Positions 1-64,000 of a DNA stretch of 64,000 bases are shown in pieces. Source of the stretch: Roseobacter weihaiensis (GTDB lineage: Bacteria; Pseudomonadota; Alphaproteobacteria; Rhodobacterales; Rhodobacteraceae); assembly GCF_020622345.1 (NCBI RefSeq), contig NZ_JACNMO010000004.1, positions 248,001 to 312,000 of the forward strand, given 5' to 3'. The notes beneath the pieces are model-generated. The model was not told the origin of the DNA, did not search any database, and saw only the letters and a program-made list of their open reading frames with translations. A program made the translations under genes and the position numbers. The stretch's first letter is position 1, and the number at the start of each line of letters is the position of its first letter.

Positions 1-117
1 CTGCCGGGTCTGGAAAGCGTGACGGAGGTGGTGGTCAACGAGGAGGCGGCTCTGTCCGATGCTGCTCCTCTCATGATCCACGCGGATGCGGAAAAAGAAC
101 CTGCCAGCGCTGGTTAG
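1..117 (+). CDS. clpX: ATP-dependent Clp protease ATPase subunit ClpX, C-terminal end (partial)
   Basis: Only the last 38 residues are in the window, so the ATPase core is not visible. The visible tail ([17 protein letters not shown], then DAAPLMIHA) matches the conserved end of alphaproteobacterial ClpX, which reads roughly MFDLPGM..VEEVVVN followed by a short P-L-I-Y/H-A strand. ClpX unfolds substrates for the ClpP protease. A clear intrinsic terminator follows 24 bases after the stop. ClpX next to an NDUFA12-mlaD-aat-accC group fits Rhodobacterales. The identification rests on a short C-terminal match. Confidence 0.75.
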
Positions 118-141
118 AGATAGTGGTTTGATTGCAAAATA

Positions 142-169
142 AAAAGCAGGCCGTTGCGCCTGCTTTTTT
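142..169 (+). terminator. Intrinsic terminator of clpX
   Basis: A 10-bp perfect stem (AAAAGCAGGC at 142-151 with GCCTGCTTTT at 158-167) encloses a 6-base loop and runs into a T-stretch. It stands 24 bases after the ClpX stop and should end that transcript. Confidence 0.85.
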
Positions 170-172
170 CTG

Positions 173-544
173 TTGGGCCGGATCAAAGTTGTGTCAGAGG
201 AGCTGTCGCTGCCAATCAAGCGCATTTCATCCCATGGCCCTTTTGAGACCGATGCTGGCTGGTACCGCGCGGTTATTGCCGATGGGCGGGTTCATGCCTC
301 CGGCACCGTGTGGCAGGGTGAGACGGTTGCAGCGCAATGCACCGCTGCCCCGCGCGCCCCATCGAGACAGTGTTGACAAAGCCTGGATGCGGGTGTGCCG
401 CAGGTCGCGGATTTTGAAGCCTGCAAACCGCCCTTGCGCCGGGCTTTCGTGGACCGTCCGACCACGGCCACGATGATCGAATGCGGCTTGATCGACCCGC
501 GGTACCGCATCAAGATCGAAGGGGCCGCCCTTCTGCCGGAATAA
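173..544 (+). pseudogene. RidA/YjgF-family protein remnant, frameshifted
   Basis: The first frame (TTG at 173 or GTG at 191) gives IKRISSHGPFETDAGWYRAV, then ADGRVHASGT, the hallmark start of RidA-like enamine/imine deaminases, and then stops near 376. In another frame, from about 430 to the TAA at 542-544, comes RPTTATMIECGLIDPRYRIK followed by IEGAALLPE. That matches the family C-terminus, including the conserved arginine and the I/E-x-E-A strand. The middle (about 330-430) is scrambled. The ~120-codon span equals a normal RidA protein, so this is one gene broken by at least one frameshift. Function is presumably lost. Confidence 0.7.
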
Positions 545-625
545 GCGCGGCAAAGCGCGCATCTATCTGGACGTTTCGACAGCAATCGGCCATATGTCAT
601 ACATGAGTGCGACTGGAGAAAACCC

Positions 626-1009
626 ATGGGCCTACTGACCTCAATCTTGCGCGCCGTCACCTGGTGGAACGGGCAAACGCTCAACACACAGCTTTGGACC
701 TGGCGCAATGGCATCAAGGTCGGCGAAGACAGCCAGGGCAATGTCTTTTACGAGACCAAGGACAAATCCCGCCGCTGGGTGATTTTCAACGGGGAGGCAG
801 AAGCCAGCCGGGTTGATCCTGACTGGCATGGCTGGCTGCACCATACTTGGGACGCCCCACCAACCGACGCACCGTTGACGCATAAACCCTGGCAAAAGCC
901 GCATCAGGAAAACCTGACCGGCACGGCACTCGCCTATGCGCCCAAGGGCTCCATCCGGCGCGCCGAGCCGGAACCGCGTCGCGATTATGAGGCCTGGACG
1001 CCGGAGTAG
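626..1009 (+). CDS. NADH:ubiquinone oxidoreductase accessory subunit, NDUFA12 family
   Basis: A 127-residue protein of the NDUFA12/B17.2 family, an accessory or assembly subunit of respiratory complex I found in mitochondria and alphaproteobacteria. The core motifs are visible: [17 protein letters not shown] near the N-terminus, [20 protein letters not shown] and a W-x-x-W-L-H-H-T-W box ([10 protein letters not shown]). There is no membrane segment, consistent with a peripheral matrix/cytoplasmic-side subunit. It is followed 5 bases later by mlaD and is probably co-transcribed with mlaD and the DUF2155 gene. Confidence 0.93.
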
Positions 1010-1014
1010 TAGAT

Positions 1015-1464
1015 ATGTCTGAACACACGACTGAAGTCTTGGTGGGTGCCGGAGTGCTGGCGGCGGCAATTGCCTTTGTTGTTTATGCGGGGCAGGTGTC
1101 CGGCTTTTCCGGCGGCGGGTCTGCCACCTATCCGCTGGAGGCGAGCTTCCGCAGCCTCGAAGGGGTCAGTGTCGGGACGGATGTGCGCCTCGCAGGCGTC
1201 AAGGTCGGCTCTGTGGCGGATGTGACGCTGAACGCAGAAACCTACCGCGCGGACACCACCGTTGCCCTCAACACCGGCATCGAAATTCCCGATGACAGCG
1301 CAATCATTATCTCCTCCGAAGGCCTGCTGGGCGGTAACTTTGTTGAGATTGTTCCCGGTGGATCGCCGTTTTTCTTTGAGCCAGGCGACCGGATCGAAGA
1401 CACCCAAGGGGCCGTCAGCCTTGTCTCTCTGCTGCTGAAATTCGTGAGCGGGTCGTCTGAATGA
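1015..1464 (+). CDS. mlaD: Outer-membrane lipid asymmetry protein MlaD (MCE domain)
   Basis: A 149-residue protein with one N-terminal membrane anchor (about residues 9-24) and a periplasmic MCE domain (about 38-118). The MCE signature is visible: A-S-F-R-S-L-E-G-V-S-V-G-T-D-V-R-L-A-G-V followed by K-V-G. MlaD forms the hexameric ring of the Mla phospholipid transport complex in the inner membrane. The other mla genes are not in the window; in Rhodobacterales mlaD commonly stands apart with NDUFA12. The stop overlaps the start of the DUF2155 gene by 4 bases, indicating translational coupling. Confidence 0.92.
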   Translation: MSEHTTEVLVGAGVLAAAIAFVVYAGQVSGFSGGGSATYPLEASFRSLEGVSVGTDVRLAGVKVGSVADVTLNAETYRADTTVALNTGIEIPDDSAIIISSEGLLGGNFVEIVPGGSPFFFEPGDRIEDTQGAVSLVSLLLKFVSGSSE

Positions 1465-1826
1465 TCCTACGCGCCTTTCTGGTGGCACTGGCGCTTTGGG
1501 CCCCGCTGCAAGTCACCGCCCAACAGGCGGTGACCGAAGCGACCGGGGCACAGCTGCGCGGCATCGACCGGATCAGCGGTGAGGTTTTTGAGGTTATTCT
1601 GCCCTCCGGCCAGACGGCAAATCTGGAGCGGATCACGATTAAGCTGAACGCCTGCCGCTATCCTGTGGGCAACCCGGCGGGAGACGCGTTTGCGGCACTG
1701 GAGATTGCCGACAGACAGTCCGGCGCGCAGCTGTTTTCGGGATGGATGATTGCCTCTTCGCCAGCGCTTTCGGCCATGGATCACCCCCGCTACGACATCT
1801 GGGTCATGCGGTGCACCACCTCCTGA
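1461..1826 (+). CDS. DUF2155 domain secreted protein
   Basis: A 121-residue protein with a signal peptide (hydrophobic residues 3-20, likely cleavage after VTA). The DUF2155 core follows: a ..RGIDRISGEVFEV.. strand, a conserved cysteine in LNACRYP (Cys65) and a second near the end (Cys118), plus W-M-I-A-S-S-P-A. The two cysteines could form a periplasmic disulfide. The molecular function of the family is unknown. Its start overlaps the mlaD stop (ATGA), suggesting a shared envelope role. The last 37 bases overlap the convergent aat gene. Confidence 0.88.
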   Translation: MILRAFLVALALWAPLQVTAQQAVTEATGAQLRGIDRISGEVFEVILPSGQTANLERITIKLNACRYPVGNPAGDAFAALEIADRQSGAQLFSGWMIASSPALSAMDHPRYDIWVMRCTTS

Positions 1827-2422
1827 GGGGTGCGCAGCGGCGGGTTCGAAAAACTGGCAGGACGGCTGCGCGCGATCCGCAGTTCTTTGTGATAGGCCGC
1901 GCGGCTGATCTCAATCGCCCCAAGAGAAGCCAGATGATCGGTCAGAAACTGGGTATCAAACAGAATGAACCCCCCGTCGAGCAACCGGTCCACCAGACAG
2001 GCCAGCGCGATCTTGGAGGCGTTGCTGCGCCGTGAAAACATGCTCTCCCCAAAAAATGCAGCCCCAAGAGTGACGCCGTAGACGCCGCCGACCATCGTCT
2101 CGTGGTCCCAGACCTCAAGTGAATGCGCCTGGTCACGGTCGTGTAAAGCAATGTAAAGATTGCGTATTTCTGTATTGATCCAGGTGTCTGCACGATCTGC
2201 ACAGCCGTCCACCACGCCGGGGAAATCGTGATCGACCCGGATGTGAAATCCGGTTTGTCGCATCGTTCTGCGCAGCGAACGCGACAGGTGAAACCCGCGC
2301 AGGGGTATGACGCCGCGCCGCTGAGGGTCGACCCAGAAGACCTCCGGGTCGTCGCGATGCTCGGCCATGGGGAAAATGCCATTGGCATAGCCCTGCATCA
2401 GCAGATCGGGCGTCAGACGCAT
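1790..2422 (-). CDS. aat: Leucyl/phenylalanyl-tRNA--protein transferase
   Basis: A 210-residue enzyme, normal for the family. It transfers Leu or Phe from tRNA to proteins with N-terminal Lys or Arg, creating N-end-rule degradation signals. Seen: the N-terminal LLMQGYANGIFPMAE block, W-x-D-P-x-x-R-G-V-I-P-L near residue 30-42, and the strongly conserved GVYGVTLGAAFFGESMFSR segment of the catalytic domain. The gene lies 12 bases after accC on the same strand and probably belongs to the accB-accC-aat operon. Its 3' end overlaps the convergent DUF2155 gene. Confidence 0.95.
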   Translation of the reverse strand: MRLTPDLLMQGYANGIFPMAEHRDDPEVFWVDPQRRGVIPLRGFHLSRSLRRTMRQTGFHIRVDHDFPGVVDGCADRADTWINTEIRNLYIALHDRDQAHSLEVWDHETMVGGVYGVTLGAAFFGESMFSRRSNASKIALACLVDRLLDGGFILFDTQFLTDHLASLGAIEISRAAYHKELRIARSRPASFSNPPLRTPQEVVHRMTQMS

Positions 2423-2434
2423 CGCCCGGCACCG

Positions 2435-3787
2435 CTATCCGCCGCCAAGATTGTCTTCCAGCCAGTGCTCCAGCCAGTGAATGTTGTAGGCCCCCGACAG
2501 GACGTCGTCTTCCTCCAACAGAGCATGAAACAGCGGTACCGTGGTATCGACGCCGTCGACGATCAACTCGCCCAAGGCCCGGTGCAGCCGCGCCAGCGCT
2601 TCGGGCCTGTCGCGGCCATGCACGATCAGCTTGCCGATCAGGCTGTCGTAATAGGGCGGGATCGAATAGCCGTCGTAGAGCGCGGAATCCATGCGAACTC
2701 CCAAGCCACCGGGCGCATGGTATTGCGTGATCCGGCCCGGGCAGGGTGAGAAATTCGGCAGCTTTTCCGCATTGATCCGAACTTCGATGGCATGTCCGGT
2801 GATCGACAGGTCTTCTTGCTGAAACGACATCTCCATCCCGGCGGCGACGCGGATCTGTTCCCGCACCAGATCCACACCAAAGATGGCCTCGGTCACGGGG
2901 TGCTCCACCTGCAGGCGGGTGTTCATCTCGATGAAGTAGAACTCGCCGTTTTCATAGAGAAATTCGATCGTACCCGCGCCGATATAGTTGATCCGCGCCA
3001 CCGCCTCTGCGCAGGTTTTGCCGATGGCGGCCCGCTCCTCGGCGGAAATGGTGGGGCCGGGGGCCTCTTCAAAAACCTTCTGGTGGCGCCGTTGCAGCGA
3101 ACAGTCCCGTTCCCCCAGGTGCACGGCGCGCCCCTTGCCGTCGCCAAACACCTGAATTTCGATGTGGCGCGGAGTGGTGAGGTATTTTTCGATATAGACT
3201 TCGTCATTGCCGAAGTTGGATTTGCCCTCTGCCCGCGCGGTCAGAAAGGCCTTCTCCATCTCGTCGGCGGTTTTTGCCACCTTCATGCCGCGGCCCCCGC
3301 CGCCCGCGGTTGCCTTGATGATGACCGGATAGCCGATCTCTGCGCCGATCTTCTGCGCCTCTTCAAGGTTGGCCACCCCTCCTTCGGATCCCGGCACACA
3401 AGGTACGCCAAGCTTTTTCATCGTATCCTTGGCGGTGATCTTGTCACCCATGATGCGGATGTGTTCCGCTGTGGGGCCGATGAAGGTAAGGTCGTGGTCT
3501 TCGACGATCTGAACGAAGCCCGCGTTTTCCGACAGAAATCCATAGCCGGGGTGGATGGCTTCCGCGCCGGTGATCTCGCAGGCCGAGATGATGGCCGGAA
3601 ACGACAGGTAGCTTTGTGTGCTGGAGGGCGGTCCTATGCAGACGCTTTCATCGGCCATGCGCACATGCATCGCGTCGCTGTCGGCGGTCGAATGCACCGC
3701 GACCGTGGCGATGCCCATCTCACGTGCGGCCCGGACCACGCGCAAGGCAATCTCGCCCCGGTTGGCAATCAGGATCTTGTTGAACAT
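2435..3787 (-). CDS. accC: Acetyl-CoA carboxylase, biotin carboxylase subunit
   Basis: A 450-residue ATP-grasp enzyme that carboxylates the biotin carried by AccB, the first half-reaction of fatty acid synthesis. Domains in order: the N-terminal biotin-carboxylase fold ([20 protein letters not shown]), the ATP-grasp with the glycine-rich loop [10 protein letters not shown] near residue 164, the catalytic [14 protein letters not shown] near 288, and the C-terminal domain. Length is typical. accB lies 11 bases upstream and aat 12 bases downstream, all on the minus strand. Confidence 0.97.
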
Positions 3788-3798
3788 ACCTGACGCTC

Positions 3799-4284
3799 CT
3801 ATTCGAGGATGACGAGGGGAGTGCCGAATTCAACCGCTGCACCGTCTTCGACGACGATGCGCTTGATGGTGCCTGCGCGCGGGGCGGGGATGTGGTTCAT
3901 GGTTTTCATCGCTTCCACGATCAGCAATGTATCGCCTTCGGCAACTGATGCACCGACCGTGATGAACGCCGCCGCACCGGGCTCGGGTTGCATGTAAACG
4001 GTCCCCACCATGGGGGAGGTGACGGCGCCGGGCAGATCTGCTGGGTCTTCTGCGGGCTGTTCGGTGTTTTGGCTCGGGGCTGCGGTGGGGCTGGCTGCCG
4101 GTGCCGGGGGGGCTGCGACTTGCGTGACGACCTGTTGGGGCTGGTGACGGCTGACACGCACATTCAGTCTGTCGTCGGCGCCGTAGTCGCGTTTGACCTG
4201 CAATTCGGTCAGGTCGTTTTCACGCAGCAATTCAGCCAGGGCCTTTATAAAGGCCACGTCGGCGTCATGGTTCTTCTTTGTCAT
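3799..4284 (-). CDS. accB: Acetyl-CoA carboxylase biotin carboxyl carrier protein
   Basis: A 161-residue protein with an N-terminal helical part, a proline/alanine-rich linker (about residues 55-85) and a C-terminal biotinyl domain with E-A-M-K-T-M-N. Lys127 is the expected biotinylation site. The ATG at 4284 opens with MTKKNH, as usual in alphaproteobacteria. A longer in-frame reading (to 5535) runs antisense through the acyl-CoA ligase and is rejected. The gene is first in accB-accC-aat and is divergent from the ligase. Confidence 0.95.
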
Positions 4285-4431
4285 GTATGTCCTCAGCCAT
4301 TCGGGGAAGGCCTTGTTCTGGTCGGCCCTTATTCCTGCGCGCCTGTTATAGGCCAAGGGTGACGCTATGGAAACCCGCCTATTGCATCGTGCCGCCTGCC
4401 AATTACACTCGACGAAAGAACAGGGGAAGCT

Positions 4432-5946
4432 ATGAATCTTGCACATTGGTTGGCGCGGCAGGCCCGCATCGGGCCTGCCCGTGAGGCGCTGTTTCTGGGG
4501 CGGAACTGTGTTGCCGATTACGGGACGTTCTGGGCGGATGCCCGTGCCGTGGCGGGATGGCTTGTGGCACAGGGGGTTGCGCCGGGGGACAGGGTTGCGA
4601 TCTTCATGCAGAACAGCCCCGATTACCTGACCGCCTTTTACGGGATCTGGGCGGCGGGGGCGGCGGTGGTGCCGATCAATGCCAAGCTGCACGGGCGCGA
4701 GGCGGCTTTCATCCTGCGCGACAGCGGGTCGGATCATGTCTTTGCCTCGACCGCGCTGGCAGAGGCGTTGAGGGAGGCGGGTGCTTCGGGCCGGATCACG
4801 GTCGCGCCGGGGCCGGACTTTGAAGAGATCCGCCAGCATCCGCCGGTGCCGGATATCGTGGCCCGTGCGCCCGGGGATATGGCATGGCTGTTCTACACCT
4901 CCGGCACGACGGGCAAGCCCAAGGGCGTGGTGATCACCCACCGGATGCTGACGGCCATGAGCCTGTGTTACATGGCGGATGTGGACCCGGTGAGTGAGGC
5001 GGACAGCACCCTTTACGCAGCGCCCATGAGCCACGCGGCAGGCATCTACAACATGGTACACGTGCGGGCCGGCGCCAAACACGTCTGCCCGCCCTCGGGC
5101 GGGTTTGATCCGGCTGAAATCTTCGATCTGGCGGCGCATTTCGGCAGCATGCAGCTTTTTGCGGCCCCCACGATGGTCAAGCGCATGACGCAGGTGGCCC
5201 AGGCCAAAGGTCAGACGGGGCAGGGGCTGCGCACCGTGGTCTACGCCGGGGGGCCGATGTATAATGCCGATATCATTGAGGCGGTCGATCATTTCGGCCC
5301 GATCTTTCTGCAAATCTACGGTCAGGGCGAGTGTCCCATGGGGATCACCGCGCTGACACGTGCGGATGTCGCGGATCGCCACCACCCGGATTGGCGCGCC
5401 CGGTTGCAGTCGGTCGGGCGGGCCCAATCCGCCGTCGAGGTTGCCATCGGGGACGCGGATGGCACCGTGCTGCCGCTGGGCGCCCAAGGCGAGATCATGG
5501 TGCGCGGGGATACGGTGATGCCGGGGTACTGGCAAAACCCGCAGGCCACCGCCAAGACACTGGTCAGCGGTTGGTTGATGACCGGTGATATGGGTCAGAT
5601 CGATGCCGCCGGCTACGTGACGCTGCAGGATCGGTCCAAGGACATGATCATCACCGGCGGCTCCAACGTCTATCCGCGCGAGGTCGAAGAAGTGTTGCTG
5701 CTGGATCCTGCGATATCAGAGGCCTCCGTGGTCGGGCGTCCACATCCTGAATGGGGGGAGGAGGTCGTGGCCTTTGTCGTGGGGACTCTGGATGCCGCGC
5801 GCCTTGACCGCTTGTGCCTTGAGCATATCGCCCGGTTCAAGCGCCCCAAGGAGTACATCGCCCTCGATGCCCTGCCGAAAAACAACTACGGCAAGGTGCT
5901 CAAAACCGAGTTGCGATCTGTACTTGACCGCAAGCCCGAAAGGTGA
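4432..5946 (+). CDS. AMP-forming acyl-CoA synthetase/ligase
   Basis: A 504-residue ANL-superfamily enzyme that activates a carboxylate with ATP to an acyl-adenylate and then an acyl-CoA thioester. Motifs: the P-loop [11 protein letters not shown] near residue 155-165, [11 protein letters not shown] (A5-like region), [20 protein letters not shown] (hinge and A8), and the C-terminal catalytic lysine in [12 protein letters not shown] ribosome site (GGGGAAGC) lies just before the ATG. The substrate cannot be read from sequence. The livFGMH importer and a ScfR-like regulator nearby suggest activation of an imported acid, which is inference. Confidence 0.88.
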
Positions 5947-6193
5947 CCGATCACCAGACCGGCTTGCCGTGACACCGCGGGCTAACGACTTGCTCCAAGG
6001 CGATCCGAGGTCAGCACCGCGCCTGCGCCAAGAGCCGTTTTTGCCGTGATAACCGATCATGGGGGCGGTCCATCACTTGCTGTTTCGATGCGGGCTGTAC
6101 CAACCTTCACAAATGCGGCCTCAAGGCCCGCATTCCGCGATCCGTCGTAACTGAGCCTTCTGGCGCGGCATAATGTGAGGCCTGCCTCGGCCT

Positions 6194-6655
6194 TCACACC
6201 GAGACATCGAAGCGTTTGCAAATCAAACCTTCCGGTGTCCGATAGGTCCGAAAGCCCATCGCCTCATAGTACGCGAGCGCTTCCGGGTTGGTGGCCGCAA
6301 TGGATGCGTCGATGTAAGACAGACCGGCTTCACCCGCAGCCTTTCGCGTGATTGCGAAGAGCGCGCGGCCCACGCCACGCCTGGCAGCGGCGGGATGAAT
6401 GTGTGTGCCGATGATGCCCCATCCAGGTTTGACACCCCATTTGTTGCCGACCCCCGCCCGCTTGAGGGATTGAAATCCCAGTATCACGCCATCAGCCTCC
6501 GCCACGGAGCAGCGCACTTTGTCCGGGTCTTCAATGTAATGTGCCCGCACGAAGGCTTCATCATCGGGGCTCGTCCGCTTTCCCGAAGCAGTCAGCTGCC
6601 GAAGAAACGCGCTCATCTGTTCAACGTCTTGGATGGCACCGTCCCTGATTATCAT
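6194..6655 (-). CDS. GNAT-family N-acetyltransferase
   Basis: A 153-residue single-domain GNAT enzyme. The acetyl-CoA pyrophosphate-binding motif A is visible as HPAAARRGVGRALF (residues 88-100), followed by the motif-B region NPEALAYYEAMGFRTYRTPEG. The start at 6655 (MIIRDGAIQDVEQM) begins the first strand as expected; the upstream in-frame extension to 6829 has no domain character. The substrate is unknown. It lies between the convergent acyl-CoA ligase and livF, so it may not share their operon. Confidence 0.85.
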   Translation of the reverse strand: MIIRDGAIQDVEQMSAFLRQLTASGKRTSPDDEAFVRAHYIEDPDKVRCSVAEADGVILGFQSLKRAGVGNKWGVKPGWGIIGTHIHPAAARRGVGRALFAITRKAAGEAGLSYIDASIAATNPEALAYYEAMGFRTYRTPEGLICKRFDVSV

Positions 6656-6852
6656 CGCAGGTCTTTCAAAATTGTCGCCATAATCATCTAACGGGACTGT
6701 CTTAGATCTCAAGGACGGCCGTTGGGGGGCCGAAGCTGCCATCTCTGCACCGTATAGCATCCGGCAAGTTCGGACTTCTTGGCAAAGGCAGATCGCTGGA
6801 TCCGGCCCCGTGCCATTTGGTCCAGACACCGGCGCCTGATGCTCCTCTGCGG

Positions 6853-7608
6853 TCAGATGGCCAGATACTCCTCGCGCAGATCCTTGTTTTCCAGCACTTC
6901 CGCCGCAGTGCCGTCAAAGACGATACCGCCGGTGTCGAGGATCACGGCGCGGTCCGCCAGTTGCAGGGCGCGCACGGCATTCTGCTCGACAAGGATTGTC
7001 GTGATGCCCTGTTCCTTGATGATCCGTAGCGTCTTTTCGATCTCGTCCACGATCACAGGGGCCAGGCCCTCATAGGGTTCGTCCAGCAACAGCACCTTGA
7101 TATCCCGGCACAGCGCGCGCGCGATGGCCAGCATTTGCTGCTCGCCGCCTGAGAGGGTCACGCCCTCCTGCGCGCGCCGCTCGCGCAGGCGCGGGAAGAG
7201 GTCATAGACCCGGTCCAGGGACCAGCCCAGTGGCGGGGCGATCTGTGCCAGTTTGAGGTTTTCCTCGACCGTCAGACCGGCGATGATCCGGCGGTCCTCG
7301 GGCACGAGGCCGAGGCCGACCTGGCTTGCCTCATAGCTTTTCATCGTGTGCAACGGCTGGTGGTCGAGCCAGATTTCCCCCCGACGCACCTCGGGATCGC
7401 CCAGACGCGCAATCGCCCGCAGGGTCGAGGTCTTGCCCGCCCCGTTGCGCCCCAGCAGGGCGAGGATTTCACCCTCGTGCACGTTAAAGCTGATGCCCTG
7501 CACAATGTAGCTTTCGCCGTAATAGGCATGCATGTCCCAGACCGACAGAAAGGCCGGGGCCGTAGCCGCCATATTGGCATTTTTGGAAAAATCGGGTTTG
7601 ACGTTCAT
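6853..7608 (-). CDS. livF: Branched-chain-type ABC transporter ATPase (LivF)
   Basis: A 251-residue ABC ATPase of the HAAT (LivF) class that powers import through LivH/LivM. Walker A GRNGAGKTS, the LivF-typical GLVPEDRRI, signature LSGGEQQML, Walker B VLLLDEPYEGLAP and the switch region (ILVEQNAV) are all present; Gln for His in the switch is normal for LivF. The start at 7608 (MNVKPDF) is preferred over 7650 because the upstream 14 residues are not domain-like. It is last in a minus-strand operon livK-like/livH/livM/livG/livF. Confidence 0.9.
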   Translation of the reverse strand: MNVKPDFSKNANMAATAPAFLSVWDMHAYYGESYIVQGISFNVHEGEILALLGRNGAGKTSTLRAIARLGDPEVRRGEIWLDHQPLHTMKSYEASQVGLGLVPEDRRIIAGLTVEENLKLAQIAPPLGWSLDRVYDLFPRLRERRAQEGVTLSGGEQQMLAIARALCRDIKVLLLDEPYEGLAPVIVDEIEKTLRIIKEQGITTILVEQNAVRALQLADRAVILDTGGIVFDGTAAEVLENKDLREEYLAI

Positions 7609-7677
7609 GTCTTTGATCCTTTTTGCTTTCTCAACCCGTCGCGGCAGCACAAATGCCGGGGTTGAAAAACGCGCCCC

Positions 7678-8442
7678 TTAGGCGGCGGTCTGAGTTTCAC
7701 CGAGATAGGCTTCGCGGACTTTGGGGTGGCCCTTGATGTTGTCGGGGGTGTCCTCGACCAGCGGGGTGCCTTGCGCCAGAACGGTGATCCGTTCCGCAAG
7801 GCTAAAGACCACATGCATGTCATGTTCGATAATCGCGATGGTGATGTCGCGCTCCTCGCTGATCTGTTTCAGCAGGTCGATAGTGTTGTTGGTATCGGCG
7901 CGCGCCATGCCCGCAGTGGGCTCGTCCAGCAGCAACAGCCGGGGTTCCTGGCTGAGACACATGCCGATCTCCAGCCGCCGCTTGTCACCGCGTGACAGGG
8001 AACTGGCGTGCATGCCCTGCTTGTCGGCCATGTTCATTTCGTCAAGCATGTGTCGCGCGCGCTCGACGACATCCTTTTGCGACATCACGCTGCTGATCGC
8101 GTTGAGCTCGAAAGCGCCGTCCCGCTTGGCAAAGCAGGGGATCATCATGTTCTCCAGCACGGAGAGATCCCCAAAGATTTCCGGCGTCTGAAACACCCGG
8201 CTGATGCCCATCTGGTTGATCTCATGCGGGCGGCGGCCCAGCACGGACTGGCCGTCGAACATCACCGAGCCCGTGTCCGGGATCAGCTTGCCGACCAGAC
8301 AGTTGAGCAGGGTGGATTTGCCGGCCCCGTTGGGCCCGATGATGGCATGTACCGTGCGTTCGGCCACGCTCAGGTTCACATCGCCCAGGGCTTGCAGGCC
8401 CCCAAAGCGTTTTCCGACGTTTTTGACTTCGAGAATACCCAT
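7678..8442 (-). CDS. livG: Branched-chain-type ABC transporter ATPase (LivG)
   Basis: A 254-residue ABC ATPase of the LivG/UrtD group. Walker A GPNGAGKST, signature LSRGDKRRLEIG, Walker B LLLLDEPTAGM, and the switch histidine in IIEHDMHVV are visible. AAGGAG lies 8 bases before the ATG at 8442; a GTG one codon upstream (8445) is an alternative. The signature LSRGDKRR resembles UrtD-like members as much as LivG, so the substrate is open. It pairs with LivF as the second nucleotide-binding subunit. Confidence 0.9.
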   Translation of the reverse strand: MGILEVKNVGKRFGGLQALGDVNLSVAERTVHAIIGPNGAGKSTLLNCLVGKLIPDTGSVMFDGQSVLGRRPHEINQMGISRVFQTPEIFGDLSVLENMMIPCFAKRDGAFELNAISSVMSQKDVVERARHMLDEMNMADKQGMHASSLSRGDKRRLEIGMCLSQEPRLLLLDEPTAGMARADTNNTIDLLKQISEERDITIAIIEHDMHVVFSLAERITVLAQGTPLVEDTPDNIKGHPKVREAYLGETQTAA

Positions 8443-8454
8443 CACGTGGTCTCC

Positions 8455-9654
8455 TTATTCTGCCGGGGTGGTTTTGCCGTCAGGCTTGTCGTCCACCGGT
8501 TTCTTGCGCTTGAAGAGACCCGCGACTTTCTGGCCGCCCTGCACCAGCCCACCGGGCAGGAAGATCACCACCATCATGAACAAGAGCCCCAGCGTGAGGT
8601 GCCACCCCTTGCCCACGAAGGGGTAGACGATGGTGATGAAGAAATCCTCGATCCCGTCAGGCATGAAGGCAAACCATTGCTCCAGCACCGTCTTGTTGAT
8701 CTTGGAGACGATGTTTTCCATGTATTTGATGAAACCTGCCCCCAGAACCGGGCCGATCAGCGTGCCTGCCCCCCCGAGGATGGTCATCAGCACGACCTCG
8801 CCGGAGGCGGTCCAGAACATGCGTTCTGCGCCCACCTGGGTGTCCATCGCGACCAGCAGCCCGCCTGCGAGACCCGCATACATGCCCGAGATCACGAAGG
8901 CCGCCAGCGTATAGGGCTTGGCGTTCAGCCCGGTGTAGTTCAGGCGCTGCTGGTTGGATTTGACCGCCCGCAGCATCATGCCGAAGGGTGAGCGGAAGAT
9001 GCGGATCGACAGGTAAAAGGCCAGCAGCATCACGATGGCCGCGATGTAATAGCCCGCGTTGAAGGTAAAGATCCAGCCGCCCACGGCCATCTCGTAGCTG
9101 GTGCCCATTTCAAGCCCGAAAAGGTTGGCGCGGGGGTTCTGCCCTTCGGTGAGGGCCGCATCCAGGATACGCGGGTCGTTCACCTTGGGTTGCAGGCCGG
9201 TTTCGCCCCCTGTGATTGGGGTTAGCACCGAATAGGCCAGCGAATAGGACATCTGCGCAAAGGCCAGCGTCAGGATCGAAAAGTAGATCCCCGACCGGCG
9301 CAGCGAAATCCATCCCACCAGCAATGAAAAGAGGCCCGCCACCAGCACCGAGATCATGATCGCGGGGATCACGTTCATCGTCAGCAGTTTCATCATCCAG
9401 ATCGCCGCATAGGAGCCCACCCCGAGGAAGGCCGCGTGGCCAAAGCTCAGATAGCCCGTGAGGCCAAAGAGGATGTTGAACCCGATGGCAAAGATGCCAA
9501 AGATCACCAGCCGCTGCATGAGGTCCGGGTAGCCTGCGTTGAACTGCGCCATGGCAGAGCCTTCGGGGAAGGGATTCAGGATGAAGGGGGCGAAGATCGT
9601 CAGCACCGCAACCACCAGCAGCAGCGTCGTGTCCCTTTTTGTCAAACCGAACAT
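8455..9654 (-). CDS. livM: Branched-chain-type ABC transporter permease (LivM)
   Basis: A 399-residue membrane protein with many hydrophobic segments, the LivM-type permease. Conserved pieces include [20 protein letters not shown] near residue 65-84 and the cytoplasmic EAA-like stretch [20 protein letters not shown] near 290. The C-terminus ends in a charged cytoplasmic tail (KRKKPVDDK). livH precedes it by 4 bases and livG follows by 12, so all are one transcript. Slightly longer than many LivM proteins. Confidence 0.9.
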
Positions 9655-9658
9655 GCGC

Positions 9659-10690
9659 TTATTCCTCCATCACGCCCTTGCGGCCCATCAGGCCCCGCGG
9701 ACGTGTCAGCAAGATGATGATGGCGACCAGATAGATGATGATCTGGTTGATGCCCGGCAGGGTCTCCAGCACGATGGCCATGGAGGCGAAACTCTCCAGA
9801 ATGCCCAGAAGGAAGCCTGCGAGCACCGCGCCCGAGAGCGACCCCATGCCGCCCACGACCACCACCACGAAGCTGAGCACGAGGAAGTCCATGCCCATGT
9901 GGTAATTCGGCGAGTTGATCGGTGTGTACATGACGCCTGCCAGCCCCGCGACGGCGGCGGCGATGCCGAACATGATGGTAAAGCGCTTGTCGATATTGAT
10001 GCCCAACAGGCCCACGGTCTCGCGATCCGCCATGCCCGCGCGCACGACCATGCCGAAGGTGGTGAATTGCAGGAAGGCAAAGACCGCGCCGATGATGACA
10101 GCGGCAAAGGCAAAGTAGACCAGACGCCAGTAGGGGTAGATGATGGTGTTGGGATCAAAGCCCAGCATCGCGCCAAAGTCGAACGACCCGCGGAAAGCAT
10201 CGGGTGCCGGGGTGGGGATCGGGTTGGCGCCGTAGAAATACTTGATGATCTCCTGCAGCACGATCGCAAGGCCAAAGGTCACAAGGATCTGATCCGCATG
10301 GGGGCGCTTGTAGAAATGCTTGATAAGGCCGCGTTCCATGGCAAAGCCGATGCCGACCATGACCGGGATCGCAAACAGGATCGAGAGTGGCACGGCCCAG
10401 TCGATGATCGCATCCCCGGTGGTTTGTCCGAAGATGTCGTAGATGTAAGGCACCTCGACTTTCAGGGGGTTGCCCAGGAAGTCTTTTTGCGTCTCGTCGA
10501 TGACCGTGTGGCTGAGCGTCAGAATACGGCTCAGCGTGACGGCACAGAAGGCGCCAATCATGAACAGCGCACCATGGGCAAAGTTCACAACCCCGAGGGT
10601 GCCGAAAATCAATGTCAGGCCGAGGGCAATCAGCGCATAGGCCGAGCCCTTGTCGAGGCCGTTTAAAATTTGCAGGAGTATTGCGTCCAT
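9659..10690 (-). CDS. livH: Branched-chain-type ABC transporter permease (LivH)
   Basis: A 343-residue LivH-type permease: the N-terminal [20 protein letters not shown] and [16 protein letters not shown] motifs are diagnostic, and [20 protein letters not shown] near residue 276 is the ATPase-contact loop. A 30-40 residue insertion between the first membrane segments (about 60-85, [20 protein letters not shown]) makes it longer than E. coli LivH. This variant is common among uncharacterised alphaproteobacterial systems with non-amino-acid ligands, but the substrate is unknown here. Confidence 0.9.
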
Positions 10691-10777
10691 GGTCCCACCT
10701 TCATGAAGCGTTCTTGCCCGAGTAACGGGAGGGCCGGACGGCGAGGACCGCCGCCCGGTTTATCTGGAAATCTGGCC

Positions 10778-12130
10778 TCAGGCGCCGGGGTTACAGGTGC
10801 CCATGTTGCCGCCCGCGAACTGCGGGTGATCGGGGGCGTATGTCACCTGCTCGACCGGTGTGACCTCGACGATTTCGAGAAGGTCGAACTCGGATGTCGG
10901 GTTCTCTTTCCCTTTCACGACCAGCACGTCCTTGAAGCATTGATGGTCTTCGCCACGATAGAGGGTCGGGCCGTTGCCCATGCCGTCGAACTCGAAGTCT
11001 TCGAGCGCTTCGACAACCGCACAGGGGTTGAACGAGCCTGCCCGCTCGACCGCATCCGCATAGAGCAGCGCCTGCACGTAGCAGGTGTGCGCTGCCTGGC
11101 TGGGCGGGAAGCCGTATTTGGTGCCGAAGGACTGCACAAAGGCCTTGGAGCCTTCGTCCTGCAACGACCAGTGCCAGTTGGTGGAGCCGAAGATGCCCTT
11201 GACGTTGGCGCCTGCGCCTTTCGCCATCAGGCGGGAGTAGAGCGGGACCACGATCTCGAAATTCTTGCCGTTGACCTGCTTGTCGCGCAGACCGAACTGC
11301 ACCGCGTTGGTCAGCGAGTTGACCATGTTGCCGCCGTAATGGTTCAGCACCAGAACGTCCGCACCCGACTGCAGCACCGGCGCGATATAGGAGGAGAAGT
11401 CGGTCTGCGTCAGCGGTGTCAGCACGGTGTTGACGGTTTCCCAGCCCATGGCCTCGGTGGAGGATTTCACCGCTTCTTCTGTCGTGTAGCCCCAGTTGTA
11501 GTCGGCCGTCAGGTGGTATGCCTTGCGGTCCGAGCCGTAGTTTGCTTCCAGAACCGGGGCGAGCGCCGCGCCGGACATGTAGGAGTTGAAGAAGTGCCGG
11601 AAGCCATTGGCCTTGCGGTCTTTCCCGGTGGTGTCGTTGGAATGCGTCAGGCCCGCCATGAAGATCACGCCGGCTTCCTGGCAGAGCGCCTGCACTGCCA
11701 CGGCCACGCCGGAAGAGGAGCCGCCGGTGATCATCACCGCGCCGTCTTTTTCGATCATCGACCGGGCCGAGGCCCGCGCCGCGTCGGATTTCGTCTGCGT
11801 ATCGCCGGTGACGTATTCGACCTTTTTGCCGAGAATACCGTTGCCTTGCAGGGATTTGGAGCTGAAGGTCTCCAGCATGCCGTTGTCTGCACCGGTGCCG
11901 TTGAGATGCTCAACCGCAAGCTCGTAGGCGCGCAGCTCGTCGGCGCCCTCATCCGCGTAAGGACCAGATTGCGGGACGTTAAAGCCCAGTGTGACCGTGT
12001 CGCCGGTTGGTGCATTGGTAAAGCCCGAATGGCCATCCGCCCGCAGATACGTCGGCAGCGTCAGCCCGGCTGCACCGGCAACCGCGCCCGTCTTGATAAG
12101 ACCGCGACGTGTAAAGTTCGATTTGGACAT
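10778..12130 (-). CDS. Branched-chain-type ABC transporter substrate-binding protein, Tat-exported
   Basis: A 450-residue periplasmic binding protein of the Leu/Ile/Val-binding (type I) fold. The N-terminus MSKSNFTRRGLIKTGAVAGA is a twin-arginine signal, unusual among LivK proteins. The start at 12130 has GGAGG upstream (ribosome site); the in-frame extension to 12178 would bury the signal. Mature features: V-T-L-G-F-N-V-P-Q-S-G-P-Y-A near residue 50 and MITGGSSSGVAVAVQ near 130. It is first in the liv-type operon and divergent from the ScfR-like regulator. The ligand is unknown. Confidence 0.9.
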   Translation of the reverse strand: MSKSNFTRRGLIKTGAVAGAAGLTLPTYLRADGHSGFTNAPTGDTVTLGFNVPQSGPYADEGADELRAYELAVEHLNGTGADNGMLETFSSKSLQGNGILGKKVEYVTGDTQTKSDAARASARSMIEKDGAVMITGGSSSGVAVAVQALCQEAGVIFMAGLTHSNDTTGKDRKANGFRHFFNSYMSGAALAPVLEANYGSDRKAYHLTADYNWGYTTEEAVKSSTEAMGWETVNTVLTPLTQTDFSSYIAPVLQSGADVLVLNHYGGNMVNSLTNAVQFGLRDKQVNGKNFEIVVPLYSRLMAKGAGANVKGIFGSTNWHWSLQDEGSKAFVQSFGTKYGFPPSQAAHTCYVQALLYADAVERAGSFNPCAVVEALEDFEFDGMGNGPTLYRGEDHQCFKDVLVVKGKENPTSEFDLLEIVEVTPVEQVTYAPDHPQFAGGNMGTCNPGA

Positions 12131-12368
12131 GAAAATCCTCCCAGTTGTTTGCTCAAACGCCGGGCGTGCTACTCCCAAGGCTCGGCGCCTGTCGCACTAA
12201 AGTGCAAACCCAACCGTGCCAAGCAAGAGAAAATTACGCAACAAGTGCCTTGAAATTAACAATTATTTTGTAAACAATTCGACAGAGTGCAGGGCTTTCT
12301 TGTAAATTAAATGATGTTGCGCCGCAGAAAGCCATTGAAAACGCCCAGATTTGCATAAGGGACGCATA
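12131..12368. promoter_or_regulatory. Divergent control region, liv-type operon / ScfR-like regulator
   Basis: 238 bases between divergent starts, becoming AT-rich towards the regulator side (12240-12320). It holds TTTTGTAAAC at 12266-12275 and a looser relative TTCTTGTAAATT near 12298. No clean sigma-70 boxes could be fixed. The arrangement suggests the regulator controls both itself and the transporter. Confidence 0.5.
12266..12275 (+). promoter_or_regulatory. TTTG(T/C)AAAC motif copy 1 (candidate ScfR-family operator)
   Basis: TTTTGTAAAC lies about 95 bases before the regulator start. The same ten bases occur at 28924-28933 before the second ScfR-type gene, and TTTGCAAAC occurs at 24090-24098. 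The related actinobacterial regulators RamB and PrpR bind TTTGCAAA-containing sites. Confidence 0.4.
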
Positions 12369-13658
12369 ATGCCACGCGAAGGATTGACCGGTAGCCGAAT
12401 ACGGGAACGACGGTCTGTCGCGGGTCTGCGTCAGGCAGACCTTGCGCGATCGTTAGGCATTTCCCCCTCTTACCTCAACCTGATCGAACACAACCGCCGC
12501 AGAATCGGCGGGAAGTTGCTTTTGGATATCGCGCGCGTGCTCGGGGTGGAGCCGTCGATGCTGACCGAGGGGGCGGAAGCCGCGCTGATTGCAACCCTGC
12601 GCGAGGCGGCCAAGGGCGCAAACCTGTCTCCTGCGGAAGTGGAGCGCGCAGACGAGTTGGCAGGCCGCTTTCCAGGCTGGGCAGAGGTGCTGGCCGCCGG
12701 CCATCGCCGCATTGCAACGCTGGAGCGCACGGTCGAGACCCTGAGCGACCGGCTGACCCACGATCCAAAGCTGGCAGCCTCCGTGCACGAGCTGCTTTCC
12801 ACTGCGGCTGCGATCCGCTCGACGGCCTCGATTCTGGCGGATGAAAAAGACATCGAGGCGGAATGGCGGGACAGGTTCCATGCAAATCTGAATGAGGACA
12901 GCAGACGGCTGGCGGATAGCGCCAAGGCGCTGGTCAATTACTTCGAGGCTGGCGAGGAAAGTGCTGATGTCGCCAATAGCCCGCAAGAAGAGGTCGATAG
13001 TTTCCTGTCCCACCACAGCTATGCGTTTGACGCGCTGGAGGCGGGGGAGCAATCCGTCGACGCGGTCATCGCGCAGTCAGACCTCTTGCGCAGTTCAACG
13101 GCGCGGAAACTGGCCCGCACCTTGCTGAGCCGCCTTCAATCTGATGCCGCACAAGTCCCGCTGTCGGCGCTGGCGGCCGCGTTGAAACATGTCGGGGCCG
13201 ACCCGATTGCCCTGGCGGTCGAACTGAAGGCCCCCGTGGCGGTCATTCTGCGCCGGATTGCCGCCAGCGCCGATCTTGAGACGGGGTTGGTCGTCTGCGA
13301 TCGCGCCGGCAGTATCCTGTTTCGCAAACCGGTGGGGCAAATGGTGATCCCCCGCTTCGGCGCGGCCTGTACGCTCTGGCCGCTGTTTTCCGCGCTCTCC
13401 CAGCCCGGTCAGGTGGTGAACATGCCGCTGGTTCAACTGGGGCGGGGGCGGGCCTCGTTCAACTGTTTTGCGGTGGCGGAAGTGGTGGGGGAGCCGCAAT
13501 ACAACGCCCCACCGCTGATCGAGGCGAGCATGCTGTTGATTGCCGGGGCCGCCCCCCAGACCGAGGATGTGCTGGAGGTGGGATCGACCTGCGGTGTCTG
13601 CCCCAAGCGCGGCTGCCCGGGGCGGCGTGAGCCGTCGATACTGATGGAGGGCATCTGA
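12369..13658 (+). CDS. XRE-family regulator with short-chain-acyl (ScfR/DUF2083) C-terminal domain
   Basis: A 429-residue cytoplasmic transcription regulator. Residues about 6-65 form an XRE helix-turn-helix (RIRERRSVAGLRQADLARS, then GISPSYLNLIEHNRRRIGGK). The middle is helical, and the C-terminal part resembles the ScfR/DUF2083 domain of COG3800 proteins that sense short-chain acyl-CoA, ending with a cysteine cluster CGVCPKRGC. No HExxH peptidase motif is visible. The ATG at 12369 is favoured over 12351. It is divergent from the liv-type importer and likely controls it. Confidence 0.82.
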   Translation: MPREGLTGSRIRERRSVAGLRQADLARSLGISPSYLNLIEHNRRRIGGKLLLDIARVLGVEPSMLTEGAEAALIATLREAAKGANLSPAEVERADELAGRFPGWAEVLAAGHRRIATLERTVETLSDRLTHDPKLAASVHELLSTAAAIRSTASILADEKDIEAEWRDRFHANLNEDSRRLADSAKALVNYFEAGEESADVANSPQEEVDSFLSHHSYAFDALEAGEQSVDAVIAQSDLLRSSTARKLARTLLSRLQSDAAQVPLSALAAALKHVGADPIALAVELKAPVAVILRRIAASADLETGLVVCDRAGSILFRKPVGQMVIPRFGAACTLWPLFSALSQPGQVVNMPLVQLGRGRASFNCFAVAEVVGEPQYNAPPLIEASMLLIAGAAPQTEDVLEVGSTCGVCPKRGCPGRREPSILMEGI

Positions 13659-13718
13659 CCCCTTGCAGCCTGCGGGCCGCCGGATCACAAAGGGGCTCTG
13701 AAACAGGAGGGGGACGGG

Positions 13719-14621
13719 ATGCGCATTCTTTTTACGGGCGGCAGTGGCAAGGCGGGCCGGCACGCGGTGGCCTATCTGGTGGCACAGGGGCACCGGGTGC
13801 TCAACGCAGATCTGGTGCCGCTGGAGATGGAGGGTGTGCAGAACCGCATTGTCGATCTGGCCGATGCCGGACAGGTCTACGACCTGATGCTGAGCTATGC
13901 GGGCTTTGACGAGCTGGAGCCAGGCACAGGGATACCGGGGTTCGATGCGGTTGTGCATTTTGCAGCGGTCCCGCGCATTCTGATGAAGCCTGACAATGAA
14001 TGCTACAGGATCAATACACTCAGCACCTATAATATCCTTGATGCGGCCACCAAGTTCGGGGTGCCCAAGGTGATCTTCGCCTCCTCCGAGACGACCTATG
14101 GCATCTGTTTTGCCGATGGGGAGCGCTTGCCGGAGTACCTCCCGCTGGATGAAGAGCACCCGACGATTCCGGAAGACAGCTATGCCATGTCCAAGGTGGT
14201 CAATGAGGTCACGGCGCGCAGTTTTCACGCGCGCAGCGGGATCGATATCTATGGTCTACGCATCAATAACGTCATCGAACCTCATGAATATGAGAGAAAT
14301 TTCCCAAGGTACATTGAGAATCCCGACCTGCGGCTGCGAAACTTCTTTGCCTATATCGATGCGCGGGACCTCGGCCAGATGGTGCAGTGCTGTCTGACCA
14401 CAAACGGTTTGGGGTTCGAGGTCTTCAACGTCTCGAACGACGACCATTCCGTCGGCCTGAGCACGGCGCAACTGCGGGCGCGGTTCTACCCGGATGTGCC
14501 CCTGCGGGGGGAGATGACAGAGACCGAAACCTTCTACAGCAATGCCAAGGCCAAACGGTTGTTGGGCTTTGCGCCACAGCACAGTTGGCGCGAGGTCATC
14601 AAGCTGCCGCCGTCCGACTGA
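13719..14621 (+). CDS. NAD-dependent epimerase/dehydratase family oxidoreductase
   Basis: A 300-residue extended short-chain dehydrogenase/reductase. The N-terminal Rossmann dinucleotide motif is TGGSGKAG (residues 6-13), the active-site pair is in SYAMSK (Tyr and Lys of YxxxK), with a serine/threonine in FASSETTYG upstream. It resembles NAD-epimerases that act on nucleotide sugars, but no sugar-specific residues can be assigned. GGAGGGGG precedes the ATG. It may be co-transcribed with the ScfR-like gene (60-base gap). Confidence 0.85.
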   Translation: MRILFTGGSGKAGRHAVAYLVAQGHRVLNADLVPLEMEGVQNRIVDLADAGQVYDLMLSYAGFDELEPGTGIPGFDAVVHFAAVPRILMKPDNECYRINTLSTYNILDAATKFGVPKVIFASSETTYGICFADGERLPEYLPLDEEHPTIPEDSYAMSKVVNEVTARSFHARSGIDIYGLRINNVIEPHEYERNFPRYIENPDLRLRNFFAYIDARDLGQMVQCCLTTNGLGFEVFNVSNDDHSVGLSTAQLRARFYPDVPLRGEMTETETFYSNAKAKRLLGFAPQHSWREVIKLPPSD

Positions 14622-14727
14622 CCCAGCAAGGCTTTGACACACCTTTGAAAAGCTCACATAGTTGGGCATCTGTCCTTCCGGGGCGCACCAATCGCAATGG
14701 TGGGCAGACCCTTGGGAGGAGGGACAT

Positions 14728-15111
14728 ATGGGCAAGCACGTTCTCTTGGTCGAAGATGAGCTCAACATTATCGAGGCGATGCGTTTTTTGTTGAGCCGGG
14801 AAGGCTGCACGGTCGACACACATGGCAACGGGACCGATGCTGCACAGGTGATACGGTCTTTAAAGCCGGACCTTGTGGTTCTGGATGTCATGTTGCCCGG
14901 CAAAAGCGGGTTCGATATTCTGGAAGAGTTGCGGGCGGATACGGAAACCGCCGCACTGCCGGTGCTGATGTTGACGGCACGGGGCCAGAGCCGCGACCGG
15001 GAAATGGCTGAAAAGGCAGGTGTAAGTCGCTTTATGACAAAACCTTTTTCGAATGCCGAAGTTCTGACGGCTGTGCGCGATCTGCTTTACGTGCACCAGC
15101 ACAAAGGCTGA
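14728..15111 (+). CDS. Single-domain response regulator
   Basis: A 127-residue lone receiver domain. The acidic pair is Glu9/Asp10, the phospho-acceptor Asp53 (VVLDVMLPGKSG), the switch Thr in MLTARG and Lys in FMTKPFS. There is no DNA-binding or output domain, so it must act by protein contact or as a phosphate relay. GGGAGGAGGG lies just before the ATG at 14728, which fixes the start. It sits 4 bases before a small membrane protein and close to a transporter-like histidine kinase, its probable partner. Confidence 0.92.
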   Translation: MGKHVLLVEDELNIIEAMRFLLSREGCTVDTHGNGTDAAQVIRSLKPDLVVLDVMLPGKSGFDILEELRADTETAALPVLMLTARGQSRDREMAEKAGVSRFMTKPFSNAEVLTAVRDLLYVHQHKG

Positions 15112-15115
15112 GCCG

Positions 15116-15397
15116 ATGGGCCGCACGCCGCTTCCCCTGTTTCTGGAGCGCAGCAGCTATCGCAAGCGACGCATGATGGATGCGGTCAAGTTGCTGGTCA
15201 TCTTGGGGGCCTGTCTTTGGATGGTTCCGGTGCTCTGGCCCAGCGATGGTCAGCCGGGTACGGTGCCGATCACCATGTCCCGTGCGCTGTTTTACGTCTT
15301 TGGCGTCTGGGTCCTGCTGATCGTCCTGCCTGCCTTTCTGATGCGCAAGGTTCGCAGTGATCTGCGCGCGGAAGGTGAGCCCGGGGACGACGCGTGA
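15116..15397 (+). CDS. Small two-span membrane protein of unknown function
   Basis: A 93-residue protein with two hydrophobic segments (about residues 24-41 and 57-76), a basic N-terminus (FLERSSYRKRR) and a charged tail (RKVRSDLRAEGEPGDDA). No family is recognised. It sits between the lone receiver and the SLC5-kinase, overlapping the kinase start by 4 bases (GTGA). Tight coupling suggests an accessory subunit of the kinase's transporter domain, comparable in position to the small subunits beside some SLC5 symporters. That role is inference. Confidence 0.75.
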   Translation: MGRTPLPLFLERSSYRKRRMMDAVKLLVILGACLWMVPVLWPSDGQPGTVPITMSRALFYVFGVWVLLIVLPAFLMRKVRSDLRAEGEPGDDA

Positions 15398-18087
15398 CAT
15401 CGCTCAACGTCCTACTCGCCGTTTGTCTGGCCTATGTGATCTTTCTGTTTTTGGTGGCCTTTTTTGCCGAACGGGCCGGCATTCAGGGCCGGGGCGGGTG
15501 GCTTTTGCGCTCTCCGCTGGTCTATACGCTGTCGCTGTCGATCTATTGCACGGCCTGGACGTTCTACGGGGCTGTCGGGAATGCGGCGCGCTCAGGGCTG
15601 GAGTATGTGACGATCTATCTGGGCCCCAGCCTTGTTATCATAGGCTGGTGGTGGATCTTGCGGCGGCTGGTGCGCATCGGGCGCAGTTACAAGGTGACCT
15701 CGATTGCGGACCTGATCTCCTCCCGGTTCGGCAAGTCGAACACTCTTGCGATTGTCGTAACGGTGATGGCGGTGATTACCGTGACCCCCTATATTGCTCT
15801 GCAATTGCAGTCGGTGACGCTTTCGCTGTCGATTTTCTCGGCGGCGGAGCAGGGGGCGGACGGCACCCGGATCGATACGGACTATGCCGCCTTCTGGATC
15901 GCTGTCGGCCTGGCGATCTTTACCGTGCTCTTTGGCACGCGGAACCTCAACGTCAACGAGCGGCATCACGGGGTGGTCATTGCCGTCGCCGTCGAAGCGG
16001 TCGTCAAGCTCGTGGCCTTGCTGGCGGTTGGGATTTTTGTGGTCTGGGGCATTGCCGGGGGGCTGCAGGAAACCTTGGCGCGGATCGATGCCTCTGATCT
16101 TGGCACCTGGCAGACCGATGGCAGCCGGTGGGCCACATTGACGTTTCTGTCGGCAGCGGCCTTTCTGTGCCTGCCCCGCATGTTTCAGGTGATGGTGGTC
16201 GAGAATGATGACGAGCGGCACCTGCAAATCGCCAGCTGGGCGTTTCCGCTCTATCTGATGCTGATGAGCCTTTTCGTGATCCCCATCGCGGTGATCGGGC
16301 TCGAGGTGTTGCCGGAAGGGTCGAACCCGGATCTCTTTGTCCTCAGCCTGCCGCTGAGTGAGGGGCGCGACGGGCTTGCCATGTTCAGCTTTCTGGGCGG
16401 GTTCTCCTCGGCGACCTCGATGGTCATCGTGGCAACGCTGGCGCTCTCGACGATGGTGTCGAACCATATCGTGATGCCGATCTTCCTGTATTTGCGGCAG
16501 GGTGGGGCCAGCCAGTCCGGTGACGTGCGCGAGGTGGTGATCCTGTCGCGCAGGCTGTCGATTCTCGGCATCATCGCTTTGGGATATATCTACTACGAAG
16601 CCTCCGGCGGTTTCGGTGCGCTGGCCGCCATCGGTCTGGTGTCCTTTGCGGGGGTGGCGCAGTTTCTGCCCGCCATGCTGGGCGGTATTTTCTGGCGCGG
16701 GGCCACGGGGCTCGGCGCGCTCTGTGGTCTGGCGGTGGGTTTCCTGCTTTGGGTCTATACGATGCTGTTACCCAGCTTCGGCCCCGGCGTTGTGCTGAGT
16801 GCGCAGATTTTCGAACAGGGGCTCTTTGGGCTTGGTCTGCTGCGCCCGCACGCACTTTTCGGGATCGACGGTTTGGATCCGATGGTGCATGCGGTGCTCT
16901 GGAGCCTGCTGCTGAATACCGGTGTGTTCGCGCTGGTGTCGCTTTTCAGCTTTCCCAATCCGTTGGAGCGGCTGCAGGGCGCGCAATTCGTGAATGTGTT
17001 TGATCATTCGGTCCCGACACGGGGGTGGAACGCCACCGTTGCGGAAAGCGAAGACCTGATGATCATGGCGCAGCGCATTCTGGGCGCAGGCGAGGCCCGC
17101 ACGCTGTTTTCCGATCAGGCGCGGGCGCAGGGTCTGTCGGGGCACCTGCCTGAACCGACGCCAGATTTTCTGCAACATCTGGAGCGGGTGCTGGCAGGGT
17201 CGGTGGGGGCGGCCACGGCCCATGCGATGATAAGCCAGATCGTGGGGGGCAGCTCAGTCTCGGTACATGATCTGATGGCGGTGGCGGACGAATCTGCCCA
17301 GATGCTTGAGTATTCCAACCAACTGGAAGCCAAGTCCCACGAATTGAGCCAGACCGCCGCCCAACTGCGCGCGGCCAACACCAAGCTGATGCAGATCAGC
17401 GCGCAAAAGGACGCGTTTCTCAGCCAGATCAGCCACGAGCTGCGCACCCCCATGACGTCGATCCGGGCATTCTCCGAAATCCTCCGGGATACCGAGGGCA
17501 TGGGTCCGATGGAGAAGACGAAATACGCCAATATCATCCATGTGGAGGCGATTCGGCTGACGAGATTGCTGGATGATTTGCTGGATTTGAGCGTGCTTGA
17601 GAACGGTCAGGTGACGCTGAACCAGCAAACCGGGAGTTTGGCCGACCTTCTGGACCGTGCGATCGCCACGGCGCAGGCCAGCGCGTCGCGCCCGATGAAG
17701 ATCCGCCGCCGCCGTCTCAATGAAACGATCACCCTGCAGACGGATCTTGACCGGCTGAGCCAGGTGTTTATCAACCTGATGACGAATGCTCAGAAATACT
17801 GCGCCGCCACGGCGCCGGAACTGCTGATCGACGTGACGGAGCACGACGGCAGGATCATGATTGATTTTATCGACAATGGGGATGGTATCCCTGTCGATGC
17901 CCGCGAGATGATGTTTGAGAAATTCAGCCGCATCGGGGCACAGGACAGCAATGGTGCAGGGCTGGGGTTGGCGATCTGCCGCGAAATCATGGCCCGTCTG
18001 GGGGGGGACGTCAGCTATCTGGCCGAGGTGGAGGGCACAGGTTTTCGGGTGGTTCTTCCGCATTCTGTCGCACTGGCTGCTCAATAA
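15394..18087 (+). CDS. SLC5 symporter-like sensor histidine kinase (SLC5-STAC-HK)
   Basis: An 897-residue fusion. Residues about 1-520 form a sodium/solute-symporter (SLC5/PutP-like) domain with a dozen or so membrane spans; about 545-620 fits a STAC linker; about 640-897 is a histidine kinase. The kinase motifs are QISHELRTPMTS (His681), the N box NLMTNAQKYC, G1 DNGDGIP, and G2 GAGLGLAICREIM. There is no C-terminal receiver; the separate receiver at 14728 may replace it. The architecture is that of CrbS-type sensors, which couple solute transport to signalling. The start is GTG, overlapping the upstream stop. Confidence 0.9.
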   Translation: MTSLNVLLAVCLAYVIFLFLVAFFAERAGIQGRGGWLLRSPLVYTLSLSIYCTAWTFYGAVGNAARSGLEYVTIYLGPSLVIIGWWWILRRLVRIGRSYKVTSIADLISSRFGKSNTLAIVVTVMAVITVTPYIALQLQSVTLSLSIFSAAEQGADGTRIDTDYAAFWIAVGLAIFTVLFGTRNLNVNERHHGVVIAVAVEAVVKLVALLAVGIFVVWGIAGGLQETLARIDASDLGTWQTDGSRWATLTFLSAAAFLCLPRMFQVMVVENDDERHLQIASWAFPLYLMLMSLFVIPIAVIGLEVLPEGSNPDLFVLSLPLSEGRDGLAMFSFLGGFSSATSMVIVATLALSTMVSNHIVMPIFLYLRQGGASQSGDVREVVILSRRLSILGIIALGYIYYEASGGFGALAAIGLVSFAGVAQFLPAMLGGIFWRGATGLGALCGLAVGFLLWVYTMLLPSFGPGVVLSAQIFEQGLFGLGLLRPHALFGIDGLDPMVHAVLWSLLLNTGVFALVSLFSFPNPLERLQGAQFVNVFDHSVPTRGWNATVAESEDLMIMAQRILGAGEARTLFSDQARAQGLSGHLPEPTPDFLQHLERVLAGSVGAATAHAMISQIVGGSSVSVHDLMAVADESAQMLEYSNQLEAKSHELSQTAAQLRAANTKLMQISAQKDAFLSQISHELRTPMTSIRAFSEILRDTEGMGPMEKTKYANIIHVEAIRLTRLLDDLLDLSVLENGQVTLNQQTGSLADLLDRAIATAQASASRPMKIRRRRLNETITLQTDLDRLSQVFINLMTNAQKYCAATAPELLIDVTEHDGRIMIDFIDNGDGIPVDAREMMFEKFSRIGAQDSNGAGLGLAICREIMARLGGDVSYLAEVEGTGFRVVLPHSVALAAQ

Positions 18088-18198
18088 CGCGGCTGTCTCA
18101 CCTTCATAAAGGCAATGGTAACTATTCTTGATTAGTTCCAATGGTGTGAAGAGCGCCTGGATGGCAAAGGGCCGCGCGGATCCGAATAGGGACATCGA

Positions 18199-19362
18199 AT
18201 GTCAGTTTTGCAGCGCAAAGCGCAGGTTGGAAAGCAGGAGCATCAGGCACGGGCCATGACCGTGCCAAAAGCTTTGCGCGTGGGCCTGGCAAGAATTGCT
18301 GATGATGTCTTTGAAATGGCGCTTGCCGTGATCGGGGTCACGCAAGAGCGGTGCAGCGGGGAGGAGCTTGCCGAAAAGGTCGAAGAAAACGCTTTGCTGG
18401 TTCTGCTGGACGGGGTCAGAGGGGTGACCGGCGGGGTCGTTCTTGGATCGGGTCTGGTGGGCGCCTTGGTGCAGCAGCAGACCACAGGACAGGTTTCCGC
18501 GACACCAACAGAGGATCGTCGGCTCACGGAAACGGATGCAGCCCTCTGTGCGCCCATGCTCGATGCGCTTTTTGCCCATGCGCATGATCTTCTGGAAACG
18601 CCGCCCGAAAAGAACCTGCTGGCCCCTTACAAATTTGGTGCGCGGGCCGAAAACGCACGGCTGTTCTGCCTTGCCCTGGATGAGCCGGATTATCACATCC
18701 TGCGCCTGACCATCGATGTGGCCTCGGGTGCGTTCCAATCCACCATAATGCTGATCTTGCCGTTGCCGACCGCCAAGGCGGAAATGGTGCGCGACCGCTC
18801 AGATGCAGAACCCCCTGTTGCGCCCGCGACGCTGGGCGCGGCCGTGATGGGCATGCAGGCAGAGCTTTCGGCGGTGCTTTGCCGTGTACGCCTGTCCTTG
18901 TCCAGCATGAGCGCCCTCCAGCCGGGCGACACGCTTTCGATCCCGGCGGATGCGTTCGACTGCGTCGAACTGGTATCGATTGAGGGGCGGGTCGTGGGTT
19001 CCGGCGGCGTGGGACAGATTGAAGGGCAAAGAGCCTTGATGTTGGAAACGGAAGGAAAGCGTCCTGCAGAGACTGCGCGCACGCCTGATGTCGAAGAGCC
19101 TGCCGAAGAAGCTTCTGATTATACAAATCTCGATCTGCCGGAGCTCGAGCTTGCACCAAGTGAGGCATTGGCAGAAGTCCCGGACGCGGGCGGGCTGATG
19201 GACCTTCCTGATCTTCCTGATTTGCCCGATTTGCCCGATTTGGATGACATTGGTGGCGAACCCTTGGGTGACCTGCCCGACCTGCCCGATCTTCCGGACC
19301 TGCCTGATCTTGATGGCGACCTGCCCGACCTTGGCGATCTGCCCAAGCTGAACATCGCCTGA
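18199..19362 (+). CDS. Orphan FliM/FliN-like (SpoA domain) protein with acidic LPD-repeat tail
   Basis: A 387-residue protein. Residues about 20-200 resemble the FliM middle (CheC-like) domain; about 205-280 look like a SpoA domain (LSSMSALQPGDTLSIPADAF, then G-x-V-G-x-x-x-G-Q-R-A-L). The last 53 residues are an acidic D-L-P repeat. No signal peptide or membrane segment is present, and no flagellar gene is nearby. It could be a diverged motor-switch paralogue or a SpoA adaptor. The domain assignment is moderately secure; the role is not known. Confidence 0.7.
   Translation: MSVLQRKAQVGKQEHQARAMTVPKALRVGLARIADDVFEMALAVIGVTQERCSGEELAEKVEENALLVLLDGVRGVTGGVVLGSGLVGALVQQQTTGQVSATPTEDRRLTETDAALCAPMLDALFAHAHDLLETPPEKNLLAPYKFGARAENARLFCLALDEPDYHILRLTIDVASGAFQSTIMLILPLPTAKAEMVRDRSDAEPPVAPATLGAAVMGMQAELSAVLCRVRLSLSSMSALQPGDTLSIPADAFDCVELVSIEGRVVGSGGVGQIEGQRALMLETEGKRPAETARTPDVEEPAEEASDYTNLDLPELELAPSEALAEVPDAGGLMDLPDLPDLPDLPDLDDIGGEPLGDLPDLPDLPDLPDLDGDLPDLGDLPKLNIA
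19201..19359 (+). repeat. In-frame 9-base repeat encoding Asp-Leu-Pro units
   Basis: Codes two runs of D-L-P triplets (residues 335-348 and 358-372) separated by an I-G-G-E-P spacer, then D-L-P-D-L-G-D-L-P. Synonymous codons vary (CTT/TTG/CTG, CCT/CCC), so the protein repeat is kept although the DNA has diverged, which suggests selection on the peptide rather than recent slippage. Confidence 0.85.
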
Positions 19363-19378
19363 CGTAATGTCTGGCGGG

Positions 19379-19804
19379 TTAGAGGCGCGCTGCCGCTTCA
19401 AGCGTGGGTCTTAGATTTTCCAGATCGTATCCCCCCGCACGGGCCGCGGTGATGATGTCATCCACCGGCATGTCCCCGGCGACCCCCAGAGCCCAGGCGA
19501 TGGTCGAGCGTGTGCCCGAAGCGCAATAGGCCAGCACAGGTCCGTCGCACTCCTCAATAAGTGCTCGGTTCGTCGCAATCACCTCCGGCGTCATGGTCTG
19601 GTGCGTGAGAGGCTGCACCACAAATTCCAACCCGGCCACCGCCGCCGCTTTTTCCATCGCTGCCATCTGGTGGCTCGGGGGCACTTCTATATCGGGCCGG
19701 TTGCATAGGACACGCCTTATGCCCGACGCGCGGATCTCCGGCAGGTCCTCGGGCGACAGCTGTGGGGCGGCAAAAAAATGCGGGGTGATTTGACGTATAT
19801 CCAT
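19379..19804 (-). CDS. TIGR01244/DUF442 family sulfur transferase or phosphatase (Blh N-domain type)
   Basis: A 141-residue cytoplasmic protein with the dual-specificity-phosphatase-like fold. The catalytic loop is C-A-S-G-T-R-S with Cys94; the N-terminus (MDIRQITPHFFAAPQLSPED) is family-typical. The same domain forms the N-terminal part of the Blh protein in bigR-type H2S-detoxification operons, where it accompanies YeeE/YedE transporters and a persulfide dioxygenase. Here only decayed YeeE/YedE copies remain upstream on the same strand. The enzyme itself appears intact. Confidence 0.88.
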   Translation of the reverse strand: MDIRQITPHFFAAPQLSPEDLPEIRASGIRRVLCNRPDIEVPPSHQMAAMEKAAAVAGLEFVVQPLTHQTMTPEVIATNRALIEECDGPVLAYCASGTRSTIAWALGVAGDMPVDDIITAARAGGYDLENLRPTLEAAARL

Positions 19805-19879
19805 GGCTAAGGGTTAGGCCACCGGTGGGGCGCTGTCCAGATGTCTGCGCAGGGTGGGGCCAGCAACACCCTGCAATCA

Positions 19880-20238
19880 GTGCCGCCGGAAAGGCTAGCC
19901 CACCGCCCGCCATAGCTCAAGGATGCAAGAGCCGGTCCGGCGCAGAGGACCTCCAATCCCCAAACGATACCGAAAAGCGCGGCTCCTGACAGAAGCGGGA
20001 GGTTTATCTTGCGGGATCACGGGTCCGGCTCCCCCTCGGCCAAGGAAGCTCCGCGCCGCACAACCCGCCATGCCAGCGCCATCGGCAGAATTGCGCGCGC
20101 CTTGACGAAGACCAGCGTGGCACCCCAGACGACAAAGAAATCCGGAAACCCCAGCACTTTCCGCATGTCGGTCATGCCGGACAGCCAGAGGCCAAGTCCG
20201 AAGGGCGCGCCGGACATCAGTCCAATCAGATTACGCAT
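19880..20238 (-). pseudogene. DUF6691/YedE-type sulfur transporter subunit, frameshifted remnant
   Basis: The frame from the ATG at 20238 gives MRNLIGLMSGAPFGLGLWLS, then GMTDMRKVLGFPDFFVVWGA, the DUF6691 N-terminal half, and stops at 20017. In another minus-strand frame, from about 20005 to 19885, comes LPLLSGAALFGIVWGL, then CAGPALASLSYGG, the C-terminal half of the same family. One or more indels between about 20010 and 20100 therefore split the gene. Several normally conserved glycines and the P-x-x-x-L-A-F-V region are also eroded. It would have encoded one subunit of a YeeE/YedE-type thiosulfate or sulfide-derived sulfur importer. Confidence 0.72.
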
Positions 20239-20405
20239 CTGCCTGTCTTGCGATCAGATCGCTCAGCGCACCCGCCGCAATGAACGTGCATGTGGCAATG
20301 AAGCTGCGCGGGTTGAGACGGCAGATACCGCACACCGCCTGTGAGGCGGCCGTTGCCCGGCAGACAAACCGCACCAGCGCTGCCAATCAGCAGGTCGCCC
20401 GGTTG
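20231..20405 (-). pseudogene. YeeE/YedE transporter remnant (C-terminal part only)
   Basis: The minus-strand frame ending at TAA 20231-20233 reads AVCGICRLNPRSFIATCTFI, then AAGALSDLIARQ, matching the YeeE/YedE C-terminal signature (G-H-G-V-C-G-L-A-R-L-S-x-R-S). Just upstream, another frame reads GDLLIGSAGAVCLPGNG, resembling the preceding L-L-V-G-F-G-T-R-L-G-N-G-C. The N-terminal two-thirds are absent, because the neighbouring gene ends at 20485. The stop overlaps the DUF6691 remnant's start (ATGCGTAA), so the two once formed a coupled pair. Confidence 0.65.
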
Positions 20406-20484
20406 GTCCCCAGATTCAGTCAGTGCTTAACCGATGCTCCCCCCCCCGAAGTTTTTGGTGACTGCCGCTCCGGGATTATCCGTT

Positions 20485-20727
20485 CTAGGCGAGAAAAATG
20501 CCCAGAATTACCAGCATCAGCCCGATGGCTGATAAAAACAAGGACCCCAGATTGAGCGGCAGCGCCCTTCGCAGTTTCTCTCGCAAGGCCTCTTCAGGCA
20601 ATTTGGCGCGCCGGGCGCGGGCGACAAAAACGATGCACCAAACCAGCCCGCAGAGCCCTGCGAGCGACAGCAAGGCACCGCTCCAGATCAGCGCGTCAAA
20701 GATGGTGATATCGGAGGCATTTTCCAT
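20485..20727 (-). CDS. Small two-span membrane protein of unknown function
   Basis: An 80-residue protein with hydrophobic segments at about 12-34 and 58-79 joined by a basic loop (RARRAKLPEEALREKLRRAL). Both ends of the hairpin would face the same side. No family is recognised with confidence; similar short proteins are annotated as hypothetical in related bacteria. It is followed by the YeeE remnant on the same strand after 80 bases. Confidence 0.65.
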   Translation of the reverse strand: MENASDITIFDALIWSGALLSLAGLCGLVWCIVFVARARRAKLPEEALREKLRRALPLNLGSLFLSAIGLMLVILGIFLA

Positions 20728-20852
20728 GCCGCCGGGCTATCCAATCAAACCCGCTTTGACAAGAGGGGGGCTTGAGCCGCGCCTCTTGAGCCCACCGCGT
20801 ACGGGTTTATCTTGCGGGACGGTGCTTCTGTCTAAAGCATGATTGCGAGGTT

Positions 20853-21626
20853 TTACCCCCAGAGTGCCTTGTGGATCGCCGCCAGCCCATCGGTTAGCGC
20901 TGCTGGACCCGGTTGAAGGATCAGGGGGGATTTAATCTCGTAAATCCGCCCATTGGCAATGGCAGGTATCTCTTGCCAGCCGGGTCTGGCGGCTATTTTC
21001 TCGGGCTTGACTTTCTTGCCGCACCAGGAGGCGAGGATGATATCCGGTGCGGCTTCGATCACTTGCGCGGGGTCGAGGATACGGGCCTTTGCGCCCTGTT
21101 GGGCACGCAGCGGCGCAAAGACATCGCAGCCCCCGGCGATCTCGATCAATTCCGACACCCAGGTGATGCCGGCAATTGGCGGATCGTCCCACTCCTCAAA
21201 ATAGACCCGAGGGCGAGAGGGGGGCGGCCTGTCGCGATGGTCTGCAATCCGGCGGGCATAGGTTTCGCGTAGAGCATGCGCCCGGCCCGCGCAGCCGGTC
21301 AGCGCACCCAATGTCGTTATCATATCGAGAATTTCATCGACCCGGCGCTGATTAAAGGCGTGCACCGTCAGGCCTGCGCGGATCAGGTCCGCTGCAATAT
21401 CAGCCTGAAGGTCGGAAAAGGTGAGGACCAGGTCGGGCCGTAGGGCGATGATTTTGGGGACATCCGCAGAGGTAAACGCCCCGACACGTGGTTTTTCCCG
21501 GCGGACCTGTGGCGGGCGGACCGCATATCCCGTGACGCCGACAATCCTGTGGGACTGCCCCAGCAGATAGAGCGTCTCAACGGTTTCTTCCGTCAGGCAG
21601 ATGATGCGTTCCGGGAATCGACCCAT
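20853..21626 (-). CDS. Cobalamin/iron-siderophore-type ABC binding-protein fold (BtuF-like), no signal peptide
   Basis: A 257-residue protein of the class III periplasmic-binding fold used by BtuF and related proteins: RIICLTEETVETLYLLGQ near the start, IVGVTGYAVRPPQVR, LRPDLVLTFSDLQ, and a C-terminal GWQEIPAIANGRIYEI, the usual BtuF/FhuD end. It begins directly in the first domain (MGRFPERI) with no signal peptide, so export is doubtful. Such signal-less copies are common in alphaproteobacteria and are called cobalamin-binding proteins; the true ligand is unknown. No permease or ATPase gene is adjacent. Confidence 0.8.
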   Translation of the reverse strand: MGRFPERIICLTEETVETLYLLGQSHRIVGVTGYAVRPPQVRREKPRVGAFTSADVPKIIALRPDLVLTFSDLQADIAADLIRAGLTVHAFNQRRVDEILDMITTLGALTGCAGRAHALRETYARRIADHRDRPPPSRPRVYFEEWDDPPIAGITWVSELIEIAGGCDVFAPLRAQQGAKARILDPAQVIEAAPDIILASWCGKKVKPEKIAARPGWQEIPAIANGRIYEIKSPLILQPGPAALTDGLAAIHKALWG

Positions 21627-21840
21627 GGTTCCTCCGGTCGGTCAGATGCGGTGTTGGCCGCTTGTCGATAGGATCTCGGTGCAGCCCAGGTCAAGGTGTC
21701 TGACCGGGGGGGTAGTGGACTTCCGGGTCAGGCAGGGGATAAGGCATCGGGCACAGAGGGCCCAAAGCCGCTTGCGGCGACGCGATCAGGACGTTAGGCA
21801 GACGCCATATTGCCACCCGACCGCACCCCAGGAGCCAACC

Positions 21841-22128
21841 ATGAGCGATACTGCCACGAACCCTGTCGAAACTGAATCCCAAGCGGACGCAAGCTACCGC
21901 GTGACCTCGAATGAGTTGCGCCAGTTTGTCGAGAGGATTGAGCGGCTGGACGCGGAAAAAAAGGACCTGGCAGAGCAGCAAAAAGAGGTGATGGCAGAGG
22001 CCAAGGCGCGGGGGTATGACACCAAGGTTCTGCGCAAGGTGATTGCGCTGCGCAAGCGCGACGCGGACGATCTCGCAGAGGAAGAGGCGGTACTGGAGAT
22101 GTACAAAGAAGCGCTCGGCATGAACTGA
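21841..22128 (+). CDS. gapR: GapR-family DNA-binding protein (DUF2312)
   Basis: A 95-residue protein matching the DUF2312/GapR family in length and sequence: VTSNELRQFVERIERLDAEK, then an acidic/basic helix (KDLAEQQKEVMAEAKARG), and VLRKVIALRKRDADDLAEEE. In Caulobacter, GapR is a nucleoid protein that binds overtwisted DNA ahead of polymerases. AGGAG lies 8 bases before the ATG at 21841, which rules out the longer in-frame reading from 21601. It stands alone between convergent or unrelated genes. Confidence 0.92.
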   Translation: MSDTATNPVETESQADASYRVTSNELRQFVERIERLDAEKKDLAEQQKEVMAEAKARGYDTKVLRKVIALRKRDADDLAEEEAVLEMYKEALGMN

Positions 22129-22200
22129 GGGGCCGACACGCCAACCGGCACTGGCCCATATCGATCTGGCCGGTCAGGTCGCCGGGTACGGTGCTGCGTG

Positions 22201-23034
22201 TCAGTGGCTCATCAGCACCGGTATCTTGGCGTGCAGCGCAATGTCGTGGGTCACGCCCCCGATCAGCCCTTCGCGCAAGGGGGAGTGCTCGTAGGCCCCC
22301 ATTACCAGCAGCCCCGCGCCCGTGGTGTCACAATGCTCCACCAGCGTGTCCGCAATCGTTTTGCGTCCGCGCGGAAGCTCCGTCAGGGTGACCTCTACAT
22401 CATGCCGGTCAAGCACGGTCTGTACGTTGACACCCGGCAGGCTGCCTGCAAGGGGGGAGCGCCCGACCGAGACGATCTCCACAGATGTTTCGGTCTCGAG
22501 AATCTGCATCGCGTCCGCCAGGGCCCGCGCGGCGGCGCGGCCCCCGTCCCAGGCGACCACGGCCTTGTTGTTAAAGACCGACCCGCGATAGCCGGCAGGA
22601 AAGATCATCACCGGCCTGCCGCTGTCAAAGGTGACGCGGTCGGGGTAGATTTCGATATGCGACCGCCCCGGCGCCTGTGGGGTTTCATGCATGCCCAGTA
22701 CGGTGATGTCAAAGAGCCGCGCGTAGGCGGTCACGGTTTGCTGGACGCTGTCACCGCTGTCGATCCAGTGCAGCTTTTCTACTGGGACGTTGGCGCATAT
22801 CTCTTTGAAACTTTTTGCAATTTCCTCGTTGGGCTGGTTCTCTACATCCATGATCGCGTCCCTGACCTTTTGGGGCATCCACGGCTTGATCTGTCCCGAG
22901 AGGGTCGAGCCGCCATGGGCAAAAAGGCCGGTGAGATGCGCGTCGTAATACTGCTGCATCTTGACCGCGCCATGCAGCGCGGCCCCTGAACCGGGCAGAC
23001 CGTTATAGGCGACGAGGATGTTCTTGATCGACAT
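22201..23034 (-). CDS. Universal stress protein, two UspA domains
   Basis: A 277-residue cytoplasmic protein with tandem UspA folds. The first (about 1-140) opens with IKNILVAYNGLPGSG; the second (about 150-277) contains AVVAWDGGRAAARALADAM and ends with the ATP-binding signature GAYEHSPLREGLIGGVTHDI (G-x2-G-x9-G-S/T type). It is 15 bases downstream of the panE-like gene on the same strand and may be co-transcribed with it. Confidence 0.9.
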   Translation of the reverse strand: MSIKNILVAYNGLPGSGAALHGAVKMQQYYDAHLTGLFAHGGSTLSGQIKPWMPQKVRDAIMDVENQPNEEIAKSFKEICANVPVEKLHWIDSGDSVQQTVTAYARLFDITVLGMHETPQAPGRSHIEIYPDRVTFDSGRPVMIFPAGYRGSVFNNKAVVAWDGGRAAARALADAMQILETETSVEIVSVGRSPLAGSLPGVNVQTVLDRHDVEVTLTELPRGRKTIADTLVEHCDTTGAGLLVMGAYEHSPLREGLIGGVTHDIALHAKIPVLMSH

Positions 23035-23049
23035 GGCAAGCGCCTTTTT

Positions 23050-24027
23050 TTAGGGGTATAGCCCGGCCGTTCGGGCGCGCAGCTTGGTCAGGGCCAGAAC
23101 CGTATCGACGGTGGGCGTTGCGGTTTGGGTGACGTGCCCGAGTTCCTGTACCGACCCCAAAAGCGCATCGATTTCCATCGGTCGGCCAGCTTCCAGATCC
23201 TGCAGCATCGAGGTGCGGTGTGCGCCGACAGCGGCCCCGCCATCAATGCGGCGGTCCACGTCGATGGGAAATTTTACGCCTAGTTTCTCGGCAATTTCCT
23301 GGGCTTCGACCATCATGCCACGGGCGACGGCCCGTGTGCCAACATCGGTACACAGCACATCAAGCGTCGCATGGGTCAGCGCAGAGATCGGATTGAACGA
23401 CAGGTTGCCCCAAAGCTTCACCCAAATCTCGTCGCGCAGACGGGGCCGGACGGGGGCTTTCAACCCGGCGGCAGACAGCGCTTTGGACAAGGCCATTGCA
23501 CGCTCTGATTTGCTGCCGTCCGGTTCTCCCAGCGAAAACCGGTTGCCTTCGATATGTTTGATTGTGCCGGGCTCCGAGACTTCGGCGGCGGGATAGACGA
23601 CACACCCCAGCACCCGATCCGGCCCAAAGCCCTCCCACTGGGCATTGCCGGGATCAACGCTTTCAAGCCGGGTGCCCTCCAGCGGGCCTTCAAGCATGTG
23701 AAAGTACCACCAAGGCACCCCGTTCACGCCGCTGACGATGGTGGTATGCTCACCGATAAGCGGTTGCATTTTCGCGACCACGGGGGGAACGGAATGCGCT
23801 TTGAGCGTCACGATGACATAGTCCTGCGGACCCAGATCGGCGGGATCGTCTGAGGCTGTGACCTTCACATTGGTCTCGCCGCCCTCTTCGATCAGCGTGA
23901 GCCCCTTTTTCTGCATTGCGGCCAGGTGCGGCCCGCGCGCAACGAGGCTAACATCCGCCCCGGCCTGGGCAAGCTTAACCCCCATGTAGCCGCCGATGGC
24001 GCCTGCTCCAAAAATGCATATTTTCAT
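23050..24027 (-). CDS. panE: 2-dehydropantoate 2-reductase family protein
   Basis: A 325-residue NADP-dependent reductase of the ketopantoate-reductase family. The Rossmann motif IFGAGAIGGYMG opens the protein; the catalytic-lysine region KLWGNLSFNPISALT lies near residue 208. This longer clade often acts on keto acids other than ketopantoate. It stands 102 bases downstream of the acyl-CoA ligase on the same strand, after a TTTGCAAAC site, so a role in the neighbouring catabolic module is as likely as CoA biosynthesis. Confidence 0.8.
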   Translation of the reverse strand: MKICIFGAGAIGGYMGVKLAQAGADVSLVARGPHLAAMQKKGLTLIEEGGETNVKVTASDDPADLGPQDYVIVTLKAHSVPPVVAKMQPLIGEHTTIVSGVNGVPWWYFHMLEGPLEGTRLESVDPGNAQWEGFGPDRVLGCVVYPAAEVSEPGTIKHIEGNRFSLGEPDGSKSERAMALSKALSAAGLKAPVRPRLRDEIWVKLWGNLSFNPISALTHATLDVLCTDVGTRAVARGMMVEAQEIAEKLGVKFPIDVDRRIDGGAAVGAHRTSMLQDLEAGRPMEIDALLGSVQELGHVTQTATPTVDTVLALTKLRARTAGLYP

Positions 24028-24089
24028 CGCTTATTTCCTTCGTCATCCCGTAAGGGATTGATATTTATACCTCACAAAGCCCGCTCCGA

Positions 24090-24098
24090 TTTGCAAAC
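24090..24098 (-). promoter_or_regulatory. TTTG(T/C)AAAC motif copy 2
   Basis: TTTGCAAAC contains the palindrome TTTGCAAA in the 102-base gap between the ligase stop and the panE-like start. It matches motif copies before both ScfR-type regulators with one T/C change. It could serve a promoter for the panE-like gene. Confidence 0.3.
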
Positions 24099-24129
24099 CT
24101 GAGCCGTCTCCTTGTAAAGCGGGCCGGAA

Positions 24130-25653
24130 TTACACTTTTTCCACCAGCCCCAGCTTTTCAGCCATCCCGATGCGCTGCATCTTGCCCGTGGCCCCCTTGG
24201 GAATTTCATCCAGGATGATGATCTTGCGCGGCACCTTGAAATCCGCCATCCGCTCCTTGGCAAAATCGCGGATATCGCGTTCGCTGGCCTCGCCCTTCAG
24301 CACAACGGCGGCGGCGACCTCTTCGCCCAGCTTCGGATGCGGCAGGGCAAAGGTCACCACCTGCGCGATGGCGGGATGATCGAGCAGCACGCCGTCCACC
24401 TCGAGCGGGCTGATCTTTTCGCCGCCCCGGTTGATGATCTCCTTGAGCCGCCCGGTCAGATGCAGATAGCCATCGCTGTCAAAAGCCCCCTGATCGCCGG
24501 TCCGGAACCAGCGCGCGTCCTCGGCCTCGAAAAAGCTTTTGGCATTGGCTTCGGGGTTGCTCTCATAGCCCGGCGTGACATTGGGCCCCGAGATGACGAC
24601 TTCGCCCGTACCCTCGATCAGACGGTCCTCGGTTTCATGGGCAATGCGCACCTTTGGCCCGGCTTCGACGCCAACGGCACCGGGTTTCTGCGCCCGCGGT
24701 GGCAGCGGGTTTGAGGCCATCTGATGCGCGGCCTCCGTCATGCCGTACCCTTCGATTACCGGGGCGCCAAAGGTCTCCGCCAGCGCCTGCATGACCTGCG
24801 CGGGCAGGGAAGCCGATGAGGACCGCAGAAAGCGCAGCGGCACCTCCTTGATGATTTCTTCGTTCCGGCTGGCGCGGGTCAGGATCGCCTGATGCATTGT
24901 CGGCACGGCGGTGTACCACGTGGGTTTGGCCTGCCGCAGTGATCCAAAGAACCGCAGCGCGTCAAAGCCGGGCGCGCACCAGACCGATGCACCGGCCGCC
25001 AGCGAGGCGGAAACCGCGGCGATCAGCCCATGAATGTGAAAGAGTGGCATGACGTTCATACAGCGGTCCGCCGGCGTCAGATCGAGAGAGACGCGGATAT
25101 GTTCGGCAGAGGCGGCAACGTTGGAGTGCAGCAAGGGCACGATCTTGGGCCGCGAGGTGGTGCCGGAGGTGTGCAGGATGAGGGCCACATCCTCCGGGCC
25201 GGGGGCGGTGGTGTCTGCCTCCCCACTGGCCTCTGAGGTGAGCGTGATGGTCCCGGCCGGTGCCCCGTCCGGCACGGTGACGCGGATGACCTTGATGCCC
25301 AGCGTGCCTGCGGCAGCAACGGCGGGGCCTTCGTCATCCGCCATGACCACCAGCGCCTTGGCTTTCAGGTCATCGAGGTAGAACACGTATTCCTCTTCGC
25401 GGTAGGCGGGGTTCAGAGGGGCCGTCACGGCGACCTGCGCGATGGTGATGAACGCCGCGGCCATCTCCGGGCCATTCGGCAACACGATCGCCACGCGGTT
25501 ACCGCGCCCGATGCCAAAACCGTGCAGCGCTGTGCGGACATCTGAAGTGAGTGCGCGCAATCCCCCATAGCTCAACCAGTCCGCGGTCGGAGACCCAAGG
25601 GCTTTGGACCCATCATCATGCCCTGCGATCAGACCAGATACTGTTGTTTGCAT
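24130..25653 (-). CDS. AMP-forming acyl-CoA ligase, oxalyl-CoA-synthetase-like (Pcs60/AAE3 type)
   Basis: A 507-residue ANL-superfamily ligase. P-loop ILHTSGTTSRPKIV (residues about 155-168), aromatic-site EGYGMTEAAHQM, hinge GRLKEIINRGGEKISP and catalytic lysine in KGATGKMQR are present. The block TWYTAVPTMHQAIL and the overall style match the yeast Pcs60/plant AAE3 clade that forms oxalyl-CoA. The actual substrate here is unproved. It is followed by the panE-like gene and preceded by tctA (20-base gap), so its substrate may be what TctABC imports. Confidence 0.85.
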   Translation of the reverse strand: MQTTVSGLIAGHDDGSKALGSPTADWLSYGGLRALTSDVRTALHGFGIGRGNRVAIVLPNGPEMAAAFITIAQVAVTAPLNPAYREEEYVFYLDDLKAKALVVMADDEGPAVAAAGTLGIKVIRVTVPDGAPAGTITLTSEASGEADTTAPGPEDVALILHTSGTTSRPKIVPLLHSNVAASAEHIRVSLDLTPADRCMNVMPLFHIHGLIAAVSASLAAGASVWCAPGFDALRFFGSLRQAKPTWYTAVPTMHQAILTRASRNEEIIKEVPLRFLRSSSASLPAQVMQALAETFGAPVIEGYGMTEAAHQMASNPLPPRAQKPGAVGVEAGPKVRIAHETEDRLIEGTGEVVISGPNVTPGYESNPEANAKSFFEAEDARWFRTGDQGAFDSDGYLHLTGRLKEIINRGGEKISPLEVDGVLLDHPAIAQVVTFALPHPKLGEEVAAAVVLKGEASERDIRDFAKERMADFKVPRKIIILDEIPKGATGKMQRIGMAEKLGLVEKV

Positions 25654-25673
25654 CAGTGTATTCCTTTTCTCAG

Positions 25674-27200
25674 CTATTTCGCGGGCTCATTAGAAGCACC
25701 ACGCGCACGGGATGACTTTTTGGCGTATTTCAGCAGGGGCAGCAAGAAAAACACCAAACTGATTGCAATGAAGGTCGCCGAAAGTGGTCGCTCGACAAAG
25801 GCCAGCACGTTGCCCTGTTCGGCGATCAGCGTCTGCCGAAAGCTCTTTTCCATCAGTGGACCAAGCACCAGTGCCAGCACCAGCGGGGCCATCGGGTAGT
25901 CCGCTTTGCGCAGCAGATACCCCGCAACGCCAAACCCCGCGATCAGCCAGACATCGTGGATCTTTTGACTTGGTGCGTAGCCGCCCACGATGCACAGCAC
26001 CAGCACAATCGAGCAAAGCACCGTGAAGGGCATGCGCAGTGCCCAGACGAAAAGCGGGATCAGCGCGAGGTTGACCAGAACGGCGGCAAGATTGGCCGTA
26101 TAGAGCGAGGAGATCAGCCCCCAGACGAAATCCGGCTGCTCGATAAACAGCATCGGGCCGGGGACGAGGCCCCACATCACCATCCCGCCGAGCAGCAGCG
26201 CGGTGGTCGGTGAGCCGGGGATGCCGAGCGTCAGCATCGGCAGCAGGGACCCGGTGGAGGCGGCGTTATTGGCGGTCTCGGGCGAGGCGACCCCTTCGAT
26301 GTTGCCCTTGCCGAAGGTTTCGGGCTCTTTCGACATGATCTTGGACAGGCCGTAGGACATGAGTGCTGCAGGTGTCGCGCCTGCCGCCGGCAGCATGCCG
26401 ACGAAAAACCCGATGAAGGAGCCAAACGTCAGTGTTTTCCACAGCTTGTTGACCTCTTTCAAACCGAGCCACAGATCCGCGAAGGTCAGCTTGGCCGGGG
26501 TCACCGTCGGCGCGCTCTTGGAGGTCTCGATGGTGTAGAGCACCTCGCCGATGCCATAAATGCCGATGGCCAGCACCAGAAAGCTGATGCCCGAAAAGAA
26601 CCCGGGCTCATCAAAGAAGATCAGCCGGGGTTGGCCTGATATCAGATCAAGCCCAACGGTGGAGAGGGCCAGCCCAAGACAGATCATGATGATGGTTTTC
26701 AAGACATCATCGCCGCCCAGCCCCACGAAGGTCGTAAAGGCCAGCAGCACGAGCGCGAATTCTTCGGCCGGGCCAAAGGCGAGGGCCACATCCGCCAAGG
26801 GTGCTGCAAAAAGCGTGAACAGCACGACCGAGATGGTGCCCCCTACGAAAGACGCCGTGGCGGCTGCAATCAGCGCCAGACCCGCCTTGCCCTGCTGCGC
26901 CATGGGCCTGCCATCAAAGGTGGTGGCAACCGCTGTCGAGGCACCGGGTATCCCCAGCAGGATCGAGCTGATCGCGCCGCCGTACATTGCGCCATAATAG
27001 ATCGCGGCCAGCAGGATGATTGCGGAGGAAGGGGGCACGATGAAGGTCATCGGCAGCACGATGGCCACCCCATTGACGGAGCCGAGGCCCGGCATCGCGC
27101 CGATAAACAGCCCGGCGGTCACGCCCAGAATGACGATCAGCAGATTGAGGGGCGACAGGGACGTCGCGAACCCGTCAGCCAGGTGAGACAGCAGTTCCAT
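25674..27200 (-). CDS. tctA: Tripartite tricarboxylate transporter, large permease TctA
   Basis: A 508-residue integral membrane protein with about 11-12 hydrophobic spans. Two family signatures are visible: GAMPGLGSVNGVAIVLPMTF near residue 33 and GMLPAAGATPAALMSYGLSK near 267, the repeated half-site glycine/proline loops of TctA. It transports a carboxylate with the binding protein TctC and small subunit TctB, driven by an ion gradient. It lies 12 bases after tctB on the same strand. Confidence 0.93.
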   Translation of the reverse strand: MELLSHLADGFATSLSPLNLLIVILGVTAGLFIGAMPGLGSVNGVAIVLPMTFIVPPSSAIILLAAIYYGAMYGGAISSILLGIPGASTAVATTFDGRPMAQQGKAGLALIAAATASFVGGTISVVLFTLFAAPLADVALAFGPAEEFALVLLAFTTFVGLGGDDVLKTIIMICLGLALSTVGLDLISGQPRLIFFDEPGFFSGISFLVLAIGIYGIGEVLYTIETSKSAPTVTPAKLTFADLWLGLKEVNKLWKTLTFGSFIGFFVGMLPAAGATPAALMSYGLSKIMSKEPETFGKGNIEGVASPETANNAASTGSLLPMLTLGIPGSPTTALLLGGMVMWGLVPGPMLFIEQPDFVWGLISSLYTANLAAVLVNLALIPLFVWALRMPFTVLCSIVLVLCIVGGYAPSQKIHDVWLIAGFGVAGYLLRKADYPMAPLVLALVLGPLMEKSFRQTLIAEQGNVLAFVERPLSATFIAISLVFFLLPLLKYAKKSSRARGASNEPAK

Positions 27201-27212
27201 GATCCCTCTCCC

Positions 27213-27704
27213 CTAGAAAAACCGTGCGTAAAGCGGCAGGAAGAAAGGCTCGGTCATACCCTTTGGCAGCAGAATCTTCAGGGTGACTTCGAAAAAGAAG
27301 AACAGAAAGACAGGTGTTGCAGTGGACAGGATTGCGGTCAGCGTCCAGCCGTGTTTGCCGAATATCTTGAGGTACCAGACCATAAACAGAGGCAGGGCAA
27401 CATAGGCGCCAACCCAGGGAATGAGGCCGATGGTCACGATCAGGGCGATGGCGACACTGACAACGGAGGCGAGCGTTTCGGGGTCAAAGAAGTTGCCTGA
27501 ATAGTTGCTTTTGCCCCGCAAACTGCGGATCAGGATGCCCGCCGCGCAGAGGAACATCACGACCGATAGCCAGAACGGGAACGCCCCGCCGCCGGGCCCG
27601 CCGGTCATCCCGTTCCAGCCAATCGGCAGCTCAATCGCATGCCACATGAAATAGAGAGACAGCGCCATGATAGACGCTGCGATCAGTCTGTCCGCCATCA
27701 ACAT
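27213..27704 (-). CDS. tctB: Tripartite tricarboxylate transporter, small subunit TctB
   Basis: A 163-residue membrane protein with four hydrophobic segments (about 5-22, 40-60, 85-105 and a split C-terminal span ending VFLFFFFEVTLKILLPKGM), typical of TctB. The start at 27704 (MLMADRLIAA) is chosen because the longer in-frame reading would run back through a terminator hairpin at 27730-27756; ATG at 27698 is also possible. It is located between tctC and tctA. Confidence 0.88.
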   Translation of the reverse strand: MLMADRLIAASIMALSLYFMWHAIELPIGWNGMTGGPGGGAFPFWLSVVMFLCAAGILIRSLRGKSNYSGNFFDPETLASVVSVAIALIVTIGLIPWVGAYVALPLFMVWYLKIFGKHGWTLTAILSTATPVFLFFFFEVTLKILLPKGMTEPFFLPLYARFF

Positions 27705-27729
27705 AGGAAAGCCCGTTCTTTGGGGAGTT

Positions 27730-27756
27730 AAAAAAGGGGGCAACCCGATTGCCCCC
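27730..27756 (-). terminator. Intrinsic terminator/attenuator between tctC and tctB
   Basis: On the minus strand, GGGGGCAA (27756-27749) pairs with TTGCCCCC (27743-27736) across a 5-base loop and is followed by six T. It sits 33 bases after the tctC stop and before the tctB start, so it should end most tctC transcripts and lower permease expression relative to the binding protein. Confidence 0.8.
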
Positions 27757-27788
27757 TCGTGTCCTGCACTGTCAATGCTGGAGAGGGC

Positions 27789-28766
27789 TTAGGACCCTTC
27801 GCCCATCTTCCCAAGTAAATCGGCGTGTTTGCCGCGTTCATCCAGGAAATAGGCCTGCAATTCATCTCCGGTCAGAAAGTCTGCCATCAGCGCCTTTTCC
27901 GTTGTGTAGGTCTGCCATTCTTCGGAGGCGTTCAGCTTTTCGAACATCTCGGTGTAATAGGCGACAGCTGCGGGGTCCATGCCTTTGGGGGCAACAAAGG
28001 ACCGCTGCATCCAGTAGACAAGGTCATGTCCGAGTTCGCCCATGGTTGGCGTATCGGGAAAGACTGAAATCCGCTCTGGTGTGAAAGCTGCAATGGGGCG
28101 CACTTTGCCCGCATTATAAAAGCCCAGGGCCTCGGAAGGGTTGTTGACCGAGCTGTCGATATGCCCGCCCACAAGGTTCTTGGCCACGTCACCGCCGCCT
28201 TTGAAGGGGACATAGGTGACTTTGATGTCAAATTCGTTTTCCAGCATCGCGGTCACAAGGCTGTCTTCCTGACCCGTACCGGTTCCGCCCATTTTCCACT
28301 CGCCACCGGCGGCCTTCACGGCGGCCACATAGTCATCCAGCGTCTGAATGTCGCTGTCGGCATTCACCCAGAGCACAAATGTGTCCAGCGCCATCCGCGC
28401 AATCGGGGTGAACTCTTCGATGTCCACCCCGATGTCGGTGCGCAGGGGCGTTGTGTAATAGCTGTTGAGCGTGGCCATGATGACGTGGTTGTCGCTCTCT
28501 TTGTCTTTCAGATACCGCAGGGCTTCTGCACCGGACCCGCCGCCCTTGTTGACCGGGAGCACCGGCATAGAGGCGAGGTTCTCTTTTTGAATGATGGACT
28601 GGAAGAGTCGTGCCAGACGATCAGCGCCGCCCCCCTGACCGGCCATGATGACCATCTCGACTGGTTTTTGTGGTTTCCAGTCCTCTGCAACCGCCACAGG
28701 CGCCGTCACCAGTGCAGCAGAAGCAGCCAAGGCCAGTGCAAAGCCGCGTGTAAAATTGTAAGTCAT
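27789..28766 (-). CDS. tctC: Tripartite tricarboxylate transporter binding protein TctC (Bug family)
   Basis: A 325-residue periplasmic protein with a signal peptide (residues 1-27, cleavage after AVA) and the Bug-family start VEMVIMAGQGGGADRLARLF. The segment INKGGGSGAE-like VNKGGGSGAEALRYL and WKMGGTGTGQEDSL are the ligand-loop regions. The start at 28766 has AGGGAG upstream. It is first in the tctC-tctB-tctA-ligase-panE-like cluster and divergent from the ScfR-type regulator. The ligand is unknown; Bug proteins bind many carboxylates. Confidence 0.9.
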   Translation of the reverse strand: MTYNFTRGFALALAASAALVTAPVAVAEDWKPQKPVEMVIMAGQGGGADRLARLFQSIIQKENLASMPVLPVNKGGGSGAEALRYLKDKESDNHVIMATLNSYYTTPLRTDIGVDIEEFTPIARMALDTFVLWVNADSDIQTLDDYVAAVKAAGGEWKMGGTGTGQEDSLVTAMLENEFDIKVTYVPFKGGGDVAKNLVGGHIDSSVNNPSEALGFYNAGKVRPIAAFTPERISVFPDTPTMGELGHDLVYWMQRSFVAPKGMDPAAVAYYTEMFEKLNASEEWQTYTTEKALMADFLTGDELQAYFLDERGKHADLLGKMGEGS

Positions 28767-28941
28767 GTAGTGTTCTCCCTCAGGCAGCAGACAGTTAATC
28801 AAGCCGAACCATCGTAGAGTAGACTAACCGTTTCACTCTACGCGAGAACTTAACTAGATCAGAGAAATAAAATTTCACTAAAATACATGTATTGATGTTA
28901 ATTATTGCGTTTAGGAAATTCTTTTTTGTAAACTTGTTAAT
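28767..28941. promoter_or_regulatory. Divergent control region, tctC / ScfR-type regulator
   Basis: This AT-rich 175-base gap contains three symmetrical or shared elements. An 8-bp inverted repeat CGTAGAGT/ACTCTACG lies at 28813-28820 and 28835-28842. A 12-base palindrome AATACATGTATT lies at 28882-28893. TTTTGTAAAC lies at 28924-28933, only 8 bases before the regulator start. The last would suit autorepression. Confidence 0.5.
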
Positions 28942-30348
28942 ATGAGTAAAACCCTAATCGGCCCGCAATTGCGGCAGCTTCGGCGCGCACGTCATCACAC
29001 ACAGGCAGAGATGGCCCGCCAACTCGGCGTGTCGGCGGCTTATGTCAACCTGCTCGAAAACAACCAGCGCAGCCTGTCGGTCAAGGTCCTGATGGCGCTC
29101 ACTGAAAGCTACGGCGTCGATTGGCGGAGCCTTGTCAACGATAGTGAAATCACGCATCTGGCCGACCTGCGTGCCGCGGTCCGCGATCCGGTTTTTACCG
29201 CCGATCCACCTGACCTGCAGGAGCTGCGGGCCGCCATTGACCACGCCCCGGAGCTTGTGAACATGTTTTTACAACTCTACCAGCACCATGGAAAGCTGCG
29301 TGACACCCTGCGCCATATGACAGCCGGCGACGGGATGGCGGACCGAATGGTCAAGTCGCCCGAGACTGCGATCTATGACTTTTTCCGGGATCATTCGAAC
29401 TACTTTGCAGCGCTTGAGACCGCGGCGGCAGCCGCGCGGGATGCCGTAGGCGGGCGGCAGGACGACATCTACGGCAACCTCAAGCGCCATCTTAAACATG
29501 CCTACAGCATCGACGTGGAGCTGATCGGGATTGATGAGATGCCGGACGCGCTGCGGTTTTTCGATCAGGCCGCCGGGCGGGTGCTGTTGTCCGAAGCGCT
29601 TGACCAGATCAACCGCAACTTTCAGCTGGCGCACATGCTGGCGCTGGTCAGCTGCGGTGCTTTGCTGGATGACCTGTCCGCTACGGCCAAGATTCCCAGC
29701 GACATGGGGCAGGCGCGGTGCCGGGTGGAACTCGCCAATTACTTTGCCGCCGCCTTCCTGATGCCCTACGACGATATCCTGAAAGTGGCCCGGGCAACTG
29801 CCTATGACATTGACCGGATCGCCACGTCTTTTGGGGTGTCGTTTGAGCAAGCCTGCCAGCGGCTGACGACGCTGCAGCGCAAGGGGGCGCAGGGGGTGCC
29901 GTTTTTCTTTCTGCGCATCGACAAGGCGGGAAATGTTACCAAGCGGTTCAATGCCACACCCTTTACATTGGCAGAGCAGGGCGGGGCCTGTCCGGTCTGG
30001 AACATTCACAGCGCCTTTACCGCGCCGGGGCGGATCGTGCCACAATTTGTGGAGCTGCCCGACGCGGGCCAGTTCTTTACCCTCAGTCGGACCACGGATC
30101 GGCCGGTGGTCAACCGGCATATGCAGGACAGACGCCTGGTGGTGACACTGGGCTGCGAACGGGCGCATGTGGGAGAGATCGGATATGCCGCAGCTTTCAA
30201 CCTCGAAGGCGCTGTGAACACGGCCAAGATCGGCATCAACTGTCACATCTGCCCGCGGCAGGCCTGTTCGGAACGCGCGCATGAGCCGCTGCATGTGAAC
30301 CTGCCGGTGGATGCCAACCGGCGCGGCTCGACGCGCTATGAAAGCTGA
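28942..30348 (+). CDS. ScfR-type XRE regulator of short-chain acyl metabolism
   Basis: A 468-residue regulator of COG3800. Residues 5-65 are an XRE helix-turn-helix (QLRRARHHTQAEMARQLGVS). Residues about 150-300 resemble the IrrE/ImmA fold; ELANYFAAAFLMP is typical of it, while the metal-binding HExxH is missing as in other ScfR proteins. The C-terminal DUF2083 domain ends with CHICPRQACSERA. The family in general senses short-chain acyl-CoA and includes RamB and PrpR. Divergent orientation to tctC points to control of that operon. Confidence 0.88.
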   Translation: MSKTLIGPQLRQLRRARHHTQAEMARQLGVSAAYVNLLENNQRSLSVKVLMALTESYGVDWRSLVNDSEITHLADLRAAVRDPVFTADPPDLQELRAAIDHAPELVNMFLQLYQHHGKLRDTLRHMTAGDGMADRMVKSPETAIYDFFRDHSNYFAALETAAAAARDAVGGRQDDIYGNLKRHLKHAYSIDVELIGIDEMPDALRFFDQAAGRVLLSEALDQINRNFQLAHMLALVSCGALLDDLSATAKIPSDMGQARCRVELANYFAAAFLMPYDDILKVARATAYDIDRIATSFGVSFEQACQRLTTLQRKGAQGVPFFFLRIDKAGNVTKRFNATPFTLAEQGGACPVWNIHSAFTAPGRIVPQFVELPDAGQFFTLSRTTDRPVVNRHMQDRRLVVTLGCERAHVGEIGYAAAFNLEGAVNTAKIGINCHICPRQACSERAHEPLHVNLPVDANRRGSTRYES

Positions 30349-30400
30349 GAGGTGTCGGGGCAAGCTACCGGCAGACTGGAGGCCGCCGGGAGCTTTTGTC

Positions 30401-32623
30401 TTAGCCGATGATGCTGTTCAGCGTCTCTGAGGGGCGCATGACGGCGGCGGTTTTGGCGTCATCGGTGTGGAAGTACCCTCCAACATCGGCTGGTGCGCCC
30501 TGGACTGCCGCGAGGTCGGCCACGATCTTTGCTTCCTGCTCGGCCAACGCCGCAGCAATCGGCGCGAAATGCGCAGCGAGCTCTGCATCGTCTGATTGCG
30601 CGGCCAGGGCCTGCGCCCAATAGAGCGCAAAATAGTAGTGGCTGTCGCGGTTGTCGGGCTGGCCGACACGGCGGCCGGGGGATTTATTGTTGTCCAGAAT
30701 TCCCTGTGTCGCGGCATCCACCGCTTGCCCCAGAACGCGCGCCTTTGCATTGCCCTTCACCTCCGCAAGGAACTTTAGGCTTTCACCAAGCGCGCAGAAC
30801 TCCCCCAGGCTGTCCCAGCGCAGGTGGTTTTCCTCCATCAGCTGCTGCACATGCTTGGGCGCGGACCCACCGGCCCCCGTTTCAAAGAGCCCGCCCCCAT
30901 TCATCAGCTTGACGATCGACAGCATCTTGGCCGAGGTGCCCAGCTCGAGGATCGGAAACAGATCGGTCAGATAGTCCCGCAACACGTTGCCGGTCACGGC
31001 GATGCTGGTCTCGCCCTTGCGGATCGTCTCAAAGCTGAGCCGGGTCGCTTCGCGCGGGGCGAGGATCTGGAACTTATCCGTGGCGCCGGCCGCTGCCAGA
31101 AGGGGTTTGACATAGGCAAGAAGCTGCGCGTCATGGGCGCGGGTCTCATCCAGCCAAAAGATCGCCTGACAGTTCTCGGCCTTCTGCCGGTCGATGGCCA
31201 GTTGCACCCAGTCTTCAATGGGGGCCTTGCGGGTCGAGGCAGAACGCCAGATATCACCCGCCTCAACCGCGTGTTCGTGCAGCACATCGCCATTGGCCGC
31301 CATCATGCGCACCGTGCCGTCTTTCGGAATTTCGAACGTGGTGGGGTGAGAGCCGTATTCCTCCGCCTTTTGTGCCATCAGACCGATATTCTGGACAGTT
31401 CCCGCCGTGGCAGGGTCGAGCGCCCCGGTTTCCTTGAAGTAGGTCACGGCTTCCTCGTAGACCGCAGCGTAAGAGCTGTCGGGGATGACACAGTTCGTAT
31501 CGGCTTCCGCGCCATCCGGGCCCCAGCCTTTGCCGCCCGCACGGATCAGCGCAGGCATGGAGGCGTCGATGATGACATCTGACGGCACATGCAGGTTGGT
31601 GATGCCCTTGTCGGAATTGACCATATACATGGGCGGGCGGGCCTGCATTGCCTCATCGACTTTTGCCATTATTTCATCGGCTTGTGGCATGTCTTTGATA
31701 CGATCCAGAACCTCTCCGAGGCCGGAATTGGGATTGACACCCGCCGCGGCAAGCGCCTCCCCGTAGGTGTCGAACACGGGCTTGAGGTAGGCCGTCACCG
31801 CATGGCCAAAGATGATCGGGTCGGAGACTTTCATCATCGTGGCCTTAAGGTGGATCGAGAACAGGATGTCATCGGCCTTTGTGGCCTCGATCTGGTCCAG
31901 CAGAAACGCGCTCAGCGCCTTGGCGGACATGAAGGTCGCATCGACCACCGTGCCTTCGGGCAGCTCGAGGCCCTCTTTCAGCGTGGTGACGGATCCGTCT
32001 GTCCCGGTCAGCTCGATACGCGCTGGTCCAGCCTGTGCGGCACTCAGGGTGACCGAGGTCTCGTTGGAGCGGAAGTCGTTTGCGCCCATCGTTGTGACCC
32101 GGGTTTTGCTGTCCGCAGACCATGTGCCCATGGAATGAGGATTGGCCTGCGCGTAGTTTTTCACGGCCACCGCGGCGCGGCGGTCGGAGTTGCCTTCCCG
32201 CAGGACGGGATTGACCGCCGATCCCTTGATGGCATCGTATCGCGCGCGGGCTTCTTTTTCGGCGTCCGATTGCGGGTCTTCGGGGTAGTCTGGCAGGGTG
32301 TAGCCCTGGCCCTGAAGCTCCTGGATCGCGGCGACGAGCTGCGGCACTGAGGCCGATATATTCGGCAGTTTGATGACATTGGCCTCCGGCGTTTTGACCA
32401 GCTGGCCCAGCTCTGCCAGGTCGTCGCTTTGGCGTTGCGCCTCCGTCAGGTGCTCGGGAAAGGCGGCGATGATGCGTCCGGCCAGAGAAATATCCCTGGT
32501 GCCTACGGAAACCCCGGCGGCATCAGCAAAAAGTCGGATGATGGGGAGCAGTGAGGCCGAGGCCAGTTGCGGTGCTTCGTCAACTTTTGTGTAGATGATG
32601 TCGGGAGTGTTCGTGTCGGACAT
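30401..32623 (-). CDS. icd: NADP-dependent isocitrate dehydrogenase, monomeric type
   Basis: A 740-residue monomeric (IDH-II type) enzyme converting isocitrate to 2-oxoglutarate with NADPH. Seen: [20 protein letters not shown] at the start, the substrate region [25 protein letters not shown]-like FRSNETSV, and C-terminal [20 protein letters not shown]. Length fits the family. The start at 32623 (MSDTNTPD) has AAAGG upstream; the 24-residue in-frame extension is rejected. It is a single-gene unit with no close neighbour on its strand. Confidence 0.97.
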
Positions 32624-32849
32624 AATTGAAAGCCTTTCTTGCGATTGGCCGTTGATTAACCGACCACGGCGCCAAGGTCCACTGATCGAGATCAATTCTC
32701 GCCAGATCGGCGAGGTGGCCGGGCGCCGGCCGGTCTACAAGAGGTGCGGCGGGCAGGGCAGGCATCGGCATCGGAGAGGCTCAAAGGAGTGGCGCAGACA
32801 TCGGGGATCACAGGCGTATGCGCGCGCGTTCCGGCGACCGGCCCGCGTC

Positions 32850-35800
32850 TCATTCCGCCGCGATTTTCAAGCTTCTGGAGGCGTCAGGTGGAGTGGTTTT
32901 TCTGGCCTCGTCCGGCGTGGTCACGGTGCGGTGGGACCGTCCATAGACAAGCGCAAACATCGGCGGCACGAAGTAGAAGGAGACGATTGCCGAGAGCAGA
33001 ACCCCGCCCGCGATGGCAACAGCGAAAGGCGGCCAGAACCCACCGCCCTCAAGGATGAGGGGCAGGAACCCCCCGAAGGTTGTGATCGTGGTCGAGATGA
33101 TGTGGCGGCTCGATCCGCTCACGACCCTGGCCATCGCTTCGGTGTCCCCGGCCACCGCCTGCGGGTCTGCCTTGAGGCCGGTCAGAATGATGATCGCGGC
33201 ATTGATCGACACCCCGATAGAGCCGATGACCCCGATGATTGCATTGATACCAAAGGGAAACTGCAGGATCGCGAGCGACAGCATCGACAGGCCCGCGGAG
33301 AGGATGCAGACAACCAGAGCCACCGCTGTCAGCCGGAAGGAGTTGAAGGTCAGCGCGATGGTCGCAATGGTCAGAGTCACAATCAGCCCCACGGAGGCCA
33401 GCAGGTTGCCGACCGTGTCAGAGCGGGCATCGGTGTCACCGCCCAGCTCCATTCGGTAGCCCGCCGGGATCTCGAAACCGGCCCCCTCAAGAGAGGCGAG
33501 GACCGATTGCAGCGCCTCTTCGGGCAGGATCTCGGGCACGACAAAGGCCTGCACCGTGTTGATCCGCTCACCATTGCGCCGGGTAATGACGCTTTCGGCA
33601 GGCTCGACGACAGGGCGGGCCAGTTCTGACAGCGGCACTGCCGGGTAGTCCCCAGCCGCAGAGAGGGCCTCGGCGTTCGGCAGCAGGATCGGCAGGTCGG
33701 CCATCGCAGCAAGGTCCCCCTGGATGGCATCGCCCAGGCGCACGCGCACGGTGGTCTGATCGGTGCCCTCCACAAGGCTGCCCCCGGTGGCCCCCACCAG
33801 CCCGGTTTCCAGCTGTGCCGCGATATCGGTGACGTTGAGACCCAGCAGACGTGCTTCGGTCTCGTCGATCTCGAAGCGAAGCTGCGGCGCGCCACCTGTC
33901 ACACCGGAGCGCACCTGCGTCACCAGCGGCAGATCCGCCATCAGTGCGCGGGCCTCGTCGCCGAGGCGCCGCAGCACGTCAAGGTCCGGGCCGACGAGGC
34001 GCACTTCGACAGGGGCGGCAACCGGCGGGCCCTGTACAAGGCCCCGCACGATGATGCGCGCCTTGGGGTGCAGCATGTTCAGATCATCCTGCAAGGCAGG
34101 CACCAGCCGGGCTGCGGCGGCCGCATCGGTGGTCTTGACCATCGCCTGCGCATAACCCGGCTCGGATGCGCGTCCGGCGGTGATGTTGTAGTAAAACGCA
34201 GGGCCGGATTTGCCCACCGACCAGTAGACGCGGTCGATCCCCTCTGCCGCCGCCAGTTTTTCATCGATGGCCTGCGCGACCCCGGCGGTCTCGTAAATGG
34301 CGGTGCCAGGGGGCATCTCGACCTCGATGTAGAACTGGTCCCGTTCCACGCCGGGGAAGAACTGTGCGGTCAGGGTGGGAAAGGCGCCAAACCCAATCAG
34401 CGGCAGGATCAGCGCCAGCGCGATGGATTTCACCGGATTGCCGACCGACCAGCGGAGGGTGCTGTGAAAGGCGCGCCCCAGCGTCGGCAGAGAGATGCCG
34501 CCGCCCGCGCCGGTTTTCAGAATGCGGCCAGCGAGCGCGGGGGTCACGGTGACGGCAATGAACAGAGACCAGACCAGCATCAGGACCACCGCAATGGCGA
34601 TGGAGCCCACAAAATCCCCCGCAGGTCCGGGCAGCAGGATCATCGGTGTAAAGGACAGTGCCGTGGTCACTGTCGAGGCCAGCAAGGGTGCTGCCAGACG
34701 TTTGGTGGCATCGCCCACGGCGTCGATGCGGTCCAGCCCGCGGGTCAGACGCTGGCGCACCTCATCCACCATGACGATGGCCGCGTCGACAAGCAGGCCG
34801 AGCGCCACGATCAGCCCGGTGACCGACATCTGGTGGATCGGCAGCCCGATGAAGTTCATGCTTGCCAGCGTGGCCAGCGACACCACCGGCAGCACCACGG
34901 CTACAATCGCCGCGGCCCGGGCCCCAAGCGTGATAAACAGCACTGCCACCACCAGAGACACCCCGATGGCCATGTTCGTCCCGACCTCGGCCAGACGATC
35001 GGCGGTATAGGTGCTCTGATCGAACATCAGCGTCTCGGTCAGACCATAGGGCACGGCTTCGGCCCCGGCGGCGAGGTCCTGGCGGACAAACCCCATCCAG
35101 CGGTCGATCTGCACGCCGTCCTGGGCCAGCACACCGACCAGCACCGCGGGGCGGCCATTGGCAAAGGCGAGCTCTTCCGGCGGGTTGCTGACCGTGCGCT
35201 GGAGGGTGGCGATATCCGACAAAAGGACATTGGCCCCGTTGGCGCTCTCGCGCAGCACGACCTCGCCCAACCTGTCGAGCGCTTCGATCTCGCCGGAGAT
35301 ATTGACCGTCAGGTCCACGGCGTCACTTTGCAGCCGACCGGCCTGCACCTTGCCGTCTGCCGCAACAATACGGGCCGAGATATCGGCCGCGGTCAGCCCG
35401 AGGGCCACGGCGGCTTCGGGATCGACCTCGACCCGGATTTCCTCTTCCGGCTCTCCAAAGAGATCAATCGCGCGGGTTGACGGGATCGCGCGCAGGCGGT
35501 CTGCGATACCTTCGGCGTGGTCGTGCACGATCGACAGCGGCACCCCGTCATGGTCTGCGGTCACCGCGATCACGGCTGAATAGGCAGAGATGCCCTCCGC
35601 ATCGAACTCCGGGGGCTCCACGCCTTCCGGAAAGACGCGCCGGGCGTCTTCGACCGCGTCGTGGGCCTCTGACCAGACCTGTTCGATGGTGTTTTCATCC
35701 AGCGTTTCCAGCAGCTCCACCGAGATCACCGAAACGCCCGAGCGCGAGACGGATTCGATGGTGTCGACCTCGGCAATCTCGCGCAGTTCCTCTTCGATCT

Positions 35801-35990
35801 CCGCCGTCACGAGCGTCTCGACCCGCGCGGGGTCCGCACCGGGAAAGGGGGTGGTGATCGTGGCAAAGAGGTTGGTAATCGTCGGGTCCTCCTGGCGGCC
35901 CAGCGACAGAAAGGAGGACAGCCCGGCAGAGATTAGGACCAGAAGGATCAGGGCCACCAGGCGGGGCTGGCGAAAGGTGAGCGTCTCCAT
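32850..35990 (-). CDS. RND-family efflux permease
   Basis: A 1046-residue HAE-type RND inner-membrane pump: 12 expected spans, two large periplasmic loops, and the TM4 proton-relay region GLLVDAAIVMVDEV near residue 395-410. The N-terminus (PRLVALILLVLISAGLSSFL) and the repeated half (LTIATIALTFNSFRLTAVAL) are typical. It works with the adaptor 3 bases upstream; no outer-membrane factor gene is present. Substrates cannot be told. Likely repressed by the divergent TetR protein. Confidence 0.95.
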   Translation of the reverse strand: METLTFRQPRLVALILLVLISAGLSSFLSLGRQEDPTITNLFATITTPFPGADPARVETLVTAEIEEELREIAEVDTIESVSRSGVSVISVELLETLDENTIEQVWSEAHDAVEDARRVFPEGVEPPEFDAEGISAYSAVIAVTADHDGVPLSIVHDHAEGIADRLRAIPSTRAIDLFGEPEEEIRVEVDPEAAVALGLTAADISARIVAADGKVQAGRLQSDAVDLTVNISGEIEALDRLGEVVLRESANGANVLLSDIATLQRTVSNPPEELAFANGRPAVLVGVLAQDGVQIDRWMGFVRQDLAAGAEAVPYGLTETLMFDQSTYTADRLAEVGTNMAIGVSLVVAVLFITLGARAAAIVAVVLPVVSLATLASMNFIGLPIHQMSVTGLIVALGLLVDAAIVMVDEVRQRLTRGLDRIDAVGDATKRLAAPLLASTVTTALSFTPMILLPGPAGDFVGSIAIAVVLMLVWSLFIAVTVTPALAGRILKTGAGGGISLPTLGRAFHSTLRWSVGNPVKSIALALILPLIGFGAFPTLTAQFFPGVERDQFYIEVEMPPGTAIYETAGVAQAIDEKLAAAEGIDRVYWSVGKSGPAFYYNITAGRASEPGYAQAMVKTTDAAAAARLVPALQDDLNMLHPKARIIVRGLVQGPPVAAPVEVRLVGPDLDVLRRLGDEARALMADLPLVTQVRSGVTGGAPQLRFEIDETEARLLGLNVTDIAAQLETGLVGATGGSLVEGTDQTTVRVRLGDAIQGDLAAMADLPILLPNAEALSAAGDYPAVPLSELARPVVEPAESVITRRNGERINTVQAFVVPEILPEEALQSVLASLEGAGFEIPAGYRMELGGDTDARSDTVGNLLASVGLIVTLTIATIALTFNSFRLTAVALVVCILSAGLSMLSLAILQFPFGINAIIGVIGSIGVSINAAIIILTGLKADPQAVAGDTEAMARVVSGSSRHIISTTITTFGGFLPLILEGGGFWPPFAVAIAGGVLLSAIVSFYFVPPMFALVYGRSHRTVTTPDEARKTTPPDASRSLKIAAE

Positions 35991-35993
35991 CCG

Positions 35994-37133
35994 TCAGCCC
36001 TCGGTGCCGACGATTGTGACGGTCTGCCCGCCGACAATGCGGTGCGCGCCAGAGGTGACGATCTGCGCGTCTGCGTCAAAGGACCCGGTCACAAAGGCGC
36101 GTTCGTCTTCGAGATGAAGGATTTCCACGGCAGCGGGGTATAGTTTGTCCTCCACCACGATCATCACCGTCCAGACGCTACCCTCGCCGGATTGCAGCGC
36201 ATCCGCGGGCACCCAGGCCCCTTGCGCCGCCACGGTGCTGCGCATCACGAGCGATGCGGTCTGACCAAAAACCACGTCGCGCTCAATGTCGAGCGAGAAA
36301 AGGGCCGTGCGGGTCCGGGTGACCGGGTCGATATCCGGGCGAATTCTTTTCAGCGTGGCGGGAAGCGCTTGCCCCGCCACGTCGATCTGCACACGCGCAA
36401 GCGCCTCCGCCGACACATCAAGCGGCAGACCCACCCGAAATTCAGGGGCGGAGGTTTCCATGACGGTGACGATTTCCTGCCCGGCCTGGATGGTCTCGGC
36501 GGCATCGACGTTCTGGGCGGCAATCTGCCCGTCAAACGGCGCAAACAGCACCGACTTTTCAATGTTGATGGCCACCGTGTCGAGCGCTGCATCCGTTTCC
36601 GCAATCCGGTTCGACAGTTCATCGCGTGCCGCGAGCGCCTGATCGAGGGTTTCCTGACTGGTAAAACCTTGTTTCTGCAATTGCATTGCGCGGGCCAGGC
36701 GGCTTTCGGCAGAAACGAGTTGGGCCTTGGAAGCGGCGCGGGAGGCTTCGAGCCGACGCCGGTCCGCCTCCAGCAGATCGATATCCAGACGCGCAATTTC
36801 CTGTCCTGCGGTGACGGTATCGCCCTCTTCCACAAGCAACGCGTCGATCCGGCCACCCAGCTCGAAGGAGAGGGACACAGTGGCGCGCGCCTCGATCTGC
36901 CCGATGAACCGGCGGGGCAGGGTGTAGCTATCCTCCATGCGGAGCGTTTCGACGCTGACGGGCAAGGCCGGGGCCGGATCCGGTTCTGGCACGGCGGCGG
37001 CGCGGTCGTTCAAAAACCCGACCCCGATCACCAGCACCGCGACCGCAATGCCGATGGTCAAAAGGGTGGCGCTGGCTTGCAGGACCAGCGTCTTTACGCG
37101 TTTTGCAGAACCGGCTGTCTCTACGTCCGCCAT
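35994..37133 (-). CDS. RND efflux periplasmic adaptor (membrane fusion protein)
   Basis: A 379-residue adaptor with one N-terminal membrane anchor (about residues 18-40), a lipoyl half-motif (TVSLSFELGGRIDALLVEEG), a helical hairpin (about 105-160), the second lipoyl half (ENSVLFAPFDGQIAAQNVD-like) and beta-barrel domains. It links the RND pump to an outer-membrane channel. GAGG precedes the ATG at 37133; 37145 is an alternative start. It is first in the two-gene operon. Confidence 0.92.
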   Translation of the reverse strand: MADVETAGSAKRVKTLVLQASATLLTIGIAVAVLVIGVGFLNDRAAAVPEPDPAPALPVSVETLRMEDSYTLPRRFIGQIEARATVSLSFELGGRIDALLVEEGDTVTAGQEIARLDIDLLEADRRRLEASRAASKAQLVSAESRLARAMQLQKQGFTSQETLDQALAARDELSNRIAETDAALDTVAINIEKSVLFAPFDGQIAAQNVDAAETIQAGQEIVTVMETSAPEFRVGLPLDVSAEALARVQIDVAGQALPATLKRIRPDIDPVTRTRTALFSLDIERDVVFGQTASLVMRSTVAAQGAWVPADALQSGEGSVWTVMIVVEDKLYPAAVEILHLEDERAFVTGSFDADAQIVTSGAHRIVGGQTVTIVGTEG

Positions 37134-37150
37134 CGGGGCCCTCATCTGAA

Positions 37151-37174
37151 GTTAGTATCGCTAACATATGTTAG
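37151..37174. promoter_or_regulatory. Overlapping palindromes, candidate TetR operator
   Basis: A perfect 14-base palindrome CTAACATATGTTAG (37161-37174) overlaps a second inverted repeat GTTAG-N5-CTAAC (37151-37165), sharing the CTAAC half. It lies between the divergent adaptor and TetR genes, 18 bases from the adaptor start. Three evenly spaced half-sites suggest binding of two repressor dimers. Confidence 0.75.
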
Positions 37175-37221
37175 AGCGTCTTACTTTGACAAGGGGTACG
37201 CATTCTGAGAGATATTGGATC

Positions 37222-37839
37222 ATGGAAAAAACACCTCACTCCGAAAAACGCGACAGCTATCACCACGGGGATCTGCGGTCGCAGCTGATTGAGGCCACCC
37301 GCGCGCTGGTCGAGGAAAAAGGGCCGGACCATTTTTCGGTTTCAGAGGCCTGCCGGCGGGCGGGCGTCTCCACGGCGGCGCCGTACAAGCACTTCAAAAG
37401 CAAGGAAGAAATGCTGCATGCGGTTGCGCTGGCTGGCATGGTCCGGCAGCGCGAACAGATGTTGGCCGAGCTTGAGACCTGTACGCCGGGCACCCTGGAC
37501 CGGATCGTGGCCATGGGGCGCGTCTATGTGCGCTTTGCGGTGAGCGAGCCCGGTGTCTTCCGGCTGATGTTCGGCCTGTCCGAAGATCATGCAGATCATG
37601 TTGACCTTGTGGAGACCGGCGACAATACCTTTGCCGTTGTGCAACGCGAGGTGGCGCGCTGTCGGGGCAGTATGACCGTTGAAGAGACCGACGTGCACCA
37701 GGCGTTTTTGCTCTGGAGCTTTGTGCATGGCCTGTCGTTTCTGATGATCGACGGTAAGCTGACCGATACCAAGATGCCCCTGGACCTCGAGCATGTTCTC
37801 GTCGATATCGCGCAGCGGGTGGTCGGTCAGGGACGCTGA
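37222..37839 (+). CDS. TetR/AcrR-family repressor of the adjacent RND pump
   Basis: A 205-residue regulator. N-terminal helix-turn-helix: LIEATRALVEEKGPDHFSVS, then EACRRAGVSTAAPYKHFKSK. The ligand domain contains the TetR_C33/WHG-type segment ALAGMVRQREQML and FRLMFGLSEDH. The ATG at 37168 lies inside the operator palindrome, so 37222 (MEKTPHSEKRD) is chosen. A TTGACA box at 37186-37191 is placed so that transcription could begin close to this ATG. Inferred target: its own gene and the pump. Confidence 0.9.
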   Translation: MEKTPHSEKRDSYHHGDLRSQLIEATRALVEEKGPDHFSVSEACRRAGVSTAAPYKHFKSKEEMLHAVALAGMVRQREQMLAELETCTPGTLDRIVAMGRVYVRFAVSEPGVFRLMFGLSEDHADHVDLVETGDNTFAVVQREVARCRGSMTVEETDVHQAFLLWSFVHGLSFLMIDGKLTDTKMPLDLEHVLVDIAQRVVGQGR

Positions 37840-37867
37840 GCCACCCCCCCAGCCGGTGGCGCGTGGT

Positions 37868-38494
37868 TTATTCAGCAGGATCGTCCCTGAGAATAAGGTC
37901 CGGAGCCACCAGATGCTCTGCCGTTGTTACCGCATTGGGCAGATCATTTCCGTCCACCTTTTGCCGAGCCTGCTCCGGGGAAAGGCCATGAAGGTGCCAG
38001 CGCTGCATCAGCCGGTCGCGCAACACCGGGAAGGGCACAGACAGATAGACGGAGAAATCCCAGGTCGTGGTGACCACTCGCCAGTCATCGTGGTCGAGCA
38101 ACAGGTAGTTCCCTTCGACGATGACTGTCGTTGTCTGGGCCTTGACCAGACCGGCCCCGGCGATGGCACAGTCTCGCGCGCGGTCAAAGACGGGGTAGAG
38201 GACCTCCTCCTCCTGGCGCAGGCGGCTCAACAGATGGCTGAAGCCCGCGATATCAAAGGTTTCCGGCGCGCCCTTGCGGTCGAGCAACTGCCGGTCCTGC
38301 AAGACCGCGTTGTCGATGTGAAACCCGTCCATGGGGACCACGCAGCTGTCGGGTATGTCCTGCGCGAGATCATGGGCCAGCGTGGACTTGCCACTTGCAG
38401 GCGGACCCGCGAGGGCGATCAGGCGGCGCCTGTGTGTGATCGGCACCGCCGAGAGCCGTGAGAGCAGCGCCGCTCTGTCCCGGTCAGTCTGCAT
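37868..38494 (-). CDS. frcK: P-loop kinase of the fructose uptake cluster (FrcK-like)
   Basis: A 208-residue P-loop kinase of the uridine/pantothenate-kinase-like group: Walker A GPPASGKST near residue 29-37, PMDGFHIDN (substrate loop), VIVEGNYLLLD (Walker B-like strand). In Sinorhizobium the fourth gene of frcBCAK encodes such a kinase of unproved substrate. It overlaps the end of frcA by 11 bases, so it is translationally coupled. It is last in the operon and convergent with the TetR gene. Confidence 0.8.
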   Translation of the reverse strand: MQTDRDRAALLSRLSAVPITHRRRLIALAGPPASGKSTLAHDLAQDIPDSCVVPMDGFHIDNAVLQDRQLLDRKGAPETFDIAGFSHLLSRLRQEEEVLYPVFDRARDCAIAGAGLVKAQTTTVIVEGNYLLLDHDDWRVVTTTWDFSVYLSVPFPVLRDRLMQRWHLHGLSPEQARQKVDGNDLPNAVTTAEHLVAPDLILRDDPAE

Positions 38495-39257
38495 GGACTC
38501 CGTCCGGGACCTTGGCCCCGGTCATATAGGCCACCGCGTCTGACATGGAGTGGTCCTTGGGGTCAATCACACAGAGCCGCTTGCCCAGACGGTGCACGTG
38601 CACCCGGTCCGCCACCTCAAAGACATGCGGCATGTTGTGACTGATGAGGATGATGGGAATGCCGCGGCTTTTGACGTCCTGGATCAGCTCCAGCACCTTG
38701 CGGCTTTCCTTCACACCAAGTGCCGCCGTCGGTTCGTCGAGGATAATGACCTTGGAGCCAAAGGCTGCCGCACGGGCCACGGCCACCCCCTGACGCTGCC
38801 CGCCCGAAAGGGTCTCGACCGCCTGGTTGATGTTCTGGATGGTCAAGAGGCCCAGTTCGGTCAGCTTGTCGCGGGCGATCTCTTCCATTTTCCGGCGGTC
38901 GAGCTGGCGCAGGATCTTGCCGCGAAACCCCGGTTTGCGAATCTCGCGCCCCATGAACATATTGTCCGCAATCGACAGGGCAGGGGACATCGCGAGGGTC
39001 TGGTAGACCGTCTCGATCCCGGCCTTGCGCGCCTCGATCGGAGAGGTAAAGCGCACCTCCCGGCCCTCAAGCTCAACGGTACCCTCATCAGGGATCACAG
39101 CGCCCGAGACAGCCTTGATGAGAGAGCTCTTGCCCGCACCGTTGTCGCCAATCACGGCCAGAACCTCGCCCGGCATCAGGTCAAAATCGCAGCGGTCCAG
39201 TGCGGTGACCTTGCCGTAGCGTTTGACCAGCCCGCGTCCTTTCAAAATCGGTTCCAT
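38484..39257 (-). CDS. frcA: Sugar ABC transporter ATPase (FrcA)
   Basis: A 257-residue single-domain ABC ATPase of the ribose/fructose (CUT2) class. Walker A GDNGAGKSS, signature LSGGQRQGV, Walker B IILDEPTAALGVKES, switch ILISHNMPHV. Unlike RbsA/MglA it has one ABC domain, as FrcA does. The ATG at 39257 overlaps the frcC stop (ATGA). The much longer in-frame reading to 39899 runs antisense-like through frcC and is rejected. Confidence 0.92.
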   Translation of the reverse strand: MEPILKGRGLVKRYGKVTALDRCDFDLMPGEVLAVIGDNGAGKSSLIKAVSGAVIPDEGTVELEGREVRFTSPIEARKAGIETVYQTLAMSPALSIADNMFMGREIRKPGFRGKILRQLDRRKMEEIARDKLTELGLLTIQNINQAVETLSGGQRQGVAVARAAAFGSKVIILDEPTAALGVKESRKVLELIQDVKSRGIPIILISHNMPHVFEVADRVHVHRLGKRLCVIDPKDHSMSDAVAYMTGAKVPDGVHAD

Positions 39258-40318
39258 CAGGCCGCGACCTTTCTGATCCATTGATCCACGGCCACCGCCG
39301 CAATGATGAGCAGCCCGATCAGCAGGAACGTCCATTGCGCATCCGCGCCCAGAAGCCGCAGTCCAAGGGTAAAGACGCCCACGATCAACGCCCCGAAAAA
39401 CGTCCCCACAATCGAGCCGCGTCCGCCAAAGAGCGAGATGCCCCCGATCACCACCGCGGTGATGCTTTCGATGTTCAGAAGCTGCCCCGAGGTGGGCGAG
39501 ACGGATCCGATCCGCCCGATCAGCGCCCAGCCGGCAAAGGCACAGATCAGCCCGGCGAGCGCATAGACCGAGATCAGGGTTTTTTTCACATCCACCCCAG
39601 ACAGCTCTGCCGCTTCGGGGTCGTCCCCCACCGCATAGACGTGTCGCCCCCAGGCGGTGTGTTTGAGCACATAGGCGAGCACCAGCACCAGAAGCAGCAG
39701 GAAGATCACCCCAAAGGTGAAGACTGCGCCGCCCAGACTGAACTTTGCGCCCATCAGTTGGAGCAGGGGGGCCTGCTCGGCGATATCCTGGCTTCGGATG
39801 GTCTCGTTCGCGGAATAGAGGTAATTGGCGGCCAACACGATCTGCCACATGCCCAGGGTGACGATGAAGGGCGGCAGTTTCATCACCGCCACCAGCCAAC
39901 CGTTCAGCGCGCCAATCAGGGTGCCGAAGGTCAGGCCGCAGGCAATCGCGACCTCAACGGGGATGCCGTAGCGAAAGGTGAATTGCCCCATCACCACCGA
40001 AGAGATCACCGCAATGGCCCCGACACTGAGATCGATGCCGGCAGTCAGGATCACAAGGCTTTGTGCGGCGGCCACGATCCCCACGATCTGGACCTGTTGC
40101 AGGATCAGCGTCAGCGCGAAGGGCGAGAAAAACCGCGACCCCAGCAGCACGCCGAAAATCGCGATGGAGGCCAGCAGGACAATCAGCGGCACCAGCGCCG
40201 GTGTGGTATGGAGTGCGTGGTGAAAGCGGCTCACGACCCCCTTGCGACTGTCGTCGAAGGCGGCAACCTCCCCGGCGGCTGTTGCGGCTGCGGCTTCGTA
40301 GTCGTCTGATCCGGACAT
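39257..40318 (-). CDS. frcC: Sugar ABC transporter permease (FrcC)
   Basis: A 353-residue CUT2-class permease (RbsC/FrcC type) with 8-10 spans. Hallmarks: LVILTAGIDLSVGAIAVISS near residue 90-109 and GISLFGGRGSIVGTFFGALI near 290-310. GGGAG precedes the ATG at 40318. Residues 1-30 form an acidic-alanine cytoplasmic leader. It lies between frcB (110-base gap) and frcA (4-base overlap). Confidence 0.93.
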   Translation of the reverse strand: MSGSDDYEAAAATAAGEVAAFDDSRKGVVSRFHHALHTTPALVPLIVLLASIAIFGVLLGSRFFSPFALTLILQQVQIVGIVAAAQSLVILTAGIDLSVGAIAVISSVVMGQFTFRYGIPVEVAIACGLTFGTLIGALNGWLVAVMKLPPFIVTLGMWQIVLAANYLYSANETIRSQDIAEQAPLLQLMGAKFSLGGAVFTFGVIFLLLLVLVLAYVLKHTAWGRHVYAVGDDPEAAELSGVDVKKTLISVYALAGLICAFAGWALIGRIGSVSPTSGQLLNIESITAVVIGGISLFGGRGSIVGTFFGALIVGVFTLGLRLLGADAQWTFLLIGLLIIAAVAVDQWIRKVAA

Positions 40319-40428
40319 TGGGGGTCTCCCTGGGCAGGCGTGCAAGCGCTTGGGGCGGCAGATAGACGAGGGGCGGGCCAGAACGCGCCCCTCGCTTGGT
40401 CACGGGGATGGTCACAGACCTGCGGGGG

Positions 40429-41448
40429 TCAGCCCCAGCAGAGGTTCATGCCTTCCTCAACACTGATGCTGTCCACGCCGTCAACGGGCGTATCGGTCAC
40501 CAGCGCCACGCCTGTGTCAAAGAAAGCCTTGCCATCCGTCGCTTGCGGCTTTGTGCCATCCTTGGCCCAGGCCGCGATAGCCTCGATGCCCTTGGACGCC
40601 ATCAGCAGCGGATATTGCTGCGATGTGGCGCCGATCACGCCATCGGCCACGTTCTGCACGCCTGGGCAACCGCCGTCGACAGAGACGATCAGCACGTCGT
40701 TTTCGCGTCCAATGGCCCGCAGCGCCTCATAGGCCCCTGCCGCCGCCGGTTCGTTGATGGTGTAGACCACATTGATCATCGGGTCCTTGGCCAGCAGGTT
40801 TTCCATGGCGCGGCGCCCGCCTTCCTCATTCCCGGCGGTCACGTCATGCCCCACGATGCGGGGATCGTCCTCGTCGCCCCAGCGGCCGGGATCTTTCACG
40901 TCGATGCCAAAACCCGTCATGAACCCCTGGTCGCGCAGGACCCCAACCGAAGGCTGGCTGACAGCCAAATCCAGCATGCCGATTTTGGCGTTTGCGGCCT
41001 CATCCCCAAGGGTCGCCGCCGCCCATTTTCCGATCAGCTCCCCGGCCAGGAAGTTGTCTGTGGCAAAGGTCATGTCAGCGGACTCGATCGGTTCAAGCGG
41101 TGTGTCCAGCGCGATGACGAGGAGGCCCGCATCCCGCGCCTGCTGTACAGCCGGGACGATGGAGGACGTATCCGAGGCGGTCAGCAGAATGCCGTTTGCC
41201 CCGTTTGCAATGCAGGTCTCGATCGCAGCAACTTGGGTTTCATGATCGCCGTCGACCTTGCCGGCATAAGAGTTCAGGGTGATGCCCAGCTCTTCGGCCT
41301 TTGCCGCCGCACCTTCGCGCATCTTGACGAAGAACGGGTTGGTATCCGTCTTGGTGATCAGGCAGGCCGAGACCGAAGGGTCATCCGCCGCGACGCTGCT
41401 GGCGGATGCAATCAGGGCCAAGGCGGTGCCGGTGATAAGTTTCTTCAT
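40429..41448 (-). CDS. frcB: Sugar ABC transporter binding protein (FrcB, fructose-type)
   Basis: A 339-residue periplasmic binding protein of the ribose/fructose type. Signal peptide [20 protein letters not shown]; mature start [20 protein letters not shown], with the sugar-stacking TDTNPFF typical of FrcB. GGAGG precedes the ATG at 41448, which rules out 41466. In Sinorhizobium FrcB binds fructose, ribose and mannose; that range is presumed here. First gene of frcBCAK, divergent from frcR. Confidence 0.9.
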
Positions 41449-41602
41449 GTGAACCTCCCAATTCATGCAGGCAAGCTCTGATCGAGCATGCGCGTCGCGA
41501 AAAGGTGCTCTGATTCTCGGGGACTGTCAATTTATAAGTAAACTTGATTTATTAATTGAGCTCATGCAGTTTGGTGTGACTTGAAAACCCGTTGGACATG
41601 CA
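41449..41602. promoter_or_regulatory. Divergent control region frcB / frcR
   Basis: A 154-base gap with an AT-rich core (41527-41560). AAGTAAACTT at 41536-41545 has an AAGT-N2-ACTT symmetry, and TTTATTAA follows. This is the probable operator zone for the ROK regulator; exact promoter boxes were not assigned. Confidence 0.4.
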
Positions 41603-42802
41603 ATGAACAAGGCCGCTGCCATCAAGTCGCTCAGAAATGGTGTGAACCAGAAAGAGCTCCGCGACCATAACGAACGCCTGATCCTCTCGGTGCTGCAACG
41701 CAATGGTCATTTGTCCGGCAGCGAGATTGCCCGTCGGACGCATCTGTCCGCCCAAACCGTTTCCGTGATCCTGAGGAAACTGGAACGCGACAGTCTTGTT
41801 GTCAAAGGCAAGCCGGTCAAGGGCAAGGTCGGGAAACCTTCCGTGCCGATGACGCTGAACCCGAAAGGTGCGGCATCCATTGGGTATAAACTGGGGCGCC
41901 GCAGCAGCGAGGTCATTGTCACCGACCTCTGCGGGAACAGGCTGTTTCAGGATCATCTGCAATACGATATTGCCCTGCCGCAGACGATCTTTGACTTTAT
42001 GCGCAAAAGCTTTGACGCGGCCTTGCGCGCGATCGGCCAAAAGCGGGCGGCAAAGCTCTGTGGCATCGGGATCGCAGCCCCTTTCGAGATCTGGAAGTGG
42101 GGCGCATCGGATGGCAATACCCCGTCCGATTTCCTGTCATGGAAAGATGTGTCTTTTGAACAGGAGGTTGCGCGCTTTACCGATCTGCCTGTCTTCATGG
42201 TGAACGATGGCACCAGTGCCTGCTGGGCGGAACAGGTCTATGGTCAGGGCAGGGAATTGCAGGATTACGCCTATTTCTTTGTCTCGACCTTTATCGGCGG
42301 TGGCGTCGTGCTCAACCAATCCGTCTACAACGGGGCGCGGGGCAACGCTGCGGCCTTTGGTCCGTTGCGGGTGGGCGACCGGCACGGGCGGACCCGGCAA
42401 TTGCTGGATATCGCCTCCATTCATTCGCTTGAGGCGATGTTGGTCCGATCCGGACATGACCCCAGAGCATTGTGGACGCAACCGCAGGATTGGAACGGTT
42501 TTGCAAAAGAGGTCGATGTCTGGATCGATGAGACCGCTTACGGCATCGCACAGGCCTGTGTATCGGTCTGCGCGGTCATTGATTTTGAGGCGGTCATCGT
42601 CGACGGGTTCTTCCCCGCATCGGTCAGGCGCCGTCTGGTCACTCAGATTCGGGACGACCTGCTGCATGAGGACAGCCGCGGTCTGATCCTGCCCCGCCTT
42701 CTTGAAGGACGCATCGGGGTACCGGCCCGCTCCCTCGGAGCCGCTTCCGTCCCGATTTTTGCGCAGTATTTTCTTGGCGCGCATTCGGCGCTGGCTGACT
42801 AG
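41603..42802 (+). CDS. frcR: ROK-family transcription regulator (FrcR-like)
   Basis: A 399-residue regulator: N-terminal winged helix (about 15-75; LILSVLQRNGHLSGSEIARR, then THLSAQTVSVILRKLERD) and a ROK sugar-kinase-like domain. GIGIAAPFEIW and FFVSTFIGGGVVLN are the ROK glycine loops. The Cys-rich zinc motif of ROK kinases is not seen, fitting a sensor without kinase activity. Divergent from frcBCAK; in Sinorhizobium FrcR represses that operon. Confidence 0.88.
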   Translation: MNKAAAIKSLRNGVNQKELRDHNERLILSVLQRNGHLSGSEIARRTHLSAQTVSVILRKLERDSLVVKGKPVKGKVGKPSVPMTLNPKGAASIGYKLGRRSSEVIVTDLCGNRLFQDHLQYDIALPQTIFDFMRKSFDAALRAIGQKRAAKLCGIGIAAPFEIWKWGASDGNTPSDFLSWKDVSFEQEVARFTDLPVFMVNDGTSACWAEQVYGQGRELQDYAYFFVSTFIGGGVVLNQSVYNGARGNAAAFGPLRVGDRHGRTRQLLDIASIHSLEAMLVRSGHDPRALWTQPQDWNGFAKEVDVWIDETAYGIAQACVSVCAVIDFEAVIVDGFFPASVRRRLVTQIRDDLLHEDSRGLILPRLLEGRIGVPARSLGAASVPIFAQYFLGAHSALAD

Positions 42803-43542
42803 GCTTTTGCGCGGGATCAGGTCTGTCGTCATCGGGCAAGGCGGTCTGGATGCCCTTCAAGGTCGCAGGAGGGCGGGATGTTAAGAGATACACCGGGAAT
42901 ACGTTAAAGTGTGACATGCCGTTTTCCCTGCCTTGCCAAGGTTCTCTTTCGAGATTTCGGCGGCAGGCGGGCTTTGGTGATCTGCCTTTGGCCCGAGCAG
43001 CTGTGCTTGTCTCCCACAGGCAATCGGGAGGGGTTTTTTGCCTGTCATCTTTCTTTAAGCTTCTTTCAGATGGGTGTTGGATCGCTTGTTGAAAATGGAA
43101 GGTCATGGCACCTTAGAAATTGTGACGCAGGGCCTTGTGGCGTTGACCTTTGGCTGGACTGAAGCTTTCAGGTTGTTCTGAAAGCCAACACTGCAGGGCC
43201 GTCCATGTCGTTCGGCGATGCGATCATCGCGCCAGTAGGGAGGGTTGCAGGGGGAGGTCGCGCCCCTGAACAGAGGCGATTCGGCTACGTGGCTGTGCCG
43301 ATCTCACTCAAATGCCGGAAAGTTTTTCGGAAGGCACCTCAACAGCGGAGCCGGTGTCTGCGCCCTCAATTACGTGCAGTTTGCCTCATTTCAGGGATAA
43401 TTGAGGCAGCAATCGTGCACTGCTCTGTCTTTCATTTCGAGTTTCAGCGTTGTGTCCATTCATTAATCGCATTGCCACCACGGCGGCGCCCAATTTCGCC
43501 GGGATATTAAGCTTCGTTAAAACACGAACAGGAGGCGCATTG
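42803..43542. other. 740-base gene-free stretch with several hairpins
   Basis: No reading frame here has recognisable protein character. Structures seen: CTCCC/GGGAG followed by T6 (43011-43036), overlapping a rival stem ACAGGCAA/TTGCCTGT (43016-43023 with 43038-43045); an 8-bp hairpin GCTTTCAG/CTGAAAGC at 43164-43185; and a 9-bp inverted repeat CCTCAATTA/TAATTGAGG (43364-43372 with 43398-43406). Could hold a small RNA or long leader. Confidence 0.5.
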
Positions 43543-44256
43543 ATGTCGAGCGGTAAGAAGTCCACAGGAAAACAAGATGCACAGGTTGGCAAGAGCGCCG
43601 GGCGCCCGAATTGGCTGGCTGGTCTCTGGTCTTGGGCTTCTTTTTGCCGTGCTGGTGTCTTTCGGATGCTTGCGGTCGGGATGTGCGCGAGCCTGCTCAC
43701 AGTACCGTCGGCATCTGCGGCAGGCGCTCAGGGGGCACACCTTGTGGCAAAGCGGTCAGTTACAGCGCCGGCGGGGTTCGACGGAATCTGTGCGCGCTAT
43801 ACATGGGTTTGTACTGCGTCGGGCAAGACGCAACTTAGCCCCGGTGCAACGTTTGATCTGGCCACGAAGGTCAACAGACAGGTCAATCGACAGGTGCGCG
43901 AAATTGAAGATCAGCGACAGTATGGAAAAGAGGAGCACTGGGCATTGCCAACGCGCTATGGCGGCGACTGTGAAGATCTTGTTCTGTTAAAGAAAAAGAT
44001 GCTTGTCGAGCGTGGTGTGAAGTCGGAAAACCTCCTGATCGCAACCGTTTTGGATAAGAGGCTCAACAGCCATGCTGTTTTGGTGCTCAGAACCACGACA
44101 GGAGATGTCATACTCGACAATCTGACAAATAGAATCCTGCCATGGCACGAGACCGGCTATACCTTTCTGAAGGTGCAGAACCCAAAGGTGCTGTCCAAAT
44201 GGCATGCAATTCTGGCTGGTGGGGTCATTAATGATCGCCCGACGGCGTCACGTTAG
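43543..44256 (+). CDS. Bacterial transglutaminase-like cysteine peptidase (BTLCP family)
   Basis: A 237-residue exported protein. A late signal or anchor (about residues 38-60, FRMLAVGMCASLLTVPSASA) follows a 36-residue basic leader. The transglutaminase-like triad is visible: Cys143 in YGGDCEDLVLLKK, His177 in LNSHAVLVL, and Asp192 in DVILDNLT. LapG, a protease that releases biofilm adhesins, belongs to the same superfamily. GGAGG precedes the ATG at 43543. No LapA or LapD homologue is nearby, so its target is unknown. Confidence 0.88.
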   Translation: MSSGKKSTGKQDAQVGKSAGRPNWLAGLWSWASFCRAGVFRMLAVGMCASLLTVPSASAAGAQGAHLVAKRSVTAPAGFDGICARYTWVCTASGKTQLSPGATFDLATKVNRQVNRQVREIEDQRQYGKEEHWALPTRYGGDCEDLVLLKKKMLVERGVKSENLLIATVLDKRLNSHAVLVLRTTTGDVILDNLTNRILPWHETGYTFLKVQNPKVLSKWHAILAGGVINDRPTASR

Positions 44257-44292
44257 GTTGGCAGCTTAGCCAATCAGAGGGCTTCAAAAACC

Positions 44293-44321
44293 AAAACAGG
44301 CGCTGCGAAGGCGCCTGTTTT
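44293..44321. terminator. Bidirectional intrinsic terminator
   Basis: AAAACAGGCGC (44293-44303) pairs perfectly with GCGCCTGTTTT (44311-44321) over a 7-base loop, with A-rich and T-rich flanks. It lies between the convergent peptidase gene and the repeat-protein gene and can serve both. Confidence 0.85.
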
Positions 44322-44366
44322 CCGTCTGGAGCGATCTTGTATGAATTATTCTGTCTTGGAAGCCTC

Positions 44367-45041
44367 TTAGCCGGGGAGGCCAAAGTCGCCACCGCCACTG
44401 GTACTGCCACCGCCACTGGTGCCGCCGCCGCTGGTGCCGCCACCGCCGCTTGTGCCGCCACCGCCGCTGGTGCCGCCGCCGCTGGTGCTGCCACCGCCAC
44501 TGGTACTGCCACCGCCACTGGTGCCGCCGCCGCCGCTGGTGCTGCCACCGCCGCTGGTGCCGCCGCCGCTGGTGCCGCCACCGCCGCTTGTGCCGCCACC
44601 GCCGCTGGTGCCGCCGCCGCTGGTGCTGCCACCGCCGCTGGTGCCGCCACCGCCGCCGCCGCTGGTGCTGCCACCGCCACTGGTGCTGCCGCCGCCGCTG
44701 GTGCCGCCGCCGCCAATACTTGCGGCACTTGCATTACCTAAACGGCTAAAGTTGCGGTTGCGATCATCGCCGCTATTCAGCCGCTCAGTACCGGTATCGG
44801 CAATCGACGCTGTCGGCCGATCTACCAAAGAAAGAGCGTCGTCCGGGCAGGAATCGAACATCCGGCGCAAGATTTCGTCGTAATCAGATCGAGCTGTAAT
44901 TCGCTGCAACACATTCTCGGGAATTCTTTCCCAATTACACATGTTCCATTGTTTTGCCTGTGCTTCCTGTGGTGCGGAAAACGATAACATCGCGCTTGTC
45001 ACGGCCAGCAGGCTGGTCTGTGTCAGGGTAAGAAATCTCAT
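44367..45041 (-). CDS. Secreted protein with Gly/Ser/Thr-rich repeat C-terminus
   Basis: A 224-residue protein. Signal peptide of about 29 residues (LLAVTSAMLSFSAPQEAQA). A small folded-looking domain at about 30-105 has two cysteines (Cys35, Cys65), which may form a disulfide: NMCNWERIPENVLQRI and FDSCPDDAL. Residues 110-219 are G-G-G-T-S and G-G-G-S-T-S units, ending FGLPG. No family is recognised. It is convergent with the transglutaminase-like peptidase and lies before a PEP-CTERM-type gene. A flexible cell-surface or matrix protein is plausible, unproved. Confidence 0.75.
   Translation of the reverse strand: MRFLTLTQTSLLAVTSAMLSFSAPQEAQAKQWNMCNWERIPENVLQRITARSDYDEILRRMFDSCPDDALSLVDRPTASIADTGTERLNSGDDRNRNFSRLGNASAASIGGGGTSGGGSTSGGGSTSGGGGGGTSGGGSTSGGGTSGGGGTSGGGGTSGGGTSGGGSTSGGGGTSGGGSTSGGGSTSGGGTSGGGGTSGGGGTSGGGTSGGGSTSGGGDFGLPG
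44385..44714 (-). repeat. In-frame Gly-rich tandem repeat (GGGTS/GGGSTS units)
   Basis: About 330 bases of 15- and 18-base units. Units vary in ACC/AGC order and in third positions, and one unit is extended to five or six glycines. The array probably changes length by slippage. Its complement gives an open alanine-rich frame on the plus strand, which is an artefact. Confidence 0.9.
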
Positions 45042-45241
45042 GGTCTTGCCTTTCGACTAGTCTTTTACATACGCCCCCTTCTCAATCTCCCAGACTTGCG
45101 CCCAGGCGGGACGGATGTTTCACTTGGGCTTGTCTTTCACCTCTCTTGAAGATCTACCGGGCTATTGCGCCGCCGTTCGCGGCGCCTTCCAATGACCAGA
45201 AGTATTCAAGAGAAAAGGTGACCTAGCCCCACAGTTACAGG

Positions 45242-46051
45242 TTACGAACCTGCTTGATGGCGCGCGCGCCGACCAAAGGTTGCTATGCCACCCAAACCGG
45301 CGAGCAGAAGCCACATCCCTGCCGGCAACGGCACTGTCGAAATTGTACCGTAGACACCAATCACAGCTGTCCCACCTTCGCGCATCCGCCACAACCCCGT
45401 CGCAGGATCGTACTGGCTTGCCGCGCCGTTAAAGCTCAGAAATGGACCGGTGCCATTCCAGGGTGTTCCTGGCGTTCCGGCGTCGTCCAGCTGGAAAAAC
45501 ACGCTCTCCAGGGTAAGTCCTTCGCCGAGATCCAGTGGTACATTGAACGCGCTGCTGGAGAGCACGATACCCCCAAGATCATCCGGGTTATTGCCGGTTT
45601 GCTCATTGCGGTCCGTATCGGCGTAATTGTCAGTTGTGTTCACCGAAGAGAACGTCAGGTCATGCGAAATGGAGCCCAGATCATTCGGTGTATCGAAATC
45701 GAGGTTCAAGGTCATCACGCTCGACCAGGTGCCGCCGGGATGCCAGTTCGATTGGTTGTCCCAGGTGATCGTCCCCAACTGGAAGTCACCGTTGCGCAGA
45801 ACGTTATGGGAGAAATTTGTGGTTGATACGGCCAATGACGCGGAGTTGCCGACCTCGACCTCGGTTGCCGGTCCCGAAGGGGTGCCCCAGCGAAACACGC
45901 TTTCCCCGTCACCGCTGTGAACCATACCGGGAGAGGTTGTCGTGGTCGGGGCCGCGATGGTGCCGCTGAATTGACCTGAGACGATGCTGGCTTGCGCTGC
46001 TGTCGTGCTGATGAGTGCGACCGCACCGGCCAGTGCATAATACTTTACCAT
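45242..46051 (-). CDS. THxN-family PEP-CTERM-type surface protein
   Basis: A 269-residue exported protein. Signal peptide MVKYYALAGAVALISTTAAQ; a beta-rich body with NGDFQLGTITWDNQSNW and alternating polar strands typical of the THxN family; and a C-terminal sorting signal VPLPAGMWLLLAGLGGIATF followed by GRRARHQ, the VPLPA variant of PEP-CTERM. Such signals are processed by exosortase/archaeosortase-like enzymes, not present in the window. Probably surface- or matrix-bound. Stands alone on the minus strand. Confidence 0.85.
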   Translation of the reverse strand: MVKYYALAGAVALISTTAAQASIVSGQFSGTIAAPTTTTSPGMVHSGDGESVFRWGTPSGPATEVEVGNSASLAVSTTNFSHNVLRNGDFQLGTITWDNQSNWHPGGTWSSVMTLNLDFDTPNDLGSISHDLTFSSVNTTDNYADTDRNEQTGNNPDDLGGIVLSSSAFNVPLDLGEGLTLESVFFQLDDAGTPGTPWNGTGPFLSFNGAASQYDPATGLWRMREGGTAVIGVYGTISTVPLPAGMWLLLAGLGGIATFGRRARHQAGS

Positions 46052-46592
46052 AGTTATACCTTTAAAACTTAATATTCATTGGATTGAATAGGGAGCTTTT
46101 TGATCATTTTCAAGCCACACTGCTGCTGCATTTCTGCCTTAATGTCATCGATTGTTTTCACATTCGTTAAGTTACCGCGTGACAGGCGATAATTAATCCC
46201 CGACCGGAAACGCTGCCCCATTTCGTTAACCTAAATTGTTGGTCTAAAAGCACTTTTGGCGCAGCAGGTTCGAATCGGATGATCTGTGGCCGGCTGCAAC
46301 TTCAGCGTGCGGGCGGTGGCTTTGGGCTCTTTTTTCCGATTTGCATGTCGCAAAGGCGGGCAGAGCGTCGCGCGAACGCCGGGATCGTGACGTAAGGTTA
46401 TTCGGAACGCCCCCGGGCCAAAACCCGCAAAACGGGGATGCCCGTTCTGCCGCTTGACCGGCAAAGCCCGGTCGCAGCCGCTGGGATCATTCGCCTATTT
46501 CTTGGGCATGTGGCTGGCACGAAGGGGCCGTGCATCAGAAAGGCAGGCCGTCTCCTTTACAAGGCGCAACCGTTTTTGACACGTAAAGCGTG
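46052..46592. other. 541-base gene-free stretch before nasT
   Basis: Nothing protein-like is seen in any frame. The left part (46052-46230) is AT-richer and should hold the promoter of the PEP-CTERM-type gene; the right end must hold the nasT promoter. A small hairpin AACGGG/CCCGTT is at about 46430-46446. A T-loop-like GGTTCGAATC near 46268 lacks any tRNA context. Confidence 0.5.
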
Positions 46593-47177
46593 ATGTCGGA
46601 GAAATTATCAATCATCGTGGTCGAGGCAGACCGCGACCGCGCTTTGGAAATTGTTGAAGGCCTCGACAAGGCCGGGGCCTACGATATCCATGTCATTTCG
46701 GAACCCACCCGCCTTGCACGACAGATAAAGGCGTATCAGCCGGACATCGTCCTGATCGATATTGCCAACCCATCCCGGGACACATTGGAAGAGCTTGCTT
46801 TGGCGTCGGGCCCGATGGACCGGCCTGTCGCGATGTTCGTCGATCAGTCAGAATCCGGCATGTCCGAGGCGGCGATTGAGGCAGGGGTATCCGCCTATGT
46901 GGTCAACGGGATGCAACCTGCCCGTGTCAAACCGGTCCTTGATGCTGCCATCGCGCGGTTCCGCATGTTTCAGCGGATGCGCACGGAGCTGGCAGAGATG
47001 AAGCGGGCGCTGGAGGAGCGCAAGCTCATCGACCGGGCCAAGGGGATGATCATGAAAGCGCGCGGCGTGGAAGAAGAAGAAGCCTACACCATCCTGCGCA
47101 AGGCGGCGATGGATCAGGGCAAACGCGTCGCCGATGTGGCCGCGGCCCTGGTGACCGCGGCGGGTATATTGTCATGA
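46593..47177 (+). CDS. nasT: ANTAR-domain response regulator NasT
   Basis: A 194-residue RNA-binding antiterminator. An N-terminal receiver-like domain (about 1-120, LSIIVVEADRDRALEIVEGL) is followed by a C-terminal ANTAR domain (about 130-190): R-K-L-I-D-R-A-K-G-M-I-M-K-A-R-G, then E-E-E-A-Y-x-x-L-R-K-A-A-M-D. It binds dual-hairpin leader RNA and prevents termination. It overlaps nasS by 4 bases (ATGA). ATG at 46593 is preferred over GTG one codon earlier. Its target is the leader before nrtA. Confidence 0.95.
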   Translation: MSEKLSIIVVEADRDRALEIVEGLDKAGAYDIHVISEPTRLARQIKAYQPDIVLIDIANPSRDTLEELALASGPMDRPVAMFVDQSESGMSEAAIEAGVSAYVVNGMQPARVKPVLDAAIARFRMFQRMRTELAEMKRALEERKLIDRAKGMIMKARGVEEEEAYTILRKAAMDQGKRVADVAAALVTAAGILS

Positions 47178-48382
47178 AGCGCGCTGCCATTCCTGTGGGC
47201 TTCATTCCGCTGGTGGACGCGGCCCCGCTTATCACGGCCGAGGAAATGGGGTTTGCCGCGCAAGAGGGCATCTCGCTTGATCTGCGGCGCGCGCCATCCT
47301 GGTCGAGCCTGCGGGATATGCTCAGCTTTGGTCAGGTCGACGCGGCGCATATGCTCTCGACCGTGCCGGTTGCAACCGCGATGGGGCTGGGCGGCGGCGG
47401 CACATCGCTGGCGGCAGTCTCGGTGCTGTCGGTCAACGGCAACGTCATCGGGGTTGATCTTGCGCTTGAGAAGCGGATGCGCGCTGCGGGCTATGCTTTC
47501 GATTTCAGGGATGCCCATGCGGCCGGACGGGCGCTGCTGGAGCTGTGCGACAAGCCGCTGCGCATCGGCGTGCCGTTCCCGTTTTCGATGCATACGGAAC
47601 TGGTGCGATACTGGCTGTCCGGCATCAACCATCCGCAAAGCGACAACATCATGATCCACACCGTGCCGCCACCGCTGATGTCGGAGGCCATCGCGGCAGG
47701 CGAAATCGACGCCTTTTGTGTGGGTGAGCCCTGGGGGTCGCGGGCCGTGGACAAGGGGGTTGGCGCGCTGCTCCTGCCGGGGACGGCGATCTGGGCCTTT
47801 GCCCCTGAAAAAGTGCTGGCGGTGCGCAAGGACTGGGCGGAAACTGAACAATCGTTGCTGAACCGGCTGATCCGGGCGGTCTGGCGGGCGGGACGCTGGC
47901 TGGCTGAGGACGGCTCAGCACTGCTGGCCGCAGAGGTTTTGAGCCGCCCTGAATACCTCGACCTGCCGCCCGAGGTGATTGACAGATCCCTGTCAGGGCA
48001 TCTGGTGATCAGTGCCTCGGGTGAAGAACGCAGCACGCCGCGGTTTGTGGAGTTTGCACGAGGGGCCGCGAATTTCCCGTGGCGCAGTCAGGCGGAGTGG
48101 ATCGGCCACCATATGGCGGCCCGGATGGGGACGGATACAGCCGCCGCACGTCAGGCTGCCCGGGCTGTCTTTCGCTCTGATCTTTTCAGGGCGGCCCTGG
48201 CCGGGGCGGGGGCGGATTTGCCGGGCGCATCCTCCAAACTTGAGGGAGCCTTGGGCGAGGACACCGCCGTTGCCTCGGAGGGCGGACGTGTGATTCTGTG
48301 CCGCGATCAGTTTTTCGATGGTCAGATTTTTGAGCCTGAGCCCGAAAAGCGCTCAGAAATTGTGCAACTGCGGCAGGATTGA
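47174..48382 (+). CDS. nasS: Nitrate sensor NasS (NrtA-like, cytoplasmic)
   Basis: A 402-residue protein of the CmpA/NrtA binding-protein fold (IPVGFIPLVDAAPLITAEEM; PFPFSMHTELVRYWLSG; FCVGEPWGSRAV) without a signal peptide, so it stays in the cytoplasm. In Paracoccus and Azotobacter, NasS binds NasT and releases it when nitrate or nitrite is bound. The residue block FCVGEPWG corresponds to the NrtA anion pocket. It is coupled to nasT. A weak hairpin (TGCAGC/GCTGCA, 48391-48410) follows the stop and may end the nasTS message. Confidence 0.93.
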   Translation: MKRAAIPVGFIPLVDAAPLITAEEMGFAAQEGISLDLRRAPSWSSLRDMLSFGQVDAAHMLSTVPVATAMGLGGGGTSLAAVSVLSVNGNVIGVDLALEKRMRAAGYAFDFRDAHAAGRALLELCDKPLRIGVPFPFSMHTELVRYWLSGINHPQSDNIMIHTVPPPLMSEAIAAGEIDAFCVGEPWGSRAVDKGVGALLLPGTAIWAFAPEKVLAVRKDWAETEQSLLNRLIRAVWRAGRWLAEDGSALLAAEVLSRPEYLDLPPEVIDRSLSGHLVISASGEERSTPRFVEFARGAANFPWRSQAEWIGHHMAARMGTDTAAARQAARAVFRSDLFRAALAGAGADLPGASSKLEGALGEDTAVASEGGRVILCRDQFFDGQIFEPEPEKRSEIVQLRQD

Positions 48383-48493
48383 TGCGGCAGTGCAGCATAA
48401 TCTAGCTGCATGGGTCACTTTTTTCTTGGCGCGCGCCGGTCGGTCGGTAACGATATAGTCATTGGCAGGCAATGGCGCCCACCTCTGACACAT

Positions 48494-48571
48494 TCCCTAA
48501 GACAGGGACTTACTGAGCAAAGTCGCTCGACCCTTCGCTTGCTATGGCGAAGACGGTCAGCGGCTTTTTTT
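48494..48571 (+). promoter_or_regulatory. NasT-responsive leader: ANTAR-type antiterminator overlapping a terminator
   Basis: Hairpin P1: TCCCT (48494-48498) with AGGGA (48504-48508). Hairpin P2: GAGC (48515-48518) with GCTC (48525-48528) around hexaloop AAAGTC, which has the ANTAR-required A at position 1 and G at 4. P2's loop end and 3' arm are the 5' strand of the terminator at 48522-48571, so the two folds exclude each other. P1's loop is less canonical than P2's. The position, directly before nrtA and after nasTS, fits. Confidence 0.85.
48522..48571 (+). terminator. Regulated terminator in the nrtA leader
   Basis: A long stem: GTCGCT (48522-48527) with AGCGGC (48559-48564), GACC (48529-48532) with GGTC (48555-48558), and CTTCGC (48533-48538) with GCGAAG (48547-48552), followed by seven T (48565-48571). 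It ends 47 bases before the nrtA start. By default it should stop transcription. Confidence 0.88.
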
Positions 48572-48617
48572 GTTTGTCCGGTCGTCCGGACATCGGACCT
48601 AAAGAGGGATCCATTAC

Positions 48618-49985
48618 ATGAAAACATTATTGTTAGGACTGACTGCGTCGTTGGCGCTGACCGGCGCGGCAAATGCGCAATCGCTGGAGCTTGAAAAGGA
48701 CGAACTGACGTTCGGATTCATCAAGCTGACCGATATGGCCCCGCTCGCGGTGGCTTATGAAAACGGCTATTTTCTGGACGAGGGGCTGTTTGTCACCCTC
48801 GAAGCGCAGGCCAACTGGAAAGTGCTTCTGGACGGTGTGATCAGCGGGCAGCTCGACGGAGCCCATATGCTGGCGGGTCAGCCGCTGGCCGCAACGATGG
48901 GATATGGCACCGAGGCCCATATCATCACGCCCTTCTCCATGGACCTCAACGGCAACGGCATCACCGTCTCGAACGAGGTCTGGGACATCATGAAGCCGAA
49001 CATCCCCAAAATGGACGATGGCCGCCCGCAACACCCGATCTCTGCCGAAGCGCTGGTGCCTGCGGTCGAGCAGTTCCGCGCGCAAGGCAAGCCTTTCAAC
49101 ATGGGCATGGTCTTTCCGGTCTCCACCCACAATTACGAATTGCGCTACTGGCTGGCGGCGGGCGGGCTGAACCCTGGTTTTTACAGCCCCGAGAATGTCA
49201 CGGGCCAGATCGCGGCGGACGTGTTCCTGAGCGTGACGCCGCCGCCGCAAATGCCGGCAACTCTCGAGGCGGGCACGATCTCCGGTTATGCGGTGGGTGA
49301 GCCTTGGAACCAGCAAGCGGTCTTCAAGGGGATCGGCGTGCCGGTCATTACCGACTACCAGCTCTGGAAGAACAACCCGGAGAAGGTTTTCGGCATCACG
49401 GCGGCGTTTGCAGAGCAATACCCCAATACCACCGTGGCCCTGACCAAGGCCCTCATTCGCGCCGCGATCTGGCTGGACGAGAACGACAACGCCAATCGGC
49501 CGGAAGCGGTCGAAATCCTCAGCCGTCCGGAATATGTGGGCGCGGACTATGACGTGATTGCCAACTCCATGACCGGGTTCTTCGAGTTCGAGAAGGGCGA
49601 CAAGCGCGATATCCCCGACTTCAACGTCTTCTTTCGCTACTACGCCACATATCCCTTCTACTCGGACGCGATCTGGTACCTGACGCAGATGCGTCGCTGG
49701 GGGCAGATCGACGAGACCAAGGACGACCAGTGGTATTTTGACATGGCCGCCAAGGTCTACAAGCCCGCGATCTATCTTGAGGCGGCCCGTTTGCTGGTGG
49801 ACGAAGGGCTCGCCAATGAGGCGGACTTTCCCTGGGACAGCAATGGCTTCAAGGAGCCGACGCCCGCCGCCGATATCATCGATGGCATCCCCTACGATGG
49901 CAGCGCACCCAACGCCTACCTCGAAAGCCTGCCCATTGGCCTGAAGAGCGGTCAGATCGTTGTCGGCACCGAAGTGCAGGGCTGA
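48618..49985 (+). CDS. nrtA: Nitrate/nitrite ABC transporter binding protein (NrtA)
   Basis: A 455-residue periplasmic protein of the CmpA/NrtA family. Signal peptide [20 protein letters not shown]; then [20 protein letters not shown] and the anion-site block [12 protein letters not shown]. It captures nitrate (possibly nitrite) for the NrtB/ATPase importer. GGGATCC follows AAAGAG upstream as a weak ribosome site. It is first in the nrtA-nrtB-ATPase-nirB-nirD-nasA-cysG operon, under control of the NasT leader. Confidence 0.94.
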
Positions 49986-50125
49986 CATCTTACCGCGGTT
50001 TGCGGCGACTTCCTCGGGTCGCCGCAAATTCTCCCAAAGATCTGCAGTGCGGAACATCGAGCCTGACTGACATCCTCAAAAGCCATCCGGCGCTGTCGCG
50101 CCGCAGCAAAACGGAAAGCCACATC

Positions 50126-51208
50126 ATGACCGCCATCGACCCGATCAATGCACCAGACCCGGACCGCGACGCCAGACGCCAGCGGCTGTTTTCCCGGATC
50201 AATACTGCCGACAAATGGTTTCAGGTGCTGGGCCTGGCCTGGCTGACACCGATCCTGCGGGCCGCTGCCGGGGACAACCCCCGCTCCCAGCTCAAGGACC
50301 TGTGGCGGCTGGCGGCGGTCCCGCTTATTGCCATGGGGGCGTTTTTGCTGATGTGGGGCACGCTGGCGCCGCAGGTGCAGACCTCACTGGGGGCAATCCC
50401 CGGTCCCGCGCAGGTCTGGTCCGAGATGGGCAACCTGCACCACGACGCGCAAAACAAGGCCGCCAAGGAGGCCAAGTTTCAGGAAATGGTCGACAAGCGC
50501 AACCAGCGTCTGATTGAGGACGGTCGCGCGGATGAGGTCAAGAACGTCGCTTATACCGGCGCGCCGAGCTATTACACACAGATCTGGACCTCGATCAAAA
50601 CAGTGTTTTTCGGGTTCCTGATCGCGACAGTCATCGCCGTGCCGCTGGGGATCGCGGCGGGACTGTCGCCCACGGCCAACGCCGCGCTGAACCCGCTGAT
50701 CCAGATTTTCAAACCCGTATCGCCCCTGGCATGGCTGCCGATTGTGACCATGGTCGTCTCGGCCGTCTATGTCACCAACGACGGGTTTTTTGCCAAATCC
50801 TTCCTCGTCTCGGCCATTACGGTGACGCTCTGTTCGCTCTGGCCGACACTCATCAACACCGCGCTGGGCGTGGCCAGCATCGACAAGGACCTGGTGAATG
50901 TCTCCAAGGTTCTCAAGATGAACACCTGGACCAAGATCACCAAGCTGGTGCTGCCCTCGGCGCTGCCGCTGATCTTCACCGGGTTGCGCCTGAGCCTCGG
51001 GGTCGGCTGGATGGTCCTGATCGCCGCAGAGATGCTGGCGCAGAACCCCGGCCTTGGCAAATTCGTCTGGGATGAGTTCCAGAACGGCTCCTCCTCCAGC
51101 CTCGCGCGGATCATGGTGGCGGTCTTCACCATCGGGATCATCGGCTTCCTGCTCGACCGGGTGATGTACGCGCTGCAATCGCTCTTTACCTTCTCGAACA
51201 ATCGGTGA
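50126..51208 (+). CDS. nrtB: Nitrate ABC transporter permease (NrtB)
   Basis: A 360-residue inner-membrane permease with 6-7 spans. The EAA-type loop [20 protein letters not shown] and [20 protein letters not shown] are typical of the taurine/nitrate/bicarbonate permease family. A cytoplasmic insertion of charged residues (about 110-145, [19 protein letters not shown]) is visible between the first spans. The start at 50126 (MTAIDPIN) has GGAAAG upstream; the earlier in-frame 42 residues are not protein-like. Confidence 0.92.
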
Positions 51209-51213
51209 GCGGT

Positions 51214-52890
51214 ATGAGCATCCTTCAATTCAGCAACGTCTCGAAAAGCTTTGGCGACACACCGGTTCTGCGGGACATCGACCTTGAGGTCCGGGAGGGG
51301 GAATTCCTTGTCCTGCTGGGCTTTTCCGGGACGGGCAAGACCACGCTCATCAACATGCTGGCGGGTCTTGATACCCCCAGCCAGGGCCGCGTCACCTTCA
51401 AGGGGGTGCCGATCACCGGGCCGGGACCCGAGCGGGGCGTCATCTTTCAGAACTACTCGCTGATGCCCTGGCTGACGGTGAACGGAAATGTCGGGCTGGC
51501 GGTGGATACGGTGTTTCCCAACCTCTCGCGCGGCGACAAGGCGGCGAAAGTTGCGAAATACGTCAAGATGGTGGGCCTCAGCCATGCCGCAATGCGCCGC
51601 CCGGCGGAATTGTCGGGCGGGATGCGCCAGCGGGTCAACGTGGCCCGCGCGCTGGCGATGAACCCCGAAGTGCTGCTGCTCGATGAGCCGCTCTCGGCGC
51701 TCGATGCGCTGACCCGCGCCAATCTGGCCGATGAGATTGAACATATCTGGGAGGCGGACCGCAAGACCTGTGTGCTGATCACCAATGATGTGGATGAGGC
51801 GATCATTCTGGCCGACCGCATCATCGCGCTGAACCCGGACGGGACGTTGGGAGAGGAGTTCGCTGTCTCCATTTCGCGCCCGCGTGACCGGGGGGCCATG
51901 AACCATGACGCCACCTTCAAGGCCCTGCGCGCGAAGATCACCAAGTACCTCGTGGACGTCGGCATCGAGGCCAAGGTGGAGGGCACGCGCATCCTGCCCG
52001 ATGTGACCCCGATCCACGGGGTGCCCACGGCGGTGGCGGTGGCACAGTCCGGCCTGATCGAAAACCGGTTTCTGGACTTCAGCCAGCTCCACAAGGTCTA
52101 CCCGACACCCAAAGGACCGCTGACCGTGGTCGAGGATTTCGACCTCAAGATCGATAAGGGGGAGTTCATCTCCCTCATTGGGCACTCGGGCTGCGGCAAA
52201 TCCACCGTGCTGACCATGGCCGCGGGGCTGAATGAGATTTCCAAAGGGGCGATCAAGCTCGACGGGCGCCACGTCGAAGGGGCCGATCCCGAACGCGCCG
52301 TCGTGTTCCAGTCCCCCAACCTCTTCCCTTGGCTCACGGCCAAGCAGAACGTGGCCATCGGGGTGGACAAGGTCTATCCGCGCGCCAGCCAGGCAGAACG
52401 CCAGGATGTGGTCGAATACTACCTCGAACGCGTGGGCCTCGCGGACGCGATGGACAAGCCCGCCGCAGACCTGTCCAACGGGATGAAGCAGCGGGTGGGC
52501 ATTGCCCGCGCCTTTGCACTCAGCCCCAAACTTCTGCTGCTGGACGAGCCCTTTGGGATGCTCGACAGCCTGACCCGCTGGGAGTTGCAGGAGGTGCTGA
52601 TGGAGGTTTGGTCGCGCACCAAGGTCACCGCGATCTGCGTCACCCATGATGTGGACGAGGCGATCCTGCTGGCGGATCGTGTGGTCATGATGACCAATGG
52701 CCCGCAGGCCACCATCGGCAAGATCACCAAGGTGGACCTGCCGCGTCCAAGAACCCGCAAGGCGCTGCTGGAGCACCCGGACTACTACACCTACCGGCAG
52801 GAGGTGCTTGATTTTCTTGAGGAATACGAGCACGGCGCCAAGCCCAAACCGAAACCCACAACCGCGCCCCGTGCGGTTGCAGCGGAGTGA
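51214..52890 (+). CDS. Nitrate ABC transporter tandem ATPase (NrtC/NrtD-like fusion)
   Basis: A 558-residue protein with two ABC domains (about 1-245 and 290-530). Domain 1: Walker [10 protein letters not shown], signature LSGGMRQRV, Walker [13 protein letters not shown], switch ITNDVDEA (Asn replaces His). Domain 2: Walker [10 protein letters not shown], signature LSNGMKQRV, Walker [13 protein letters not shown], switch VTHDVDEA. It lacks the NrtA-like C-terminal domain of cyanobacterial NrtC. GTG at 51205, overlapping the nrtB stop, is an alternative start. It should power NrtB as a pseudo-dimer. Confidence 0.92.
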
Positions 52891-52895
52891 ACGTG

Positions 52896-55331
52896 ATGCA
52901 ACAGAAACTGATCGTCATCGGGGCCGGCATGGCCTCCGGGCGGGTGCTGGAACACCTGACGGAAGACGCGCACGATGCCTACGACATTACGCTCTTCAAC
53001 GCAGAGCCGCGCGGAAACTACAATCGCATCATGCTCTCTCCGGTGCTGTCGGGCGAGAAGACATATGAAGAAATCGTCACCCATGACGACGCTTGGTACG
53101 ATGAGGCTGCCGTCACCTGCCGCTTTGGCGAGCGGGTGGCGGCCATCGATACCGCCGCCAAGACCGTGACCGCTGAAAACGGCGATGTGCTGGCCTATGA
53201 CAAGCTGCTCTTTGGCACCGGCTCTACCCCCTTTATGATCCCGCTACCGGGCCATGATCTGGACGGCGTCATCGCCTACCGCGATTTGGAGGACACCCAG
53301 GCGATGATGGCGCTGGGGGCGGGCAACAAGGTTGTCGTGATCGGGGGCGGGCTCTTGGGGCTGGAGGCGGCGGCCGGCATGGCCGCGCGTGGCGTCGAGG
53401 TCACCGTGGTGCATATCATGGGCCACCTGATGGAGCGGCAGTTGGACGAGGCGGCAGGCTACCTTTTGCGCAAGTCGCTGGAGGCCAAGGGCATCACCAT
53501 CCTCTGTGGGGCCAATTCCAAGGAAATCCTCGGCGAGGATGGCAAGGTCCGCGCACTGATGCTGGATGATGGTACCGAATTGCCCTGCGACCTGCTGGTC
53601 ATGGCGGTGGGCATCCGGCCCAATGTGGCTCTGGCGCAGGAGGCCGGGCTGGCTGTGGGGCGCGGCATCCATGTGGACGACCGGATGCTGACCTCGGTCG
53701 AGGATGTCCTCGCCGTGGGCGAATGTGTGGAGCATGACGGTGCGGTCTTTGGCCTCGTCGCGCCGCTTTACGATCAGGCGAGGGTCGCGGCGCAGACCTT
53801 GCTGGGGAAAGAGGCGGCCTTCGTGCAAAAGAGCCTCTCCACCAAGCTGAAAGTGACGGGCTGTGACCTCTTCTCCGCCGGAGACTTTGCCGAAGGCGAG
53901 GGACGCGAGGACATCGTCTTTCGCGATCCGTCGCGTGGTGTCTACAAGCGCCTTGTGATCGAGAATGACCGGCTGGTCGGCGCGGTCATGTACGGCGACA
54001 CAGGCGACGGCAACTGGTTCTTCGGGCTGATCAAGGACGCCACCGATATTACCGAGATGCGGGAGACGCTGATCTTCGGCCCAGCCTATCAGGGAGGGTC
54101 CACCGCGGACCCGTTGTCAGCCGTTGCAGCCTTGCCGCCTGAGGCGGAAATCTGCGGGTGCAACGGCATTTGCAAATCCACCATCACCGACGCCATCGCC
54201 GCTGGCGCTACCGATCTGGGGGCGGTGCGCGCGACCACCAAGGCCAGCGCCTCCTGTGGCACCTGCACGGGGCTGGTGGAACAGATCTTGCAGGTCACGC
54301 TGGGCGACGATTTCCAGATGCCCGCCGTGCAAACCGTCTGCGGCTGTACTGAACTGAGCCACGAAGACGTGCGGCGGCTGATCAAATCGCAAGCGCTGAA
54401 GTCTCAGGCCGCGGTCTGGCAGGAGCTGGGCTGGCGCACCCCCAACGGCTGCCATGTCTGCCGCCCGGCGGTGAACTACTATCTTCTGGCGGATTGGCCG
54501 GTGGAGTATCAGGACGACCCGCAAAGCCGTTTTGTCAACGAACGCAAACACGCCAACATCCAGAAAGACGGGACGTTTTCGGTGGTGCCGCGCATGTGGG
54601 GCGGCATCACCAACCCCGACGAGCTGCGGGCGATTGCGGATGCGGCGGATAAATACAATGTGCCGACTGTCAAGGTCACGGGCGGCCAGCGCATCGACCT
54701 GCTGGGCGTGAGGGGGGAGGACCTGCCCTATATCTGGTCTGATCTGAACAAGGCGGGGCTGGTCTCGGGTCATGCCTATTCCAAGGGGCTGCGGACGGTG
54801 AAAACCTGTGTTGGCACGGATCATTGCCGCTTTGGCACGCAGGACTCCACCGGGCTCGGCATCAAGCTGGAAAAGATCCTCTGGGGGTCGTGGACACCGC
54901 ACAAGCTCAAGCTGGGGGTCAGTGGCTGCCCGCGCAACTGTGCCGAGGCGACCTGCAAGGACATTGGCATCGTCTGTGTCGATAGCGGCTTTCAGATCGG
55001 TATCGGCGGGGCCGCCGGCATGGATGTGAAAGAGACGCAATTGCTGGGACAGGTCGAGACCGAAGAAGAGGCGATCGCGGTCGTGATCGCCGTGACGCAG
55101 GCCTACCGGGAGGGCGGCAAATACCTCGACCGGATCTATAAATGGCTCGCCAAGGTAGGGCTGGACTGGGTGCAGGCGCAGGTGATGGAAGATCTGGAAA
55201 ACCGCAAGGCGCTGGTGGCGCGGTTCGAGCTGTCGCAGTCCATCTATCGCAAGGACCCCTGGGCCGAGCAGGCCAAGGAGGCCGAGCGCTTTGCCCCGAT
55301 TGCGGATCTGACGCTGGAGGCGGCGGAATGA
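52896..55331 (+). CDS. nirB: Assimilatory nitrite reductase, large subunit NirB
   Basis: An 811-residue NADH-dependent nitrite reductase (nitrite to ammonium, six electrons). N-terminal FAD/NADH domains (LIVIGAGMASGRVLEHL; VVVIGGGLLGLEAAAGM), two BFD-like [2Fe-2S] regions (CGCNGICKST with SCGTC; CGCTELSHED with GCHVC), and the C-terminal siroheme/[4Fe-4S] domain with CVGTDHC and GCPRNC. Start ATG 52896 has GGAG 8 bases upstream; GTG at 52893 or 52887 is possible. The stop overlaps nirD (ATGA). Confidence 0.97.
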   Translation: MQQKLIVIGAGMASGRVLEHLTEDAHDAYDITLFNAEPRGNYNRIMLSPVLSGEKTYEEIVTHDDAWYDEAAVTCRFGERVAAIDTAAKTVTAENGDVLAYDKLLFGTGSTPFMIPLPGHDLDGVIAYRDLEDTQAMMALGAGNKVVVIGGGLLGLEAAAGMAARGVEVTVVHIMGHLMERQLDEAAGYLLRKSLEAKGITILCGANSKEILGEDGKVRALMLDDGTELPCDLLVMAVGIRPNVALAQEAGLAVGRGIHVDDRMLTSVEDVLAVGECVEHDGAVFGLVAPLYDQARVAAQTLLGKEAAFVQKSLSTKLKVTGCDLFSAGDFAEGEGREDIVFRDPSRGVYKRLVIENDRLVGAVMYGDTGDGNWFFGLIKDATDITEMRETLIFGPAYQGGSTADPLSAVAALPPEAEICGCNGICKSTITDAIAAGATDLGAVRATTKASASCGTCTGLVEQILQVTLGDDFQMPAVQTVCGCTELSHEDVRRLIKSQALKSQAAVWQELGWRTPNGCHVCRPAVNYYLLADWPVEYQDDPQSRFVNERKHANIQKDGTFSVVPRMWGGITNPDELRAIADAADKYNVPTVKVTGGQRIDLLGVRGEDLPYIWSDLNKAGLVSGHAYSKGLRTVKTCVGTDHCRFGTQDSTGLGIKLEKILWGSWTPHKLKLGVSGCPRNCAEATCKDIGIVCVDSGFQIGIGGAAGMDVKETQLLGQVETEEEAIAVVIAVTQAYREGGKYLDRIYKWLAKVGLDWVQAQVMEDLENRKALVARFELSQSIYRKDPWAEQAKEAERFAPIADLTLEAAE

Positions 55332-55657
55332 CCTGGATGGACGTTGGCCACATCAACGATATCCCCTTGCGGGGGGCAAGGATCGTCAAGACGCCGCTGG
55401 GGTGTGTCGGGCTCTTTCGGACCGATGTGGCAGAGGTCCACGCGGCCTCGAACAGCTGCCCGCACAAGGGGGGGCCGCTCTCCGAAGGGATCGTACACGG
55501 CCAGAAGGTCACCTGTCCGCTGCACAACTGGGTCTTTGACCTCACCACCGGCGCGGCGGTCGGCGAAGAGGGTCGGATCGACATCTACCCGGTGCGTCTT
55601 GAGGCCGGGCGCATCCTGCTGGATGGCACCGCCCTGGGCAAGCGGAGTGCCGCGTGA
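55328..55657 (+). CDS. nirD: Assimilatory nitrite reductase, small Rieske subunit NirD
   Basis: A 109-residue Rieske-type protein. The cluster ligands are in SCPHKGGPL (C-x-H) and CPLHNWVF (C-x2-H), so a true [2Fe-2S] Rieske site is retained (in many NirD proteins it is lost). In Paracoccus the equivalent NasG carries electrons from the NADH-FAD nitrite reductase to nitrate reductase. The ATG at 55328 overlaps the nirB stop. An in-frame reading from 55142 belongs to another frame of nirB and is rejected. Confidence 0.95.
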   Translation: MTWMDVGHINDIPLRGARIVKTPLGCVGLFRTDVAEVHAASNSCPHKGGPLSEGIVHGQKVTCPLHNWVFDLTTGAAVGEEGRIDIYPVRLEAGRILLDGTALGKRSAA

Positions 55658-58287
55658 TGGACGGCAGCGACCTGCCCGAGACCAAGTCGACCTGCCCCTA
55701 TTGCGGCGTCGGATGCGGGGTGCTGCTGCGTCCCGATGGTCAGGGCAATGTCGCGGTGCGCGGCGATCCCGATCATCCGGCGAATTTCGGCAGGCTGTGC
55801 TCCAAGGGGACCGCTCTGGGAGAGACCGTGGGTCTGGGTGAGCGCCTGCTGCATCCGCAGGTGAACGGGCAGAAAGCCTCCTGGGAGGCGGCGCTGGCAA
55901 CGGTGGCGGACCGCTTTGGACGCACCATCAAGGACCACGGACCGGACAGCGTGGCCTTTTATGTTTCGGGGCAATTGCTGACCGAAGATTACTACGTTGC
56001 CAACAAGTTGATGAAAGGGTTCATCGGCTCGGCCAATATCGACACAAATTCAAGGCTCTGCATGGCCTCGACGGTTGCAGGGCAAAAACGCGCCTTTGGT
56101 ACTGACACCGTGCCGGGCACCTATGAGGACATCGACGCGGCGGATTTGGTGGTCCTTGTGGGCTCGAACCTCGCGTGGTGCCACCCGGTGCTCTACCAGC
56201 GGCTGCTGGCGGCGCGTCAGAACCGGGGCACCAGGATTGTCGTGATCGACCCGCGCCGGACTGCCAGTTGCGATCAGGCGGATTTGCATCTCGCCCTGGC
56301 GCCGGGCAGCGACGTGGCCCTGTTCAACTACCTGCTCACCCAGATTTATGAGGGCGGCTGCGTAGATGCGCGTTATCTCGAACATGTTTCGGGGTTCGAC
56401 GCCGCGCTGGAGGCCGCCTATGCCGATGACGTCCGCGTCACGGATCTGTCGCGCGCGCAAATCACCCGGTTTTGTGATCTGTGGATGCGACATGACAAGG
56501 TCGTGACGATCTTCAGCCAGGGCGTCAACCAGTCCAGCGCCGGCTCGGACAAGGTCAATGCCATCCTGAACTGTCATCTGGCAACCGGCCGGATCGGCAA
56601 ACCGGGGTGCGGGCCGCTTTCGGTGACCGGTCAGCCCAACGCGATGGGCGGGCGCGAGGTCGGGGGGCTGGCCAACATGCTGGCCTGCCATCTGGATCTG
56701 GAGAACGCCCGGCACCGGGCCGCCGTGCAGGCGTTCTGGGGCGCGGGCACCCTGCCGGCCGTCGCAGGCCTCAAGGCGGTCGACCTCTTTGAGGCAGTGG
56801 GCAAGGACCGGATCAAGGCGCTCTGGATCATCCACACCAATCCTGCGGTTTCGATGCCGGATGCGGATGCGGTGACCAAGGCGATTGCGGGATGCGACTT
56901 CACGGTTGTCAGCGACATCACCGCGCAAACCGATACCGCGCGGCTGGCAGATGTGGTCCTGCCCGCAACCGCCTGGGCGGAAAAAAGCGGGACGGTCACC
57001 AATTCAGACCGGACCATCAGCCGCCAGCGTGCCGTGCTGTCCCCTCCGGGGGAGGCGCGCGACGATTGGGCGATCCTGGCCGAGGTGGGGCGCCGGATGG
57101 GGTGGCCTGCCGCCTTCGACTATCAATCCCCGGCAGAGATTTTCCGCGAATACGCCACGCTCTCGGGGATCGCGGCCCGCTTTGGGCGCGATTTCGATAT
57201 CACCGGGCTGAAAGACATGGACGATCCGACCTATGACGCCATGGAGCCCGTCCGCTGGCCGGTCAGCACACAAAAAACCGCAGAGCGGTTCTTTGCGCGG
57301 GGCGGGTTCTATCACGCCGATGGCAAGGCGCGGATGCTGCCGCTGCGCTGGCGGGCCCCTGTTGCGGAAACGGGCCGGCGCTATCCCTTCCGTCTCAATA
57401 CCGGTCGCATCCGGGATCAGTGGCATACGATGACCCGGACGGCGCTGTCGCCGCGTCTGTCGGCGCATCTGGCCGAGCCTTACGTGGATATCCACCCGGA
57501 GGATGCCAAAATCCTCGGGGTCGGCACGGCCGAGATCATCCGCCTCAAAAGCCCGCAAGGCAGCGCGCTCTTGCGGGCCCGTGTGACGACAGCGCAGCGT
57601 CCCGGAGAGCTCTTTGCCCCGATCCACTGGACCGGGGAAACAGCCCCCTGCGCGCGGGTGGACACGCTTGTGGCCGCGGTCACCGACCCGGTGTCGGGGC
57701 AGCCCGAGAGCAAGGCTGCCGTGGTCGCAGCATCGCGTTTTGAGGCGGCATGGTATGGTTTTGCGGTATCCTCCAAACCGCTGTCCCCCAAGGCGGAGTA
57801 TTGGGCGCGCGCACGCACCACGGCCGGGTGGCGGGCAGAGCTGGCCGGGGCCACAAAGCCGCAGAACTGGGAGGCGGAAGCACGCAGGCTCTTTGGTCTG
57901 GCGGACGCTGAGGTGCAGTCTTTTGCCGATACCAGCCGCGGCGATCACCGCTTTGCCTTTCACGACGGCGGGCGGCTTTTGGCGGCGCTCTTTATCTCGC
58001 GCCAGCCGGTGGCGGTGATGCGGGACTATCTGGCCGACCGATCGGGCCAGAGCGTGCCGCAGGTGCTGACCGGCATGACGCCCGCCGATCACCCCGATCC
58101 CGGCCCGGTGCTCTGCGCCTGTCTGGGGGTTGGCGTGAACACGATACTGACCGCCATCGAACAGGATGGCTTGATGAGTGTCGCGGCAATCGGGCAGGCC
58201 CTGGGGGCAGGGACCAATTGTGGCTCCTGCAAGCCAGAGATCGCCGCGCTGCTGGCGAGCCGCGATGTGAAGGAAGCAGCCGAATGA
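55657..58287 (+). CDS. nasA: Assimilatory nitrate reductase, catalytic subunit NasA
   Basis: An 876-residue molybdoenzyme reducing nitrate to nitrite. N-terminal [4Fe-4S] ligands CPYCGVGC (13-20) and C-S-K-G near residue 47; Mo-bis-MGD domains with NSRLCMAS (active-site Cys), QGVNQSSAGSDKVN and GRIRDQWHTMTRT; a C-terminal BFD-like [2Fe-2S] region CACLGVGVN with NCGSC. No signal peptide, so cytoplasmic. No separate NADH reductase gene is present; electrons may come through NirB/NirD. GTG at 55654 is an alternative start. Confidence 0.96.
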   Translation: MDGSDLPETKSTCPYCGVGCGVLLRPDGQGNVAVRGDPDHPANFGRLCSKGTALGETVGLGERLLHPQVNGQKASWEAALATVADRFGRTIKDHGPDSVAFYVSGQLLTEDYYVANKLMKGFIGSANIDTNSRLCMASTVAGQKRAFGTDTVPGTYEDIDAADLVVLVGSNLAWCHPVLYQRLLAARQNRGTRIVVIDPRRTASCDQADLHLALAPGSDVALFNYLLTQIYEGGCVDARYLEHVSGFDAALEAAYADDVRVTDLSRAQITRFCDLWMRHDKVVTIFSQGVNQSSAGSDKVNAILNCHLATGRIGKPGCGPLSVTGQPNAMGGREVGGLANMLACHLDLENARHRAAVQAFWGAGTLPAVAGLKAVDLFEAVGKDRIKALWIIHTNPAVSMPDADAVTKAIAGCDFTVVSDITAQTDTARLADVVLPATAWAEKSGTVTNSDRTISRQRAVLSPPGEARDDWAILAEVGRRMGWPAAFDYQSPAEIFREYATLSGIAARFGRDFDITGLKDMDDPTYDAMEPVRWPVSTQKTAERFFARGGFYHADGKARMLPLRWRAPVAETGRRYPFRLNTGRIRDQWHTMTRTALSPRLSAHLAEPYVDIHPEDAKILGVGTAEIIRLKSPQGSALLRARVTTAQRPGELFAPIHWTGETAPCARVDTLVAAVTDPVSGQPESKAAVVAASRFEAAWYGFAVSSKPLSPKAEYWARARTTAGWRAELAGATKPQNWEAEARRLFGLADAEVQSFADTSRGDHRFAFHDGGRLLAALFISRQPVAVMRDYLADRSGQSVPQVLTGMTPADHPDPGPVLCACLGVGVNTILTAIEQDGLMSVAAIGQALGAGTNCGSCKPEIAALLASRDVKEAAE

Positions 58288-58345
58288 TCCTGCCTGCATC
58301 CCACCACCGCCCGCCAGCATATCGTTTCCTGAAAAGGGGTCTCTA

Positions 58346-59755
58346 ATGAAAAGCTTTCCCATGTTCATCCGCACCAGCGGTCGCCGAGTCGTGATTGCCG
58401 GCGGGAGCGAGCAAGCCGCGCAAAAAGCCCGGCTGATCCTCAAAACCGACGCACAGATCGTGATCGCAGCCCCGGAGCTTGACCCGGAGCTTGCGGATGT
58501 GATCCGCAGCGGGCGAGGCACATGGCACCGAGGGCCGATGACACCTGCGCTCTTTGAAGGGGCTGCCATGGGCTTTATTGCCACGGGCTGTCCGGGCATC
58601 GATGCCAGCCTGCATGCGCTGGCAGGCGAGGGGCGCTGCCCGGTGAATGTGGTGGACCAGCCCGCGCTCTGTGATCTGACGACGCCGTCGCTGGTGGATC
58701 GCGATCCGGTGGTGGTCGCCATCGGCACCGAAGGCACGGCCCCGGTGCTTGCCCGGCAGATCAAGACCAGGGTGGAGGAGATCCTGCCCGCCAACCTCGG
58801 CGGGCTGGCCGCTTTTGCGGGGCGCATGCGCCGGGCGGTGGCCCAGCGTGTCCCGCGCGCGCAGCGCCGGGCGTTCTGGCGCTGGGTCTTTGCAGAGCAG
58901 CCCCGGCAGCTCTGGGCAGGGGGGGCGGAACGGGAGGCCGCCCGCTCCATCAAGGCCGCCATCAAGGTCGGGGCCGCGCCGGATGCCGCGCGCGACGGAT
59001 CGGTGACGCTGATCGGGGCCGGGCCGGGGGCCAGGGACCTGCTGACCTTGCGCGCCATCGCCCGGTTGCAAGAAGCGGATGTGGTCTTTTACGACCGGCT
59101 TGTGGACGTGGAGGTGTTGGAACTGGCCCGCCGGGACGCGGAACGTGTCTATGTGGGCAAGGTCGTGGGAGCCTGTGCCTGGCCGCAAGACCGGATCAAC
59201 ATGTTGATTGTTGAGGAGGCCCGCAAGGGGCGTAACGTGGTGCGGCTGAAATCCGGGGATCCCGGCATCTTCGGGCGCGGCGGCGAGGAAATTGCCGCGG
59301 CCAAGGCCGCCGGGGTGCGGGTCGAGATCGTACCCGGCGTCACGGCAGCCTGTGCCGCCGCGGCGAGTGCCGGCATCAGCCTGACAGAACGGGGAATTTC
59401 AAACAAGCTGGTGCTTGCCACCGCCACCGGGGCCCACGGCGGTGTCCTGCCCGAAAGCGTCGATCTGACCGGCCCCGGCACCAGCACGGCGTTTTACATG
59501 GCCACGCGGCAATCCAAGGCGATTCAGGATGCGTTGTTGCGGCGCGGTGTGCCGGAAGACACCGCGTTCACCCTCGCGGTCGATGTCTCCAAACCCTCCG
59601 AACGGGTCTTTTCAGGCCAACTGCGCGACCTGCATGAACAGATCGCGGCGGAAGGTATCACGGGCTGCGCGATCATCCTTGTGACCTGGCCGCTGTCAGA
59701 AGCTGTCGCAGAAGAGGCGGCGGCAGAGACCTGCCTCTTGTCCATGGCTGTCTGA
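58346..59755 (+). CDS. cysG: Siroheme synthase CysG
   Basis: A 469-residue trifunctional enzyme making siroheme from uroporphyrinogen III. Residues 1-about 150 are the precorrin-2 dehydrogenase/ferrochelatase domain (RRVVIAGGSEQAAQKARLIL); about 210-460 are the uroporphyrinogen methyltransferase (VTLIGAGPGARDLLTLRAIA; EIVPGVTAACAAAASAGI). It supplies the siroheme of NirB, which explains its place at the end of the nas operon (58-base gap from nasA). AAAAGGGG precedes the ATG. Convergent with phnM, 9 bases away. Confidence 0.96.
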   Translation: MKSFPMFIRTSGRRVVIAGGSEQAAQKARLILKTDAQIVIAAPELDPELADVIRSGRGTWHRGPMTPALFEGAAMGFIATGCPGIDASLHALAGEGRCPVNVVDQPALCDLTTPSLVDRDPVVVAIGTEGTAPVLARQIKTRVEEILPANLGGLAAFAGRMRRAVAQRVPRAQRRAFWRWVFAEQPRQLWAGGAEREAARSIKAAIKVGAAPDAARDGSVTLIGAGPGARDLLTLRAIARLQEADVVFYDRLVDVEVLELARRDAERVYVGKVVGACAWPQDRINMLIVEEARKGRNVVRLKSGDPGIFGRGGEEIAAAKAAGVRVEIVPGVTAACAAAASAGISLTERGISNKLVLATATGAHGGVLPESVDLTGPGTSTAFYMATRQSKAIQDALLRRGVPEDTAFTLAVDVSKPSERVFSGQLRDLHEQIAAEGITGCAIILVTWPLSEAVAEEAAAETCLLSMAV

Positions 59756-59764
59756 GGGCTCCAT

Positions 59765-60958
59765 TCAGGCGACCCGCCGTCCCGCGCTCCATACGCCTTG
59801 CAGATGGTGGGTATCCGAAATGCGCCGGACGCGCACGATATCGGCGCGGTAGCCTGTCGACAGCTGACCGCGATCCTTAAGCCCAACCGCGCTTGCCGGG
59901 GTTTCGGAAACACAGCGCATGGCACGTGGCAGGTCATCCCACAGCTCTGCCAGTTTCAAAGCTGACAACAGCAGTGCGGCTGGCACATAGTCGGACGAGA
60001 CGATATCCAGCAGGCCCTGTTCTGCCAGTTCCAGCGCCGAGACGTTGTTGGAATGTGACCCGCCCCGAATGACATTGGGCGCGCCCATAATGATCGCGAT
60101 GCCCGCGTCCCGGCAGGCTTTTGCCGCCTCAAGCGTGGTTGGAAACTCCGCCAGCCGGATGCCGTAGCCCGCAGAGACCGCCACCTGTTGCGCGGTGGTG
60201 TCATCGTGGCTCGCCAGCACCGCTCCCAGACGGGCGGCCTCGGCCACGGCACCGGCCTCATGAGCGGCCCCAAACCGATGCTGCAGGCCTTGCAGAGTGG
60301 CGACATGGTCGATGAAATCCGCCTCGCTCATGTTGTTTTTGCCCATGCTATAGGCCCGCAGCTTGTCCATATCGCGGAACTGCCGCTGGCCGGGCGTGTG
60401 GTCCATCAGGCTGACCAGGCCGATGCGGTCCTGCGGGCCGAACTCCGCCAGTTCGTCCAGCAAGGTTTCAGAGCAGATCTCGGCCCGCAGATGCAGGTAG
60501 TGGCTGATCTTGAGCGCCCCGGTTGCGCGCAGGCCCAGCAGTTCAGAGGCCAGTGCACGGGCATATTTCCGATTCCGGCCCTTGCTCGTGGGGATCGAGC
60601 CCACGCGCATCGCGTCAAAGACGGTGGTGATCCCGGTCGAGGCAAGCTCGGCGTCATGGGCGATCAGCGCAGGCGCGTGCGGCCATTCAACGCGTGGGCG
60701 CGGCTCGATATGCCGCTCCAGATTGTCGGTGTGGAGTTCAACCAGCCCCGGTACCAGCAAATCACCGGCACAATCGGTTGCCCCGTATGGCACGCAAGCG
60801 GTTTCCTCAAGTGCGGCAATGGTGCTGCCCTGAACGGTGATCTGCCCGGTGATGACCCTGTCGTGCAGTACCACGCGGGCATTGGCCAGACAGAAAGAGG
60901 GCGTAGGGTCACCGTCGCTGATCTGTGGGGCGGGGGTTGGGGAAAGAGCCGAATTCAT
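59765..60958 (-). CDS. phnM: Alpha-D-ribose 1-methylphosphonate 5-triphosphate diphosphatase PhnM
   Basis: A 397-residue amidohydrolase-family enzyme that removes diphosphate from ribose 1-methylphosphonate 5-triphosphate in the C-P lyase pathway. The metal-binding and PhnM-specific segment is PGLVELHTDNLERHIEPRPR; LASHDDTT and MGAPNVIRGGSHSNN are further family blocks. The ATG at 60958 (MNSALSP) is chosen, as the preceding 44 in-frame residues lack family character. Last visible gene of the phn operon. Confidence 0.95.
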   Translation of the reverse strand: MNSALSPTPAPQISDGDPTPSFCLANARVVLHDRVITGQITVQGSTIAALEETACVPYGATDCAGDLLVPGLVELHTDNLERHIEPRPRVEWPHAPALIAHDAELASTGITTVFDAMRVGSIPTSKGRNRKYARALASELLGLRATGALKISHYLHLRAEICSETLLDELAEFGPQDRIGLVSLMDHTPGQRQFRDMDKLRAYSMGKNNMSEADFIDHVATLQGLQHRFGAAHEAGAVAEAARLGAVLASHDDTTAQQVAVSAGYGIRLAEFPTTLEAAKACRDAGIAIIMGAPNVIRGGSHSNNVSALELAEQGLLDIVSSDYVPAALLLSALKLAELWDDLPRAMRCVSETPASAVGLKDRGQLSTGYRADIVRVRRISDTHHLQGVWSAGRRVA

Positions 60959-61025
60959 GGGGCGGTACTCGCAATTTGCAGGATATGCCGGGTGGCGGGA
61001 TGCCTCAAGGGCGCAAAGGGGTTCA

Positions 61026-61574
61026 TTACCAGACCGCCTCGCGGGCCAGGGCGGCGCGGGCAGCGGCAACGGTCTCCTCCAGCGCGCCATCGTTGGAGAT
61101 TTGGATCATGGAAAGACCGGGGGGGATCGCGGCACCCGCCCGCGCGCGCCTGTCAGCGATGCCCTGCGGTGTTTCGCGGCCCCGGTGGCGCAGCCGGTCG
61201 GTCAGTGTCTCAGGCCGCGCGGTCAACTGCAACACGGTCAGCGTCTCAAAAACCTGTCCGGCCTCAACCAGCACGCCGCGCGACAGGTTGACCAGAAAGG
61301 ACTGGCCGCGATCTGCTTCCTGACGGATGGCTTCGGGGATACCGTAGGAAAGCCCGTGCGCGGTCCAATGCAGACAGAAGGCCTTCCCCTTGACCATTTG
61401 CGCAAAGGTCGCCGCATCCACCGTGTCATAGTCTTCACCGCCCATGTCACGTGGGCGTGTGATGACCCGGCGCACGATCTCAAGCGCGGGCACGGTCGCG
61501 CCGAGCGCCGCAATGACACTGTCTTTGCCGACACCTGACGGCCCGACGACAGCGATGACCCGCCCGGCCGTCAT
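61026..61574 (-). CDS. phnN: Ribose 1,5-bisphosphate phosphokinase PhnN
   Basis: A 182-residue P-loop kinase (guanylate-kinase fold) that makes PRPP from ribose 1,5-bisphosphate, the recycling step after C-P bond cleavage. Walker A GPSGVGKDS; RRVITRPRDMGGEDYDTVDA is the guanylate-kinase-like R-x-x-T-x-R-x-x-x-x-x-E-x-x-x-x-x-V motif. The start at 61574 overlaps the phnL stop by 4 bases. Confidence 0.93.
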   Translation of the reverse strand: MTAGRVIAVVGPSGVGKDSVIAALGATVPALEIVRRVITRPRDMGGEDYDTVDAATFAQMVKGKAFCLHWTAHGLSYGIPEAIRQEADRGQSFLVNLSRGVLVEAGQVFETLTVLQLTARPETLTDRLRHRGRETPQGIADRRARAGAAIPPGLSMIQISNDGALEETVAAARAALAREAVW

Positions 61575-62257
61575 GCCGCCTCGCGGGGAATGAAGGCGGA
61601 GAGATCGACCGCGCGGGTGCAAACCTTCGCGCGGGTGGGGACATTATGGAAAATACCGACGATGGCGGCACCGGGCGCCTTGGCCTCGTGGATCGGCGCC
61701 AGCACGACGGCGCGGTTGGCCGGATCGAGGCTGGCGGTGGGTTCATCCAGCAGCAAGGCGGGGTAGTCATAGGCAAAGTCGCGGGCAATCCTCACGCGTT
61801 GCTGCTCACCCCCGGAGAAAGTTGTGGGCGACAGACCCCAGAGTCTTTTCGGGATGTTGAGCCGTGCGAGCAAGTGTTCGGCCCGGTGCCGTGCCGCGAC
61901 CGGATGATGACCGACAGCCAAAAGCGGCTCAGCCACAACGTCAAGCGTCGGCACCCGCGGCACAACTCGCAGGAACTGGCTGACATACCCAAGCGTATGG
62001 CGGCGCAGGGTCAGGATATCCCGCGACGCGGCCTTGGCCACGTCAACCCCGCCCATGCAGATGCTGCCGCAGGCTGCCAGAGAACTGCCATAGATCATGC
62101 GCATCAGGGTGGATTTGCCCACGCCAGATGGCCCGGTCAGCGCTACACATTCGCCCGGCGCCACACCAAGGGTGGTCCCTTGCAAGACCGGAATTTCAGT
62201 GCCGCCCTGACTGTGCAGGGTAAAGGATTTGGAGACGTTTTCGATCCGGATCATCAT
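61571..62257 (-). CDS. phnL: C-P lyase complex ABC-type subunit PhnL
   Basis: A 228-residue ABC ATPase-like subunit. Walker A GPSGVGKST, signature FSGGEQQRV, Walker B ALLLDEPTASLD, switch-region GIFHNVPTR (His retained). PhnL binds the C-P lyase core in company with PhnK rather than a membrane transporter. The ATG at 62257 overlaps the phnK stop (ATGA); 62254 and GTG 62260 are nearby alternatives. A 4-base overlap with phnN follows. Confidence 0.93.
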   Translation of the reverse strand: MMIRIENVSKSFTLHSQGGTEIPVLQGTTLGVAPGECVALTGPSGVGKSTLMRMIYGSSLAACGSICMGGVDVAKAASRDILTLRRHTLGYVSQFLRVVPRVPTLDVVAEPLLAVGHHPVAARHRAEHLLARLNIPKRLWGLSPTTFSGGEQQRVRIARDFAYDYPALLLDEPTASLDPANRAVVLAPIHEAKAPGAAIVGIFHNVPTRAKVCTRAVDLSAFIPREAA

Positions 62258-63027
62258 CACACCTGCAAGACCGAGCTGACCAAAAGCTGCGTATGGGCGG
62301 CCTGTGGGTCGTCCAGCACCTGATCGGTGAGCCCGGTTTCGATCACGCGACCGTCTTTTATCACCATCAGACGGTCGGCCAGCAATCGAACCACCGCCAG
62401 ATCATGCGTGACGATCATGGCCAACAACCCCATGTCCCGGACCAACCCGCGCAGCATATCCAAAAGCCGCGCCTGCACCGAGACATGCAGCCCGCCGGTC
62501 GGTTCATCCCTGAACACCAGCCTTGGGCCGGTAATCAGATTGCGCGCAATCTGCAGCCGCTGTTGCATGCCGCCCGAAAAAGTGGCGGGGCGGTCATCGA
62601 TGCGAGAGGCATCGATCTCGACACGGGTCAGCCAATCCTCGGCCTGCAGGCGGATATCGCCGTAGTGACGCGCGCCCAACGCCATCAGCCGCTCGCCCAC
62701 GTTGCCGCCGGCGCTGACATTCATGCGCAGCCCGTCGCGGGCATGCTGCTGCACAAAGGCCCAATCCGTGCGCGCAAGCATCCGCCGCGCCGGCTCGCTC
62801 ATCGTCACGGTGTTGCGCGGCCCATCGCTTCGGGTGTCAAAGATCACTTGGCCCTGATCGGGCGGCAGATGGCCCGACAGGCAATTGAGCAGGGTCGTCT
62901 TGCCCGAGCCGCTTTCGCCCACGGGGCCGATGACCTCGCCGACAAAAAGATCAAAGCAGATATTCGTGCAGCCGATCAGGCGCCCATAGGTTTTCCGGAG
63001 GTCCTGGACAGAGAGAAGCAGGCTCAT
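62257..63027 (-). CDS. phnK: C-P lyase complex ABC-type subunit PhnK, with unusual D-loop
   Basis: A 256-residue ABC ATPase-like subunit that docks on PhnJ of the C-P lyase core. Walker A GESGSGKTT, signature FSGGMQQRLQIARNL, switch VTHDLAVV. The Walker-B/D-loop region reads LVFRDEPTGGLHVSVQ, where the usual sequence is LVFMDEPTGGLDVSVQ: Met is replaced by Arg and the D-loop Asp by His. Either is rare. The start at 63027 (MSLLLSV) overlaps the phnJ stop by 4 bases. Confidence 0.92.
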   Translation of the reverse strand: MSLLLSVQDLRKTYGRLIGCTNICFDLFVGEVIGPVGESGSGKTTLLNCLSGHLPPDQGQVIFDTRSDGPRNTVTMSEPARRMLARTDWAFVQQHARDGLRMNVSAGGNVGERLMALGARHYGDIRLQAEDWLTRVEIDASRIDDRPATFSGGMQQRLQIARNLITGPRLVFRDEPTGGLHVSVQARLLDMLRGLVRDMGLLAMIVTHDLAVVRLLADRLMVIKDGRVIETGLTDQVLDDPQAAHTQLLVSSVLQV

Positions 63028-63875
63028 GCGGCGTCCTTTCCGCGGTGCCCGGCCTCGCGCCGCGTTTCGCAATAGTCCGTGTCGGAGCAGACGAACATCC
63101 GCCGGCCCGTATCATCGGTGATGACCTCATCCAGATAGGCGTCCTCGGCCCCGCAGAGCCCGCAGGGATGCGGCGCTTTGGAGGGATCAAAGGGATCCTC
63201 AAAGTCGAGAGGCGTGACCTTAGTATAGGGTGGCAGGGCGTAGATGCGCTGCTCGCGCCCTGCGCCAAAGAGCTGGATCGCTGCCATCTCCATCTTGGGG
63301 GTGTCGAATTTCGGGATTGGCGAGGGGTCCATCAGGTAGCGCCCCTCCACCCTGACCGGGTAGGCGTAGGGGGTCGCGATATGGCCATGTTGGGCGATAT
63401 CTTCATAGAGCTTCACATGCATCAGCCCGTAATCCTCACGGCTGTGCATCTTGCGGGTCTCGGTCTCGCGCGGCTCCAGAAAACGCAGAGGCTCCGGGAT
63501 CGGCACCTGATAGATAAGGATCTGGTCTTCGGTCAGTGGCGCTTCGGGAATGCGGTGGCGGGTCTGGATGACCTTGGCATCCGATGTCTTGGTTGTCGTG
63601 GCGATGCCTGCGGTGCGCTCAACGAACTTGCGGATGGAGACCGCGTTGGTAGTATCGTCCGCGCCCTGATCGATCACCTTGAAGGTATCCTCGGGCGTCA
63701 GGGTCGCGGCAGAGACCTGCACGCCGCCCGTGCCCCACCCGTAGGGCATTGGCATCTCGCGCGAGGCGAAGGGCACCTGATAGCCGGGGGTCGCCAGCCC
63801 TTTCAGGATCGCACGGCGGATCATCCGTTTGGTCTGCTCGTTCAGATAGGCAAAGTTATAGGCCTCCTCGGTCAC
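63024..63875 (-). CDS. phnJ: C-P lyase, radical-SAM catalytic subunit PhnJ
   Basis: A 283-residue subunit that cleaves the C-P bond of ribose 1-phosphonate 5-phosphate using a [4Fe-4S]/SAM radical. The ligands are in CGLCGAE and CSDTDYC; C-x2-C-x21-C-x5-C spacing, as in E. coli PhnJ (three cluster ligands plus the thiyl cysteine). The N-terminus YNFAYLNEQTKRMIRRAIL and YGWGTGGVQ are family-typical. The start is GTG, overlapping the HAD gene stop (GTGA). Confidence 0.96.
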   Translation of the reverse strand: MTEEAYNFAYLNEQTKRMIRRAILKGLATPGYQVPFASREMPMPYGWGTGGVQVSAATLTPEDTFKVIDQGADDTTNAVSIRKFVERTAGIATTTKTSDAKVIQTRHRIPEAPLTEDQILIYQVPIPEPLRFLEPRETETRKMHSREDYGLMHVKLYEDIAQHGHIATPYAYPVRVEGRYLMDPSPIPKFDTPKMEMAAIQLFGAGREQRIYALPPYTKVTPLDFEDPFDPSKAPHPCGLCGAEDAYLDEVITDDTGRRMFVCSDTDYCETRREAGHRGKDAA

Positions 63876-64000
63876 AGGAGCCCCCTCTGGTGCAGGGCCC
63901 GCGCCAACCCCTCCGCGCCGGTAAAGTGGATCGCATCCATACCCACTGCGCGTGCGCCCTCGACATTGCGCGGGCTATCATCGATGAATACGCAGTCTTC
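63872..64000 (-). CDS. HAD-family hydrolase, C-terminal part (runs off window)
   Basis: The last 42 residues of a protein continuing beyond the window. EDCVFIDDSPRNVEGARAVG followed by MDAIHFTGAE is the HAD motif IV (DD-S/N) and the following helix of HAD subfamily IA phosphatases. Its stop overlaps the phnJ start, so it is in the phn operon. Related alphaproteobacterial phn operons carry a HAD hydrolase here; its substrate is unknown. Confidence 0.85.
   Translation of the reverse strand, partial: EDCVFIDDSPRNVEGARAVGMDAIHFTGAEGLARALHQRGLL

Follow-up and report, generated by a model that had tools for sequence, protein, structure and literature searches.

The leader analysed here lies between nasS (ending at 48382) and nrtA (starting at 48618) of Roseobacter weihaiensis, in a 64 kb stretch of NZ_JACNMO010000004.1 that is called the window in this work. 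On the forward strand, nasT (46590-47177) encodes an ANTAR response-regulator-like antiterminator of 195 aa (PF03861, 71.6 bits, cut-off 27.3), and nasS (47174-48382) a nitrate/nitrite-sensor-like protein (PF13379, 204.8 bits) whose best PDB matches were the nitrate transport proteins NrtC/NrtA. They are followed on the same strand by nrtA (48618-49985; PF13379, 306.1 bits), the first gene of a putative operon. The rest of this operon (50000-59755) was assigned from open reading frames and Pfam, and comprises nrtB (within 50000-51208), nrtC (51205-52890), a nirB-like gene (52887-55331), a Rieske nirD-like gene (about 55328-55657), a nasA-like molybdopterin nitrate reductase gene (55654-58287) and cysG (58346-59755), with which the nrt-nir-nas cluster ends. 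The genes from nrtA to cysG are presumably transcribed as a single transcript. Convergent with cysG, the reverse strand at 59765-62260 carries what we take to be part of a phosphonate cluster, with phnM-, phnN- and phnL-like genes recognised by eye. Elsewhere in the window, a reverse-strand open reading frame (44367-45041) consists mostly of TSGGG/STSGGG-type repeats, and the overlapping frames mirror these repeats as low-complexity open reading frames.

NasT was the one ANTAR protein found in a whole-genome PF03861 search (5.35 Mb), and its gene and the leader belong to the same locus. Its best plasmid matches were in Leisingera, Ponticoccus, Rhodobacter and Paracoccus, in keeping with a Rhodobacteraceae-type genome. 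NasT could be aligned with EutV (6wsh) and NasR (4akk) using phmmer. The RNA-contact residues described for EutV are K143, K147, R168, M172, N173, R175 and R177 (PMC8934654); NasT has K, R, R, M, D, G and R at these positions (four identical, one K-to-R change), as read by hand from the phmmer alignment with EutV numbers mapped by our own count. The order nasT-nasS-leader-nrt-nir-nas-cysG and the encoded domains fit a putative control by NasS/NasT.

P2, the antiterminator hairpin, was located by folding at 48514-48529 on the forward strand (TGAGC-AAAGTC-GCTCG). In its core, GAGC (48515-48518) pairs with GCTC (48525-48528) around the loop AAAGTC (48519-48524), which is closed by the C:G pair 48518:48525. 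The earlier note had described this core as a hexaloop hairpin with A and G at loop positions 1 and 4 (A1/G4), and both the sequence and the folds agree. An intrinsic terminator was predicted at 48519-48571 (forward strand; stem 48519-48567, run of seven T at 48565-48571). The fold of 48485-48575 reached -34.6 kcal/mol (shuffle mean -21.3, sd 3.1) and none of 200 shuffles was as low, which bears out the terminator already claimed and shows it to be a strong one. The terminator had been described as reusing the 3' arm of P2 and half of its loop, from 48522; the 3' arm is indeed shared, but in the longer fold the stem starts at 48519 and takes the whole loop. P2 and the terminator share these bases and are consequently mutually exclusive, as had been proposed. 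Gene order, domains and this competition support the earlier reading of the region as a NasS/NasT antitermination leader ahead of nrt-nir-nas-cysG. The terminator was not listed by the promoter/terminator scan, probably because its stem has an internal loop.

The fold of 48458-48530 contained exactly three hairpins: an upstream hairpin, a middle hairpin at 48494-48508, and P2. The earlier note had taken the middle hairpin as P1 and had considered the two-hairpin element complete within 48494-48571. This did not hold, as the C:G-closed A1/G4 hairpin that covaries among relatives is the upstream one, outside that interval (48468-48479, forward strand). Its stem GGC/GCC encloses the loop AATGGC (48471-48476), closed by the pair 48470:48477, and is extended by GG/CC (48464-65/48482-83) and GTCA/TGAC (48458-61/48486-89) across two 2x2 internal loops. 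Folds, covariation and strict motif counts all identify it as the true P1. Its loop lies approximately 48 nt 5' of the P2 loop, and both loops are C:G-closed A1/G4 hexaloops on stems of at least 3 bp. The fold showing this P1 had a z of -2.25 (3/200 shuffles as good). Of 5000 dinucleotide-shuffled versions of the window segment, 0.8% contained a C:G-closed AANGNN hairpin with at least 3 bp at any position, and 0.02% one at an offset of 46-51 nt.

Homologous leaders were collected from genomes with a nasT match (14/19 of the same genus and 103/246 at the family level, own genome included in both). We examined 111 nasT loci, comprising our own, 13 others of the genus and 97 of the other 102 family-level matches, and P1 and P2 were assigned in 107 of them (window included; nine by hand), leaving out L049, L053, L061 and L079. 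P1 candidates needed G4 and at least 3 bp and received bonuses for a longer stem, A1, A2 and a C:G closing pair; consequently, counts of P1 features are biased, including the C:G closing pair present in 106/107 leaders. Independently of these bonuses, a strict rule (C:G-closed AANGNN, at least 3 bp, 80 to 20 nt 5' of the P2 loop) gave a P1 in 94/107 leaders compared to 1.1 expected from dinucleotide shuffles, and with at least 4 bp in 74/107 compared to 0.4. The offset was 46-52 nt in 69 of the 94. Thirteen leaders failed the strict rule, among them L003 of the same genus. The window P1 is short, with 3 contiguous pairs; 65/107 leaders have at least 5.

Pairs 3-7 of P1 each showed 15-29 branches with pair-keeping double changes on a tree of the NasT proteins, compared to at most 7 when the partners were slid by 1-3 bases. 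The covariation score in a MAFFT alignment of 89 of the 107 leaders (A1; offset 44-54, without the near-duplicates L038, L039 and L072 and the odd L071 and L085) was 0.355 vs. 0.159 in shuffles, none of 500 being as high, while the number of pairs changed on both sides was not in excess in this alignment (11 vs. 10.4). In a second alignment (A2), restricted to 53 non-genus leaders by removing 11 same-genus and 25 irregular-middle rows by hand, the score was 0.392 vs. 0.159, and the high conservation of A2 is partly due to this hand choice of rows. RNAalifold, run on the 89 aligned leaders with no structure supplied, predicted only the upstream P1 and P2. P2 covaried weakly (3 and 5 double events in pairs 3 and 4) because it is nearly invariant: its closing pair was C:G in 106/107 leaders, with no bonus for it in the selection, while A1 (105/107) and G4 (107/107) were features on which P2 had been selected. 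Two checks named earlier, covariation of P1/P2 and alignment of the leader in relatives, showed strong covariation in the upstream P1 and weak covariation in P2, with the 48494-48508 hairpin missing from the consensus and the role of canonical P1 falling to the upstream hairpin.

TGCnGCA repeats were observed at 48383-48397 (window TGCGGCAGTGCAGCA) and recur 5' of P1 in relatives. The 15 commonest 9-mers were each present in 29-33/104 leaders, with one mismatch allowed, at a median position of 65-85 nt before the P1 loop. These repeats may act as an activator site for the nrtA promoter.

Next, we used covariance models of the whole element. R1 includes the window leader, while R2 was built from the 53 A2 leaders and contains no same-genus sequence. 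R2 recognised the whole three-hairpin NasT element at 48463-48530 on the forward strand (59.5 bits, E 6.6e-13 in 64 kb). Its second-best match in the window (27698-27758, 18.4 bits) appears to be a simple hairpin and was set aside. In the own genome, R2 gave one match at E 0.01 or better, and R1 scored the window element at 62.3 bits, the next match reaching 17.7. Of 54 loci outside its build, R2 found 45 at E 0.01 or better (including L096, where it matched P2 only) and a further five at E between 0.018 and 0.34; at E 1 or better it found none in L071, L085, L089 and the Paracoccus denitrificans locus L113. Among the four loci left out of the assignment, L049, L053 and L079 had E 0.01 or better, and L061 only 0.34. 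Scans with the Rfam families, which may not include the ANTAR model named in the earlier note, turned up nothing relevant: the window gave no match at the gathering score, and 48000-49000 only chance-level matches at E up to 10.

The middle hairpin (48494-48508, forward strand; TCCCT-AAGAC-AGGGA) is present in sequence and fold as the earlier note had it. As an ANTAR P1 it lacks A1, the C:G closing pair and the six-base loop: the loop is AAGAC (five bases) or TAAGACA (seven bases) and the closing pair T-A, with the G of loop position 4 kept at 48501. The loop size, flagged at the time as atypical, is a sign that this is a different hairpin. Folded alone with P2, it was modestly above chance (z -1.75, 11/200 shuffles as good). 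A CCC-N5..9-GGG motif was present between P1 and P2 in 72/107 leaders (3.5 in shuffles); loop position 4, counted from the CCC, was G in 53/72 and in 40/48 with a 7-base loop. Hexaloop hairpins of at least 4 bp, picked by stem alone, were found in the middle region of 48/107 leaders (15.5 in shuffles), with G4 in 30/48 vs. about 20% in shuffles. Choosing by best stem with loops of 5-8 bases gave a middle hairpin in 105/107 leaders (none in L085 and L096), with loop sizes of 5 (37), 6 (47), 7 (17) and 8 (4); the loop started 18-28 nt 5' of the P2 loop in 95/107 and was displaced in 10. Thirteen of the 105 were A1/G4 hexaloops, 10 of them C:G-closed (examples are L050, L051, L071, L098, L100, L103 and L106). 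The folding of the middle region alone was modest (mean z -1.06; 41/106 ranked in the top 10% against their own shuffles). Judged from sequence, the middle hairpin is conserved in position, at the place where a canonical P1 would sit.

This position would suit a two-hairpin ANTAR element with 48494-48508 acting as P1, its loop unusual and its distance to P2 canonical (about 21 nt). The usual spacing to the P2 loop resembles that of the eut pair (A29/A53, PMC3369931) and that of the short dual elements assigned at the class level (offsets 18-27, see below), and the CCC-anchored loops mostly keep their G. However, NasR SELEX returned C:G closing pairs with A1/G4 (PMC7496416), a combination that the window hairpin lacks and that few of the best middle hairpins show; the hairpin is missing from the RNAalifold consensus, and the defining ANTAR features sit on the upstream hairpin instead. 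We regard this reading as improbable. Mutating 48494-48508 as P1 would test the wrong hairpin, and the base-level model is corrected here in this respect.

A different role for the middle hairpin is that of a third NasT-binding site, which would make the leader a relay of three hairpins at steps of about 21-28 nt, not a spaced pair. The excess of middle hexaloops and of G4 within them, and the 13 A1/G4 hexaloops, speak for it, as does L071, where the upstream loop (set by hand) has lost A1 and the middle one is canonical. On the other hand, A1 and the C:G closing pair are gone from most middle hairpins, that of the window among them, loop size varies, the hairpin is absent or displaced in some leaders and it folds modestly. 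A third site is a real possibility, although we think it less likely than not; we favour the middle hairpin as either a spacer or a weakened third site. Extended to the Rhodobacteraceae-type NasT leaders as a class, the proposal would be that NasT passes from the distal canonical hexaloop to a middle hairpin, which in most leaders retains G4 without A1, and on to P2, which we put forward only tentatively and consider rather unlikely. If this relay were true, antitermination would span about twice the distance allowed by the published ANTAR rules, and dual-hairpin searches that assume short linkers would overlook such leaders.

NasT leaders have been published for Azotobacter, Pseudomonas and Bradyrhizobium. 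By the published definition, an ANTAR target has two stem-loops, each with a stem of at least 3 bp and a hexaloop carrying A1 and G4 (PMC3369931). Natural linkers in eut span 5-12 nt, and lengthening to 14 nt cut induction in the EutV system drastically (PMC3369931); in a curated actinobacterial set, linkers of 2-25 nt were kept (PMC8164766). The P1-P2 linker is about 34 nt in the window, has a median of 32 nt and exceeds 25 nt in 101/107 leaders. It is thus too long for the short-linker criterion of ANTAR dual-hexaloop RNA, and the element was filed as a variant and not as a plain member of the ANTAR targets. It resembles the Enterococcus faecalis EutV/eut leaders (PMC3369931, PMC8934654) in its A1/G4 hexaloops and in a P2 exclusive with the terminator, but eut has two hairpins on a short linker, whereas here a hairpin lies inside the long one. 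In EutV, G4 is reported as the sole base-specific contact and successive hairpin binding has been proposed (PMC8934654). Klebsiella oxytoca NasR/nasF (PMC7496416, PMC3369936) shares nitrate-responsive ANTAR antitermination and C:G-closed A1/G4 hexaloops, but NasR is a one-component NIT-ANTAR sensor, and for full RNA binding it needs no more than the two-hairpin motif. The Bradyrhizobium leaders (PMC6759348) are likewise under NasST control via a leader hairpin, but of other target genes (nosR, nirA, narK). No description of a three-hairpin layout of NasT/ANTAR leaders was found in the text of the open-licence papers searched. The mechanism itself is already known, and the predicted three-hairpin, long-linker layout is a new structural variant by the literature searched. 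It would be a natural exception to the ANTAR short-linker rule, kept in many genera of a single family, and it lets one ask whether a folded middle hairpin is a substitute for proximity or a third docking site.

We consider it very probable that the element is a NasT-dependent antitermination leader in which the upstream P1 recruits NasT, P2 is then stabilised and the middle hairpin folds the linker. NasT binding, nitrate dependence and read-through would be as in the characterised relatives. Without nitrate, NasS would hold NasT, the P2 loop and 3' arm would be captured by the terminator (48519-48567, seven T) and transcription would stop before nrtA. With nitrate or nitrite, NasT would be released and recruited to the C:G-closed A1/G4 hexaloop of P1 (48468-48479), and would next stabilise P2 (48514-48529); the terminator could then not form, and nrt-nir-nas-cysG would be transcribed. 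The hairpin at 48494-48508 would shorten the 34-nt linker by folding up much of it, so that P1 and P2 come within reach of each other, and is perhaps itself a weakened NasT site. This explanation is weakened because the linker exceeds the 14 nt that reduced EutV induction (PMC3369931), and because the window P1 is short, 13 leaders fail the strict rule, pairs changed on both sides are not in excess in A1 and R2 misses L071, L085, L089 and P. denitrificans. The small effect of the HII mutation in P. denitrificans (see below) also counts against it.

The nasA leader of P. denitrificans is a close counterpart, with nasT-nasS directly upstream (PMC3795266, PMC5424462); its first gene is nasA, whereas here it is nrtA. 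Activated NasS-NasT caused a shift of the nasA leader RNA, with NasT as the protein bound (PMC3795266). Two hairpins, HI and HII, are named in the published account: HI, exchanged as a PstI/AscI fragment, was needed for expression and essential for growth on nitrate, while mutation of HII hardly changed induced expression and raised the level in ammonium twofold (PMC5424462). The nasA leader sequence of strain HAMBI_2443 has a P1-like hairpin and two further G4-loop hairpins, and the single AscI site between -340 and +80 of nasA shares bases with the P1-like one, in its loop and 3' arm. This supports HI being the upstream (P1-like) hairpin in P. denitrificans, assuming that the AscI site was not primer-added. 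Placing HI and HII by the published distances (137 and 91 bp) did not fit HAMBI_2443, which is another strain than the published one, so that only the AscI argument was used.

Copies of the element were also found away from nrtA, in six relatives with L049 included. R2 matched 58/148 genomes at the order level, five of them more than once. All of the six further copies (L188-L193) precede siroheme-synthase-like (cysG/cobA) genes, with 52-55% identity to the window cysG (L188 and L189 over the C-terminal half only), and the R2 copy in L049 likewise lies ahead of a gene matching the window cysG. These copies connect the element with the supply of siroheme to nitrite reductase, and the R2 matches suggest that in some relatives siroheme synthase belongs to the NasT regulon through a leader of its own. 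This recurrence also bears on whether the leader could be a constitutive attenuator, in which a terminator stands beside unrelated hairpins and control is at the promoter only. The upstream TGCnGCA repeats could serve such control as an activator site, and ammonium control in Paracoccus acts through NtrBC (PMC5424462); set against the covariation, the A1/G4 hexaloops, the linkage to nasT and the copies before siroheme-synthase-like genes, this explanation is very improbable, and NasT-dependent antitermination is the reading retained.

Beyond the order, R1 matched 4/191 class-level genomes, 31 of which have a nasT match, and R2 matched 15/299 phylum-level genomes, nine of which, counting the own genome, belong to the same family. 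The match L200 (G358, another family) is real, lying ahead of an nrtA relative at 76% identity. The matches L194-L199, at about 26-32 bits, were taken as chance, with no matching leader with a nitrate gene. A rule-based scan of 20 class-level loci gave eight with putative short dual elements (L153, L155, L159, L163, L164 and L166-L168; offset 18-27), four with putative long ones (L152, L154, L160 and L170) and eight with no pair assigned. L166 and L167, from another family, each gave two short dual-hexaloop elements about 1.5 kb apart, with offsets of 21 and 19.
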